Assembly (NCBI GenBank): GCA_020881915.1
Contig: JAJFPB010000001.1
Coordinates: 1,426,001-1,490,000, forward strand
Source of the DNA: Paramyrothecium sp. XJ0827
Lineage: Eukaryota > Ascomycota > Sordariomycetes > Hypocreales > Stachybotryaceae
Length of the DNA: 64,000 nucleotides
Reading direction: 5' to 3'
How positions within the stretch are numbered: position 1 is the stretch's first letter; every line of letters begins with the position of its first letter. The translations under genes and the position numbers were made by a program. The notes beneath the pieces are model-generated. The model saw only the letters and a program-made list of their open reading frames with translations, was not told the DNA's origin and ran no database searches. This document shows, one piece after another, positions 1 to 64,000 of the stretch.

Positions 1-3000
1 CGCAAAATTGACAGCACCAACTTGACGGTTAAGTAGTTGCATAGCAGTTTCGAAAGAGCCTCCAGCGATGTGGTCTGCGGCAAGTGGCGAGTTGCGAGCC
101 CAGAGATCGGCCTCGCTGCTGCCAGCTCCACCGGCATCCGCGCTGTCTACGTTGACGAAGTCACTGTCAACTTCGGGTACAACATCGTCGCCCATATCCC
201 AGCCAGCCGCGTCCTCATCGTCATCGTCGATGAGGTTGCCGTTCTTGGCAGCAGCCGTCTCCTCCGCATCATCGTCAAGAAGGCCTGCGCCATTAGTACC
301 AGCAGGCTCGTCCTCGAGCGACAATCCCTCAACCTGGCCAAGAAGAGCCTTCTCGAAGATTGATTGCGAGCTGGCCTTGGTAGGCCAGACACCCTTGAAG
401 GTTGGGACGACAGGCTTGGGCGGCGTTAGGGGTTCGCCAAGCTTCGGCACGGTAAGTTGGTCTTCTGTCAAGCCGGTAGCCTCCAGAATAGCTTGGCACT
501 CCTCCTCGAGGCCGTGCGACTTGGCAGTCATGTAGGCAAGGGGGTCTGAAGAGTTAGTATAGGCGTCCTCTCAAAGAAAGATGTGCTGCACTTACAAAGG
601 TCGATCTCCTTGAACATCTGAATACGATCCTCTACCTCACCAAGGTACAACGCATTCTGGAATCTTGACGTGAAGTCGCCACGGTGCTCGGCAATCTTGG
701 CCATCCTGGCGAGTTTGGAATGGTCACCGGTGGTAAGGTACAAGAACGAAAGCTTGTCAAACTGCTTCAGCTTTTGGTAGCTCATTTCAACGATCTGATG
801 GTTGCCATGGGCAAGAGCCTCGACACTGAGGCGGTTCCAGAACTTGGGCCTGTCGAGCTCCTTTGCCATCTCCACAGCGACCTCCAAGTTGCCGCACTCA
901 ATAGCCAAGTCGAATCGGGTGGTTGGATCCTGGACAAACTGCAGGGCGATCTCCGGGTAGCCCTTCTTCTGAAGGTAAGCGATGATCGACTGGCCCACAA
1001 GACTGGAGTTACGAATGATGTGAAGCATTTCCTCGTAGTTGCGCTTGACGAGAGCAAGCTTGAAGCGGTACTCAGTTGGGTCGATCTGCAGTATCCGGGG
1101 CTTGGCAGCACGATCCAAGCAGTAAACATTGCGGCCCTTGACGCGCACAAGGTAGACGGTCTGGTCCAGAGTTCGGACAATGCCGTTGTCACCATTGAGC
1201 AGGGTGTACTTCACATGGTTGAGAGTCGAGTAGAGAAGAACACCGGCATCGTCCCAGGTTGCGCTCTTGATGCGAATGGTCTCATGAAGGCTGCTGACCT
1301 GTTCAAGACCCTTGGTGACGATGGTCACGTTGTGCTTGCTAAGCAGAGCCGCGTAGAGACCATCGTTGGACCACACAACGTACTTAACACCGTTCACTGC
1401 GAGCTCTGCAATGCTCTTCTTTTGCTGAATATCGTAGAGGTGGACAGCCGTGGGAGTGATGATGAGAAGGTTACCCGTACCTCCGAAGTAAATGTCCGTG
1501 GTACCGGTCGGAGGCTTGAAAGAACGGGTGGTGTTATTTGTCAGGTCCTTAATGTCAATCGTCTGGCTAGAGGTGTTGAGGACTGCGAAGCGGTTCCTGG
1601 CTACAAAGATAGCCGAATTGCCTGGGCCACGCTTGGACTCTGTGGGCTCAATAGCACCAGAGCCATCCTTGGGAAGGTTGACAAGCTCATAGGAGCCGCC
1701 ATCAGCGGGAGAGATGACCAGTACGGAACGCTCAGCTGGGTTGTAAGAGATGGTTCGGGGAGCCACCCATGGGCTTCCGAGTTTCTTGAGCGACAAGAGA
1801 GTAGGCGACTCGACGTTCTTCTGGAAGTCGTAGGATTTGATGTGCTTCTCTTTGTTGACGTAGAACAGCAGGTTCTGATGAATAGCGGCAGCAGGACGCT
1901 CACGCTCCAGCTTGAAAACCATGACACCGTTGTCGTGTCCAGCTGCAAAGAGATTGATCTCAGGGTGGGCAGCGATGACCCAGAATCGGTCGTTCTCCCT
2001 CTTGAAGGACTGGACAGCAGTGCGCTTGTTGAGGTCCCAGACGCGAATGGTCTTATCCTCACCAGCGGAAAGGATCAGATCTTGGTGTGGGTGGAACAAG
2101 CAGCCTGCGGCATTCTGGAAGTGCCCACGGCACGTATCAACTTCCCAGGCTTTTGTTTCGCTCATGCGCCAAAGCTTGACGAGACGGTCGTCACCAGCAG
2201 ACACGATGAGGGGCATCGTGGGGTGGAAAGCAACCCAATTCACGCCGCGATCGTGGCCCTCGAGGACAAACTTGACGACGGCATCCGTATTGCCGAACAT
2301 ATCAGTCTGATTCTGGTTGTTGCGGTTCATCTGGTCTTCGAAGCTCATGGAGGTAGGCGCGGAGTGCTTCTTTCGCAAGCCGGAAATATCCCATACTCGG
2401 ACCGACTGATCGAGGGAGGCGGATACGACAAGGTCTTCCTTCGGATGGAACTGAGCGCACATGGCGTAATGGTTGTGCCCGGTCATAGTGCAAACTAGGA
2501 AACGGTTAGCAATCCCTGTTGCGCGGCATGAATAGTCTTGCTAGCTACGTACTCAGGGATCGGTTCTGCCAGTTCCATATGCGGATAGTCTGGTCATCAG
2601 ACGCGGACAAAATCCATGGCAGCTCATGGTGGAAGAAGACGGTTCGGATATAATCAAGATGGCCGCTCAGTGTGAAGAGACAGCGCCGGGTCTGCAAAGA
2701 CCAGACCTTGATTTTGTAATCGTCACCGCCAGAAACGAAGAGTGGCTGGGTCTTGTGGAAATCGACACCGCGGACCGGACCGTCGTGTTCCTCGAATCGG
2801 TCGATCAAAGTTCCCATCCGGTAGTCCCAGAGCTGAATGGTCGACGAGTGGAGCGACACGAGAATCCATGGCCTAGGTGGCACGTCAGCAGAGGTTCGAT
2901 GGGCTCAGGGTTGAACTACGGAGGCAGACCTCTTGGGGTGGAAGGCAATGCCCTTAGCCCTGGACGACTTGGACTCAAACTGAAGAGCTGTCAGCTATTG

Positions 3001-3065
3001 CGATAGCATTGGCATCATTAGCTGCGGAAACACACCTTGGTCAACATTCCAGGGGAGGACTGCAT
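1..3065 (-). CDS. cop1: Coatomer subunit alpha (alpha-COP), partial: 3' end outside window
   Basis: Alpha subunit of the COPI coat, which drives retrograde Golgi-to-ER vesicle traffic and binds dilysine cargo tails through its beta-propeller. Exons on the minus strand are 3065-3036, 2979-2930, 2872-2553, 2494-596 and 545-1. All junctions are GT-AG and the phases join without a break, giving 948 codons up to the window edge. The product starts [20 protein letters not shown] and carries WD40 repeats through about residue 310 (for example IKVWSL, IRIWNW, VRVWDI, IRVWDL). A coatomer WD-associated region follows, then an acidic linker rich in Asp/Glu near the left end. The family is about 1,200 residues, so roughly the last 270 (the C-terminal epsilon-COP-binding part) are missing only because the window ends. 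It is transcribed divergently from the UGGT gene. The family call is firm; the first two tiny exons rest on splice logic and family similarity. Confidence 0.96.
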
Positions 3066-3771
3066 TTTGGCGGGGAGGTGAAGCCGTAGCTTCGAGCATC
3101 AAGGGGAGTACAGCGACGAGGTGCGGATGCCCGAAAAGTTTGAGCTAGAGTAAAGAGAACAAGGATTGTTGTTGATGGTTGTCAGTAGCTGGCCAGCAGG
3201 ACCGCATCAAGAGTAGGGGATGTGGTGGAGTGGTTTGCTAATGCTGGCCTACTCCTTGCTACCTTAAGCAATTGAGCATCGTGTCCATCTACCATTCAAT
3301 TGTGGGACACGGCCGTACTGGAGGTGGGCGCATCAACGTTTGGCCGGTTTGCCGACGAGGCTCCCCTTTCCTGCCTCACCGCCCTGTCAACCCGCAGCTC
3401 CATAAGCCTCCCCCACCACAGATTCTGCCGCTGCAGAGCCCCTGGACGTCATTGGCGCTATTCCCTTTCAGGGCAGCTCTTCCTGCGACGGTGTTCATTC
3501 AGATGGTGCAGCGCAAGCAACATTACCACCAAAATTGACAGCATTGCCTTGCGACCATGCGGTGAACACCTTCGCCGCGTGTAGATATACCTTTCGCCTT
3601 TCTGATAACTTGTTTCCTCGAGCCGCTCGAAACAAGACTCCCAGTCTGACGTTCCCCATCGTACGGAGCTCTATAAGCTCCTGAGGTGCCCCTCCAAGCA
3701 TCGTCCGAGAGAAGCACTAACAGTGCTTGGATTTTGCAAGCTTTCAAGTCTATTCGCTAGCAGTCATAGCC
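3066..3771. promoter_or_regulatory. Shared divergent promoter of alpha-COP and UGGT
   Basis: This 706-bp gap separates the two start codons, so it must hold both promoters. No gene is visible in it. At 3443-3455 an ACGTCA core (reverse complement TGACGT) directly abuts a reversed CCAAT box (ATTGG). That arrangement resembles a stress-type bZIP site beside a CCAAT box, but it is a single short match. The functional reading is inference from both products acting in the ER-Golgi system. Confidence 0.45.
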
Positions 3772-6700
3772 ATGATGGGCTTGTATAAATTACCATGGGG
3801 CCTTCTCGTAGCCCTTTCGGCGACTTCATATGTCTCGGCTACACCGTCAATCAATGTAGGCATGAAGGCTGCCTTTCCCGCAGGCCCTTATCTCCTGGAG
3901 CTACTGTGCGCAATGCCCAATCTCGTGCTCCTGGCAAAAGCTTACAATTCCTAGTGAAACGGCGGCCCAAGAAAATTCGACTGCGTACTTCCCATTGCTC
4001 GACCGAATCGCCAGCGGCCACTTCGCCTCGGCGTCTTCTGAGGCTGACCTCTACGCCAAATTCGTCGAAGTACTGCGCGAGGATGGTCATATCAATACTC
4101 CGGAAACCCTTTCTACTTTCCGCCTGTCCCTTTCCCTACGCTCTGCAGCTCCTCGAGTCGAAGCCCACTATCAGTATTACTCTACTGCCGTGCAGCCAGT
4201 GGCTGGCGACTCGTCTGACCCAGCATGCTTGGATTGGGTGCTGTTGAACGGCAAGCAATATTGCTCCCCTACTCTGGAGAAGGAAGATAGGGACGGCCTT
4301 TTCTCCTCGTAAGTTTCTCCTAGCACGTTCGTCTCGTGTCCTGTACTAACCGATATGCAGTGCTATCAAGCATCTTCCGTTCGACCGAGTGCTTGGATCT
4401 GGCACAGAAGCTGTCCTATATGCCGACCCGACATCCCCAGCTTTCGCTGCGTTCCACAAACAACTATCTCAAGCTGCTCGCAAGGGCGAACTATCTTACA
4501 GGCTTCGTTATCGCCGCGACGAGCACGCACAGTCGGAGCCCTTACCTGTTAGTGGTTACGGCGTTCAACTCGCTTTGAAGAAGACAGATTATATTGTGAT
4601 CGACGATCGAGAAGCAAGCCAAGACACGAAACAAAAACCACTAGACTCAAACATTGTCCTTGACGCGGAAGAGGACCTTGCCGATCTCAAACCCTTGTCC
4701 ACCTCAGAGCTTGCTGGATTAGGATGGAAAGCAGCATCGTTCATTCTTAAGAACGAGAACCCGCTCGATGCTCTTGTCAAGCTCACGCAAGACTTCCCCA
4801 AGTTTTCTGCTTCGGTTGTCGCACATAATGCTTCGCAAGAATTCATCAAAGAGTATGAAGCGAATCGTGCACAACAGATTCCCGGGGGTATCAATTTTCT
4901 CTGGATCAACGGTGCACAGCTCATCGAACGTCAAATCGAGCCCTTTGCATTAGTTGAGATGATCCGTCGCGAGCGCAAGCTTCTCGATGGCGTCCGTGGC
5001 CTCGGCTTTGATGGGAAGCAAGCCATCTCTCTGCTAGGCCATCAAAAGGTGGCCAGTGTGAAGGCTAGCGACGAGGCTATCCGCTATGACTGGACGGATC
5101 GTTCTGAAGACGGCAAGGCCATCATATGGATGAACGACCTGGAGAAAGATGAGCGATACGCCGAGTTCCCTACAGAGTTGATGTCGGTAAGTATGTTGTT
5201 TCCTGCTAGACGAATTGGGCTAATATACATGTAGCTCCTTCAGCGAACATATCCTGGTCAAATTCCTCCGATTGCTCGGAATTTGTTCAACCTTGTCTTG
5301 CCTGTGGACTTCACTGACAAGGAAGACCTAGCAGTTGTCTTACAGCTGAGCTCGCTGTTGCAGCGCGGCATTCCCATCCGATTTGGACTGGTGCCGCTCA
5401 CCTCCAGCGAACAGGCTACCTTGCAGGCAAAGTCAGCCTATCGCAAATTAGCAGAGGATGGCATTGAAGGCCTTTTGACACACATCAAACAAATTCAAGA
5501 GGGCGACGAAACTACCGAGGCACCCGAAGTTGAAGCATATGCTTCACACATCAAGGCTGCCCGGCATTGGGTTAAGCGGTTGAATGCGAACACACCTGTT
5601 CGTCCAATCTTCATGGACGGCTTGGTTGTCCCGCGCGACAAAAGCTGGATGCAAACTATTAGCATGAAGCTGAATGAAGACCTTCATCTTGTGCAACGGT
5701 CCATTTTCCAGGGTCTTGTGGAAGAAGATACCTGGTTGCCTGGCATTTTCCTCGAAAATAGCGTGCCAAGGCGCAATGCTCACATTGTTCCTGAAGACAA
5801 CAAGGCTCTTCGCATCCTGGATGTGAATAAGATCTACAGTGAGCATGGACAGCTCTTCAATGCAATTCCTGTACTCCAGCCCTCTTCGGAAGTAACACGC
5901 GATACATGGGCTGCCCTGACAGTACTCGCCGATTTGTCATCGGAGGCAGGCCAAAAATTGGTTGTCTCTAGCTTGGAGTTCAAGCGCAACAACCCTGGCA
6001 TTCGCCTGGACATTGTTCATAATCCGGCGAACCCAACCGGCGCTTCTCAGACGAACACGGCCTTGAAGGCCAACATTGAGAAGCTAGGCGAAATCGAGAC
6101 TCTGGATGACCTTCGGAGCCTTCTGGAGTCGTCGGACGTTAGCGAAGAGAGTGCATATGCTGCATCTGTTGGAGACTTCCTTGCTTCAGCAAAATTATCG
6201 ACCGGAGTTCAAGCTTTGATACTCAATGGGCGCATCGTTGGTCCGATGTCCGATGAGGACCTTTTTGATGCAGACGACTTTCAGCAATTACTAGAGTTTG
6301 AACAGAAGAACCGCATTCTCCCAGTTTATGAGGCGGTTGATGACCTTGGCCTTAGTGACAAACTATCTGGTCCTCTCGAAGCAGCCAAGATCACCGCAAT
6401 CGTCGCACTGTCCACTGTTTCCGACCTCCCAGAAGGCATTTTTGAGTCTGCCCCCGAAATCCGTACCAACCTGTACGATACCTGGAACTCTGCGCATAGC
6501 GCCATCGAGGTTGGCAACCCGGAGACTTCTAGCGTCCATATCGCAGGTCTTCTTGACCCCCTGAGTGAGCAAGGTCAAAGATGGGCTCCAATTCTTAGGG
6601 TTCTATCCGAGCTTGATGGCGTCTATCTGAAGATTATTCTCAACCCGAAAGAGAAGATCCAAGAACTTCCGGTCAAGCGCTTCTTCCGATACGTCCTTGA

Positions 6701-8324
6701 ATCAAAGCCCGCATTTGATGAAGCTGGCAAGGTCAAGCCATTGCAGGCGACATTCAAGGGTTTGCCATCGGAGGCGTTGCTGACGCTTGGAATGGATCTA
6801 CCTCCCTCTTGGCTTGTTGCTCCCAAGGTCTCTATTCACGATCTAGACAACATTAAGCTCAGCTCCGTCAAGGCCGATGTGGAGGCTACGTATGAACTGG
6901 AACACATATTGATCGAAGGCCATTCGCGCGAAAGTGGAAAAGGCAGCCCCCCTCGTGGTGCGCAGGTTGTGCTCGCCACCGAAAAAGATCCGCTCCTAAC
7001 AGACACCATTATCATGGCGAACCTTGGTTACTTCCAATTCAAGGCTAATCCAGGATTCTACAATATCCAGCTCAAGGAAGGCCGCAGTGCAGATATCTAT
7101 GAAATCGAAAGCATCGGCGCATTAGGCTACGCCCCTACGCCGGGAGACCATGGCACTGACCTGGCATTGATGGACTTCCAGGGTACTACTCTCTATCCTC
7201 GCTTAAAGCGCAAGGAGGGCATGGAAGGAGCAGATGTCCTAGCAGAATACGGCGATGCGGATTCCAAGGAGGACAACATCGTAGCCAAAGGTCTCAAGTT
7301 CGCCGAAAGCCTCTGGGGTGGGAAAGACTCCAAGTCATCCAAATCCGTCTCCGCCGAAGTGCACGCTGAGATCAACATCTTCTCTGTGGCGAGTGGTCAC
7401 CTATACGAGCGCATGCTTAACATTATGATGGTATCCGTGATGAAGAACACCAAGCACACCGTCAAATTCTGGTTCATCGAGCAGTTCCTGTCCCCCGAGT
7501 TCAAAGATTTCATCCCCCACCTGGCACAAGAGTATGGCTTCAAGTATGAAATGGTGACATACAAGTGGCCACACTGGCTGCGCCAGCAGAAAGAAAAGCA
7601 GCGCGAAATCTGGGGCTACAAGATTCTGTTCCTTGATGTCCTGTTCCCATTGTCCCTTGACAAGGTCATCTTTGTCGACGCAGACCAGGTTGTGCGCACC
7701 GACATGATAGATCTCGTACAGCACGACCTGGAAGGCGCACCATACGGCTTCACCCCTATGTGTGATTCTCGCACGGAGATGGAGGGCTTCCGCTTCTGGA
7801 AGCAGGGTTACTGGGCCAACTATCTCCGCGGTCTACCTTACCACATTTCAGCCCTTTACGTTGTTGACCTGCGGCGGTTCCGCGCGCTTGCCGCTGGCGA
7901 CCGCCTTCGGCAACAGTACCACGCGCTGTCGGCCGACCCTGCGTCGCTTGCCAACCTTGACCAGGACCTGCCGAACCACATGCAGTTCCAGATCCCCATC
8001 CACAGCCTGCCGCAGGAGTGGCTCTGGTGCGAGACGTGGTGCAGCGACGAGAGCCTTCCCAACGCGCGCACCATCGATCTGTGCAACAACCCGCAAACGA
8101 AGGAGCCCAAGCTCGACCGCGCCAGGCGCCAGGTTCCTGAGTGGACCGTCTACGATGACGAGATTGCCGCCGTGGATCGAAGAAGGCGGGAACAGCAAAC
8201 GACCACGTCGGAGCAGCATGTGGTTGGAAGCGAGGGTGGGAGCCAGGTGAAGGAGGCGGAAGTTAACACCAAGAGCCGCCGCTTCGAGGAGGAGAAGAAG
8301 ACGCATGTCATCGATGAACTCTAA
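3772..8324 (+). CDS. UDP-glucose:glycoprotein glucosyltransferase (UGGT, GT24)
   Basis: ER-lumen folding sensor that re-glucosylates N-glycans of misfolded glycoproteins so that calnexin can rebind them; the yeast relative Kre5 is needed for beta-1,6-glucan. Exons are 3772-3905, 3955-4308, 4361-5186 and 5235-8324 (1,467 aa, all GT-AG). The start at 3772 gives a clean signal peptide (MMGLYKLPWGLLVALSATSY, cleaved near VSA). Residues ~30-1150 are the thioredoxin-like and beta-sandwich sensor region. Residues ~1170-1420 form the GT24 catalytic domain, with a D1253-A-D1255 metal/UDP-sugar motif and the conserved PHWLRQQ, WGYKILFLDV and NLDQDLPN blocks. The tail is charged and ends in IDEL, a variant of the HDEL/KDEL retrieval signal. 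An in-frame upstream start at 3727 would bury the signal peptide and is less likely. Length fits the family (about 1,450-1,550). Confidence 0.96.
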
Positions 8325-9376
8325 GCTATGCATACACGACGAACCGAGCATTTTATCGTAAGATTTTTGGATTTAGCAAGATAGCGACTGAACAAAGACG
8401 ATACACAGTGTAGCAAAGCGGCATTTACATGGCCATTTATTCTTCTGAGTCTTGCGTTGTGCCCTCTTCCGATCTGCGTGACTGTTTGGTGCCTGTTAGT
8501 ATTCAAAGCCTGAAAAGCCTTACAAATGGTTATCATTATTTTTTGGCAAGCGTTTGGAATGGGTTTTTGCTCGCCGGTTGTCTACCAGCACTGATTGTCC
8601 ACCTTTGCTTCCTTCCAGCTGATAATACCTTCCGTGCCTCATTCACCTGGCGCAAAGGCAAACAACCAACAAACGTCATGACCGTACGTCAGCCGACGCT
8701 TAAACGAGACCATCTTTGGGAAGGTCTGCTGAATGCAAGTGAAGAGAACGTGTCTTACCTGCTACTGTTGCCGCCAGTTCTGCGGCCACTATCGCTTGGT
8801 TATCGTCATTGACCTTCCGGAAACTTTCTTGTTGCTTCCATAGCTTGCGCCTACACGTTCGGTTGCACATGCAGTCACTTGAGTCTTCGACGCCGGCCGA
8901 ACCTCTAAGGGAAGGAAACACATGCATTCACTCGTTGCCTTGCCGGACCGGAAGCTGCACGACCAAGGCCAATAACAACATCTCGCGGTTTCCCCTATGC
9001 TAACGACGCGATGCAGTCGATTAGACTCTTGCGAGCTTGTGCCTAAGGCACCTTACTTGGTCTCGCTTACCGTTTCTCAGGTCCCTTTACTACCTTAGGG
9101 TGCCATATAAGGTAGGGAAGGGAGGCACGCAAGACTGGCAACAGCACAGGTCAAAGTGTCTCCTGCCATGCCAGAGGAAGTTTCGAGGCCTCCCCCAGCG
9201 TTTATCAACGAGGGTCGCTCGTCCAGCTCCAACTCTGAACTTGCATCCACATCATTCTCTTCAACCCGCCAACACGCTGGGCTTGCATTCTGTTCGTCTT
9301 GCTGCTGCATTCATCTTTACATTGACCTTTTGCTTCATTGACTGCCACCCATTCGTCTTCTCGCTCCATCGTCAAC
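8325..9376. other. Intergenic, 3' of UGGT and 5' of the cysteine-rich secreted protein gene
   Basis: This 1.05-kb stretch holds the UGGT terminator region and the promoter of the next gene. Only short unsupported reading frames occur. A TATA-like element lies at 9106, inside a short AGGTA/TACCTTA-rich segment (9087-9120). Confidence 0.6.
9106..9112 (+). promoter_or_regulatory. Candidate TATA box for the cysteine-rich secreted protein gene
   Basis: TATAAGG sits about 270 bp upstream of the ATG at 9377, followed by a pyrimidine-rich leader. Fungal leaders of about 200 bp are common, so the spacing is plausible, but this is a short motif with no independent support. Confidence 0.35.
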
Positions 9377-10722
9377 ATGATCCTCAATCAATCCATCGTC
9401 CTGGCCCTCGCTGCCGCCATCACAACAGCTCGAGCTACCATTCCCAAATGCGTCGTAAGTTGAGGCTCAACTCCCTCCCCCGTCAGGGCCTCGACCATAG
9501 CTGATGCTTGATTTGCAGTGGGATTGCCACGAAACCCCCGAGCTCCGTGCCAACATCAACTGCACCGACGCCTGGGACGATGTCTGTGCCTTTGGATCCC
9601 CCGAGTTCGGCAACAATTTCGAGAACTGCATCAAGAAAAATTGTCCCAAGGACTTCGTGTAAGCTTCCTGCCTTTTTTCTGTTTTCACAACCCCATCTGA
9701 CACTGTTGCCAGGAGGCAAAACCCGCAATTCGTCAAGAAGCTCATGGAAGCCTTCCAACGACTCGACCAATCTTTGCCTTTGACTCGCCGGGACGATGAC
9801 AAGGACGCCGACGAGGCAGATAAGGCCGTCTTCCCTCTCACCGCACCCCCTTGTGCTGTAAGAACCTCTTTGGGCTGTTGTTTGACCAGGCTGACCTCAA
9901 GCACAGGTCTACTCCTTGACGAATCTTGCCGCCACCGCTGGTCCTCAATGCCCCCTCAACCAACCCTTTGGTGCTTGTGTCTGCCAGTATGTTGGCTCCT
10001 CGTGGACACTTTACGTTTCTAACCGAACTTTAGGGTTCATCTTGCGGAGAAGGAAGTTCTCTCCTTCTGTGCCTCACACATCGATCATGAGTCTGAGTAA
10101 GTTTTATCGGACTGCATCCTCTCGCCTTTTCCACTTCACTTTCTTCCATTTGTCCTCCTCGTTATCCGAATCCCTACTATCCTGTTGCTAACCAGTCCTC
10201 TTCCTTCCGCTCTATCATTTGATACTTCATTCGTTCCGTCTCCTCTCTTGTCTCACTGCCTCCGTCTGCCATCTCTTCATTTGCTGAAGTCCTATTCATG
10301 AATGGCTGTCAACTAATCACTGTTGCAGGCGACTCCAAGACGTACTGAGTTGGATTCGTGGCATCTGCTCTGAGTACGCCGACCCCAACGACAAGCCCAA
10401 AGACCTCGAAGGTGACACTGTCGAAGAGCTCACCATTGGCAGTGGGCAAGATGTGTCTGACAAGGAGGCCGAAAAGATTGTCAAAGAGATCAAGGACAAG
10501 GCCAAGAAGGAGGCCAAGAAGCAAAAGGAGGAGATCAAGGATAAGGCCAACGAGTTGAAGGATGCTAAGAAGAAGGAAGACAAGGCCAAGAACAAGGCCA
10601 AGGACAAGTCTGACAAGCTGAAGGGTGCTGTCAAGGACGTTGAGAAGCAATCGGAGAAGGTGAAGGAGAAGGCCAAGGAGCTCGAGGATGCCTCGAAGGG
10701 TCAAGTCAAAGAGCATCTGTGA
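9377..10722 (+). CDS. Predicted secreted cysteine-rich CFEM-like protein with Lys/Glu-rich tail
   Basis: Six exons (9377-9454, 9519-9658, 9713-9857, 9907-9986, 10034-10096, 10329-10722) splice cleanly into a 299-aa protein. The N-terminus is a signal peptide (MILNQSIVLALAAAITTARA). The next ~45 residues carry six cysteines (PKC, WDC, INC, DVC, NC, KNC) with CFEM-like spacing and an Asp before the fourth. After a charged linker a second cluster follows: PPC, QC, CVC, FC and GIC. This could be one expanded CFEM-type domain or two degenerate ones. From about residue 205 the chain becomes a cysteine-free, Lys/Glu/Asp/Ala repeat tail (KEAKKQKEE, KDKAKN types) predicted to be helical or coiled. No GPI-anchor tail is seen, so it is probably secreted. 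CFEM proteins act in haem/iron capture, wall structure or host interaction; which applies here is unknown. The last intron (10097-10328, 232 bp) is long for this window. Confidence 0.8.
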
Positions 10723-11640
10723 GGAGACGCTTGATGACACCATACTTCTGGCGGAGGCTTTATGAATGTAAGCAAGAGGAGCAGTACAGTATTGATAGGA
10801 GCCCAGACTTAGCTGGGATGGCATGATTATTCGGAATTGTTATTAAAAATCCTTTTCCAACAAGTTACTTCACGTTCTGGTAGCCATTCGACAAGTCTTC
10901 GTGTCGACGCTAGGTCAGACAAGAAAGATTTGTTCCTTGGTTACGATGCCAACCTCCTGGTGCTTTCTACAAAGACATTGCATCATTCCAAGTATTCACG
11001 AAATCACAAGAATCATGCACCGCCAGGTTTTGGGGTTTGACTTCGTTGTACTCCATCACGAACTTTGTTGCGCTGCGCCGCTGCCCAGAAAATTCCAACC
11101 ATTCCTGCCAAATGCCATATCACCAACAACTCCGCCTCTCCATGAGTGAACCTATTCGCACAATCCTCCTTTCAATACCAGTCTGTCCCACGCAGCCAGG
11201 CTCGACCATGCAACCAAACCCCAACGCTGATGAATTCGATTCCAATCCAGCTCCGAACGAATAACGCTCAAACATCAAGCGTCCTAGATGTCCGCGGGCA
11301 AGCCTTTCCAGTTGCGTGTGTTAACAGGAAAGAAAGGACCATCGCAACATCACAAAAGAGAAAAAATACAACGCTATGCCAGACACGAAGTTGGCATCGA
11401 TTTGTGAATGCTCCGGGATGTGGGTAATCGTGAGAAAGTCGAGATGAATGAACACTGTAGACGGCATAATATGTGCTAAATGCGTTAATAAAGCTGAAAG
11501 GACAAATTCGTGTCATTGAAATTTCATGTCGCCAGGACAAGTTGGCTCATCGGCTGAAGTCTGTTCGTGGAAATGAACGTTGAAGGAAAGTAATCGTCCG
11601 AATTGCGGTAAAATAAAATATCAATCTCAAGGCCTGCTGC
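10723..11640. other. Convergent 3' intergenic region
   Basis: This 918-bp stretch lies between two convergent genes and would hold both terminators. Short AT-rich patches occur (for example near 10837 and 11590), but I see no gene, repeat or structured RNA here. Confidence 0.6.
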
Positions 11641-13341
11641 TCAGGCGTAGCAGGCCAAGAGGTCGTCCAGGTGGTCGTCGAGCACGATGACTCGAAAGCG
11701 GGAGCCCCATTGGGCAGCCCAAGCGGTGTTGGTCCAGGCGCTGGACAGGCTGCTCTTCCACGAGACAACCTCGACGTTCCAGCCCATCTTGAGGGCGCGC
11801 TCGGCGTAGGTGAAGAAGCCGTCGGAGAACTTGGCGGGCTTGGCGTCACCAGTGGCGATGACGAGGGTGCCGCGGCGGTCAAAATACTCCATGACAGACT
11901 CGCCGATGCGAGTCTGCAGCGTCTCGTCGACGAGGTCCTCAGCGTAGCGAACCTTGCCCCCGCTTTTACCACGGGTGGCTGCTACGGCGGCGCTCATGGC
12001 CTTCTTGAGCACCTCGTCGGACGAGTAGCCGTTGGACTTGTGTTTCCTCTGGGCGCCAGGTTCCACGACGGCTTTTCGCTCGCGGACGTCGACATGGTAA
12101 TCAAGTTCGCGCAGCTCCCGGACGTACGAGGGCTCGTTGTGGCCCGGCTGAACGGAGCAACCGACGTTGAGGACCTTGGCATCCCGATCCCGGACGAGCA
12201 GCTCCGTGAGGAACTGCAGGTTCAGACTGGGGACGGGTGTGAAGCGAGCGGACTCGGGAATTTTGTGTTTAACCCTCAGGGTATGCTGAAAGCTAATGTT
12301 GATGTTGGACATGTCGAGAAACACGTGGATGCCGTGGGAAACGACTTCGGGGTACTCGGCGGCTATAAGGGTGTCGGTCGTGCGAAGGCTGACGAGGCCC
12401 AGAGAGAGTGATTCATGCTTCTGGTCCTTGGTGCGGCGAGCCTTGATGTCGAGAGGGATGTAGGCGCCCCCCTTGTAAAGCTGGTAGCATAGCTGGGGTG
12501 GCTGCGCTGCTGCGGGCGCTACCAGGCGTGGCGGTCCCTGCGTTGCCTGTGGTTCCAGTACTTGAGGCCTAGGGAGGATGGTTGGAGTGTAGACAGTCGG
12601 AGGGTAGATGGTTGGGGGATAGACGGCGGGATGGTAGACGGTTGAAGTGTAGAAAAGGTGGGCTTGATAAGCAGCCGCCTGCGCAGCCATGAGAGCCAAG
12701 GGGGAGGGCTCCTGGCCGGCGGAGCTGGGAGGAGTGGTGTCCGGCGTGCAGACGGCGCTCGTTTGGAAGTCAGATTCCGCGGATGACTGGGCCTCGTCGC
12801 TGTCGTACTGGATAGTCAGGCGTTTGAGCAAGTTGTCGTCGAGCATGGCGGCGGCTTGTGATGCGTTTCCAGCGTCCTTGGTTCGCTTGCGAATCGTGGA
12901 GCGCTTTTTGGGTACAGCCTGTTGAATCAGGGGTTCGCCCTCACAACTAGACATGGAGGAAGATAGAAACTGGGTGTTCTTGCAATCCATTGTGGATGAA
13001 CTGGCTGGTTGGTGTCCAGCGGAGAGTTGAGTGAAGATTTTCGAGAAATTTCCCAGTCTCGCAGGCTGGGGTATGTCTTGGGGTGAAACAGAAACGTCTG
13101 AAGAAGAGGAAGAAGCAGAAGTGTATGGCTTAGAACCGCTAGATAGGATGTTCATAGACTGATGAATCTTCGCAAAATTGCCTAGTGATGCTGAAAGGGC
13201 CTCTGGCCTCAAAGTTGAAACAGAATTAGACGAAGGAGAAGGAGAAGGAAATGAAGAGGAAGGAGAACGGTGATCAATGTCAACTGCGGTGGAAGGGCGA
13301 AAAGATGGATGTAAGAGGGGAGGATCTCGTGGAGGATCCAT
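11641..13341 (-). CDS. NYN-domain (PIN-like) putative ribonuclease / RNA-binding protein
   Basis: Single-exon frame of 566 aa. The first ~210 residues are Ser/Pro-rich and look disordered, with two similar short motifs (LGNFAKIHQ near residue 53 and LGNFSKIFT near 97). Residues ~240-265 are a tandem Pro/Thr/Tyr repeat (VYPPT/IYPPT/VYTPT units). The NYN domain spans roughly residues 335-565. It begins with a hydrophobic strand ending in D343-M-S-N, the equivalent of the family's D-x-S-N motif, and a later strand carries ATGD499. Both aspartates sit where metal-binding acids are expected. NYN domains belong to the PIN nuclease superfamily and occur in proteins such as MARF1/limkain b1. A nuclease role is inference; no specific orthologue is recognised. 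Confidence 0.82.
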   Translation of the reverse strand: MDPPRDPPLLHPSFRPSTAVDIDHRSPSSSFPSPSPSSNSVSTLRPEALSASLGNFAKIHQSMNILSSGSKPYTSASSSSSDVSVSPQDIPQPARLGNFSKIFTQLSAGHQPASSSTMDCKNTQFLSSSMSSCEGEPLIQQAVPKKRSTIRKRTKDAGNASQAAAMLDDNLLKRLTIQYDSDEAQSSAESDFQTSAVCTPDTTPPSSAGQEPSPLALMAAQAAAYQAHLFYTSTVYHPAVYPPTIYPPTVYTPTILPRPQVLEPQATQGPPRLVAPAAAQPPQLCYQLYKGGAYIPLDIKARRTKDQKHESLSLGLVSLRTTDTLIAAEYPEVVSHGIHVFLDMSNINISFQHTLRVKHKIPESARFTPVPSLNLQFLTELLVRDRDAKVLNVGCSVQPGHNEPSYVRELRELDYHVDVRERKAVVEPGAQRKHKSNGYSSDEVLKKAMSAAVAATRGKSGGKVRYAEDLVDETLQTRIGESVMEYFDRRGTLVIATGDAKPAKFSDGFFTYAERALKMGWNVEVVSWKSSLSSAWTNTAWAAQWGSRFRVIVLDDHLDDLLACYA

Positions 13342-15539
13342 GGCGACGGCGATGGGGTTTTATACAAGAAGAGTATGAATCCATAAGGTTGCCGTGACTG
13401 CCAAATGGGGACACTGAGAGACTCCGAAGGGTTCTACTTGGAACCCTTTGCCAAAGTTTTCCAAGTCTTTTTTGGAATTTACTCTGGGACAACAGGATAT
13501 GGAAGGCCGCCGAGAGAGTTGAAGACTCTAAAGGGGGGGTGAGCTGGAGGCGGCGGATGATTATCTTTTGAGCTTCAGATTGGGATGAGACGTGGTCGCA
13601 GCGGAAAACCCCAAGGAAAAGAGGGCTTCCAAAAAGCTGTCCTGGTGAATGTCCAAGACTGAACGGTAAAGAAATGCTGCAGGTGGTTGATATATGTGGA
13701 TGAAAGGGCTGATATACAGGGTGCTTGGTGATTGGTGAGTCGGCACACAAGACGAGAAAGTCCGCAATGGTGTCTCGAAAAGGTGCAGTGACTGGGACAA
13801 TTTGGACAAAGTTTGACTGCTTAAAGTTCGTTGCAAAGGCTTCTTGATGTGCCAGAATCTTCGCGCCCTGCTGAGGTTGCGTTGTCGAGTTTGACGAGGG
13901 CGGCCAACAGCGTGAATCTTGCAGGTGAGAACCTGGCGCGGAACAAGTGACAATGTCCGCCGGAACGGGTCGGAACAAGACTCTGTTGTTGAGCAGGAGG
14001 CCGAACAGCAGGGTGCGGTTCAGAACAAGGGGGAAGAGGAGGCTGATTCGATGTCGTGTAGCTGGGAGGCCCTTGGTGAATGTCGAGCGGCTGCAGACGG
14101 TGGAGCACTATAGATGGCGTGGCAATTGTGATGCGTTGCGAGAAACGAGGGGGGCAGACAGAACGCCGGGCCCGAACGAGATGGGAGATGAATTATACTT
14201 TGAATCGGGAGAAAACAGCAAAGGGAAGAAGCAAAGAGAGGAAATATATCTTGTCCTGTCTCTGGAGGTTGAGTCAAACGAAAAGCAAGTCAGGCCAGGT
14301 CAGGTCAGGGCAGATCGGACAGCACGAAAGATGTGAGAGTCACACACCCGATCAGCCGGGCCGGGAAGCGAAAGAGAATCGAGCTCTAAAAGCGGCGCTA
14401 ACAGCTGGTTTCGGTGGCGGGACAGGTAGCGGTACTTTGCTCCAGCCAGAGGCCAACATGAATCCTACCTTACCCTGGGGACTGTGGCGGAGCTGGTGCT
14501 TTACTGGGGTTGCAAAGAGGGCCTGGAGGCTCACCTATCCAGATGGGGTTTTTTCAGGAATTGGAAGGCAAGAGAAGGTCTTTAAAATTCAGTTCCAAAG
14601 CTACGGCATATGTGTCAAGCTTTCAGACTAAAATTTTCCATTCTCAACCCCAGCAAAAAGTAGTGGTATGTTGCACAGCATTGCCCTCGTTGGCCTCCAA
14701 GGAGGCCTACCTCCTCAAATGGGAACCACCAACCGCCAACGGGAGGCCCGCGAACTGGGCTGTCAGGGGGGCAACTGGGGCGGAGAGATGCGTGGCCGTA
14801 CCTGTACATCAGCCTCGCAATCGTGCATCGCCTTAAGGCGCCTTAGATCTCCCGCCACCCGGTAGGTGGGGGAGTCCTTTTTCTTCCCCACTTTGACTCG
14901 CTCTCGTCTCCGCCTTTCGGCTCGCTTCGGGCTGCGAACGCCTCTCGAGGGATGATGCGCCACGGCGGGCGGGACTCATACGGTAACTCACCTGGCCATG
15001 CAGGGTCCAATTTCAGCTTGCGAACTACCCGGTACGGCTAGTTCATCCTATGCGTGAACGGGTGCTGCTCAAGTTACTTTCATCAAATAGGAGAATTCAT
15101 TGGAAGTGCATCCAATCGCATATAGCATAATCGTGTGTTGGAATTCCGTGGCCATTGCAATGCGGACAGTGGCATTTAAGCCTATGAGGATACCTAAGAG
15201 GAGCATTTTTTGGATTGTGAAGACGAGAACTTGATCATAATCATAATCATCCAAAAATGCACCAAAGACAGTATAAGTGCCAAATTAGTCACATTACACA
15301 ATCTGAGAATTGAAACACTAGGCCACTACACTGTTGTCGACGTCACCACCTCCCGTGTAAGACGACTGAGTTGACATCATCCTACCTACATCACCATTAC
15401 CATCACCACCACCACCGCTACCGATTTTTCAAGCACAATCCGAAATCAACTGCCTTCTCTAAAAAATATATTCTCCTTCCTATCGTAGCTTCAGGCCCAC
15501 CATCCATCTCGTCGACCGCGCGAAGCTCCATCGGTAACC
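13342..15539. other. Intergenic, divergent 5' regions of the NYN and HVA1-like genes
   Basis: This 2.2-kb stretch contains both promoters. A GTCAGG-type tandem (AGGTCAGGTCAGG and variants) lies at 14284-14313. A CAC/CAT microsatellite at about 15389-15417 lies in the likely leader of the downstream gene. The reading frames present (including a 232-codon minus-strand frame overlapping the NYN start) show no recognisable domain. Confidence 0.55.
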
Positions 15540-15868
15540 ATGCCCTCTGATCAAGTCCAGGATAAGAACGGCGTCCCCATCCAGGAGGGCGACCAGGTCT
15601 GGACCAAGATGCGCGGGGGCAAGCACGAGGGCCAGGTCGACAGGATCGTCACTTCCAAGGAAGAGGCCGATGCCGAGGGCGTCAAGAACCCACCAAAGGT
15701 AAGGGGACAGCGGCGTGCGGGAATCACGACGCAGGATTCGATGCCCATGGCCTTCCTGCATACCTCGATTTGAGGACTGACCATGACTTCACATGGCAGG
15801 TTCTATTTCAAGACCAGCACGGCCACGATGTCGCACATAACCCAGGCACGTTGCAACATAGGGAATGA
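15540..15868 (+). CDS. Small HVA1-type TUDOR-like domain protein (DUF2945 family)
   Basis: Two exons (15540-15698 and 15800-15868) encode 75 aa. The GT-AG intron is phase 0 and its removal continues the domain as NPPK-VLFQDQHGHDVAHNPGTL. The core G17-D-Q-V-W-T-K-M-R-G-G-K-H-E-G-Q-V-D is the hallmark start of the hypervirulence-associated protein tudor domain: small, basic, SH3-like proteins in many fungi and bacteria with no settled biochemical role. There is no signal peptide, so it is presumably cytosolic or nuclear. The unspliced frame also reads through part of the intron, so automatic annotation may call a 77-aa version with a wrong C-terminus. Confidence 0.78.
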
Positions 15869-16183
15869 GAGAGAAAGAGAGAGGAGATGACGTCCAAGTG
15901 TAAATATCTGTGTTGAATTTATGTACTGAAGAGAAAGGTCCGTATCCCCATTCGGTGACTGTAAACCGACCAACAACATATTGGCCCAACTACTACCCGT
16001 AGTTCTTGGGATGTGGAATGTATCCCCACAAATGCAAATCTCATTTCATCATTGTAAAGCCGCGTATTGAGGAACCCCGATATCACAACGACTCCTTCCC
16101 TTTTCGTCCAATGATCAGTCTTGGTGCGTTCACCTTTGGCAAGTAGTTCCATCCCCAAGCTTCCTTCGTACTCGCCATCAACA
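15869..16183. other. Short convergent 3' intergenic region
   Basis: 315 bp between convergent stop codons. It includes an AGAGAGAAAGAGAGAGG purine run near 15867-15883. No gene seen. Confidence 0.55.
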
Positions 16184-17845
16184 TCACCTGCGACCGTCGA
16201 TGCTTTGCCTCGGTGCCTCGATGCTTGGCCGGACAGAGCTGCTCGAGCTTCGCCTCCGACGCGCACGCTGCTCCCATGGATCCGACGGGTGCAGACCCGT
16301 AGATTTAGCGAAAATATTGAGCACGTCCGTCAGAGAGATGACACCGTTGAGCCGTCCTGAAATGCGCGCTCCGGCCATGGCAGATGCCGGCACGCTAGCC
16401 TGTGCCGCAGGAGACGTTGGCGTCGCTGCCAATGGCGGTACTGCGGTGGACGGACCCAGCAGTGGTGTAGCGGGCGCCGAAGGCGATGGGGATGCTGACT
16501 CCACCACCCACATCCGATGTGATCTGGTCGCTACCAGCTTGCCCACCGTTTGTGCCAGTGTCGAGTATGGGTTGACGTAGAAGACAGGAATGGAGTCCCT
16601 GCCCTTCTCCACGCCCTTTTCATTCAGGATGTAGGATATGAAGTGCATGCACGAGGAGCTGAGGAGAGGAGCACTCGAGGTGCTGGTTAGGTGACGAACA
16701 TCGCGAGTCGAGATATTCCCGACAACATTGTGGCCGTTGTCAATCACAGCCACGCTAGTCAAGCCCTCGTCGTTCATAAGCGTCAGCGCGTCGGACAAAG
16801 GAGCGTCGGAGCTAGAATCGGTTAGCATTCATTTCAGTACACGTTCAGGCATGTCCATACTTGACAGAAATGACATGCTGCGAGCCGACTCCCAGGTCTC
16901 GCAGGATGACTCCATACAGCCGATCAATGGTTGGGAAATTGATGGCTTCGGACCAAAAGAACTCGACTACTTGCAGCTGTGTCACAATACCCACAACGTG
17001 GCCCGCTTCATTTGTCACGAGGAATTGATGTATGCCGCTGCCGAGGATCTCGATGGCTTGGGACAGGTTGCCGTCGCCGTGCAAGTTGACCAGGCTTTCC
17101 TTGCGGCAGATGGGCTGGATGTCTCGGAGCGGTATGCGCTGGCCTTGTTGCGCTTTGGAAATAATATCGTTGTAAAGCGAGATTTGGCCGTCCTCGGGCT
17201 TCGCGAGGCCGATGACGATGAGAAGGTAGGCGTTAAGGTCGCTAAAATCAAAGGTGGAGATGGCATTCTTGGCGTCTTCGTTTTCACGGATGAGGACGAG
17301 GTTCGTAGGACTTTTCAGCAGGAGCTGGATTGGTGAAGTCAGGTTAGCATACGAGAGGTCGAATGAGCATGTCTTGGGACACCTACCATGGTGGCTTCCT
17401 CCACGCTTCCGTCCATGTCAATCCACCTGACATCCTCGGGGTTCGCAATCTCCCCCACCTTGATGTCGCGCCATTCCCGCCCGGCAAACCTCGGGTTGGT
17501 GTGTTTGTTGGCTGTTGGAGGGTGGTTTAGGAGATCTTGGATGGCGGACTGCGTTAATGAAGGGTGTCGTTGGCGAGGAGAAGGCGGGACGTTGCGCAAG
17601 CTCTCGACGAAGCTTTGGCGGTGGGCCGACTTGCCGGTGCTGGAGGTTCGCTGGGCGGTAAGAGGTGGTGGGACCTGTTTGGAGCCGGCCGACGAGCTGG
17701 ACGCCGTGCTGTTGAGGCTGGTCGTGCTGGCGGTACGAGCGTCCCCGGGCTCGCCGCCTGGTGGGCTAAGAGTAGCCTCCATGAGGGTATCGAGCTGCAA
17801 CAGTTGCAGCTCCGAGGTGGGGGCGAATGGGCGGGGAGAAAACAA
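16184..17845 (-). CDS. sds23: Sds23/Moc1-like CBS-domain protein
   Basis: Exons 17845-17387, 17324-16861 and 16811-16184 (GT-AG) give 516 aa. The sequence follows the fungal Sds23 family throughout: N-terminal Ser-rich tail, [28 protein letters not shown], then CBS repeats containing [48 protein letters not shown] and [16 protein letters not shown]. The Arg/Ser-rich C-terminus ([15 protein letters not shown]) is also typical. In yeasts Sds23 restrains PP2A/PP1-type phosphatase and links glucose/TOR signals to APC/C and cell-cycle exit; the CBS domains may bind adenine nucleotides. A later in-frame Met at 17782 ([10 protein letters not shown]) could be the true start, because family members often begin close to the ATLSPPG motif. 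Confidence 0.93.
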
Positions 17846-20653
17846 AATATGGATGTTTGTAGCGGGAAAGGCAAAGCTATGCTGCGAGAGCGAGCTTGGC
17901 TATAGCTTACTGCAGGAAATCAGTAATGGAGGTCAGGAACAATTTGAGTCGATTGAGTCTCGAGATCAGTCACGAAAAAGAGGGTGCTGAGTTTGGAGAA
18001 GGGGAATATAACAGAACGACGGGTCGAAGCTTGAGGGTGCCGTGCCGACGTACCTAGCACGAATGAGGACCAGGGTATAGTCCGGTAACGTGGTGCTGCG
18101 AGTGGTGTGCTGATGAGATGATTGGCGGTGGCCTGGCCGGCTGGTGGTTGGCGAGTCGGGCTCCGTGGTGGTGAGTGGTGAGTGGTGGTGGTGGTGGCTA
18201 ATGTTGCGCTGCTATGACATATGCAGGTGTCGGAGGGGCTGAGCCATGTCTTAGCAGGCTTGTCTAACAGGGATACAGTGGCCTGTGAAGATGCACGGGG
18301 TGCTGATCACTGATGGGATGGGAGGATTTCTTCTGCGCATGAGACAGGCGAGGGAGAGGTGTTTGTAGCAACAAAGTAACCCGACTCTCGAATGCTTCGG
18401 AGAAGGCGTGCGCCTACAGCTTTGAATTGCCGGATCGGAATCATGAGCTTGCCTGTCTCCTTGGATGACGGTTTAACTTTAAGTTAGGTAGACTGGCTAT
18501 CTCGATATCTCGTCAGGTCACTCCGTTAAGGAATTGCCTGGCTGACAGCTACCGGCTTTATCGCAAAGTACAGCTTCTTATCTGCGGCGATAAGACCATC
18601 ACCAAAAAGTGAATTACCTACCCCTCCAGACTAAGAATGTTGATGAATTTACGAAGACGGCGGACCGAGTCTGGACATGCATGTGAGGCCTTCCCAAAGT
18701 GGTCGGTTACGGACCCCAAACAGTCCATTGCCTCCGGCTTCACTGAAATTCCCGTCGACGGGGTTTCGGGCATAGTTCGTGAGCTCGCTCGCCGTGAAGT
18801 TCCCCTAGCGTTTCCTTCGCTAGGCCGGACTTTAGTCTTGGCCAGCAAACCGCATAAAACTAACGCCGCTGCTCGCATAAACACCGAGCTACGCCTTGCG
18901 CCATCCACGGTTGAAACGGATGGTGAAAAGAGGGACTTGGTGCTTGACTCCGGCCCGTCGGACTCGCGAATGGAGGCAAAGCTTTCGTGAACCGCTCCTG
19001 CGCCAACGAGAGCTCGAGCCGCTCAGGAGCTTCGGTGTCCGCTTGCGCACCGGGCAAGGCCGCCGTCGCCACACGCCTACCATTCCATTACAAGTTTCAT
19101 GCTGCGCCGTTTAGTTAGCTCAGGTAACGTGGAGGCGTCACCAACGTACCAATACATGTCAGAAGGCCATGCAAATGGGCATAAAAGACAATAACTACAC
19201 GAGCAAAAGTGAACGGCAAAATTTGGTATTCTAACAGAGGACCCAGTCGTTAGTCGCTGCAGTCTTCCACCATTACACCGAAGGCGGGATCCGGACCGGT
19301 TCAATAAGGTAAGGAAGATAGAGCAAGTATTTAAATGGATTGTAGACTTTTTGGAAGATTTTTCATCGCATCTGATCTTAGGACTTGCCACAGCTGGGTT
19401 TGCCATCCGTCTTGCTTAGGAAGGGGATCTAGGGCTGCCGTTGGAGTCGAATATTCACCAGGGTTTTGCATGAATGCAAGGATTGGTCGAAATTTGCATC
19501 AAGAGAGGCCAGCGAGCCCGCCCTTAGCCTTTGTCCTGACCTGAGGTTCCAGGAGTAGAGGAGCGTCGGTGACGAGGTTGTCACGTGTCTACAATAGCAG
19601 GAAAACTGCTGGGTGGCATGTTAAAAATGGTTGCCTTGGTTCAATGGGAAGATCCCGGTTTCTTGCGACCAGGAATTTTACTCATGTGCCAAGTTATTTG
19701 GACACAGTCATTTATTGATCCCCAAGGTAGTCCAGGTCTGTATCAAAATTTAGGGATGAATGATCACGCTGGACTGATGAAGATGGGCAAAAGATGGCAG
19801 AGTTTCCAACAGTCCGCACAGCATCAAGCCTTATGCTTCCAGGAACTTAAACATAGGTACCTGGGTATATGCGAGTCCATGAATTGTTGCCCGCAGATGT
19901 TGTGTTGACATCCAGGAAGTAGAAAACACCACGTTCTGGAGCAGACAATACTTTTTAGGCACATTGCACGGCCCAAAGTCGCGCGACGGTCCCTTGTTTT
20001 TGTCGCCCCTGCCCACACGTCGTACCGTGGTCAGCTCGATCTCAAAAGCGCGCTACTGGTATAATTTTCTAGGTACATTCCTTAAACTGGCCAAGCTCAA
20101 GGCCGGGACTTTGTGGCTCTGCGCGACGACGCAGCCAGCAAGGTACCGAGCCTCTTGCAAGTGAGTACCTTTACCGTAGCAACCTAAATTATTGACAAAT
20201 TTGATAATTGCTCCTCGCTTGCACCCCTCCATGCCGCAGAAGACTTTCGATACACCGACAAAGACGTCCAAGACTGGCTGCCAGGTTTGCGCCCGTCGAC
20301 ACAGTCTCGTAGAAGGGACAATAAGTGCCTGTTGGTTAGCCTGAGCGCTTGCCCATAACCCATCTCCCTCTCCCAGGCCTCCTCTACTTGTTTCCTTGGG
20401 CAGCGTCTTGGGGAGACTCATCCCACCGCCAGCGGGTTTCCCCTCCCCCACTTCACCCACCTACCCACCCACCAAAAAGTCCAAGTCCCTTGTTCTGCGT
20501 CCACCTCCTCTTCGCACAAGACAAGACCCTTCACCCTACCTCTCCCCTTAACCTCCTCGCTCCTCCGGCCCTTCGCCTCACCCCCAAGCGCAAGGGACGA
20601 GCATAAGATCGATACTGGTTGCACGGCGCCTCAGCCTTGCACCCGCCGCAGTC
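17846..20653. other. 2.8-kb intergenic region between the sds23-like and importin genes
   Basis: Divergent promoter territory. Visible elements are a GTG microsatellite at 18184-18197 and a CT/CCACC-rich leader just before the importin start (about 20370-20560). Only short frames without recognisable domains occur; the longest (117 codons at 18637) has no family resemblance. Confidence 0.5.
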
Positions 20654-23600
20654 ATGTCCGTCCTGCCAGCCGACGTCCATGCCGAGCTCACCCAGCTGCT
20701 GCAGGCCTTGCAATCCGCCGATAACAATGTCAGGTCCCAGGCTGAAGAACACCTGCAAAACAGCTGGACTATCGCAAGGCCCGAGGTCCTGCTGATGGGC
20801 CTGGCCGAGCAGATCCAGGGCGCAGGCGACAACGCCGTACGTTCTCTACCTCTTTCAGCAAGTTTGTGATGCAAAGACTGACCTTGTTTCGTGGACACCA
20901 CAGACCCGCTCCTTTGCTGCCGTCATCTTCCGTCGTATCGCCTCGAAGACGCGGAAAAATGAACAGGGCAAAACTCTCGACATGTTCCTGTCCCTCTCGA
21001 ACGACCAAGCCGGTGTCATCAGGCAGAAGCTCCTTGAGACCCTCGGCGCCGAGTCTGACCGCACCGTACGAAACAAGATCAGTGACGCCGTTGCTGAGGT
21101 TGCACGACAGTACACCGAAAACAGTCAGTTAAACTCCCAGACGGCGACACGAGATTATGCTGTCGCTTCGTCCGTTGTATCGCAACGCCCAAACTAACGT
21201 CATGGACAAACAGACGACAGTTGGCCAGAGCTGCTTGGTGCTCTGTTCCAGTTGAGCCAGGCTCCCGAGGCTGACAAGCGCGAGACTGCCTTCCGCGTGT
21301 TTGCTACCACCCCTGGCATTATTGAGAAGCAGCATGAAGAGACGGTCCTCCAGGCTTTCCAGAAGGGCTTCAAGGATGATGCTGTTCAGGTACGTCCCAG
21401 GTTGACGACTTGGCTTGTTTCACAACTAACGAATCGAACAGGTTCGTCTGGCTGCGATGGAAGCCTTTGCTTCTTTCTTCCGAAACATCAGCAAGAAGGG
21501 CCAAGCAAAATACTACGCTCTCATTCCTGACGTCCTCAACATCCTCCCTCCCATCAAGGACTCCCACGACTCCGATGATCTTAGTAAGGCATTGGTTGCA
21601 CTTATCGACCTTGCGGAATCAGCACCAAAGATGTTTAAGCAACTCTTCCACAACCTCGTTCAGTTCAGTGTGTCTGTGATTCAAGACAAGGAGCTGGATA
21701 GCATCTGCCGACAGAATGCCCTGGAGCTCATGGCGACTTTTGCCGATTACGCCCCTTCCATGTGTCGCAAAGACGCTTCATACACCAATGATATGATCAC
21801 GCAGTGCTTGAGCCTCATGACCGACCTTGGCGAGGATGACGACGACGCTGCTGAGTGGTTGGCGTCCGACGACGTAAGTAACATTTTCCGATCCAGGATT
21901 GCTTGCAGCAGATGGTATTCTAACATGGTGTTAGTTGGAGCAAGACGAGAGTGACCAGAACCACGTTGCCGGCGAACAGACCATGGATCGACTCGCAAAC
22001 AAGCTAGGTGGTCAAACCATCCTGGCGCCAACGTTCAACTGGCTTCCTCGCATGATGACCTCCATGGCATGGCGCGACAGGCACGCTGCTCTCATGGCTA
22101 TCTCAGCTATTTCCGAGGGATGCCGTGACCTTATGATTGGTGAGCTCAGCCAGGTCCTGGACCTGGTTGTTCCTGCTCTGAGTGACCCTCACCCCCGAGT
22201 TCGCTGGGCTGGATGCAATGCGCTCGGTCAGATGAGCACCGATTTTGCTCCCAAGATGCAGACCGACTACTACGATCGAGTTCTCAAGGCCATTATCCCC
22301 GTGCTTGATTCTCCCGAGGGCCGCGTAAAGTCGCATGCTGCAGCCGCTCTGGTCAACTTCTGTGAGGAGGCTGAGAAGTCTATTCTTGAGCCGTACCTTG
22401 ACGAGCTGCTCTCTCACCTCTTCCAACTCCTTCAGAGCGACAAGCGTTATGTGCAGGAGCAGGCGCTCTCTACCATTGCGACCATTGCTGATGCCGCCGA
22501 AGCTGCGTTCGCCAAGTACTACGATACCCTCATGCCTCTTCTGGTCAATGTTCTCCAGAACCAGAGCGAGAAGGAGTATCGCCTGTTGCGCGCCAAGGCT
22601 ATGGAGTGCGCGACATTGATTGCTCTTGCTGTTGGAAAGGAGCGCCTGGGCCAGGATGCCATGACCCTAGTGAACCTTCTCGCCAACATCCAGAGCAGCA
22701 TTACCGACGCGGACGATCCCCAGGCTCAGTATCTCATGCACTGCTGGGGTCGCATGTGCCGCGTGCTTGCATCCGACTTCCTCCCCTTCCTCGACACGGT
22801 TATGCCGCCTCTGCTTGAGCTTGGCATGGCCAAGGCCGACATTCAGCTGCTGGAGGATGAGGATCAGGTTGAGCAGATCCAGGGTGAGGAAGGCTGGGAG
22901 CTTGTGCCCCTCAAGGGTAAGATGATTGGCATCAAGACAAGCACAATGGACGACAAGCACATGGCTATTGAGCTCCTTGTGGTTTACGCCCAGGTCTTGG
23001 AGGGTGCTTTCGCGCCCTACGTTGCCAACATCATGGAGAAGATTGCTCTCCCTGGTCTCGCGTTCTTCTTCCATGATCCTGTCCGATACACGTCTGCTAA
23101 GCTCGTCCCTCAGCTTCTGAGCTCCTACAAGAAGGCTTATGGAAGCCCCTCGAACGAGCTAATTGGCCTTTGGAACGCCACTGTGCCCAAGTTGTTGGAA
23201 GTCCTCACCCCTGAGCCTGCCATCGACACGCTAGCCGAGATGTACCAGTGTTTCTACGAATCCATCGAGGTGGTCGGAAAGAACTGCCTGACGGCTGAAC
23301 ACATGAGTGGTTTCATTGACTCAGTCCATGCGGCTCTCGAAGACTACAAGGACAGAGTTGCCCAACGTGCTGAGGAAAAGGAAGGCGTCACAGCAGAGGA
23401 TGCTGAGGATGAGGCTGAGGAGACACTGATAGCCATCGAAGACGATCAGACTCTGCTTTCCGACATGAACAAGGCATTCCATGCCATCTTCAAGAACCAC
23501 GGCGCTGCCTTCCTGCCCGCTTGGGAACGCCTCATGCAGACGTATGAAGGATTCCTTGCCTCGCGTGATCCCACGCAACGACAATGGGGTCTTTGCATCA

Positions 23601-24287
23601 TGGACGATGTGCTTGAGTACTGCGGGCCAGAGAGCATCCGGTACGCCAACTACATTTCGCAGCCGCTCATTGATGGCTGCCAAGATGTGTCGCCGGCTAT
23701 ACGACAAGCGGCGGCTTACGGTGTGGGCGTGGCAGCTCATAGGGGCGGCGCTCCATGGTCACAGTTCCTGAGTGGAGCAGCCCCGTTCTTGTTCCAGGTC
23801 ACCCAGGTTCCAGACGCTCGTAACGAGGACAACGTTTACGCGACTGAGAACGCTTGTGCCGCTATTGCCAAGATCCTCCACTACAACGCCAGCTCTCTTG
23901 GCGATGCCCAGGCCGTGATCCCACAATGGCTGGAAACTCTACCAGTGACCAACGACGAGGAGGCTGCACCGTACGCATACGCTTACCTGGCAGAGCTGAT
24001 TGACCAGTGAGTTACCCCAATCCTCAGACCCTCGTAAGAAATGGACCCAGCATTTTGATACTAACGACCCTCTCTGTAGGAACAACCCGATAGTGATGAA
24101 CCAGGCCAGCAAGCTTTTCGTCTTCATTGCGCAAGCCCTCGAAGCGGAGTCCTTGCAAGGACAGACGGCCAGCCGTGTTGCGGCGGCTACGAAGAACATG
24201 CTTACGGCTGCCAACGTGGACCCTATGCCCCTACTCCAGCAATTCAGCCCCGAGGCTCAGAGGACAATCATGGGTTACTTTGCTTAA
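20654..24287 (+). CDS. kap121: Importin subunit beta-3 (Kap121/Pse1, IPO5-like karyopherin)
   Basis: Karyopherin-beta that carries cargo such as ribosomal proteins, histones and transcription factors through nuclear pores under Ran-GTP control. Six exons (20654-20836, 20904-21123, 21214-21389, 21442-21873, 21935-24006, 24080-24287), all GT-AG, join in phase to 1,096 aa, close to the ~1,090 of yeast Kap121. The start MSVLPADVHAELTQLLQALQ is the usual importin N-terminus. HEAT-type helical repeats run throughout, including PHPRVRWAGCNALGQMSTDF and YVQEQALSTIATIAD. An acidic insertion lies near residues 270-290 (GEDDDDAAEW). The start suits the family and a CT-rich leader precedes it. No break or oddity is seen. 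Confidence 0.96.
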
Positions 24288-27200
24288 ACGATGAGGATGA
24301 ATTTCATGGCTGTTGCCCTCTGCTGGAGTGAAGATGCCACTCAGCAGACAGGGATGGTCAAGGATATGGATTAGACGGTACATAGTTTTTGCTGTCACAA
24401 TGGGGACATTTGAGGTCTCGGATGATACCACCTGTGGGAAAAGAGTAGCGCCGAGTCCAGCCAGCCGACCTTCCGAACCAGCAGCGAATGAAATGAGCTT
24501 GGCATCCACCTTATTTCATTGACAAACCAGGGGCTGGACGAAGCACTGCTCTGCAGGAAGATTTAGAGGCAATATTCTTCGACGGGAATAGTGCTGGATG
24601 AAATGAGCCGGAAAGATACACCTGGGATGAAAAGAGGAAATGAAGCTTTTAGGAAGGCCGGCTGAGCAGAAGCAGCCTGGGGAAAGCGTTTTCGTTGTTT
24701 GATAGACAGGGTAATATCTTAAGCCAACATGTCGAGACTTTAACACATTATACATGGAGTTTGCAGTAAAAGTGGCTACATTTCAAGGGTCTCTCCACAC
24801 GGGCTCGCAAGATGCCAGAACAGTTGCTGATGGAGGCTATGAGCGAGCATGATGCTTTCTACGCATCATCTCGAGGAAGCGCTCATGGCGATGCCATGCT
24901 GAGGAACTGTTGGTACTCTTCCCCTTCCCATGTGACTTCTTGTGGTGGTTCATTGTATCCATTAGATTGATCGGCGCAATGGCCACGGATAACTTGGGTC
25001 TCACCACGTGGTATTGAAGACATGGCGCATCCATCATTGATCAAACTCCCGAATGGGAGGCAGCACGACGAATGGCCACTGGTTTTCAGGGTGGTGTTGT
25101 CCAGCGATATGGAAGCCAGAACTTCTGTTTTTGGACCATGGACATTCCGTGGCTCTACAAGTCTTCCGTTTATTAGGTTTGTCACCAGGAGCGTTTTCAC
25201 TAATACCGCTCAACGGAAAGGGTCTCGAAAGGTCACTCGGCCAATGCACCAGACGGAGTTTTGCGGGGAGAAACTTCAGCGACGATGCAGTTTCTCCGAT
25301 CCCGAACTTGTCATCCGACATCTTCCGCCCTCCTTTGTCGTAAGAATAGAGGCAACGCAGACACTCCAGCATCACGAGACCTCACAAGCGACCAAAGATT
25401 CCTCCGAGATATCAACCTTTCTGAAGCGTGCTATGACATCACAGTTCATTGCGAGGTGATCTTGGCTTTGTCCCTGAAAGATGCCTTCTGAAACATGTTA
25501 AGCAGTTAGCGAGAAAAACGGCGCGATCGTGAACGATGCGAAACGACTCATGAGTATGTAGTGTAATCAACGACTATTCCTAATTATGATTGGTGCAACT
25601 TCATCCCGTCAAAAGGAACATGGAACATTCCCGAAATATGGTTTTTACGAGTACTTTTGAGAACAATTACGGCTTTTTGGATATTACCCGAAAGAATCTG
25701 GAGGACGCAGCTTGCGCTGATGAGTTAGGGTGTTACTCATTGCATCTATTGTGAATCCTGACGACTGGGGCCCACGGCAAACATAAGGGTGTGCCAGATG
25801 GACAAGGCACCAAACAAGTATTGATCAGATGTGCATAAGAAAATGGTGGTGCGAGGGGCATGAATGACTGGCTAGTGGCATCCATCCAGGCACGCGCCGT
25901 CTACTTCTGTGCCTGCCTACGGTGAATTTGATCGCCGAATATTTGAGATCGACAATGAGAGCGGCGGCATTGGACGGGAACAAAGGGTCCTCGATGAGCC
26001 GGGGAAGGATGTTGTACCAAGGGAGGGGCAGGGCAATGCGTAAAAGGGCCCGAGATCTTCAGCGGCGGCATGTGCCACGTACATTTGTGCGTGTGCCCGT
26101 TGCTTCGGGTGAAAGATGGGCAAGTTGGAAATGCCATGTTCGCAAAAGCAGGGGAAAAGCGGAGCCGTGGTCAGGATCGAGATCGTGGGTGGTGGAGGAA
26201 GGGATGGTGATAGGGGGAGGAGGAGGAGGAAGAACTTGCGAAGAAGAGGCAGAGAAGAGGGGTTACTAGGTGGACCCTTGTAGGCTGCGACCGTTGACCG
26301 CACATGTAGCTATTCGAGAGAAAGTTCTGTTCATGGGGACTTGCAGCAATATTGCCGAAGACTTGTGCTGCGCTTGGACCGAGTGAAGAGGAGGTGAGAC
26401 AAACAAGAGACGTAAAAAACGAATGGATAGCTTCCAATGTAGTCCAGCGCGCCGTGCCTTTCGTTGTCTGGAATCAACTGACAGGTCTCTTTGCTGGGCC
26501 GGACGGCATGCTTCCCCTGGAGGTAGCGGCAGCGGCATTGGTATCAAAGACACATCACGGACTGCTGGCGCGGCTGCTGTGTTGTCGTTGTTTTAGGATG
26601 CCTGCGGCTGCACAATACAGTTGCGGCTACGAGCAACATGGTAGAGACGAGCTGCAAGGTCATCCCTCCCTCTCTACAGCATCGGTACCAAAGAAAGGTG
26701 AAAAGTATTGGGCCCTGTTAAAAGTGGGATGTAATTGGCCACAAGTACCGGACTTGCAACCGGAACCCGACCTCTTTCAGAAACCCTCTTTCAGCGCCCC
26801 TGTCTCCATTTTTCACGGGTCGAGAAGCTGACGGTGTCCATTAGGCTCGTGGCTCAGGGTGTTGCTTGGGGAGGGAGGGAGCAAGTAATTCCTCCTGACA
26901 CAAAACACAGACCGCCCGTAAAATAAGGACGGACGCGTGGGGTGCGTGGTGGATGGGGGTGCGGGCTTGCTGGTAGACAATCTGTGGGCGAGTAAGAGGC
27001 CTTCTGAGCTATTCCGGGGCAACTTCCCCGGTGGAGGGACGGCGAAAGGGTCCATGCCGTGCGAATCGTTCATCCAGAGAGACAACGCTGCCCAAACCGA
27101 CACTGCGGAACACTAACAAAACGACTGCCCACTTGGGATGTGTTTTGAAATAAGCTGCCTCAGGGCTTCACGTGGCGAAAAAGCCTTCGTTAACGTTATC

Positions 27201-30200
27201 CGAACACATTTAGGTAACCATTATGTAGCCAGTGGCAGAGCCCGTGCTTGGGTATGTCAAAAATCTTTACCAGTAGGTAAATGATAAATGACAAATGTTC
27301 GAGATGACATGGTAATCAAAGTCCGTAGCCCCATTTCAAAGAGATTGGTCAAGGGTGAGAGTCACAACACCTAATCTTTGCCTGAAGCCATTAGTTCCAG
27401 TTGGAATCTGTAGTGACTCGACGTCCCGCCTGGGCTCTCTGCTGTTTGGGCGGGCGGCAGCAACACGTTTTGCCAAGATCAAAATGGCCGCATCGGTTCT
27501 CGAGGAGACCCTGGTTTTACGTAGCGGGTGTAGATCAAAGAGGTTAGGATCGTGCATATCCAGGCACGTACAGTATGTGAAGAAAACAGTGCAGAGTTTA
27601 AGATCTTGAGCGGTGGATTAGAATCGAAAATGTGATGTCAATGGGCCGTTATGGAGAGACGAAAAAGGCATGCAAATCTTCCCGTTGAGCTGGTGACCTA
27701 TCGGACGCAGAAGGCTTACAAAAAGCATGACGAAGGACAGCCCAGTGGGCTCGCCACCATCGTCGGTGGTGCTTGGGAATGTGTGCGTGTACTCGCTCGG
27801 CGCCTGACGACTGTAATTAAAAATTCCTTTCCCTTGTCAAACCCCACACCGTGTCCGCGCTTGCATCCACCCGCCTGGGATTGGCTAGATGTGATTGGGA
27901 CGGTGCTGACCCCACCAATGGGAACCGCTCGTTTGGTGGCTGCGGGACCTAGCCCCCCTTGCCCTTTTCCTTTTCCACCTCGGCGGCTGATGTTCGTGCA
28001 TACGACCCTGGTTCTTCCAAGAAAATGCATTGCGTCATGGCCCAGGCGAGGGACCGCTTTGGTCAACGCTCATGGGGTACGGCTGTTCTTCTCGGGGTTT
28101 CCAGAATGCTGTCTTTTGCAGGAGTTATGGTACCGTAGCCGTGGTTCCCGGGTATCGTTGGAAATCTGAATCGTCCGGGGATGCGTCGTGTAATTGTGTA
28201 ATGTTAAGCAGCTGATTTTGCTCAATGGAATGGCCGCTGAAGCCCACAACCGAAGAGACCTCCGCTTGCGCTGATTAAACCTTTTCAAGCCCTCTATGCT
28301 CCGGACATTAGCTAATGACCGAGACACCACTTGAACGACCTTCAAGATTGTGGATAGGCAGGGTGAAAGTTCAGGTAAGGTCCCAGCAGCTAGGCAGGGC
28401 ACATGCCCAAGGACCCCCAAAAGGACCCTGGGTTCGATGAAAAGGACCCTTCACGAAGGCGCCGAAAAGCGTCGGGCAGAGAAACTTTCAGGAAGGGACG
28501 CACGCCCGGTCCCAGCGTGCACAAGCACTTGATTGGACGCGGACCGTTCCTCGACTCTCCTCACATATGCCTCATTGGGGCAAGCCTTGGGGGGCTCGGT
28601 ACTGGGCGTCTACCCTCGGGAGACCGAACTTGCTAGTATCGCCGGACTACAGAAAAGTGCGAAGTTTGCTCAGTGATGTACTTGCTCTGTCTGTACTAGC
28701 CTAGAAACTCTGCTGTCTGCATCCTCAGCCATCCTTCGTCAGTGTCCCGCCAGGTGTTCGTTCGTCAAGGTCACTTGATGGGGAATGGTCATGGAATTCT
28801 GTTCGGCAGAGCAATCCAGGGTGTCTGGCAAATCAAGGAATCGATCCTTGCAAGTCTACCACAAATACTGGGCGCAGTACCTCTTTAGACTGCGCCAAAC
28901 AGTATCTCACCGCTGTACGGCATAAGCCTGCGCCATTTGATACGCCAGATTGACATAACAGTACTGTATGCGCAGAGGTGATTGGGGGCCATGAGCACCG
29001 TTGGCAGGTCGTCATGGCAGTCAGTCCGCCGGATGGGAGAGTTGTGAAATGTCGGTAAATCCTCGTAACTCAGTAGGCATATTCTCTTCATAAACATGTC
29101 TCACTTTGCTGCAGTTTACTAAGGTAGGGTGCCCTTCACCTATGGATAGAGTCACTGTCTGGCAGACGGTCAAGTCGGACCCGTCTTACCTGCACTTCAT
29201 GTCCAGTGTTGGATCAAGTATTCGCACAGTCACCCTCCAAATACCGGATCCATCAACCACACCTGATTCAGCAGAGCACGGTGGCGTCCTCGTTTGAGAG
29301 GCTTCTGTCCTTGCGGAATGGGTTGCAGAGTACTCTCCATGCATTTCTTTGGTTTCGGTACCTCCATCTGCAGTGCCATGACGTCGAAAACAGGAGTCCC
29401 CGAGGTAGTAGTGGCGCATGACGATACCTACGGTAGTAAGCAAAATGCATGTGCCTTTCTGTGCGGCAGAAACAAGTTAGACATCGCTTGGGGCTTGTCC
29501 CTCTGAACCCGCCTAGCAGGTACCTCGGGTGGCTTGGACTGCACAATTAGCGGTACCTCACCTTGCTCGCCCAGTGAGCCGTCGCTTTCCCGCCCAAGCC
29601 AGCCTCCCAAGCCTCTTTCCCATCCTTGCCTCCCTACCTTCCGTCCCTTGGCCTTCCTCCACCCGCCCGCCCGCTTTGCAGTGCTTTGCCTCTACCTTTT
29701 GCCTTACCTCATCAGTGGAGGAGGTACCTCGCTCTCGACTCATGAATAGTAATCCCCCCAAATGTGCAAATCCCATCCGTCTCCCACATTTTCCCCATCA
29801 ACCTGTTTTCCTTGTGGTACCAAGCCCGTTTTACCTGTCCCGGTAGTACGTCCGCACAGGGCACTCAGAACAACCGCGTCGCAACCCATACCCTTCCCTT
29901 CCATCCTCTCTCCTATTATCTTGCTCTGCTGTGCTGGCGCTGTGCTTTGCTGTATTGACCCGCCCCGACCGGGTCCCCGAAGCCGGTATGTCCCTCCCTC
30001 CACTCGCATCCCATCCCATGCCACTTCCACCCCATCCCAACTCATGTCATTTCCACCCTCCCCCCCCCTCCCTTCCCATTCTCATCCACATAATCCCTCC
30101 CCATTTGCCCACCAGGACCTGCGAAGTTTATCTCGTCCTGGTGTAAATCTACCCAGTGGCATCCACTTCCCAAATCTGGCTATATTCCTCCTCCATACTC

Positions 30201-30651
30201 CAGGAGCCAGCTCTCAGGGCATTCTCGACTCCTCTGTGTTCAGCAGTGCTCAACCTCCAGTTTTTCCGGCTCTCTGACTAAACAATATCACCCAGCACCT
30301 TGCGTACAGGGCACTGTCGATAATTGGCAATCCTACGCCCCCGCCATCAGCATTCCGGTCATTTCGTCGCCAAACTTGGGCTTCGCACTCCTCTCAACAC
30401 CTCCAGTTAAACCTGTCTTGACCTACCGCGCCCAGCCCACAAGCTGCCGCAAATCCTTCGACCCGAGCAGCGAGTAAGAATCTTGCAGCAACCCGTCGCC
30501 TTTCGCGCTACATGACCCGACGATTACCTTTCGACTACCGATCCGGCGGCTGATACATCAGTCTACCACACGTGCATAAATTCTGCGCACCGTCGTCGTC
30601 ATACTGTCCCAAAGAACCGGCGGCGGCCGCCTCCAGCCAGATGCTGTCGCC
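24288..30651. other. 6.4-kb gene-poor region upstream of wc-1
   Basis: I find no supportable gene, tRNA or transposon here. Frames of up to 172 codons exist on both strands but are compositionally irregular and show no domain. The distal part (about 29600-30640) is strongly pyrimidine-rich, with CCCATCCC/CCACC runs and a C8 tract near 30060, as expected for a fungal promoter and long leader. Five GGTACC palindromes cluster at 29357-29821. Confidence 0.5.
29357..29821. repeat. Cluster of five GGTACC palindromes upstream of wc-1
   Basis: GGTACC occurs at 29357, 29519, 29552, 29723 and 29816. A given six-base site is expected about once per 4 kb in random sequence. Several are extended as GGTACCTC. 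Their position about 0.8-1.3 kb before the wc-1 start suggests dispersed short repeats or protein-binding sites; no function is shown. Confidence 0.5.
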
Positions 30652-33600
30652 ATGGAAGGCTTCTACTCACCGTCCCAGCAGTCCTCTTCTCAGCAGCTGC
30701 TGTCGAATTTCCCACAGCAGCAGCAGCAGCAACAATACCAGGAGCAGCAGCAAAGACAACTTCGGCAGCAGCATCAGCAGCTTCAGCATGAACACCAACA
30801 ACTCCAGCAGCAACATCGACAGCTTCAACAGCAGCACCTTCACGAAATTCACGAACAAGATCAGCGGCGGTTCATGCAAACCCAAATGCAGCAGAATACC
30901 ATGAACATGTCGAACCATAACGCGACCTCCTCGCAACCCGCTATGACGCCTATGAGCCGCGATCAATCCATGATAGATTCTGCCGACGCCTTCGATGAGA
31001 TCATGCGAGACAACCAGGTCGACTTGCAGCGACGACGAAGCGTACCGCAGCCTTATTCGAATCAAATGCTCCAAGAACAAAACCATCGAAGAATGTCCTC
31101 CATCGACACAGGCGATATCATGAACTTCGGCGGAGCCGGAAATCAGAGCGACCTTGGCAATTACCAGTTCACCCAGTCCATGTCAACGGCCTTCCCCACC
31201 CTCGATACCTCGGGTCTGAACCAGATGGGCAACTACATGACCGATACTAACGACTATTCCGCCATGTCTCCCGATCTTATGGGAAGCATGATCCCCTCCA
31301 CATTTGCCAACATGAACATGGACTCCTTGTCCAACGGCTCACCGAACCAGATGCACCTGTTTCCTCCTGTACCTACAACCTCAGCGCCGAACTCCACGAC
31401 CCCTCAATATGCCCCACCTCAGCTTGGAGCGTTACCTGAGGATTTTTCCATGGACATGAACCCGGACGATGCAACTCCGGGGGGCAGGCCTCTCGACACG
31501 CCGAGCAAGGATGCCATGAGTGGTCAGCAGCAGAACAGTCCTGCGGGTGCGACTTCGAACCCGGCTCAGCAGTCTGGCTCCATGAATGTCGACAGTGGCA
31601 TGGCCAGCTATAACCAAGGAATACTCGCTCGTCAAGTATCATCCCCCGGTTCCGGTATTTCTCCGCAGCGAGTCAATTCCTCGGCTAGCATTACACAGCC
31701 TAGCTCTTCCTCCAATGTTACGACCCCAACCACGTCGACAACGCCCCGGGAGCCCAAGGAAAAGACCATCTATTCAAAAAGTGGTTTTGATATGCTGAAG
31801 GCTCTCTGGATGGTTGCTACCCGCAAGAATCCCCAGATTAACTTGGGCGCCGTTGACCTGTCATGTGCATTCGTCGTCTGCGACGTGAACATGAACGACT
31901 GTCCCATCATTTACGTATCCGACAACTTTCAGAACTTGACAGGCTACAGCCGACACGAAATTATTGGTCAAAATTGTAGATTTCTACAAGCACCTGACGG
32001 CAATGTTGAGGCTGGATCGAAACGCGAGTTCGTTGATGACGGTGCAGTTTACAGCTTGAAAAAGATGGTACACGAGGGCCGAGAAGTTCAGCAGAGTCTT
32101 ATCAACTACCGCAAAGGTGGGAAGCCGTTCTTGAATTTATTGACCATGATTCCGATTCCCTGGGACACAGAAGATATTCGATATTTTATCGGATTCCAGA
32201 TCGATCTTGTCGAATGCCCGGACGCCATATCAGGCCAAGAGATGGGGGGTGTCAAGGTCAATTATAAGCACAGCGATATTGGACAATACATTTGGACTCC
32301 CCCATCATCAAGCCAATGGGAGCCTGAGAAAGGTCAGACTTTGGGTATAGACGATGTCTCGACGCTTCTTCAGCAGTTCAATCCTCCAGGCCTGGTGTCT
32401 GATTGGCACAAGCAATCGTGGGACAAGATGCTCCTGGAAAACACGGATGATGTGGTACACGTTTTGTCACTCAAGGGGCTGTTCCTCTACCTTTCGCCAG
32501 CCTGTAAACGGGTCCTTGAATACGATGCTTCAGACCTTATGGGCAACTCTCTGTCCTCTGTTTGTCATCCTTCTGATATCGTTCCCGTTACCCGTGAGCT
32601 GAAAGATACCGCCGCCGGAAACATGGTCAACATTGTTTTCCGCATACGGAGGAAGAACAGCGGTTACACTTGGTTCGAGAGTCATGGATCCCTGTTCGTT
32701 GAACAGGGCAAAGGGCGAAAGTGCATTATTCTCGTTGGTCGCAAGCGTCCTGTTTTTGCACTTAGCCGCCAAAGCTTGGAAGCCAACGGCGGCATTGGAG
32801 ACAGCGAGCTCTGGACGAAGCTTTCTACTTCCGGAATGTTCCTATTTGTCTCGTCTAACATCAGGTCGCTGCTCGATTTACAGCCGGAGTCTCTCGTCGG
32901 AACCAGCATACAGGAGCTCATGCGGAAGGAATCAAGGGCTGATTTCGGAAGGGCCATCGAGAAGGCGAGGAAGGGCCGGATCGTCACTTGCAAACACGAA
33001 GTTCAGAACCGCCGTGGCCAAGTCTTGCAAGCTCGGACAACTCTCTATCCAGGGGACGCCATAGAAGGACAAAAACCCTCATTCTTGCTGGCTCAGACCA
33101 AGCTCGTCAAGGCCTCCTCGCGAAGCATCGCCCCGGCAAGTACCGCTGCAAGTGTGAGGTCGGGCGCCATGACGCCTCGAAGTGATGCTACAGGCGGTCC
33201 TTCCCAAACTTCTGGCCCTGCGTCGCAGCCAGCCGGTGGAGGACTAGCCCAAGGCTCCCAAGACCTGGCGTTGGCGTCGGATGACAACATCTTCGATGAA
33301 CTAAGGACAACAAAATGTTCTAGTTGGCAATTCGAGTTAAGGCAGATGGAAAAAATCAACCGCATTCTTGCCGAGGAGCTCGGGGGTTTGCTAGCCAACA
33401 AAAAAAAGAGAAAAAGGAGAAAAGGAGTTGGTAATGTCGTTCGAGATTGCGCAAATTGCCACACGCGAAACACGCCAGAATGGCGACGAGGGCCCAGTGG
33501 CCAGAGAGATCTTTGCAATAGCTGCGGTTTGCGGTGGGCCAAACAGGTAAGGAGATGCGCACGATCCCAAAGCAGTCTTTCAAGTCGACTATGGGCTAAC

Positions 33601-33960
33601 CTCAGCTGCCAGACTGGAAAGGTCTCTCCACGAAACTCGTCAAGGGGTGCCCATTCCGTTGCGGATGGAATTAGCAAGAAGTCTGCATCCCCCATACACA
33701 CATCTTCACTGCAAAGAGAGCTGTCTGCCGATGGCGCTACGCAAGCAAACGTGAAAGCGGACGGTCGTCCAGCATCAACACAAGTGAATAGCCCAGTTTC
33801 TGTGCCCGGTACAACCGCACCCAGCGGAGCTCCGTCAGCCATTGGACCCAAATCTACAACAACAATGATGCCTCCACCTAGCCAACCGAGACTGACTGGC
33901 GGCGTTGCGGGTCAAAACATGACTGCAATACGAGAGGAGCGAGAGTCTAGTCAACCATGA
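30652..33960 (+). CDS. wc-1: White collar 1 blue-light photoreceptor / GATA transcription factor
   Basis: Blue-light receptor and transcription factor that, with WC-2, forms the white collar complex controlling light-induced genes and the clock. Exons 30652-33546 and 33613-33960 give 1,080 aa. The start MEGFYSPSQQ leads into a polyglutamine/His tract (residues ~14-75). The LOV domain (~residues 385-520) has the photoactive GQNC442RFLQ motif, an 11-residue flavin loop (APDGNVEAGSK) and LLTMIPIPW. Two further PAS domains lie at about 595-700 and 715-820. A basic KKKRKRRK nuclear localisation signal precedes the GATA finger, C933-x2-C936-x18-C955-x2-C958, followed by GLRWAKQ. The 66-bp intron 33547-33612 (GTAAGG..GCTAAC..CCAG) is phase 0 and stop-free, so an unspliced reading would add 22 residues; family alignment (WAKQ-TGKVSPR) shows it is an intron. 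Confidence 0.97.
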   Translation: MEGFYSPSQQSSSQQLLSNFPQQQQQQQYQEQQQRQLRQQHQQLQHEHQQLQQQHRQLQQQHLHEIHEQDQRRFMQTQMQQNTMNMSNHNATSSQPAMTPMSRDQSMIDSADAFDEIMRDNQVDLQRRRSVPQPYSNQMLQEQNHRRMSSIDTGDIMNFGGAGNQSDLGNYQFTQSMSTAFPTLDTSGLNQMGNYMTDTNDYSAMSPDLMGSMIPSTFANMNMDSLSNGSPNQMHLFPPVPTTSAPNSTTPQYAPPQLGALPEDFSMDMNPDDATPGGRPLDTPSKDAMSGQQQNSPAGATSNPAQQSGSMNVDSGMASYNQGILARQVSSPGSGISPQRVNSSASITQPSSSSNVTTPTTSTTPREPKEKTIYSKSGFDMLKALWMVATRKNPQINLGAVDLSCAFVVCDVNMNDCPIIYVSDNFQNLTGYSRHEIIGQNCRFLQAPDGNVEAGSKREFVDDGAVYSLKKMVHEGREVQQSLINYRKGGKPFLNLLTMIPIPWDTEDIRYFIGFQIDLVECPDAISGQEMGGVKVNYKHSDIGQYIWTPPSSSQWEPEKGQTLGIDDVSTLLQQFNPPGLVSDWHKQSWDKMLLENTDDVVHVLSLKGLFLYLSPACKRVLEYDASDLMGNSLSSVCHPSDIVPVTRELKDTAAGNMVNIVFRIRRKNSGYTWFESHGSLFVEQGKGRKCIILVGRKRPVFALSRQSLEANGGIGDSELWTKLSTSGMFLFVSSNIRSLLDLQPESLVGTSIQELMRKESRADFGRAIEKARKGRIVTCKHEVQNRRGQVLQARTTLYPGDAIEGQKPSFLLAQTKLVKASSRSIAPASTAASVRSGAMTPRSDATGGPSQTSGPASQPAGGGLAQGSQDLALASDDNIFDELRTTKCSSWQFELRQMEKINRILAEELGGLLANKKKRKRRKGVGNVVRDCANCHTRNTPEWRRGPSGQRDLCNSCGLRWAKQVRRCARSQSSLSSRLWANLSCQTGKVSPRNSSRGAHSVADGISKKSASPIHTSSLQRELSADGATQANVKADGRPASTQVNSPVSVPGTTAPSGAPSAIGPKSTTTMMPPPSQPRLTGGVAGQNMTAIREERESSQP
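30712..30850 (+). repeat. CAG/CAA-rich repeat encoding polyglutamine in WC-1
   Basis: A mixed CAG/CAA/CAC tract encodes Gln runs broken by His, Leu and Arg (QQQQQQQ, then LQHEHQQLQQQHRQLQQQH). Polyglutamine at the WC-1 N-terminus is also known from Neurospora. Such tracts vary in length between strains. Confidence 0.85.
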
Positions 33961-35183
33961 CGGACACGATCGAATATCAAGTGTTCTTATTCAGTGTCTG
34001 ATATTTTAAATCGCTTCTTTGAGCGTGGTCCGTGTTGTGGACATGCCAAATGTGAGAATGGGGTGCAGGGGTGGAGCAAGACTTCACTTGATTGTTTTGC
34101 GTGGCATTGTGATACCCGCCATTTCCTTTTGTATTCGACTTTTGGCTGTTTATTAAGACAGCGGAGGCCGGTCTGAGATTTGGAGGGTCCGGCATACGAA
34201 TGTTGAGGGGTTTTCATGGTTCTTCTCAATCTTGTTGTTTTCCTCCATTTCTTTTTCCTGTCTCTTGAGAGGGAATTTGGCCTCTTTGGAGTTCACTTTC
34301 ATGGTACTATGCACGAGGAATGACATGACGAAGCATGCTTTTAGGCAGCATATACATGGAAGGTTCACACTACGCGCTTGGGATTTTGCCTTTTTATCCT
34401 GTCTTGGATTTTGGTTGCGAGCGGTGAAGCAATGGTCAGAAGGGGGTTTGGCTGTTTCAATGTTCAATTACAGCAATATCCTACAATACATGCGAAATAT
34501 AGACAAGGGCGTCCGGCTGGGTTTCGTACAAGATCCAATCTCTTGGTATGACAATGATTGGCTCTATCGTTCGAGTAGTCGCTATTGCTTTTTAATCGTA
34601 GGCTGTTTCGCATACCATTGGTCAGCTGAGCGACGTAATTCGGCCATCAACACGGTCTTGCAAATGCTCTTCCCCAACCTATTTTACCATAGTGATGATC
34701 AACACGTCAACGGAGCAGCAGGCCATGTCACGCGCGAACAAGACACGAAGCGTAAGCATGAGGGGGTGGTTAAGGAACTATCAAATCCGATTTGTTTGAA
34801 GGTCTTCTCCAGCCTGCGCCTACATACTGTAGTCAAGATACTACTAGCCAAGCATCATTCCATACGAAAGGAAAGGCTTCTATAGCTGCCCAAGTCCCAT
34901 CAAATCCGACCGAACAATTTCCCTTTTTCATCTCATTATCAAAAAAATAATAAAACCCAATCCCCTATTCACCACTACAGAAACGAAAGCAACAAATGAA
35001 AAAAATAAAAATCCCCAGGGAGGCAAGCTCTTTCCCTTCTCCCCCTTTCTCTGCTCCTCCCTAGCACAATGGCCGCTTTGACAAAGCTATAAAGAAAGAA
35101 GAATCAAGAGTTCAGCACCGAGAGGATGTCCAGGAGAACAAGGCGGTGCCGCCATGGTGAATGTGGTACGGTCTGCATCACAA
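33961..35183. other. Convergent intergenic region between wc-1 and the giant GH17 gene
   Basis: 1.2 kb at the 3' ends of two convergent genes. A 217-codon plus-strand frame (34232-34885) shows no recognisable domain, and its composition looks like non-coding sequence. AT-rich stretches near 34920-35010 suit polyadenylation sites. Confidence 0.5.
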
Positions 35184-38100
35184 TCACTGCTCGTCCATCA
35201 CGTCGGCGATGACGTCGGCCATGGACTCGGCGCCGTCGATGCCCCACGACTGCTCGACGAAGAACGTCTTGGCCTCCTTGGGCTTCCAGAGGTCGTTGAA
35301 GGCGGAGAAGAGGACGACGTCGGCCGGGTTGGCGGTGTAGGCCTCCTTTATCGAGTCGACGGCCATCTTCTGGTACTCCAGGCCGGGCATGGCCAGGCCG
35401 TTGGGCATGCCAGCGGTGGGCCAGCCCGTCTCGGCGACCATGACCTTCTTGCCCTCGGGCATCATGGCCTCGATGCGGTTGACGGTCCTCATCAGCCAGC
35501 TGCCGGCCTCCTCGGCGGTGGCGGTGGGGTCGAAGAAGGGGTGGGCGTTGAAGGCGCAGATGTCCGACTCCACGCAGAGCTCGGGGTAGGCTTCCACCAT
35601 GGTGTGGGTGTTCACCGTCACGATGGGGCCCTCGAAGCCGGCCTCACGCACTGCGCTTCGTGTCTTCTTGACTGCATCCACCATCTCGGCGGGAGTAGCC
35701 TCGCCCCTGTCGACCATCTCGTTGCCCACGCTGATGGCGAAGACCATGTCCCAGTCGCTGCTCATGGCCGCGATGATCTCCTCCGTCTCCTCGGCAATCG
35801 CCTTGGAGTCCCAAATCCCCAGGAACACCTTCATATCGTTCTCTCGGGCCGCGTTGCGCACCTTCTCGACTTGGTTGCAGTCGGTGCCGTAGATGCGAAC
35901 CATGGAGTACTTGCTCTTGAGGAGCTTCATGTCCTCGCTGACCTGCTCCTGCGACTTGCAGGCGTGGTTGCGCATGTATGGTGCGTATGAGATACCAGGA
36001 AGCTCTTCCTTCTCCTCGTTCATGCTGGCCATCTCATCGCGACGGCGGAAAGGCCTTCCGTAGACGGGGAGAGGTAGAAACGGAGGTCTGTTAGGGCCGG
36101 GCTCATATCCAACGGGGGGGACGGGGGTAAAGTCTGTCGGCAGGCTACCAGGGGCGCTGTGCACCGTAAGGTGGCCGCCAACGGAGAGAGTGCCGGTGAC
36201 ATGGACGGGCAGTGGCAGAGGGAGCAGTGTGCCTGGGCTGATGGGCAAGCCGGTTATGGCTGGGAAAGAAGGACCAGTGGTCGGGAAAGGTGGGAAAGAT
36301 CCCAAGCCTCCAAGAATAGGGGCAAGTATTGTTAGCCAATTGATGGGCTGTCCGCCGCTAGGAAGTGAGCCAAGGAGGCCAGTCAGACCTCCGGGGGCGC
36401 TCAGGAGAGGACCGAGAAGGCCAAGTAGATTGGGCGATCCAGTACCCGGTACGCCAGTTCCTGGTTGCCCACCTCCAAGAAGAGGGGGTAGAAGCGAAGG
36501 TAGCAGTCCCAGAAGACCGCTGCCGGGTTGGCCAGTGGGGGGAAGCGATCCAAGAAGGCCTTGCAGAGCTCCGGGCGTGCTCAAGATGGGGCTGAGCAAG
36601 GAAGACAAGGCACCGGGCACGTTCAGAAGGGGATCAAGGAGACCCGGCAATCCGCTCCCAGGCAGTCCGCTTCCGGGCAAGCCACTTCCGAGGAGTGGGT
36701 CGAGGATGGTGGACAGACTTTCAGGCAAGCCTAGAAGGCCACGAAGCAGTCTGGGGAGTGGCCCGGGCAAGCCCAGAATGGGACCTAGAAGTCCGGGCAG
36801 CGCACTTGGAGCGTTGAAGATCGGGCCAAGGAGGCCAAACAATCCACCCGGTGCATTGAGAAGCGGGCTGAGGAGACCTGGCAATCCGCTTCCAGGCAGA
36901 CCACCAGGGAAGCCACCGGGCAGACCGCTTCCGGGGAATCCGGGACCCACCAGCGAACCGAGAAGGCCAGGGAGGGCTCCGGGCACATTCAGGAGGTTAG
37001 GTAGAAGCCCGGGCACGTTCAGGAGACCAGGTAGGAGACCAGGCACTCCCAGCAGACCAGGGAGAAGGTCAGGTACCCCGAGGAGTCCAGGGAGAAGTCC
37101 GGGCACTCCTAGTAGACCAGGTAGAAGGTCGGGCACATCTAGAAGACCAGGTAGCAGCCCGGGTACATCCAGAAGGCCGGGGAGAAGCCCGGGTACGTCC
37201 AGGAGACCAGGAAGGACTCCAGGCAGTCCCAGAAGCGGGCCCAAGAGGTCAGGCAAGCCAGATCCTGGTTGACCTGGAGTTCCCGGAGTTCCTGTCGGTA
37301 GGCCACCGTTCAGCAATGAGTTGAGGAGGTTGTCCAAGTCGGAGCCGGGAAGAGACAGAGGGCTCAAGAGACCCTCGAGGAGATCAGGCAAGTCAGTTGG
37401 CAGCGGGCCGAGCAGCGGGCCCAGAAGGTTCGGAAGGCCAGTTGGGGTGCCTGGTACGCCCGTCGGGAGAGGGCCAAGCAACGAACTGACAAGACCTGCA
37501 GGAACTCCCAGAAGCCCGCCAAGGAGGTTAGGCAGACCAGTAGGAACACCGGTAGGAAGACCCGTGGGCGCGCCTGTCGGCAGAGGGCCCAGCAGGGAAC
37601 TAACGAGACCTCCAGGTACTCCCAGAAGCCCGCCGAGAAGATCCGGCAAGCCTGTGGGAAGACCAGTAGGACTACCGGTGGGAACACCCGTAGGCGCACC
37701 TGTAGGAAGAGGGCCGAGCAATGAACTAACCAGGCCTCCGGGGACTCCCAGGAGCCCACCAAGAAGATCTGGCAGGCCAGTTGGCAAACCAGTGGGCAGG
37801 CCGGTCGGTAAGCCAGTGGGTAGACCAGTAGGCAGGCCAGTAGGGACACCAGTAGGGAGAGGGCCGAGTAGTGAACTAACCAGGTCTCCAGGGACACCGA
37901 GAAGCCCACCAAGAAGGTCTGGCAAGCCAGTAGGTAGACCAGTAGGTAAGCCAGTTGGAAGACCTGTGGGTAAACCTGTAGGAAGACCTGTTGGTAGATC
38001 GGTGGGTAGGTTAGTTGGCAGAGGGCCCAGCAATGAGCTAACAAGATCTCCGGGCACTCCAAGAAGCCCACCCAGAAGATCTGGAAGGCCTGTGGGCAGA

Positions 38101-41100
38101 CCTGTAGGTTGGCCGGTAGGTTGGCCGGTTGGGACGCCTGTCGGGAAAGGACCCAGTAGCGATGTGAGCAGGTCAGGCAAATCTGTAGGGAGGCCTGTAG
38201 GAATACCAGGCAAATCCGTAGGAAGAGGTCCAAGGATAGATGTGAGGAGATCGGGGATATCAGTGGGCAGTGGGCCAAGGATAGAGCTAAGAACGTCTGG
38301 CAAGTCTGTAGGCAGTGGGCCAAGCAGTGATCCCAGAAGATCAGGAAGATCTGTCGGAAGACCTGTTGGGAGTCCAGGCACGTCCGTAGGGAGAGGACCG
38401 AGGATCGATGTGAGGAGGTCGGGGATATCAGTTGGCAATGGGCCGAGGATAGATGTGAGGAGATCCGGCAGCTCGGTAGGCAAGGGACCAAGCAGCGAGC
38501 CGAGCAGGTCCGGCAGATCAGTTGGGAGGCCAGTGGGAACGCTAGGCGCATCTGTGGGAAGAGGTCCAAGAAGAGATGTAAGGAGGTCAGGAATGTCGGT
38601 TGGCAATGGACCAAGGATAGATGTTAGGATATCTGGCAAGTCCGTAGGCAGGGGTCCTAGGATAGACCCAAGCAGATCCGGCAAATCAGTAGGCAGGCCA
38701 GTGGGAACTCCTGGAATGCCGGTAGGAGTGTCTGTAGGCAAAGGTCCTAGAAGAGACGTGAGAAGGTCAGGTAGATCCGTCGGTAATGGACCGAGGATAG
38801 AACTGAGAACATCTGGCAGTTCTGTTGGTAGAGGACCAAGCAATGAGCCAAGCAGGTCTGGCAAATCGGTAGGAAGCCCAGTTGGGACGCCGGGAAGACC
38901 AGTAGGAATGTCGGTAGGTATTGGGCCCAGAATAGATGTAAGCAGGTCAGGCAGATCTGTTGGCAGAGGTCCCAGAATCGAGGAGAGAATATCAGGAACG
39001 TCGGTTGGGAGAGGGCCGAGCAATGAGCCAAGGAGGTCTGGCAAGTCTGTTGGAAGACCTGTAGGAACGCCAGGAAGACCAGTAGGAAGGTCGGTAGGTA
39101 TTGGGCCCAGAATAGATGTGAGCAGGTCAGGTAGGTCGGTTGGCAAAGGTCCCAGAATCGACGAAAGAATATCAGGAACGTCGGTCGGGAGAGGACCAAG
39201 CAAGGAGCCAAGGAGGTCAGGCAAGTCTGTTGGAAGACCTGTAGGAACTCCTGGAAGGCCAGTAGGGATATCTGTTGGGAGCGGACCCAGAATCGAGGTA
39301 AGCAGGTCTGGTAGATCCGTAGGAAGAGGTCCCAAGAGAGACGTAAGAACATCCGGAAGATCGGTAGGCAAAGGCCCAAGGAGCGAGCCCAGAAGATCTG
39401 GCAGGTCTGTTGGAAGTCCCGTAGGTGCGCCAGGGAGATCAGTGGGTAGGCCTGTTGGCAGGGGACCCAGGATAGAGGTGAGGATGTCAGGAACATCTGT
39501 TGGTAGAGGTCCAAGCAGCGACCCGAGCAGGTCAGGAAGATCAGTTGGCAAACCTGTGGGGAGGCCTGTTGGCACGCCTGTTGGAACAGGGCCGAGAAGG
39601 GAAGTAAGAAGGTCAGGTAGACCTGTTGGCAGAGGTCCCAAGATGGAGGTAAGGATATCAGGCACATCAGTTGGTAGGGGTCCGAGAAGTGAGCCTAGTA
39701 AATCGGGTAGGTCGGTGGGAAGACCTGTAGGTGCTCCGGGAGCATCAGTAGGCAGACCTAAGAGTGACCCGAGTAGGTCAGGCAAACCAGTAGGAAGATC
39801 AGTTGGCAGCCCTGTGGGTAGGCCCGTAGGAACCCCAGGAAGATCAGTAGGTAGGCCTAAGAGCGACCCAAGTAGGTCAGGTAAACCAGTAGGTAGCCCT
39901 GTGGGTAAGTCTGTAGGAACCCCAGGAAGATCAGTAGGCAGACCTAAGAGCGACCCGAGTAGGTCAGGTAAACCAGTAGGCAGCCCTGTAGGTAGGTCTG
40001 TAGGAACCCCGGGGAGATCAGTAGGCAGTCCTAAGAGTGAGCCAAGCAGGTCAGGCAAATCAGTAGGAATATCAGTGGGCAGCCCAGTGGGTAAGTCTGT
40101 AGGAACCCCAGGAAGATCAGTAGGTAGACCTAAGAGCGACCCAAGCAGGTCAGGTAAACCAGTAGGCAGCCCTGTAGGTAAGTCTGTAGGAACCCCAGGA
40201 AGATCAGTAGGTAGACCTAAGAGCGACCCAAGCAGGTCAGGTAAACCAGTTGGCAGCCCTGTAGGTAGGCCAGTGGGTAGATCTGTAGGAACCCCAGGAA
40301 GACCAGTAGGCAACCCTAAAAGTGAGCCAAGTAGATCAGGCAAGCCTGGGGCATCAGTGGGAGTTCCAGGCGTGCCGGTTGGGAAAGGCCCAAGAATAGA
40401 GCCAAGCAGGTCAGGTAAATCAGTAGGTAGATCGGTTGGTAGCCCTGTGGGCAGGCCAGTGGGAACCCCAGGAAGACCAGTAGGCAACCCTAAAAGTGAG
40501 CCAAGCAGATCAGGCAAGCCTGGGGCATCAGTGGGAGTTCCAGGCGTGCCGGTTGGGAAAGGCCCAAGAATAGAGCCAAGCAGGTCAGGTAAATCAGTAG
40601 GTAGATCGGTTGGTAGCCCTGTGGGCAGGCCAGTGGGAACCCCAGGAAGACCAGTAGGCAACCCTAAAAGTGAGCCAAGTAGATCAGGCAAGCCTGGGGC
40701 ATCAGTGGGAGTTCCAGGCGTACCGGTTGGGAAAGGTCCGAGAAGAGAACCAAGCAAATCAGGCAAGCCTGGGGCATCAGTAGGAGCTCCAGGGATATCT
40801 GTTGGCAAGCCGAAAATATCGGTAGGCAGTCCCAGAAGCGAGCTAAGAACATTAGGAAGCTCGGTTGGTAGACTTGTAGGAAGGCCCAAAATATCCGTTG
40901 GTAGGCCTAGAAGAGAACCGAGGATATCGGGAATGTCTGTAGGAAGACCAGTTGGAAGCCCTGGGATATCTGTGGGCAAGCCTAATAAGGAACTCAGGAC
41001 ATCAGGAATGCCTGTAGGAAGGTCAGTTGGAAGTCCGGAAAGGTCAGTAGGCAAGCCAAGAATATCTGTAAGAACATCTGTAGGCAGACCAAGCAGGGAC

Positions 41101-44100
41101 CCCAAGATATCAGGAATACCTGTAGGTAAGTCCGTGGGAAGACCTGGAAGGTCGGTTGGAAGTCCAGGAAGGTCAGTAGGTAAGCCAAGAATATCTGTAA
41201 GAACATCTGTAGGCAGACCAAGCAGGGACCCCAAGATATCAGGAATACCTGTAGGTAAGTCCGTGGGAAGACCTGGAAGGTCGGTTGGAAGTCCAGGAAG
41301 GTCAGTAGGTAAGCCGAGAAGATCCGTAAGAACATCTGTAGGCAGCCCAAGCAGGGACCCTAAGATATCAGGAATACCTGTAGGCAAGTCCGTAGGAAGA
41401 CCTGGAAGGTCCGTCGGAAGTCCAGGTAGACCAGTAGGCAAGCCAAGGATATCCGTCAGAATATCTGTAGGCAGTCCAAGCAAGGAACCCAAGATATCGG
41501 GTACGTCCGTAGGGAGGTTGGTTGGAAGCCCTGGAACATCTGTAGGCAAGCCCAATAAGGAGCTTAGTACGTCAGGAATTCCTGGAAGGTTAGTTGGCAG
41601 TCCTGGGATGTCGGTGGGTAGTCCAGGAAGACCGGTAGGTAAACCAAGAATATCTGTAAGAACATCTATAGGCAGACCAAGCAAGGAGCCCAAGATATCA
41701 GGTACGTCCGTAGGGAGGTTGGTTGGAAGCCCTGGAATATCTGTAGGCAAGCCCAATAAGGAGCTCAGTACGTCAGGAATTCCTGGAAGGTTAGTTGGCA
41801 GTCCTGGGATATCGGTGGGTAGTCCAGGAAGACCGGTAGGTAAACCAAGAATATCTGTAAGAACATCTGTAGGCAGACCAAGCAAGGAGCCCAAGATATC
41901 AGGTACGTCCGTAGGGAGGTTAGTTGGAAGCCCTGGAATATCTGTAGGCAAGCCTAATAAGGAGCCCAGAATATCAGGGACACCAGGAACATTTGTTGGG
42001 AGGCCGGGAAGGCCAGTGGGCAAGCCAAGAATATCCGTGAGGATATCTGTAGGTAGTCCAAGTAAGGAGCCCAAGATATCGGGAGCACCCGTAGGTTGGT
42101 CGGTTGGAAGCCCCGGGATATTTGTTGGCACGCCAAGAATGTCAGTAAGAACATCTGTGGGTACACCAAGCAAGGAGCCCAAGATATCAGGGACGCCGGG
42201 AATATCAGTCGGAATGCCGGGAAGGCCAGTGGGCAAGCCTAATAATGAACTTAGAATATCTGGGACGCCAGGAACATCCGTCGGGAGGCCAGGAATATCA
42301 GTCGGGATGCCGGGAAGTCCAGTAGGTAAGCCTAATAATGAGCTCAGAATATCTGGGACACCGGGAACATCCGTTGGGAGGCCGGGAATACCAGTAGGTA
42401 AGCCAAGAATATCTATAAGAACATCTGTAGGTACACCAAGCAGGGAGCCCAAGAGATCAGGGACACCAGGAACGTCCGTTGGGAGACCAGGAGTACCAGT
42501 AGGCAAGCCAAGAATATCTGTAAGAACATCTGTAGGCAGACCAAGCAAGGAGCCTAGGACGTCAGGAATGCCGGGAACGTCAGTTGGGAGACCAGGAAGG
42601 CCGGTAGGCAAGCCGAGAACATCTGTGAGGACATCCGTAGGCACGCCTAGCAATGAGCCTAGGACGTCAGGAATGCCGGGAACACCAGTTGGGAGACCGG
42701 GAAGGCCGGTAGGCAAGCCGAGAATATCTGTGAGGACGTCCGTGGGCACACCAAGCAAGGAGCCTAAGACATCAGGGATACCGGGAACGTCGGTTGGGAG
42801 ACCGGGAAGGCCGGTAGGCAAGCCAAGTATATCTGTGAGCACGTCCGTGGGCACGCCAAGTAGGGAGCCGAGAACATCAGGAATACCAGGAACATCTGTC
42901 GGGAGGCCGGGAAGGCCGGTAGGCAAGCTAAGAATATCTGTGAGGATGTTTGTCGGCAACCCTAGTAGTGAGCCTAGGACATCAGGGATACCGGGGACAT
43001 CAGTTGGCAGGCCGGGAAGATCAATTGGAAGTCCTGGGAGACCAGTGGGCAAGCCGAGGATATCTGTGAGGACATCTGTGGGCACACCAAGCAAGGAGCC
43101 TAAGACATCAGGGATACCGGGAACGTCGGTTGGCAGGCCTGGAAGACCAGTTGGAAGTCCTGGGAGACCAGTAGGCAAGCCGAGAATGTCCGTAAGGACG
43201 TTCGTGGGCACGCCAAGTAGTGACCCCAGAACGTCGGGGATGCCCGTGGGCAAGTCAGTAGGGAGTCCTGGAAGCGGTCCCAAAAGCGAACCGAGGAGAT
43301 CTGGGAAGTCGGTGGGAGAACCAGTTGGTGCGCCTGTAGCATCTGTCGGAACATTGAGAAGCGAGCTCAATACACCAGGAAGATCCGTAGGCAAACCAGT
43401 CGGTACTCCAGGCACGCCAGTGGGCAATCCGAGGAGAGAGCCAAGCACGCCGCCAACATCAGTGGGCACGTCTGTCGGAAGGCCTGGAAGGCCCGATGGC
43501 AGACCCAGCAGTGAGCCCAGAACGTCAGGAATATCCGTGGGAATACCAGGGATAGCCGGGAGGGTGGGAAGAAGTGAAATGTTCGGGATGGTTGGGATAG
43601 TTGGAACAACAACATCGATGCCCAGCAGCGCATCCAAGAGGCCACCCAGACCAGGATCTCCAAGTAGGGTGCTTAGAGCGCCACCCAGACCAGGCTCACC
43701 TAGCAGGGTGCTGAGAACATCTGGCAGTTGAACAGGAGGCGTGACTGTGGGAAGGCCAGGGGCGGAGGTGGGAAGTCCACCAAGGAGACCACCAAGAAGG
43801 CCATCCAGCAGATTTCCCAATGTAATATCCGCAAGCGTTAGCGAAGCCGGGGTCGGGGTGGGAATAGGAAGTGTCCCAGGAGAGGTGATGGGTAGGTCAG
43901 GAAGCGTAGTAGGAATGCCGAGCAGAGGGCCGAAGAGGCCATCGAGTAAGGAGCCGAGGGTAATGTCAGCTACAGTAAGCGGATCGAGGTTAGTTGGTAA
44001 TGCGACTGGGGGAACAGTTGGCTGCTGCCCCAGGAGACCACCAAGCAAGTCACCCAAGGGATTTGTCGGAGTGGGCGCAGGATTCGTTACCGGCGGTAGG

Positions 44101-46135
44101 CTTGGAATGAGCGAAGTCAGGGGATTGCCAAGAAGACCCCCAAGGAGATCGCTCAACGGGTTGGCTGGAGATGTGGGTAGCGCAGTCGGCAAGGGGTTTG
44201 TCACTTGTGGGAGTTGGCCGAGAGCAGAGCTGACAGGGTTGCCGAGAAGACCACCAAGCAAGTCCGTCAAGGGATTGGTAGGGGGAACAGCAGTAGGTAT
44301 GGGGTTTGACACCACAGAAACACCCAGAATGCTACCCAAAAGTCCGCCCAGCGGATCGGCTGGAGAGGTGGGAAGAGCGGTGGGTAACGGATTCGTCACA
44401 GGGTTCGTCACAGACGGAAGTCCTAGTAGGCCACCCAACAGTCCTCCAAGAGGATTTGTTGGTACCGTGGGAACTGGAGTCGGTGTTACTGGTTGAGGGA
44501 GAAGGAATGTCTCTCCCATAATGGAGTTGACGAGGTTGTCAATGTTGCTAACTCCATTGGCGGCAAGAAGCGTGCTCAGGGCCCCGGGGAGATGTGGCAG
44601 TGATAGACTCAGAGTCAATAAGCTCGGCGTCGGCAAAGCGGTAGGCAACGTAGGTAGTAGGATGTTGCTCAAGATGTTGCCTACAACGTTGGTGGGGGCT
44701 GTCACTGCTGGCAGAACGTTGGAAACCACAGGAACGATATTGGAAACTGCAGGGATGACGTTGGAGACCACAGGGACGACGTTAGAAACCACCGGAACAA
44801 CATTTGAAACCACTGGGAGAACGTTCGAGGCAACGGTTGGCACCAGGCCACCGAGAAGCCCGTTCAGGGCGCTGCCGAGTGCTCCAATGTTGGTAACAGG
44901 CGCGGCAACGTTCGACACCACAGGTGCAACATTTGACACGATAGGGGCCACGTTCGATACCACTGGAACAACATTGGAAGCAACGTTGGACACAACAGGA
45001 ACCACATTTGATGCCAAGGGGGCAACGTTGGAGACAACTCCAGCGACGTTCGACACCACCGGGACGATATTGGATGCGACTCCGGCGACGTTAGATATGA
45101 CGGGGGCGATATTCGATACCACAGGGGCGACGCTCGATACGATAGGGATGACAATCGAGGGGATGCCAAGGATGTTCGTGAGCGCCGGCGCGACGTTCGA
45201 TACCACGGGGGCCACGTTCGTTGCGACTCCAGCAACGTTAGAGACCACAGGTACCACATTCGATGCAACTCCGGCAACATTCGACGCCACGGGAGCAACA
45301 TTGGAAACAACCCCAGCGACGTTCGACACCACCGGCACGACATTTGATGCGACTCCGGCAACATTCGATACAACGGGAACCACGTTCGAAACTACCGGCA
45401 CGACGTTGGACACGACGGGCGCGACGTTGCTCACCACACTGGGAACTCCGAGAAGCCCGGACAGGAGTCCGCCGAGGAGGTTGTTGGTCGCCACCGGGGC
45501 GACTGTCGGGACAACAGGCGTGGTGACAGGGTTGACGGTGGGGATCGTGGGGATCGCGGCGCCGCCCAGGAGTCCGCCGAGGAGCACGGGGGTCGTTGCC
45601 GCGGCCTCGACCGCGGCGTTCACCTGTGCGAGGTACGCGGCCATGTGGTCCTTCGCAGAGGCGTACGCGCCCGCGAGGTCGGCGGGATAGGTAACGGTCG
45701 TCGGCTTGGGGTTTGCCACGTAGGCGGTGACTTTCCGGGTCGTCCTGTGGCTGATCTGTCCGTCATCGTTGACGAAGACGATGACCTCGTCCACCACGGT
45801 CGGTTCGTTGACCTCGGCCATGAAGCCGGCAGCCGTCGGTTCCCTCTTGACATTCACGACGTCCTCTACAGCTTCGGGGGCCTCGATGGCCTCGGCATCC
45901 GCCACCAATCCTGCATCTTCCACCTCGCGCAGCAGCCGGTCACCTGCACACAATGTTACTCTTGGCCTTCATCAACAACAATAAGAACGAAACCGATTGT
46001 ACGGATGAAGGTATACTCAGCAGCCCGAGGCTGAGCGCCAGTGAGCTCGGAACACGGGAAAGACTTACCAGCTGGGTGAGCTAGGACGGCAGCAGAGAGC
46101 GCGAGGCCTGAGACAACGATACGTCTCAGCCCCAT
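35184..46135 (-). CDS. Giant SCW4/SCW10/MP65-like cell-wall GH17 protein with ~3,200-residue tandem-repeat insertion
   Basis: Two exons, 46135-46069 and 45943-35184 (GT-AG), encode 3,608 aa. Exon 1 gives a signal peptide ([19 protein letters not shown]), missed if only the long exon is called. A pro-region ends at K55-R56, a Kex2-type site. Residues ~57-125 ([20 protein letters not shown] and on) resemble the conserved N-terminus of Scw4/Scw10/Mp65. Repeats fill ~residues 135-3310. A triarginine site (R3322-R3324) precedes the GH17 domain (G3339 to the end), which has [12 protein letters not shown], acid/base E3431 in SVGNEMV and nucleophile E3527 in VAETGWPT, so it looks catalytically intact. 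Family members act on wall beta-1,3-glucan and normally have a short Ser/Thr-rich linker. The repeat module's role is unknown; adhesive, structural or spacer functions are inference. No frameshift or stop interrupts 10.8 kb. Confidence 0.93.
36981..37220 (-). repeat. 30-bp tandem repeat, eight units (ten-residue LLxVPGLLPG motif)
   Basis: Related ten-base landmarks (GGGCACATTC and variants) fall at 36981, 37011, 37041, 37071, 37101, 37131, 37161 and 37191, a strict 30-bp period. Translated, each unit is LL(D/G/N)VP(G/D)LLPG. Confidence 0.88.
40311..40832 (-). repeat. 174-bp higher-order repeat, three near-identical copies
   Basis: The string CAACCCTAAAAGTGAGCCAA recurs at 40311, 40485 and 40659, exactly 174 bp apart. 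The first two units are nearly identical over their full length and the third diverges towards its end. 174 bp encodes 58 residues, so copy-number change would keep the frame. Confidence 0.9.
41071..41457 (-). repeat. 129-bp higher-order repeat, three copies
   Basis: AGAACATCTGTAGGCAG recurs at 41071, 41200 and 41329 with a constant 129-bp spacing (43 residues) and very little divergence between the first two copies. Confidence 0.88.
41501..42100 (-). repeat. 201-bp higher-order repeat, three copies
   Basis: GTACGTCCGTAGGGAGGTT recurs at 41501, 41702 and 41903, a 201-bp period (67 residues). Copies differ at scattered bases, and the third decays after about 90 bp. Confidence 0.88.
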
Positions 46136-47740
46136 GGCGCAGAGAGACTGCTTTCCTAATCTTTCCTGTAAAACGAGTCGGCTAGAAGTGAAAATCTCCA
46201 ATCATCTATTAGAAAAGGGAAAGAGAAGAAAGAATCACAGCCGCATGGACCCAAGTCGATTGTAAATGAGTGAATGTGCGTTAACCTCCTAACGCAACTG
46301 AGCTATGTTCGGATGAAACTACGGCGCTCCTTGCTCGTCCATGGTGAGAGGAGACGAGAGCCGTTAGATGGGGTCAGGTCGGGTCAATAAGGACTTTGCG
46401 AGGCCACGAGCTTGTGGAGTTGTTCATCTCCCGGCTGAGTACATCACGATGCCGTTGAGGCTGTGGTTTCTTCGTAAACATGCTTCTAGGAATGCTCGAG
46501 GGAGCCGATTGACGCTGGAGGCTTATGTTGGTGGTGAAGGAATGCGTGTAAGTGAAACCCCTTTTTTCCCGGGACGGGCACCAAGGGCGCGGCCCTTCCC
46601 TCCCGTCCAACGTCGATTGTCAATTTTGGGGAGGGTCGTCCGCTCCAGGAACGAGGGCCGGCGAGATGTCTTTGGTCTTTCCAAACCGTCAATGGCGGCG
46701 GCGGCGGGGGGGGGGCAGAATCGGAGGTGGTTGAACCAGATTCCCGATGAGCGGCAAGTTCCACGGATGTCAAGGCCCAAGACACGACTCCTTTGGATCG
46801 TCAGTACGGTACGCCTCACGTGTCCGCCACACCAAACAACCCTTCACTCTCCCAGGTGGGCCATTCGCGGCATACCGGTTTTTTCATTCACCGGTTTCCG
46901 GAACATGCTAAAGGGAGATCTGCTCGGGCCACATAGAGCTCCCGCAGGAATGCCATCTTCATCCAGACTGTTTCGGGTCCGATGGGTGAGACAAAGCTGG
47001 GGGCAAGGTCAAAACTTCATCGGAAAGACGTGCTTTGTTGCAGTCCATCGTCCGCGGACGTGCGCGTCGGGCTTATGGCAGATCGAGCGGATGCTTGATC
47101 AGCTCCGTCTCAACGAATCGGGCACTGTCAGACGCGGGCGAGGAGTGAACCCCTAAAATGCACGTGGGAAAAGGACCATCAAAATCTTCCAGCGTTCTCC
47201 AGCATGGGAGTATACTGTCCGCTGCGTGCCTGTTGACTCGCTTTCGTTTGACGCGTCAAAGGGCAGTGGGTCTTGGGCCCAATGTACACAAAGATGTTAT
47301 GCTTGGGCAATTGTTTTGAGAATTGCCATGTTTTGTCGTCCCATACATATCATTACCCTCCTGCTCACCTGCGAGACGAGCTCATCCGACCTCTGGAACT
47401 TAGATCTGAGGGCGAGTCAGTGAAAGATTCGAATGCCTTCCGTAGGAAAGTATTTGTACAGTAGTAATTCTATTAATCATTAAAAGCTGTAAGTAGATCA
47501 GTAATACATAGCTCAGCTGCCTGCACACGTTTCGACCCGAATATCCACTAAATCATCGTTTATTGACTCGATGTTGTGAATCGAGGCTTCCGTCCGCTTC
47601 AATCGAGCACTCTATAGTGAATCAGACGGTTTCATTGTGCAGTCGTACTGGGCACCAATGCATTGCCCATTTATGCCAGTATCCCTCTCTATGTGACTCA
47701 GGGTTTTTTTTATACAAACATAAAAGATGCCATCTGTTCA
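46136..47740. other. Intergenic: promoter of the giant GH17 gene and 3' region of LCB1
   Basis: 1.6 kb. A 262-codon plus-strand frame (46368-47156) is Arg/Pro/Gly-rich with no recognisable domain and is probably fortuitous. The part next to the GH17 start holds its promoter, but I can assign no specific element. Confidence 0.45.
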
Positions 47741-49551
47741 TCAGTTTGCTTTGTTGCTCGTCTTGCGAGTCATGACCTTTGTTATGGCATGGCGAATGGT
47801 GACTCCGGCCTTTTCAATGTCCTTCTTAGGCAAGGCTGAGGTGACGCAGACTTTGAGTGCTGGCTTGGGGTACCAACTGTCGTCTTTAGGACGAATGGCA
47901 TTCGTGAGCGGCCGCGTCTTGAGTCTTGTAATCATAACACCGTTGGCGAGAGCCTAGAGGAAATTAAACCCGGGAGATCAGCATAGTTCGTGACAAAGAC
48001 TCGGGAGCTGGGGCTTTAGTATGTCTAAGACCGGGAAAGAAGTGGTGGAAATTGTCACTGACCTCGTCAACACACTCCATTAGAATGCGTTCCTGGTCCT
48101 CCACGGCCAGATTCCGGGCCTTGACAACATCCGGCTTCAAGACGAGTAGCATGATGGGGTTATCCAGAGCGCTGGTGCACATGACCCAGTCGCTGCGAGG
48201 ATCAAGTTGTGCCTTCATGGCCTTGATGTTCTCGCGGCATTGGGTGAGGATATCTGGATTAGATTGCAGCAGGTTCACCGTCTCGCTCGCCGTCATGGCC
48301 ATCATCGCGGGCAGAGCAGCCGAGTACGTGTACGCCGAAGAAGTGATGCGCTGATGCTCGACAACGTCTTTGGAGCCAGCGCAGAAACCGCCTGCAGCGC
48401 ACAAGGGGCCAGAGAGTGCACCGATGATCATGTCGACTTGCTGGGGATCGACATTTTGTGCCTCCGTTAAACCCCGGCCAGTGCGGCCAAGGACACCGAA
48501 GGACCACGTCTCATCCAGAATGATACGGAATTTGTACTTCTCCTTCAGCTCAACCAGTCTGGGCAAATCAGCCGCATCGCCGACTGTTTCGAATAAGCCT
48601 TCTGTAACAATGAAGCGTCGCGTCAGCTTTTTCGCCTTTGCCTGCTCTGCCGCCACGCTCTTCATCACCCTCTCGAGGCCATCCATGTCTCCGTGGTCAA
48701 ACCATTTGATGCTGCTGCGCGACGCTTGCAGGCCCTTGCGGATGGAGTAGTTGACAGCTTTGTCGGCGATAATGACATCGCCGCGCTTGCAGAAGGTAGG
48801 AATCGCGCTGGAGCTGACGGAGAAGGACTGGGCGTAGACTATGCAGCCCTCGGTGCCAAGGAAAGCGGCGATATCAGCCTCTGCCTTAACGTGGACATCC
48901 TGGGTGCCGTAGAACTGAGGGGGGCCGCAAGGGCCCACACCGTAGGTGCGCAGAGTTTGGATAGCTTTTTCCTTGATTTGTTCGTTCGCATTGAAGTTGT
49001 AGAAGTTGTAGGAGGCGAGGTTGGTAACGGTCCGGCCATTCGATAGCTTCGTCTTTGGACCGGTAGGGCTAGATCCAGGCAGCACGATTAGCCGGATTCG
49101 CTTGAAGAAGCACAGGATAGCAGGGCTGTCTTACCCTACGATGACAGGTACCCTCTCAGCCTCGGCCTCTTCGACGGCTGTCCTCTCTCCCACAAGAGGC
49201 TCGGGCGCCCAGTCATCAATGAGTTCGTCGATTTCCTGTCCTCGCAATCAGGGGTCAGCGCGCCGTATCCAGTCTTCCATCAGGGGGGGCAGCCTGCAAA
49301 GGTCGGGCATTTCCCCTTACATCTTCTCGCAGTTTGACGTAGTTCTGGGTGTGCGTCGAGTATGAAGGCGACAGCAGATACCGGATGAAGAAGAGAACGA
49401 GCACGAGCTCGATTGCCGAACGGATCGGGTCGTTCTGGTAGCTGGAGCGGATGTAACGGACGAGGACGGCGGAGCCAGGAACCTTTTGGAACGCAACTGA
49501 CGCCTGCTGCAGAAGCTCGCCTGCCTGGATTTGCAGGCTGTCCAATTCCAT
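47741..49551 (-). CDS. lcb1: Serine palmitoyltransferase subunit 1 (LCB1)
   Basis: Regulatory subunit of the ER heterodimer that condenses serine with palmitoyl-CoA, the first step of sphingolipid synthesis. Exons 49551-49321, 49235-49135, 49068-48063 and 47953-47741 (GT-AG) give 516 aa. A membrane-anchoring N-terminus (AIELVLVLFFIRYLL) precedes the PLP-dependent aminotransferase fold, with TVTNLASYNFYNF, YGVGPCGPPQFYGT and ILDETWSFGVLGRTGRG. As expected for LCB1, the PLP-binding lysine of LCB2 is absent; the equivalent stretch reads GALSGPLCAAGGFCAGS. The Cys in GPCGP matches the human SPTLC1 Cys133 region. The second exon is only 101 bp and restores EIDELIDDWAPEPLVGER, matching the family. 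Without splicing, the main exon looks like a 373-aa truncated protein. Confidence 0.95.
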
Positions 49552-50366
49552 TGTCTAGTAAGTGACGGCAAAAGAGTGGCCGCGCGTGAGGGTCGAAGAG
49601 AGAGAAGCTCGCGTGATTGTGGTGTTTCTCAAAGTCGATGGAGCGTTAATGTGCGTCGACACCTCGGAATTGAACTTTATCTCAAACGGCTGCTTTGGTG
49701 TTTTACGCGGTCTCCAGGAAGCGGCGTGTCAAGAGTGCGAGGTACTCAGTACCCGCTTTAACCAAGCCAACGCTGCGTGAGCAAAAGTACCAGAAACTAA
49801 TGGTTTGGAGCGTCTAGCTTACCATGAGGTACCGCAGTGGAAATTTACCACGTCAGGGGGTGGTAGGGGCTTGCGTTCCCAGAAATAGTAGCTATTGTAG
49901 GGAGACCACGTCCTTACCAAGGAGAAAATGGTCAAGCGGGTGCACCGGAGATTGGACAGCCATTAAGAGTCGTCATTGGTAACAATGGCATTGGTATAGC
50001 CAATTTTCGCAATCACGAACATTCCCCCTACGGGAGTACGGAGAACGCGGCGTCGACAGTTCAGATTCATCAGATTATCGAGCCATGTCCTTGTTCTTCA
50101 ATGCAAAGGTATCACACCAGAAAACATCGTTCAGATGCTGACAGGATTATCATAAATATGGAGGTGCAAAGTCTACATTTACATCATATAACAACCCTCC
50201 CAATGCCTATTCGTCTTGTGTGCAAATTGGACAGGAACAGCAAAAAGTCCCAGGCAGAAAAACAAAAACAGAATTATAACACGTCAGGGGTACCATGAGT
50301 AGCCAGGCTATCATAGGGCACTAGCTGACACTTTGCTCAATTCGCTAGACTCTCTCTCTTCTTCTT
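49552..50366. other. Intergenic: LCB1 promoter and FKS1 3' region
   Basis: 815 bp between tandem minus-strand genes. Contains GGTACC at 49828 and 50289 and an AT-rich stretch near 50240-50285. No gene is seen. Confidence 0.5.
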
Positions 50367-53300
50367 TTAGAAAAGCCTGAGATTATCCGTCGCCTTCGCT
50401 TTCTCGGACATCTCACTGGCTAGAACGCCAGAGTAGCTCGCCGCGCCAGTACCAGTGACGGAACTGGCGAACGTGTTGTTTTTGTTGAAAGTAGGCTGCA
50501 ACAATCTGAAACCAGCCAGGTCTTTGAGCATGCCCTCGATGTTGGGCAGAATAGTATCGCCCATCACGATGGGGGCCACGATGAGAGCAACAAACACGAC
50601 CAGCAGGACGAAGTAGAGAATAGCATATCGGATGACACGTCTGCGTCGCAATTTTGACTGCTTCATCGAATAGATAGGTGGGCGAATCTGGCGACTACAA
50701 AAGAGTTAGCAACAATGAAACCAATCGCGTTATCTTCAAGATGGCGTACCTAGGCCTTAGCCAGAAGAGGAGAATTGAATGCAGGACATCGATCTTGGGG
50801 ATGACGATGAGCGGTAGCATCACAAAGAGAAGGAAGTGGCCAAGCAAAAAGTCGGCGGCAAACATGCCCAGTTCCGTGATTTTGCAGAGGAACTCGCGAG
50901 CAGGTTGCGAGATGGAATGCCAGCCCATGGAGTACCATTTGCCGGTCCAGAAAGCAATATTGGCATCATCAGTCTTCATCTCTCGTGTCAGAGCTAGGGC
51001 CACGATGAGCTTGAAGAAGAACCTCTGAAGAGCAACGACGGCGATCATTCCAGAGAGCGTGCGCGTGAAGTTGAAACTCTCCAAGACAAACATGGCCTCG
51101 AAGAAGATGATGAGGAAAATAACAGCCAACGCATGTGCGATGCCAGCCAAAACACTACCAACCTTCTTGCAGCAGAGCCCGAGGACAGGCCCCATGCAGC
51201 AAGCCATCGCGAACATGACAAGCAAGACGCCAGCATTGATAGCAACGGGAGCAAAGGCGACAATGAGTACACGGATGAGGGAATGAGTTTGTTTGAACTC
51301 ATCTTCGTCAACTCCTGGGTTACTCCGCGAGTTTACACCTGTCTGCGCATTGATGAAGAGATACGGGATGACACAGACAGCAGCGTACAGCAACGGTCCA
51401 AAAATTTCACTAAAGAAAAGGTTGGTAACTGCAGCACGAGGAACGTCGGCTGACATCTTGCCCGAAGGGTCGCCCAGGCTCTTGCGCTTGTATCCCGTGA
51501 TTCTCGTTCGGGACAAGCGACAGAATGCAATCCAAGAGGAGGCGTGAGTTCTAGAATTGCCTCGGGAAAGCCAGCGGAGAAAATCGCGGTAATCGATGAA
51601 GAAGTCGTTCCAGGCAAACTGATGAGGGTTGTAGAAGAACGGTGAGATGGTCAAGCCGAACAACGTCACCCAGAAGTAGATGAGTGCAGCATGCCAAACA
51701 GTCAAGGTCGCGAAGAGCAACATGAGCAGTACTCGAGCACCGAAGTAAATGGCCGGACCGGCAAACCGCGAGTAGAGGACGCCAAAGGGAATGCGAGCCG
51801 TGGCAAAACCACGACCAGTACCGATATATCTAGCTCCACCGAACGAAATGTTTTGCTGCACGGAGTTCGAATAAATCTGGCAAACAAAGACTTCGAAGAA
51901 CGGGGAGATAGAGCCCAGGTGCTTAGCGAAACGGGTGGCTGCACGCCAGAGACCACGTTCAGTAAGTACTTGAACGAAAAGTGGGACGAAGGCCAGGAAG
52001 AAGACGACGAAAATGGAGAAGATACTGCGCGTCACCCAGTCCATGATGGCATCGGTGTTAGAGCAGCCCGTTGGGTATAGGGGATCGGTAATAGGAACCC
52101 TTCGGTTGTAATCGCATCGCACAGTTTCGTGGCGTAGGGCGCCGAAGTTGAGTAGTACGATCATGAACAGCTGCACGGACAGCATGATGAACATGTTGTT
52201 GACGTGGAAACCGGCGTGCGCATAGTAGAAGGATAGGAAGCGGTCAAGAGGAAGTTGGGTGCCGAGGTAGTAGTACTCACGGGAGAGCAGTTGCTCACCC
52301 ATACCAGTGCCAATCTTGGTCGTGAAGTTGAGAATTGAACCAAATCCAAGATCACGACCCTTGCCACACTGGTAGTACTCGCAATGCTTGATACGGCCGC
52401 CTCTCAAGATAGCATTCATACCAGCGAAAATATCTTCGTTCAGATGCAATCCTTTCTGGGCTTTGGAGACACCACCACGGGTTGTCATGAAGATACCGTT
52501 CAAGAAATCAGGGTGACCATAGTGTAGCTTGCCACCAATCTGCGCCAAGGTTCGAGCAAAGAGGGTACCGAACGTCTGTTCCTTTCCGGCGGCAATATCA
52601 CCGAGAATACCAATATTTTCAGAGAAAATGTACTCGCGGGCACCTAGAATGGCAACAGGTGCATCGCCTTCGTTCTTAACTCCAGGAGTGTATGGGGAAA
52701 CATTGTCTTGTTTCATCTCCTCGAATTCAGCGAGGACACTGCGAATCTTCAGACACTCCTCGAGATAATTATCCTGGTTGGCATCGATGAGTTGGATATA
52801 TTCGCCGCGATAAAAGATCAAGGCGTGGTTCTGGTTGTCAGATTTGCCGTCTCCCAGGATGGGGTTGCCTGAGAGCTGGATCCTGAACTTAGGCTTTCGC
52901 ATACCATTCTCCATGACTTCGGAGTGACCATCCACAAGAGCAGAATACAGACGAGGCTCCTCGCCTTCTGCCACAGGAGGCTCTTCGTCAAGGTACGCAA
53001 TTTGAAGATCTGGATAGGCACGGAGAAGAAATTCGGCGTTCTCCATCTCCTCCTTTTTGAACTTAGAATAGCGTTGCATGGAGACGACCAGCTTGAACTT
53101 TCGCCGAGCCATGCGTTCGAGTTCACGTTCCAGTTTGTCAGAGTTGCCACCAAACATTTGGACAACTTCAGGGTTTTCCACGCGGTATAGCAGCTTAATG
53201 GCGCGGCTGTAGTTCATGAAGCCAGAGATCGTGCGGTACAGTGTCTGGAAGCGAAGCGATGCCCAGATACGGGTTCGAAGAGTGTACTCGGGCGCCGATG

Positions 53301-56296
53301 ACTTGAAACCGATGCAGTAGAAAGGAAGATCGTCAATCTTGCTCTTTGCTGTATCCTTTTCATCCTTTTCGGTCTCGCCGTTCATTTGCATCGTTTCGTC
53401 AGCCAGTATCTTCGTGTCCTTGACAAAGCAATCCCACTCGTGGGGGTGCAGCTGTTTCAGGTACTCCAACAAGGTAACGCGAGAGTATGGCTCGTCCTCA
53501 CGGATAATCTCACGAAGCGACAAGAGAATCTTCTCGCTATAGTGAGGAATCATAACGGTGAAGGTTGGCATGTTGTCAACGGGAAGCGGCTCTGGGATGG
53601 GCGTCGAAAGAGACTGGGCGAAGAAGGAGATGCGGCGTTCGGCTTCGCTGTTGGCGGGGAAAAATTCCGTCTTGAAGGAGTGATCTTCCTGCGACACGAA
53701 GAAAGTAGGAGCCCGCAAAGTTCGCTTTCCTTCTTGCTCCGATGGGACTTGATGATACAGGAGCTTCTGCACGTGGTCGATGGACAAAAGATGTTCGCGG
53801 TACATGGAAATAACAATAGCGTTCCAGACCTGAGAGATCAGGACTTTGGGCTTGTACTTGATCTCCATGTCTGTTGTAGCCAGCACCTTTGAATAGATAC
53901 GCTTAGGCAGACGAGAGAAGATGTTCCTCCAAGGCGTCCAAATTGAAGCGCCAATGTAAAAGGAACGAGCGATGGAGAATGCCGTGTTGACAAGGACGTA
54001 GAAGAGATAGGTATCAAGGAAGAAGAAAATGAGGTCTGTGAAGGCCATAATTGCGAGGAGAATGATTGGGTGGTTCGCACAAAGGTGTTTTCCAATGGTA
54101 GCATCTCCAAGGCAGGTCGACGTGTCCATGAGCGCGAGATATCGAATTGAGTCCCTAAAGGAGAGAGTCAAGTAGACGTAAGACTCGCCGAATTTGAGAC
54201 CAAAGACAACACACCAAAGTCCAAAGGACATGGCCATGTCGTTACCCTTCAATCGAGGCCAGCTAGCCGTGAATGTCTGACTGGCGACATATCTTCTCGA
54301 GTTCTTTGTCAGGTAGCTGCCGAAGAGTCCTCCCAGTGGCATGATGGCAAAGAAGAGGAATGTGAGGAGCGCAATGACGAAGTGTACGATACCGATGATC
54401 TTGTCAATAGTGGCATCGCCGGGAAGCAGGAAGACCTTGACTCCGGGTCCAACATTCACCGCAAGTACGACAATGAGAAACAGTAATCGCTTGGTCAGGT
54501 GTTGAGCGCCGGCCCATTTGCGAGGAACATACGCCCATTCAGCGATCGTCGCCAATACTTGAATCAAGGAGGCGATAGCACCGCCAAAACCAGCGAGGGA
54601 GAATTGCTTGCCCTCGGGTGGCTTCTGGTTCGCTTCTTGTTCATAATTCTCAACCAGAAGGGTAGGTGCGTTGAAGGTGGTGAAGAACCAGAAAATGGTG
54701 AAATGAATGATCCAGATACGATTGAAGTTGACGAGCAGATGGAACCAAGATCGAGACTCTTTGTAAGTCTTGAAGAAACACTTCTTCCAGTTCACATCCT
54801 TGAGCTTCAAGTATCGCTCGGCGGGAGGCACGTCGACAAGCTTGCTCTTATCCTGCATGACGATCCGATCAATTCCCTCAGGATACCAGAAAAGCTGGTT
54901 GCAGTCATCGTAACCAATGATGTGCTTGTGATCACGCTCACGTCGGACATAGACACCGTTGAGGATCTCGTATCCTTGGTCTCGAACGTACTGGTAGAGA
55001 GGCGTGATGACGTTGTTCAGGAAGGTAAACTCGTCGACTGGCTCAACCAGCGCCTGGCAAGCTGGCGAGTTGTAGTAGTCATCGGCGCACTTGAAGATAA
55101 AGCACAGGCACTCTGGCATGAATCGGACCTGATTGGCTTCACCCCAGCAGAGGAGGTAAAGAGCAATCTGCCGAACACGGTCGTGTTGAGACATGCGATT
55201 CATGCGTGTCTTCCAGCGGTACTCCGCAGCCTCTAGGCTGTCATCACCCTCGAGGTCTTGAAGAGTCTCGTCTTCATTACCATCCTGCCCCTTCTTCTTC
55301 TTCTTATTCTTCTTCTTCTTTGATCCAAAGCCTTTGCCGCTGGCATTGGCAAAGCCAACGGAGTCATCCAAGTCCAGGTGGGCAGCAAAATACCACTTGC
55401 GGTAATTGGCGTTATCACCGCCAATGTAGTCGGCATGCAGAGACAGGAGCGCTTGGTTCGGGGTCATGCGAGATGCCCTCGAGTCGAGGAGAACCATGAA
55501 GTGGTCATACATGTTCCGCATGCTGTCACGCTGAAAACCGAACTTAGATGTCAAATCCATAAAGATGTCCTCGATCTCCTCCTTTGAGAGAGGGATCTGT
55601 GCGTCTGAAGTCCATGCAGGGTAAGGTTCACGGGAGCGCTGGCCAGCAGGCAGTACATTGCCGTAGTCCATACCGTAGTTGGGAGATGATGCACCAGATG
55701 ATCGGTTTCCAGCATACGAGATCTGGGACGAGGGGGGGCGGTAACCTCTGCCACCCTGCGAATCACCATAGCTGTTGTAGCGCTCGTCACCACGACCATA
55801 GTAGTCCATCTCGGCGGCACGGGCCATATCAGACCTCATGGTGAAGTCACTGAAAGTCTCCGATTCTTCCTCGGATCCGTGGCGGCCGCGGCGGTCGTCG
55901 TACCCTTGGTTGTAGTCTTGATCATAATAACCCCCCTGGCCTTGGCCATTGCCGTAGTAGTCATCTTGGTATTGATCTTGGCCATCGTAGTAACCGCCAT
56001 CCTGGTGGTACGGGTTGTTCCTATCAGCATTGTAATAGCCGCTGCAAATCACACGTCAGTTTTTATACATAATTGCGACTCTGCGGTAAGCAAACTTACG
56101 ACTCATCGTAATATCCGTCACCGCCTTGGGGGCCACGGTTGTCACGGTTGTCGTAGCCGTTGTTATCATAGTACTGGTCGTCTTGGTAGTAGCCGTCGGC
56201 CTGGGCATTGTTCGGATGGCCATTTCCTTGCTGGCCGCCCGGATGACCGTAGCCATCGTCGTAATGGTCGTTACGACCACCTGGGTATCCCGACAT
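50367..56296 (-). CDS. FKS1: 1,3-beta-D-glucan synthase catalytic subunit (GT48)
   Basis: Plasma-membrane enzyme that polymerises UDP-glucose into wall beta-1,3-glucan under Rho1 control; the echinocandin target. Exons 56296-56100, 56041-50750 and 50694-50367 (GT-AG) give 1,938 aa, normal for the family. The N-terminus is Gly/Tyr/Asp-rich and presumably disordered, followed by a Lys-rich [13 protein letters not shown] patch. The FKS1 domain 1 lies near residues 290-400, then the first membrane cluster, the large cytosolic GT48 region (~residues 790-1340), and a second membrane cluster to the end. The last splice restores [20 protein letters not shown], a conserved block. Echinocandin hot spot 1 reads Y689-LTLSFRD-S697 and hot spot 2 begins D1400-WVTRSIF; both differ from the yeast forms. 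Single copy in the window. Confidence 0.97.
54148..54174 (-). other. FKS1 echinocandin hot spot 1 segment
   Basis: Encodes residues 689-697, YLTLSFRDS. Yeast Fks1 hot spot 1 (639-647) is FLVLSLRDP. The first Phe is Tyr here and the terminal Pro is Ser. Confidence 0.85.
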
Positions 56297-59200
56297 GATG
56301 CAAGAAATTAACTGTTGCGTCATCCGTTAGCTATTCAATTCTGAAATCCAGAGTAAGAAGGAGAAATGTCGTACGCCGTGGCTAGCATAAGGAGAGTCTG
56401 ACGTCTAGGGAGTGGACGTTACAAACTGAAGACAGCTCCAATGATTCAAGCCGCCAAATTAGTGTGTTGGAAGAGAGCGGTCGGGCTGTGCTTGAAGTCG
56501 ATCTGACGGAGAGACAAGTTGCTTATAAAATTGCTCGATGGATTATTTAAAAACGAGTTGGTGGTTGGAAGCGATGTTGTTCAACCAATGCGTCCAATCC
56601 CTTAACGAATCTCTCAAACGAGGGTCGAGGTACGGTGTCCACAGTATGCAGGAAAGAATGTTTTTGTAGACGTCGTAGCGGGCGGTACAAGATGTGGACG
56701 GTTCGAGATTTGGCACTCTGGCAAAAGATGCGACAGACGGGAGAGCACGTCGTTGTTGACGCTGAAGGCCCTTTCGACACCGAGAGGCTGCCGGAGTAGA
56801 GGGCTAAGCGAAGGAAGCGACGTTCGAAAGCGAGCGGAACGACAGGATCGCCTCTCTCACGCAAGAGAGCCAAGAAAAGAAAAGGACACGGAGAAAAAGA
56901 AGAGGTGATGCACCGCTCAACACAGAGGCGGAATGCGGGATTGCAGGACAGAAGAGAAGGAGAGAACGAAGGCACGCAGAGTAGAGCCGGGGAGTTTTTG
57001 GCGCGGTGGAGATTTAGGGAGGTTTGGTTAGGGGTGGTTAGGGGGGAAGGAGAGGGTGCGTATGGGAGTGGCTGTGGTGGGGTACCTGTTGCGCAGTGTA
57101 GCCTGAGGTACTAGAAACCATTCTCTTCACTGTTGCCACACATGCTTTCGAGTGACGGGGACCCAAGCAATACCTGGTTCCCGCAATTTGAAGCCGCGTC
57201 AGGTACCTACCTTGCTCTGGTCAATGCAGTGGCAGGTTAACAGGATTATTGTGTAAGGTAAGGTACCTACGGTATCTCAGAAGGCCGGCAAGTTGGTAAG
57301 ATCCACATGCAGACACCGGGGCCATTGATGCGAAGCAGGGTACCTTGCTTTATTGTACAGCCCATCGGATTGGAGTCCTCGTCCCATCCCGAGGTGTGAT
57401 CGACCAAGCAAATCTGCTACTGTGGGAAAAATTATTCATAGCCATACATAAGGTAGGATGGTGAAGCATTTGTCCTTCTGACTACGAGCAATGAATGCCG
57501 ATCTCTTTCTGCCTCCCCCCCCCTCTTCGTCGGATTGTACAATAACCCTCTCGTGTGCTTCACTCTCGCCGTCTTCGCTAGAGCACAATGCTTTACAATC
57601 CCGGCCGAATCGGTACTGGTTAAAAAAAAAAAAATCCATCGGGCACTGCTCAAACCTGTCCGTGGCAGGGAGTGGCAGGAACCGCATTCTCAGCGAGACA
57701 AGGGAGGGAGGGGCCTGTTAGGGGCAACAAGAAAGCTGCGCCGCCAGGCAAAAAAGTGATGTACCTGCAGCTTGACCAATGTGCGTCCGGTAGTGGCCCA
57801 GTGTCTTCCTAGTAGCGGGCGCATTGGTCTTGGTGCGTGGCGGTACCTGGCGAGGACTCTTGATCTACTTTTAGCCTGCCCGGGTTCACCGGGAGGATTT
57901 CGAGGCAGTACATTTGCACAACCGCTGAATGGCTGTCTTCGTGTGCGCTAAATCAACGACTGCGACTCCATCGGTTGGCTGCCAAATCCGTCCTTGGTTG
58001 GTCCAGCGTGTCCCGTCCCACACATGCAGTCAGGGGTGGGATGACGAGAAGAGCCCGTCTTCAGAACTTCAGGGGGTGGGCCGGCCAGTGACGCGCGTCG
58101 CCATTGGCCGCCCCTGAATTAGACGGGACACATCCGTCTGGATTCGACACAGCTTCGCAAATGCGCATGCTGATTAGTCCGGTCCACCAAGAGGCAGAAA
58201 GATACGGATTGTGCTAAAGATGGAATTGGCTAGGCCGGCCAAGTCTTCGCGCAACACTGTGCGTCGAAAGGGTTACCCTACATGGTTGGGCTCGGAAATC
58301 ATGGACTATGTAGTGAGGTAGAAGCCGGCATAGAAGGGAAACCTTTGTGATCTATTTTAACGATAATCTTGCAGATGCGCTGGATAGACTTGCAGAATCA
58401 AGGTAACGGGATTAATATCAAGATTATAGGGCCAGCATCTTTATTTTTCGTTGGATGGGAATCATTCAAAAGCGGCTCGCCAGGCATGCTGAAGCAGGGC
58501 AGGAGTACATGGAAAACCTGTTTTCGGCGGCCTTTTTAGCCTCAAAGGACGGGACCGGTCTTGGCCGCTCGACTTACGAAGTACACCAATCCCAACACAT
58601 TCCCTCAAAATCGCCTACAGCTCGGATTGTGGCTAGTGGCAACGACACAAGGAACAAACACGAGGATTGGCAAAGCCGTATGATACACTGCCAGGTGGTC
58701 ACAGTAGTAAATCAACACAAATACGATGTTGCATCGCTCGTGCTGCTCTTCCCATCACCACTTTGTCTCCAAGCGTATCCGGATATGGAAGTCCGAGCAA
58801 GAACTGCTTAATAATGCGAAAAGTCGTACCCAACTTCGTTACGAGAAACTGATTGCACTTTTAGAACGCCGCGTTGCCCGCCAGTCTACGCCAACTGAGA
58901 GCTGGTTTCGTGATATCCACTTCCCGCCGTGCTACCAAGGACTTGGGATGCTGGTCTCCGCTTGTACTGCTTGGGAACAAAGTGACCAGCCCGCGCGAGC
59001 GACTCGTTTTTTTCTTCCTCACACTTACTCGTCTATGACGACACGAGCGGAAATCAACAGTGGGGTTGCTGGGATGAGGACCCGGCTTATGGACAACAGC
59101 GGCAAAACATCAGGGGCGCTTTCATTAATGGAGCCGCACAATTCAAATAAGAAATCGTGATATCCAAGGTTAGCCCGCCCACTCATGCTTATCAAGCGGT

Positions 59201-60775
59201 CAGGATTGGGTGGTGGACAACGCACCATCCTCCGTTCGTGATGTACGGTTCGCGCCGCTTCAGGGTGGCTTTCCCGATCAAACTCAATTGCACGTCGACT
59301 CCGTGGTTCAATTATACCTTAAAGACCAACCCGTAGCACACTGGAGGTAGTACATGGCGCTCAGCCACACTATATGTATATGCTTTAAAACCACCTCCTT
59401 AGGCATTGTAGCTTACCTTAGGCACTATACGACCACAGCCTGGGAGGAAACGCGTTTTCGGTGCAGGATAATCCAGGACATATGTGGTGTCGGATGTGCT
59501 CAAATTAAAGGTGGTGTGGGGCTTCTCAAACGCGATTCATCTCGATCCCCGGCACCCAAGCCAGACAAATCGAAGGGATGACACCATGAACCAGCGTCAA
59601 GAATTCCACAATTCGCTCGAGGCTGGTGGTTCTGTACCCCCCTAAGCTTTCCACATCTTGCCAGGACCCATGCTTGCCATGCTAGCGAGGCAAGGGCTCA
59701 ATTCATCCTAAGCATATTGCTTCTGCTTGGAAACTTCAATGCCATAGATTCTCAATTTCATGTTTCGGATGGCAGATGTTCCAATACAGCTTAGCCTACT
59801 TACGACTGGATCAGCGGCTGCTTCAAGTTGCCAGCCGAAGTGAAGTCGTCCGCCCGCCGGATCCGTGGCAGGGGTTTCTGTTTTCCAGAAGCTTTTGCCC
59901 CAGCCCCTTTCCGCACACTATTGCCACCATGCTTTCCGGTGCTTCCAGTGGGTCAGAATTGAGCTTCCAGCACGGCCAGTAGAGCTGGCTGTTCAAGCTT
60001 CGGGGCGGGCCTGCATCCGCTCTTCCGCGCCCGCTGTTATCGTGCAGGGTGGTAAAAAGTCTAAAACGTTGGCCGTTGCCTTGCATTGTATCACTGCAGG
60101 GGTCCTCAAACACGTCCTGGCGTGGTATTGACCATCAGCGTGTAGCGCGTCACAGATTCAAATGAGTTCCCCCGGGTACAGTAAAAAAAATACGCTATGG
60201 AAAGGGCATTGCTCAATACATTACTTTGAGCCGTGACAATGGACGAGGGTTGTGTACTAGAGATAAGGTGCTCAAGGTACTGATAGGTCCTAGGAGGACG
60301 GCTACCTTACGAGCTTCGTTACTGTATCCGAAGCATGTTTGCTCACGCACGAGTCACAAAAGCTCAACGATGCTCTCGTCTTCGACCTTTTCCTCAAGTC
60401 GCACAGGATATCAGCACAGGAGCGCAGAACAATATCGTAAGGTAGACGGAATCCCCGAGTGACCCGTGCTGTACTGTTCTGATGTATTCGACACTGTCGC
60501 CTTGAGACGAAACGTCGCTCGAGGCACGTGACACCGCGAGCTGTACCAACCGTTGCCCTGGAAACCAATGTCGAAAGCAAGATGCGTCAACTTTGGCTCG
60601 ATGAACAATACTTGGTGCAGAAGCATTCTATATGCACATTCAGTACCTTATCTAGTCGCTTCCGAGATACCGCGGCCCGTTTCTTTATCTTTGCTTCAAT
60701 CTTGTTCGTTGTCCATCACCGCCTATTGATGCTTTGGTTGGAGACAAATACCGGTCCGCATCGCAGTCTCCGTCA
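56297..60775. other. 4.5-kb gene-poor region between FKS1 and the SprT/GCNA gene
   Basis: Holds the FKS1 promoter and leader at its left end. No frame exceeds ~145 codons and none shows a domain. Visible features are a GGTACC cluster (57081-57344), a C8 tract near 57517, a run of 13 A at 57622-57634, and an AT-richer patch at 58290-58450. No tRNA or intact transposon is seen. Confidence 0.5.
57081..57344. repeat. Cluster of four GGTACC palindromes upstream of FKS1
   Basis: GGTACC at 57081, 57202, 57262 and 57339, with a fifth at 57842, embedded in AAGGTAAGGTACCTAC-type sequence. It is the same motif as the cluster upstream of wc-1. It lies 0.8-1.05 kb upstream of the FKS1 start codon. Function unknown. 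Confidence 0.5.
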
Positions 60776-62815
60776 ATGGCCCGTCTAATGAGGAAACCTT
60801 CTCAAGACTCCAGCGACGATGAATTGCCAGCAATTGATGTGCTGTTAAAGCAGACGACAAAGCATAAGAGCAAGCCAACAAACTCAAAATCCTCAAAGTC
60901 GACCTTGCCTACGACCACCCCGCAAGAATCATCAATACCCCATCGCCGCAGGGTTCGACGTTTAGGTGGAATCAAGACTCAAGACTCGGAAAACCCTCTG
61001 CTTCAACGTTGGGATACTGGTGAGTATGATGGCCTCTCATCTTCGGGCCAGATTGAGTCGCAGTTGAACCCCATGAGGGAGGCTACAAAGGGGCTCCCTC
61101 AAGATGGCGCAAGAAAGACTGAGCGATCCTTTTCAAGGACACGAGAGTGTTCTTCAGAAGGTCAGGTACGCCCGGCGAGGAGTAGGCGACCGAGGATTTC
61201 ACCTGAGCTCGTGGACGAGTCCGATGAGGCCAGCTCCGAGGATTCTACGACAGTTCAGCGAAGGATAGAGGTATTACCGCTGCGTGAGGACAAGGCAGTA
61301 AAACGCTCCTTGCGACTTCAAAGACCTAGGAACTGCAGCGGACAGACTCAGCAAAACATTTCAGCAAAGGTCTCCCCCGATGCGCCTCAACCGGAGAAAT
61401 TACAGACACAAGCGAGGAAGGAAAGCAAGCATGAGGACTCTAGTATCGAAGAAGGGAACAGCCTGTATCAGACTGCAGCGGAATCAGGATCGGAAGACTC
61501 TGACAGCCTGGGCTCAGACTTCTCACCTGACGATTCTTTTGAAGTCAACGCAGGTCGACGAAAGCCTTCACTACCTCACACCAAAATACGGTACCCTGGC
61601 AGTTCAGAGAAGGGGGGACGAAACAGGCTCCATTTATGGGGAAGACAAGCAAGTGGATCGAAGGTTGAGACAGGAAAGGAGACGGCACTCGATGCAGACC
61701 TCGCCAATACCTTCTCCAAGCTGCGTTTGCAATTCCTCGAATTCTCCGATGAAGACACCGAACCGTCTCGCACAAACCGGCCATCGACACCACCTCCACT
61801 TGGTAACCATGAGCAGCCAAAAGGGTTGAGGTCGCCAAAGAAACAACCGCTCATTCCGAGAACGCCTCACAAGACGAATGCCGACGCTTTCTGGAGCCAG
61901 GACTTCGTCAACGATTGGAATGACAAGCACTCACCGAGCAAACCTATATTTGCTCCAAAGGCCGTCGGCAGCCCGGTTAAGATGAGCCCGTCCAAACAGC
62001 AGAAGAAGTCGTTTGTTGAGAAGAGGCAAGGACTGGCCGAGGACTTCTTGAAAGAGCTGGACAGGGAAATTACGCAGGGACGCATCGCAGAGTTGGCGGC
62101 GTCGACGGGTGGTGTGCGGCTGGTCTGGAGCAAGACACTCAACACAACGGCCGGACGTGCCAATTGGAGGCGGGAAGCCATTCGCAGCAAGCAGGAGTTA
62201 GGAACGGCCACGCAGTATCGACACCATGCGAACATTGAGCTGGCAGAGAAGGTTATCGACAGCGAAGATCGGCTGCTCAACACGCTGGCGCACGAATTCT
62301 GCCACCTGGCGACCTTCATGATGGACAACATCACGAAGAACCCGCACGGCGCTCACTTCCAGGCATGGGGCGCAAAATGCACGAGGGCATTCGGCAAGTC
62401 GCACGGCATCGAGGTGACGACGAAGCACTCGTACGCCATCGACTACAAGTACATATGGCAGTGCGGCAGCTGCGTGCTCGAGTACAAGCGGCACTCCAAG
62501 AGCATCGACCCGGCGAGGCACCGGTGCGGCAGCTGCAAGGGCGTGCTGGCGCAGATCAAGCCGGTGCCACGCAAGGCCCCGGGCGTAGGAGGCGGCGGCG
62601 GCGGTGCCGGTGGCGGGAAGCTGAGCGAGTATCAGGTGTTCATGAAGGAGCAGATGAAGATTGTGCGCGAGGAGAACCCCGGGAGCCCGCAGAAGGAGGT
62701 TATGAGGATCGTGGCGGATCGGTGGGCGAAGAAGAGGGACAAGGCCAAGGGCAAAACGTCCTCCGTCGTCGATGCAGTCACTGACCAACTGGAGATTCTT
62801 ACCGTTGAGGATTAG
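60776..62815 (+). CDS. SprT-like metalloprotease with zinc ribbon and HMG-like box (fungal GCNA-type)
   Basis: Single-exon frame of 679 aa from the ATG at 60776 (MARLMRKPSQDSSDDELPAI). Residues ~1-430 are acidic/Ser-rich and disordered, with repeated SSDDE- and SEDS-like patches that could bind SUMO (inference). The SprT domain spans ~residues 430-560, with the zinc-protease motif H506-E-F-C-H510 in NTLAHEFCHLATF and a downstream His in NPHGAHFQAWG. A zinc ribbon follows (CGSC...CGSC), then a Gly linker and an HMG-like segment (SEYQVFMKEQMKIVREENPG). Disordered acidic region, SprT, zinc finger and HMG box in that order is the arrangement of germ cell nuclear antigen (GCNA/ACRC), which with SPRTN/Wss1 clears DNA-protein crosslinks. 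All catalytic residues are present. No intron is needed. Confidence 0.9.
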   Translation: MARLMRKPSQDSSDDELPAIDVLLKQTTKHKSKPTNSKSSKSTLPTTTPQESSIPHRRRVRRLGGIKTQDSENPLLQRWDTGEYDGLSSSGQIESQLNPMREATKGLPQDGARKTERSFSRTRECSSEGQVRPARSRRPRISPELVDESDEASSEDSTTVQRRIEVLPLREDKAVKRSLRLQRPRNCSGQTQQNISAKVSPDAPQPEKLQTQARKESKHEDSSIEEGNSLYQTAAESGSEDSDSLGSDFSPDDSFEVNAGRRKPSLPHTKIRYPGSSEKGGRNRLHLWGRQASGSKVETGKETALDADLANTFSKLRLQFLEFSDEDTEPSRTNRPSTPPPLGNHEQPKGLRSPKKQPLIPRTPHKTNADAFWSQDFVNDWNDKHSPSKPIFAPKAVGSPVKMSPSKQQKKSFVEKRQGLAEDFLKELDREITQGRIAELAASTGGVRLVWSKTLNTTAGRANWRREAIRSKQELGTATQYRHHANIELAEKVIDSEDRLLNTLAHEFCHLATFMMDNITKNPHGAHFQAWGAKCTRAFGKSHGIEVTTKHSYAIDYKYIWQCGSCVLEYKRHSKSIDPARHRCGSCKGVLAQIKPVPRKAPGVGGGGGGAGGGKLSEYQVFMKEQMKIVREENPGSPQKEVMRIVADRWAKKRDKAKGKTSSVVDAVTDQLEILTVED

Positions 62816-63177
62816 GCGTTGTGGCATTAACGGCATGGCTTGGAACGCACGGTGAATCTGTTTTTAGTATACCCACATGCATGGATAGGTGTTAATCATA
62901 AGATTCATTCATCATGAAGTGTTCGACTCTCACGTCTTTCCATCTCCCCGATAAACCGCGACGGCGCGATGGCTCAACATCCTACCCAAAAGTTGCCAGA
63001 CATGATGCCCATTCCTTATTCCAAATATATCATCATTCCTTCCTCCGTTCCCAGTAATTCGCATGAATAGTTGCGCGCGCTGTAGCCCATCTTATGCGTA
63101 TCGTCCACTCTCAGAACCCCGACTTTCTCCCTTTCTCTCTCTCCACGTCAAGAAAGGCCCTTCTTGAATGCGCCTGT
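62816..63177. other. Short convergent 3' intergenic region
   Basis: 362 bp between the stops of two convergent genes. Includes a CTTTCTCTCTCTCC run near 63130-63143. No gene is seen. Confidence 0.55.
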
Positions 63178-63922
63178 CTAGTTCTCGCCAAACAGGCCCC
63201 AGTCCTTGATCTTGAGCGTCGACCAGATGCGGGCCGAGTGCTCGACGGCGTCGCCGATGAGCTTGCCCTGCTTGCCGAGCTCGAGGTCCACGTCCTCCTC
63301 GTTGTACTCGCCCTTGATGTGGGGCACGTTGATGGTGATGAGGATGTCCGTCTTGTACTTCTCGAGGCGCAGCAGGGTCATGATGATGGCGGTGAAGTCG
63401 GGCGCCGACGTGGACGACTGGTGGGACGGGACGCGTGGGGTCTGCGTCGCGATGAGCGTGTAGGCGGGGATGCCGGGCCTAGAAAGGTTTCTGCCGTCAG
63501 TGCTGGGTTGAGAGGATGCAGTTAGAAGGAGAGAAGACGCACTCGAGGCGGGTGAACTCGGTCTCGGCCGTGTTCCAGATCTTGACGGTGGCGATGTCGG
63601 AGCCAACCATGTCCTCGAGGTGCGTCGTGATGGCCCGGCCGTCGATCTCGGGGCCGGAGCCGGGTCCGCCAACGCGTTCAGTGATGTCAAAAATGATGCT
63701 GGTGAAGCCGCTCTTCTCGATCCACACTTCTTGGTTATCCGGGACCTGTCTTAGCCGGCTGCAGCGAGGAAAACATGGTAAGCTTCATTCATCCTCCATG
63801 CGCCGGGGTTTGCGCGGCCACGATGAGGAAAGCAATATGGCGTACCTTACATCGGCAAAGCTCTCGGGAAGGTCGCAGACGATTGCGCCGCCGTAAAGGG
63901 GTGTGCTCAGGTAAGGAGCCAT
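63178..63922 (-). CDS. mog1: Nuclear import protein Mog1 (Ran-binding)
   Basis: Small Ran-binding protein that promotes nucleotide release from Ran and supports nuclear import. Exons 63922-63846, 63758-63543 and 63478-63178 give 197 aa. The donor GTACGC at 63845 (not the nearby GTAAGG) keeps the phase and yields the family motif DVSRLRQVPDNQEVW. The start MAPYLSTPLYGGAIVCDLPE matches the usual Mog1 N-terminus (PLYGGAI). The middle exon ends in TEFTRLE and continues as PGIPAYTLIATQTP. The C-terminus reads KDWGLFGEN. Length is close to the yeast protein (218). It lies 362 bp from the convergent SprT gene and its promoter runs to the right edge. Confidence 0.93.
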
Positions 63923-64000
63923 TGTGTATGACGGTGTTGTGCGAATGGAGCGGTTCCGGCTGGAGCTTCTATAAGGTAGGGAAAGGTACAAAGAGATGTG

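What the first reader, a model, noticed from the sequence alone, without database searches (positions are those of the whole stretch)
35184..46135. A cell-wall GH17 protein expanded to ~3,600 residues by an in-frame repeat array
Signal peptide, KR-terminated pro-region, conserved N-terminal segment and C-terminal GH17 domain are those of the Scw4/Scw10/Mp65 family, usually about 350-450 residues long. Here the linker is replaced by ~3,200 residues of Leu/Pro/Gly/Thr/Asp repeats, with the 10.8-kb frame fully open and both catalytic glutamates kept. I do not recognise this architecture. It suggests a very long wall-tethered or wall-released polymer carried by a glucan-binding enzyme.
Basis: partly seen in the sequence, partly recalled or inferred. 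Interest (0 to 1): 0.92.

Follow-up and report, generated by a model that had tools for sequence, protein, structure and literature searches.

The report
Giant elastin-like arm on wall enzyme
In this fungus the gene for an ordinary small cell-wall enzyme (a GH17 glucan-remodelling protein) has grown about nine-fold, because its short spacer has become a roughly 3,200-residue repetitive, oily, possibly springy protein chain that evolution appears to be preserving, which would be an unusual kind of protein polymer for a fungal wall.

Summary
On the minus strand (46135-35184) lies one gene: exon 46135-46069, a 125-nt intron, then a single 10,760-nt exon, together 3,608 aa. Its N-terminus matches Scw4/Mp65 orthologues; its C-terminus is a confident GH17 barrel with both glutamates. 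It sits beside LCB1 as in a Verticillium relative and is the only Scw4-type gene found in the genome. In 98 of 114 homologues measured, at most 255 residues precede GH17; here 3,338 do. No protein of about 1,970-6,270 aa with this domain was found (0 of 687 candidates).

The linker behaves as coding sequence: repeat copies differ mostly at third codon positions (dN/dS 0.12) and long identical stretches are few. This argues against artefact or a spliced-out array.

The linker is hydrophobic, acidic, 19% Pro, 15% Gly, without Lys or Cys; one piece is predicted disordered. I read it as an elastomer-like wall polymer. The closest relatives form a Stachybotrys-containing clade. Function is inferred.

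The parts
46069..46135 (-). Exon 1 (ATG, hydrophobic signal-peptide-like stretch [19 protein letters not shown], then HPA and the first base of Gly23)
   Evidence: signal peptide read from sequence, no predictor run
45944..46068 (-). 125-nt phase-1 intron, GTAAGT...GTGTGCAG
   Evidence: P0012 seems to read through an intron at the same point after HPA-G (read by eye)
35184..45943 (-). Exon 2: one open frame of 10,760 nt to the stop codon
45843..45848 (-). Lys55-Arg56, kexin-type site ending the pro-region
   Evidence: residue numbers; codons AAG AGG
45561..45842 (-). N-terminal segment (residues 57-150) shared with Scw4/Mp65 orthologues
   Evidence: residues 1-150 against profile of 88 orthologue N-termini, E 9.8e-10
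36057..45560 (-). Repetitive linker, residues 151-3318 (3,168 aa, 308 kDa, pI 4.05, GRAVY 0.62, 3 Arg, no Lys, no Cys)
44715..45434 (-). Linker block 1: [15 protein letters not shown] repeats (residues 193-432)
38085..43529 (-). Linker block 2: main array, PD(L/I/V)L(G/S/T)S(L/I)LG stickers alternating with [10 protein letters not shown] spacers (residues 828-2642; units mostly 15-43 aa)
36681..38084 (-). Linker block 3: PTG runs, then [14 protein letters not shown] repeats (residues 2643-3110)
36039..36047 (-). Arg-Arg-Arg (residues 3322-3324), candidate kexin/yapsin site between linker and enzyme
35187..35996 (-). GH17 catalytic domain (residues 3339-3608)
35718..35720 (-). Glu3431, acid/base position (VGNE)
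   Evidence: 66 of 66 rows; role recalled for GH17
35430..35432 (-). Glu3527, nucleophile position (ETGWP)
   Evidence: 66 of 66 rows; aligned with the Ala of active-site mutant 4wtr
47964..49085 (-). Neighbour: LCB1-like serine palmitoyltransferase exon, same strand, upstream; marks conserved gene order
50695..56052 (-). Neighbour: FKS1-type beta-1,3-glucan synthase

Best explanation
This is the only Scw4/Mp65-type gene found in a hypocrealean-like fungus. Its disordered linker has been enlarged by in-frame tandem duplication into a roughly 3,200-residue hydrophobic, acidic, Pro/Gly-rich 'sticker and spacer' chain. Likely working: the protein is secreted and its pro-peptide removed at Lys55-Arg56. 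The GH17 domain docks on, and remodels, beta-1,3-glucan, and some molecules may become covalently held as in yeast Scw4. The chain, up to about 1.1 micrometre long if fully stretched (0.36 nm per residue), stays disordered and self-associates through PDLLGSLLG stickers, giving the wall a hydrophobic, elastic protein phase. Shown by computation: gene structure, family, orthology, constraint on the repeat frame, composition, predicted disorder of one piece. Inferred: secretion, processing, wall attachment, self-association, elasticity.
For: Family at both ends and fold: pLDDT 95; Rhizomucor GH17 transferase 4wtr, E 1.7e-17, TM 0.75/0.81. Same gene order and orientation, LCB1 then GH17, as in a fused Verticillium model. 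No second Scw4-type copy in the genome. A 667-aa linker query matched nothing outside this gene in its own genome (12 of 12 matches inside it). Linker constrained as protein. Not recent identical copies: 4 exact repeats of 60 nt or more, longest 173 nt. Composition. Disorder: one 385-residue piece folded alone gives mean pLDDT 43.8 and pTM 0.13, with short low-confidence helices at stickers. Elastomeric proteins combine hydrophobicity with high Pro and Gly, which keeps them disordered (PMC5703643, passages). Yeast Scw4 is processed by Kex2 and yapsins, which affects its covalent attachment (PMC7730094, passages). A. fumigatus scw4 deletion gives wall-stress sensitivity and conidial defects (PMC5872321, passages).
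Against: No transcript, peptide or wall fraction was seen. The linker lacks elastin's VPGVG motif and cross-linking lysines. Lack of positive charge is common in fungal low-complexity regions (PMC11878562, title and passages), so it is not special by itself. AlphaFold on one low-complexity sequence without relatives is weak evidence of disorder. The Arg-Arg-Arg site may detach the linker from the enzyme. Full-length relatives were not available, so conservation of the linker between species is untested; P0006's upstream region does not match the linker beyond composition (best E 1.0).
Confidence: 0.5

Rival explanations
1. Split-product model: a kexin-type protease cuts at Arg-Arg-Arg (3322-3324) as well as Lys55-Arg56, so the gene makes two wall products in equal amounts: a free GH17 enzyme of about 32 kDa and a separate polymer of about 320 kDa (residues 57-3324).
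For: The site sits 14 residues before the GH17 core and is the only Arg/Lys doublet between residue 93 and the GH17 core. P0006, in the same starred clade, also has basic residues there. The genome holds a proprotein-convertase P-domain match. Yeast Scw4 undergoes double processing by Kex2 and yapsins (PMC7730094, passages).
Against: Cleavage cannot be tested here. A basic doublet in the 45 residues before GH17 occurs in 6 of 106 homologues where the start motif was found, five of them outside this clade, so it is neither typical of the family nor unique to the clade. The P-domain match covers 57 of 86 positions with a stop in the read-through. The upstream sequence of P0001 and P0005 is not held, so conservation rests on two sequences.
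Confidence: 0.3
2. Tolerated inflation: the linker grew by slippage and unequal exchange in a disordered spacer and does nothing particular; selection only keeps it soluble, secreted and in frame.
For: Tandem arrays change length easily (general knowledge). The linker differs in third-position GC from the enzyme (46% against 92%). Its only family match besides GH17 near significance is the PT disordered repeat, below its cut-off.
Against: dN/dS about 0.12 over copies with silent differences near 0.5 implies old, sustained constraint on the residues. About 9.5 kb of coding sequence is a cost in the only Scw4-type gene found.
Confidence: 0.16
3. Artefact: assembly expansion of a short array, or an array that is spliced out.
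For: Repeats are a classic source of misassembly; no reads or RNA were available.
Against: Copies are mostly diverged (best-partner identity median 78% in 63 of 105 blocks); longest exact repeat 173 nt; every copy pair found is in frame and mismatches concentrate at third positions.
Confidence: 0.04

Closest known systems
Scw4/Scw10/Mp65 GH17 wall proteins (A. fumigatus Scw4p, 369 aa; PMC5872321 Table 1)
   Same: Signal-peptide-like start, Lys-Arg pro-region, N-terminal segment, C-terminal GH17 with both glutamates, no C-terminal hydrophobic tail (read from sequence), gene beside LCB1 as in a Verticillium model
   Different: About 3,200-residue Leu/Pro/Gly repeat chain; the whole region before GH17 is 3,338 residues against 42-255 in 46 orthologues with a signal-like start; extra Arg-Arg-Arg site before GH17
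GH17 clade relatives P0001 (metagenome), P0005 (Stachybotrys elegans, annotated partial) and P0006
   Same: Starred clade with the window protein; P0006 has an L/P/G/A-rich upstream stretch and basic residues before GH17
   Different: None of the three records shows a signal-peptide start, so their linker lengths are unknown; P0006's held part is 227 residues and not detectably homologous to the linker
Elastin and other self-assembling elastomeric proteins (PMC5703643, passages)
   Same: Hydrophobic, very rich in Pro and Gly, repetitive, predicted disordered
   Different: No VPGVG repeats, no lysine cross-link domains; strongly acidic; encoded in one frame with an enzyme
Kex2-processed repeat proteins, KEPs (PMC6339444, passages)
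   Same: Repetitive, apparently secreted, fungal, with kexin-type sites
   Different: Kexin-type sites flank the array but none lies between its repeats, so it should not be diced into peptides
Pir wall proteins (PMC7730094, passage)
   Same: Kexin-type site and internal repeats; wall function inferred here
   Different: No C-terminal Cys domain; the repeat region has no Cys; C-terminus is GH17

Membership tests
Scw4/Scw10/Mp65 GH17 family | GH17 catalytic domain with two catalytic glutamates | tested here: met
   Glu in 66 of 66 rows
Scw4/Scw10/Mp65 GH17 family | N-terminal segment of the family | tested here: met
   E 9.8e-10 against profile of 88 orthologue N-termini; best of 1,000 shuffles 0.03
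Scw4/Scw10/Mp65 GH17 family | Secretory signal and kexin Lys-Arg pro-region | tested here: met
   read from sequence; no signal-peptide predictor was run
Scw4/Scw10/Mp65 GH17 family | Conserved gene order beside LCB1 | tested here: met
   window LCB1 72% identical to the N-terminal part of P0113, GH17 45% identical to its C-terminal part, same order; one relative compared in detail
Scw4/Scw10/Mp65 GH17 family | Short spacer, total about 330-520 aa | tested here: not met
   3,608 aa; at most 255 residues before GH17 in 98 of 114 homologues measured
Scw4/Scw10/Mp65 GH17 family | Glucan binding or transfer activity; wall location | not testable with these tools
   needs enzyme assay and wall extraction
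Elastin-like elastomer | High Pro and Gly with hydrophobic repeats | tested here: met
   Pro 18.8%, Gly 15.2%, GRAVY 0.62
Elastin-like elastomer | Lysine cross-linking domains and VPGVG-type repeats (recalled definition) | tested here: not met
   no Lys in the linker; no VPGVG seen in the translation (read by eye)
Elastin-like elastomer | Elastic recoil or phase separation | not testable with these tools
   needs purified protein
KEP (Kex2-processed repeat protein) | Kex2 sites between repeats | tested here: not met
   no Lys/Arg doublet between residues 93 and 3322
Pir protein | Cys domain at the C-terminus | tested here: not met
   four Cys only, all within GH17

The most novel reading that the evidence does not exclude
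A fungal lineage has turned a wall glucan-remodelling enzyme into a delivery device for an elastin-like protein polymer of about 320 kDa: the enzyme either grafts its own chain to beta-1,3-glucan or is cut from it at a dedicated site, giving the wall a true protein elastomer or hydrophobic sheath shared by a Stachybotrys-related clade.
Probability: 0.25. Interest if true: 0.85.

Novelty: new variant of a known kind. Interest (0 to 1): 0.62.

Why it matters
Scw4-type proteins are normally small. One that carries a constrained chain making it about nine times the usual length would be an unusual natural route for putting a structural protein polymer into a polysaccharide wall. It would give a direct way to test whether GH17 enzymes can graft their own linkers to glucan. 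The sequence (hydrophobic, acidic, no Lys or Cys, PDLLGSLLG stickers with PTD/PTG spacers) is also a possible template for elastomer design. If the Stachybotrys-related clade shares it, it may bear on wall or spore-surface properties of these fungi.

Tried and rejected
Rejected: artefact or spliced array (indirect evidence). Rejected: Kex2-diced peptide precursor, since no basic doublets lie between repeats. Rejected: a divergent copy beside a normal Scw4; searches with the Pfam family, this domain and a normal Scw4 found this locus plus four other GH17 loci (C10, C9, C11 and C7:1918898), the nearest of which, C10, is only 32% identical. These searches score only the best candidates and go exon by exon, so counts are lower bounds.

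Inconclusive: repeat-induced point mutation as the cause of low third-position GC. Four-fold sites before A are T-enriched (0.56 against 0.24-0.32 in four other genes of the window), but the matching signal on the other strand is absent (0.35 against 0.15-0.34). Ordinary RIP indices rise in some segments, but repeat composition confounds them.

Led nowhere: homology between the linker and P0006's upstream region (E 1.0 with composition correction); Rfam and tRNA scans of the window (0 hits); bacterial promoter scan (not meaningful in a fungus); NCBIfam (a chance hit far under its cut-off). A paper search on Stachybotryaceae genomes gave three listings with nothing on this gene in title or abstract start. 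Paper searches on GH17 or Scw4 with repeats, linkers or Stachybotrys showed no title or abstract start describing such a protein: 20 of 22 listed; 8 of 8; 10 of 390; 9 of 9. Full texts of those were not read for this, and the library holds open-licence papers only.

Rows dropped: the tree used 53 of 114 homologues, and its program flagged the window row's residue make-up as unlike the rest; the N-terminal profile used 88 of 114; A1 used 65 of 114; upstream lengths were measured in 98 of 114. Four records were set aside there: P0108, P0113 and P0114 (serine palmitoyltransferase fusions) and P0112 (28% identical, 337 residues before GH17, judged another GH17 type); 12 had no recognised start motif.
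Full report
Observation. The gene is on the minus strand. The ATG at 46135 opens a short exon that encodes a signal-peptide-like stretch and ends in HPA. The direct frame stops inside an intron with a GTAAGT donor and GTGTGCAG acceptor (46068-45944). Splicing gives an in-frame CDS of 3,608 codons plus stop, of which exon 2 (45943-35184) is one open frame.

Identity. Pfam places GH17 at the C-terminus over its cut-off, although over a short stretch of the profile. Sequence and fold both point to the Rhizomucor miehei GH17 glucanosyltransferase (4wtp: E 6e-17 by sequence; 4wtr: Foldseek E 1.7e-17 on a model of pLDDT 95). Both glutamates are kept in 66 of 66 aligned rows. The N-terminal 150 residues match orthologue N-termini at E 9.8e-10, against 0.03 for the best of 1,000 shuffles. 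The upstream neighbour is LCB1 (72% identical to the first part of P0113), and the GH17 domain is 45% identical to the last part of P0113, a Verticillium longisporum model that holds both genes in the same order. So this is best read as the positional orthologue of Scw4/Mp65. The next recognised gene beyond LCB1 is an FKS1-type glucan synthase. Searches of the whole genome with the family, with this domain and with a normal Scw4 found no second Scw4-type locus. Across the three searches five GH17 loci appear, the number A. fumigatus has (PMC5872321, passages). A 667-aa linker query matched only within this gene (12 of 12 matches).

How unusual. With GH17 words only, three length classes were searched. 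Candidates of about 270-857 aa: 112 of 1,796 matched. About 616-1,960 aa: 3 of 1,668 matched, all named serine palmitoyltransferase by a source, two of them with both Pfam domains. About 1,972-6,274 aa: 0 of 687 matched. In 98 of 114 homologues measured, GH17 is preceded by at most 255 residues, median 131 (P0112, of another GH17 type with 337, and three fusions were set aside); here it is 3,338. Absence from a database of predicted proteins is not proof: gene models through such arrays can fail, and the Stachybotrys elegans record is marked partial.

Kinship. In a tree of 54 rows the window joins P0001 (66% identical, metagenome; 100/98). This pair joins Stachybotrys elegans P0005 and P0006 (100/99) (the program flagged the window row's unusual make-up). 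None of these three records shows a signal-peptide start. P0006 preserves 227 residues rich in Leu, Pro, Gly and Ala, with basic residues before GH17, but no detectable homology to the linker. A clade-wide long linker is suggested, not shown.

Linker anatomy. After a VSNV block (18 VSNV motifs) come 65 strict copies of a nine-residue sticker PD(L/I/V)L(G/S/T)S(L/I)LG (residues 828-2612; second position left free in the count), mostly 15-43 residues apart and separated by LPTD, LPTG and PG spacers, then PTG runs and GLLPGLL repeats. The linker holds 225 Asp, 3 Arg, no Lys and no Cys. It has Pro 18.8%, Gly 15.2%, GRAVY 0.62, pI 4.05, and 264 Pro-Ser/Thr steps that could carry O-mannose (glycosylation is inference). 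A 385-residue piece folded alone is low-confidence throughout (pLDDT 43.8) with short helices at stickers. Depletion of positive charge is a general trait of fungal low-complexity regions (PMC11878562, title and passages).

Selection. All 206 repeat pairs found at 75-95% DNA identity are in frame, with third-position excess. A second, block-wise test on 63 of 105 blocks gave dN/dS 0.119 (0.098-0.142). Limits: silent sites are heavily changed (pS about 0.5) and copies are not independent. One antisense frame shares its third positions with the sense frame, but it carries 4 stops while the sense frame has none and joins conserved domains. The longest exact repeat is 173 nt. I conclude the array is old and translated.

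Mechanism. Most likely a wall protein whose enzyme end handles beta-1,3-glucan and whose chain forms a disordered, self-associating, hydrophobic phase. Elastomeric proteins share this Pro/Gly and hydrophobicity balance (PMC5703643, passages). In yeast, Scw4 is cut by Kex2 and yapsins and a minor part of it is covalently bound to glucan (PMC7730094 and PMC7663962, passages). Here Lys55-Arg56 and Arg3322-Arg3324 bracket the N-segment plus linker, so a split into polymer and enzyme is the main rival; a basic doublet near this place occurs in 6 of 106 homologues. Loss of scw4 in A. fumigatus gives slower growth, conidial defects and wall-stress sensitivity; in N. crassa only the triple GH17 deletion shows mild growth and wall-stress defects (PMC5872321 and PMC8777122, passages).

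Verdict. A real, constrained and highly unusual enlargement of a known family: a new variant of a known kind. Function is unproven.

Noticed in passing
35184-56052: Three cell-surface or lipid genes lie in tandem on one strand: FKS1-type glucan synthase, LCB1 serine palmitoyltransferase and the GH17 gene.
   Followed up: partly
37321-43731 (+): A 2,136-aa antisense open frame runs opposite the repeat array; one antisense frame has only 4 stops in the linker. By my reasoning it is the frame whose third codon positions coincide with those of the real frame.
   Followed up: partly
35184-46135: Third-position GC is 92% in GH17, 78% in the N-terminus but 46% in the linker, falling roughly gradually towards the middle. 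Cause unknown; RIP test inconclusive.
   Followed up: partly
30652-33960 (+): A large PAS/GATA zinc-finger protein resembling White Collar-1, the fungal blue-light receptor (domains; the name is recalled).
   Followed up: no
P0108, P0113, P0114, P0061: Public records name Scw4-type GH17 proteins as serine palmitoyltransferase or fuse the two; likely gene-model errors from adjacent genes. P0114 is labelled Carpinus fangiana, a tree (recalled), so probably fungal contamination.
   Followed up: partly
60734-62815 (+): A SprT-like protein with a zinc ribbon and a sub-threshold HMG-box match.
   Followed up: no
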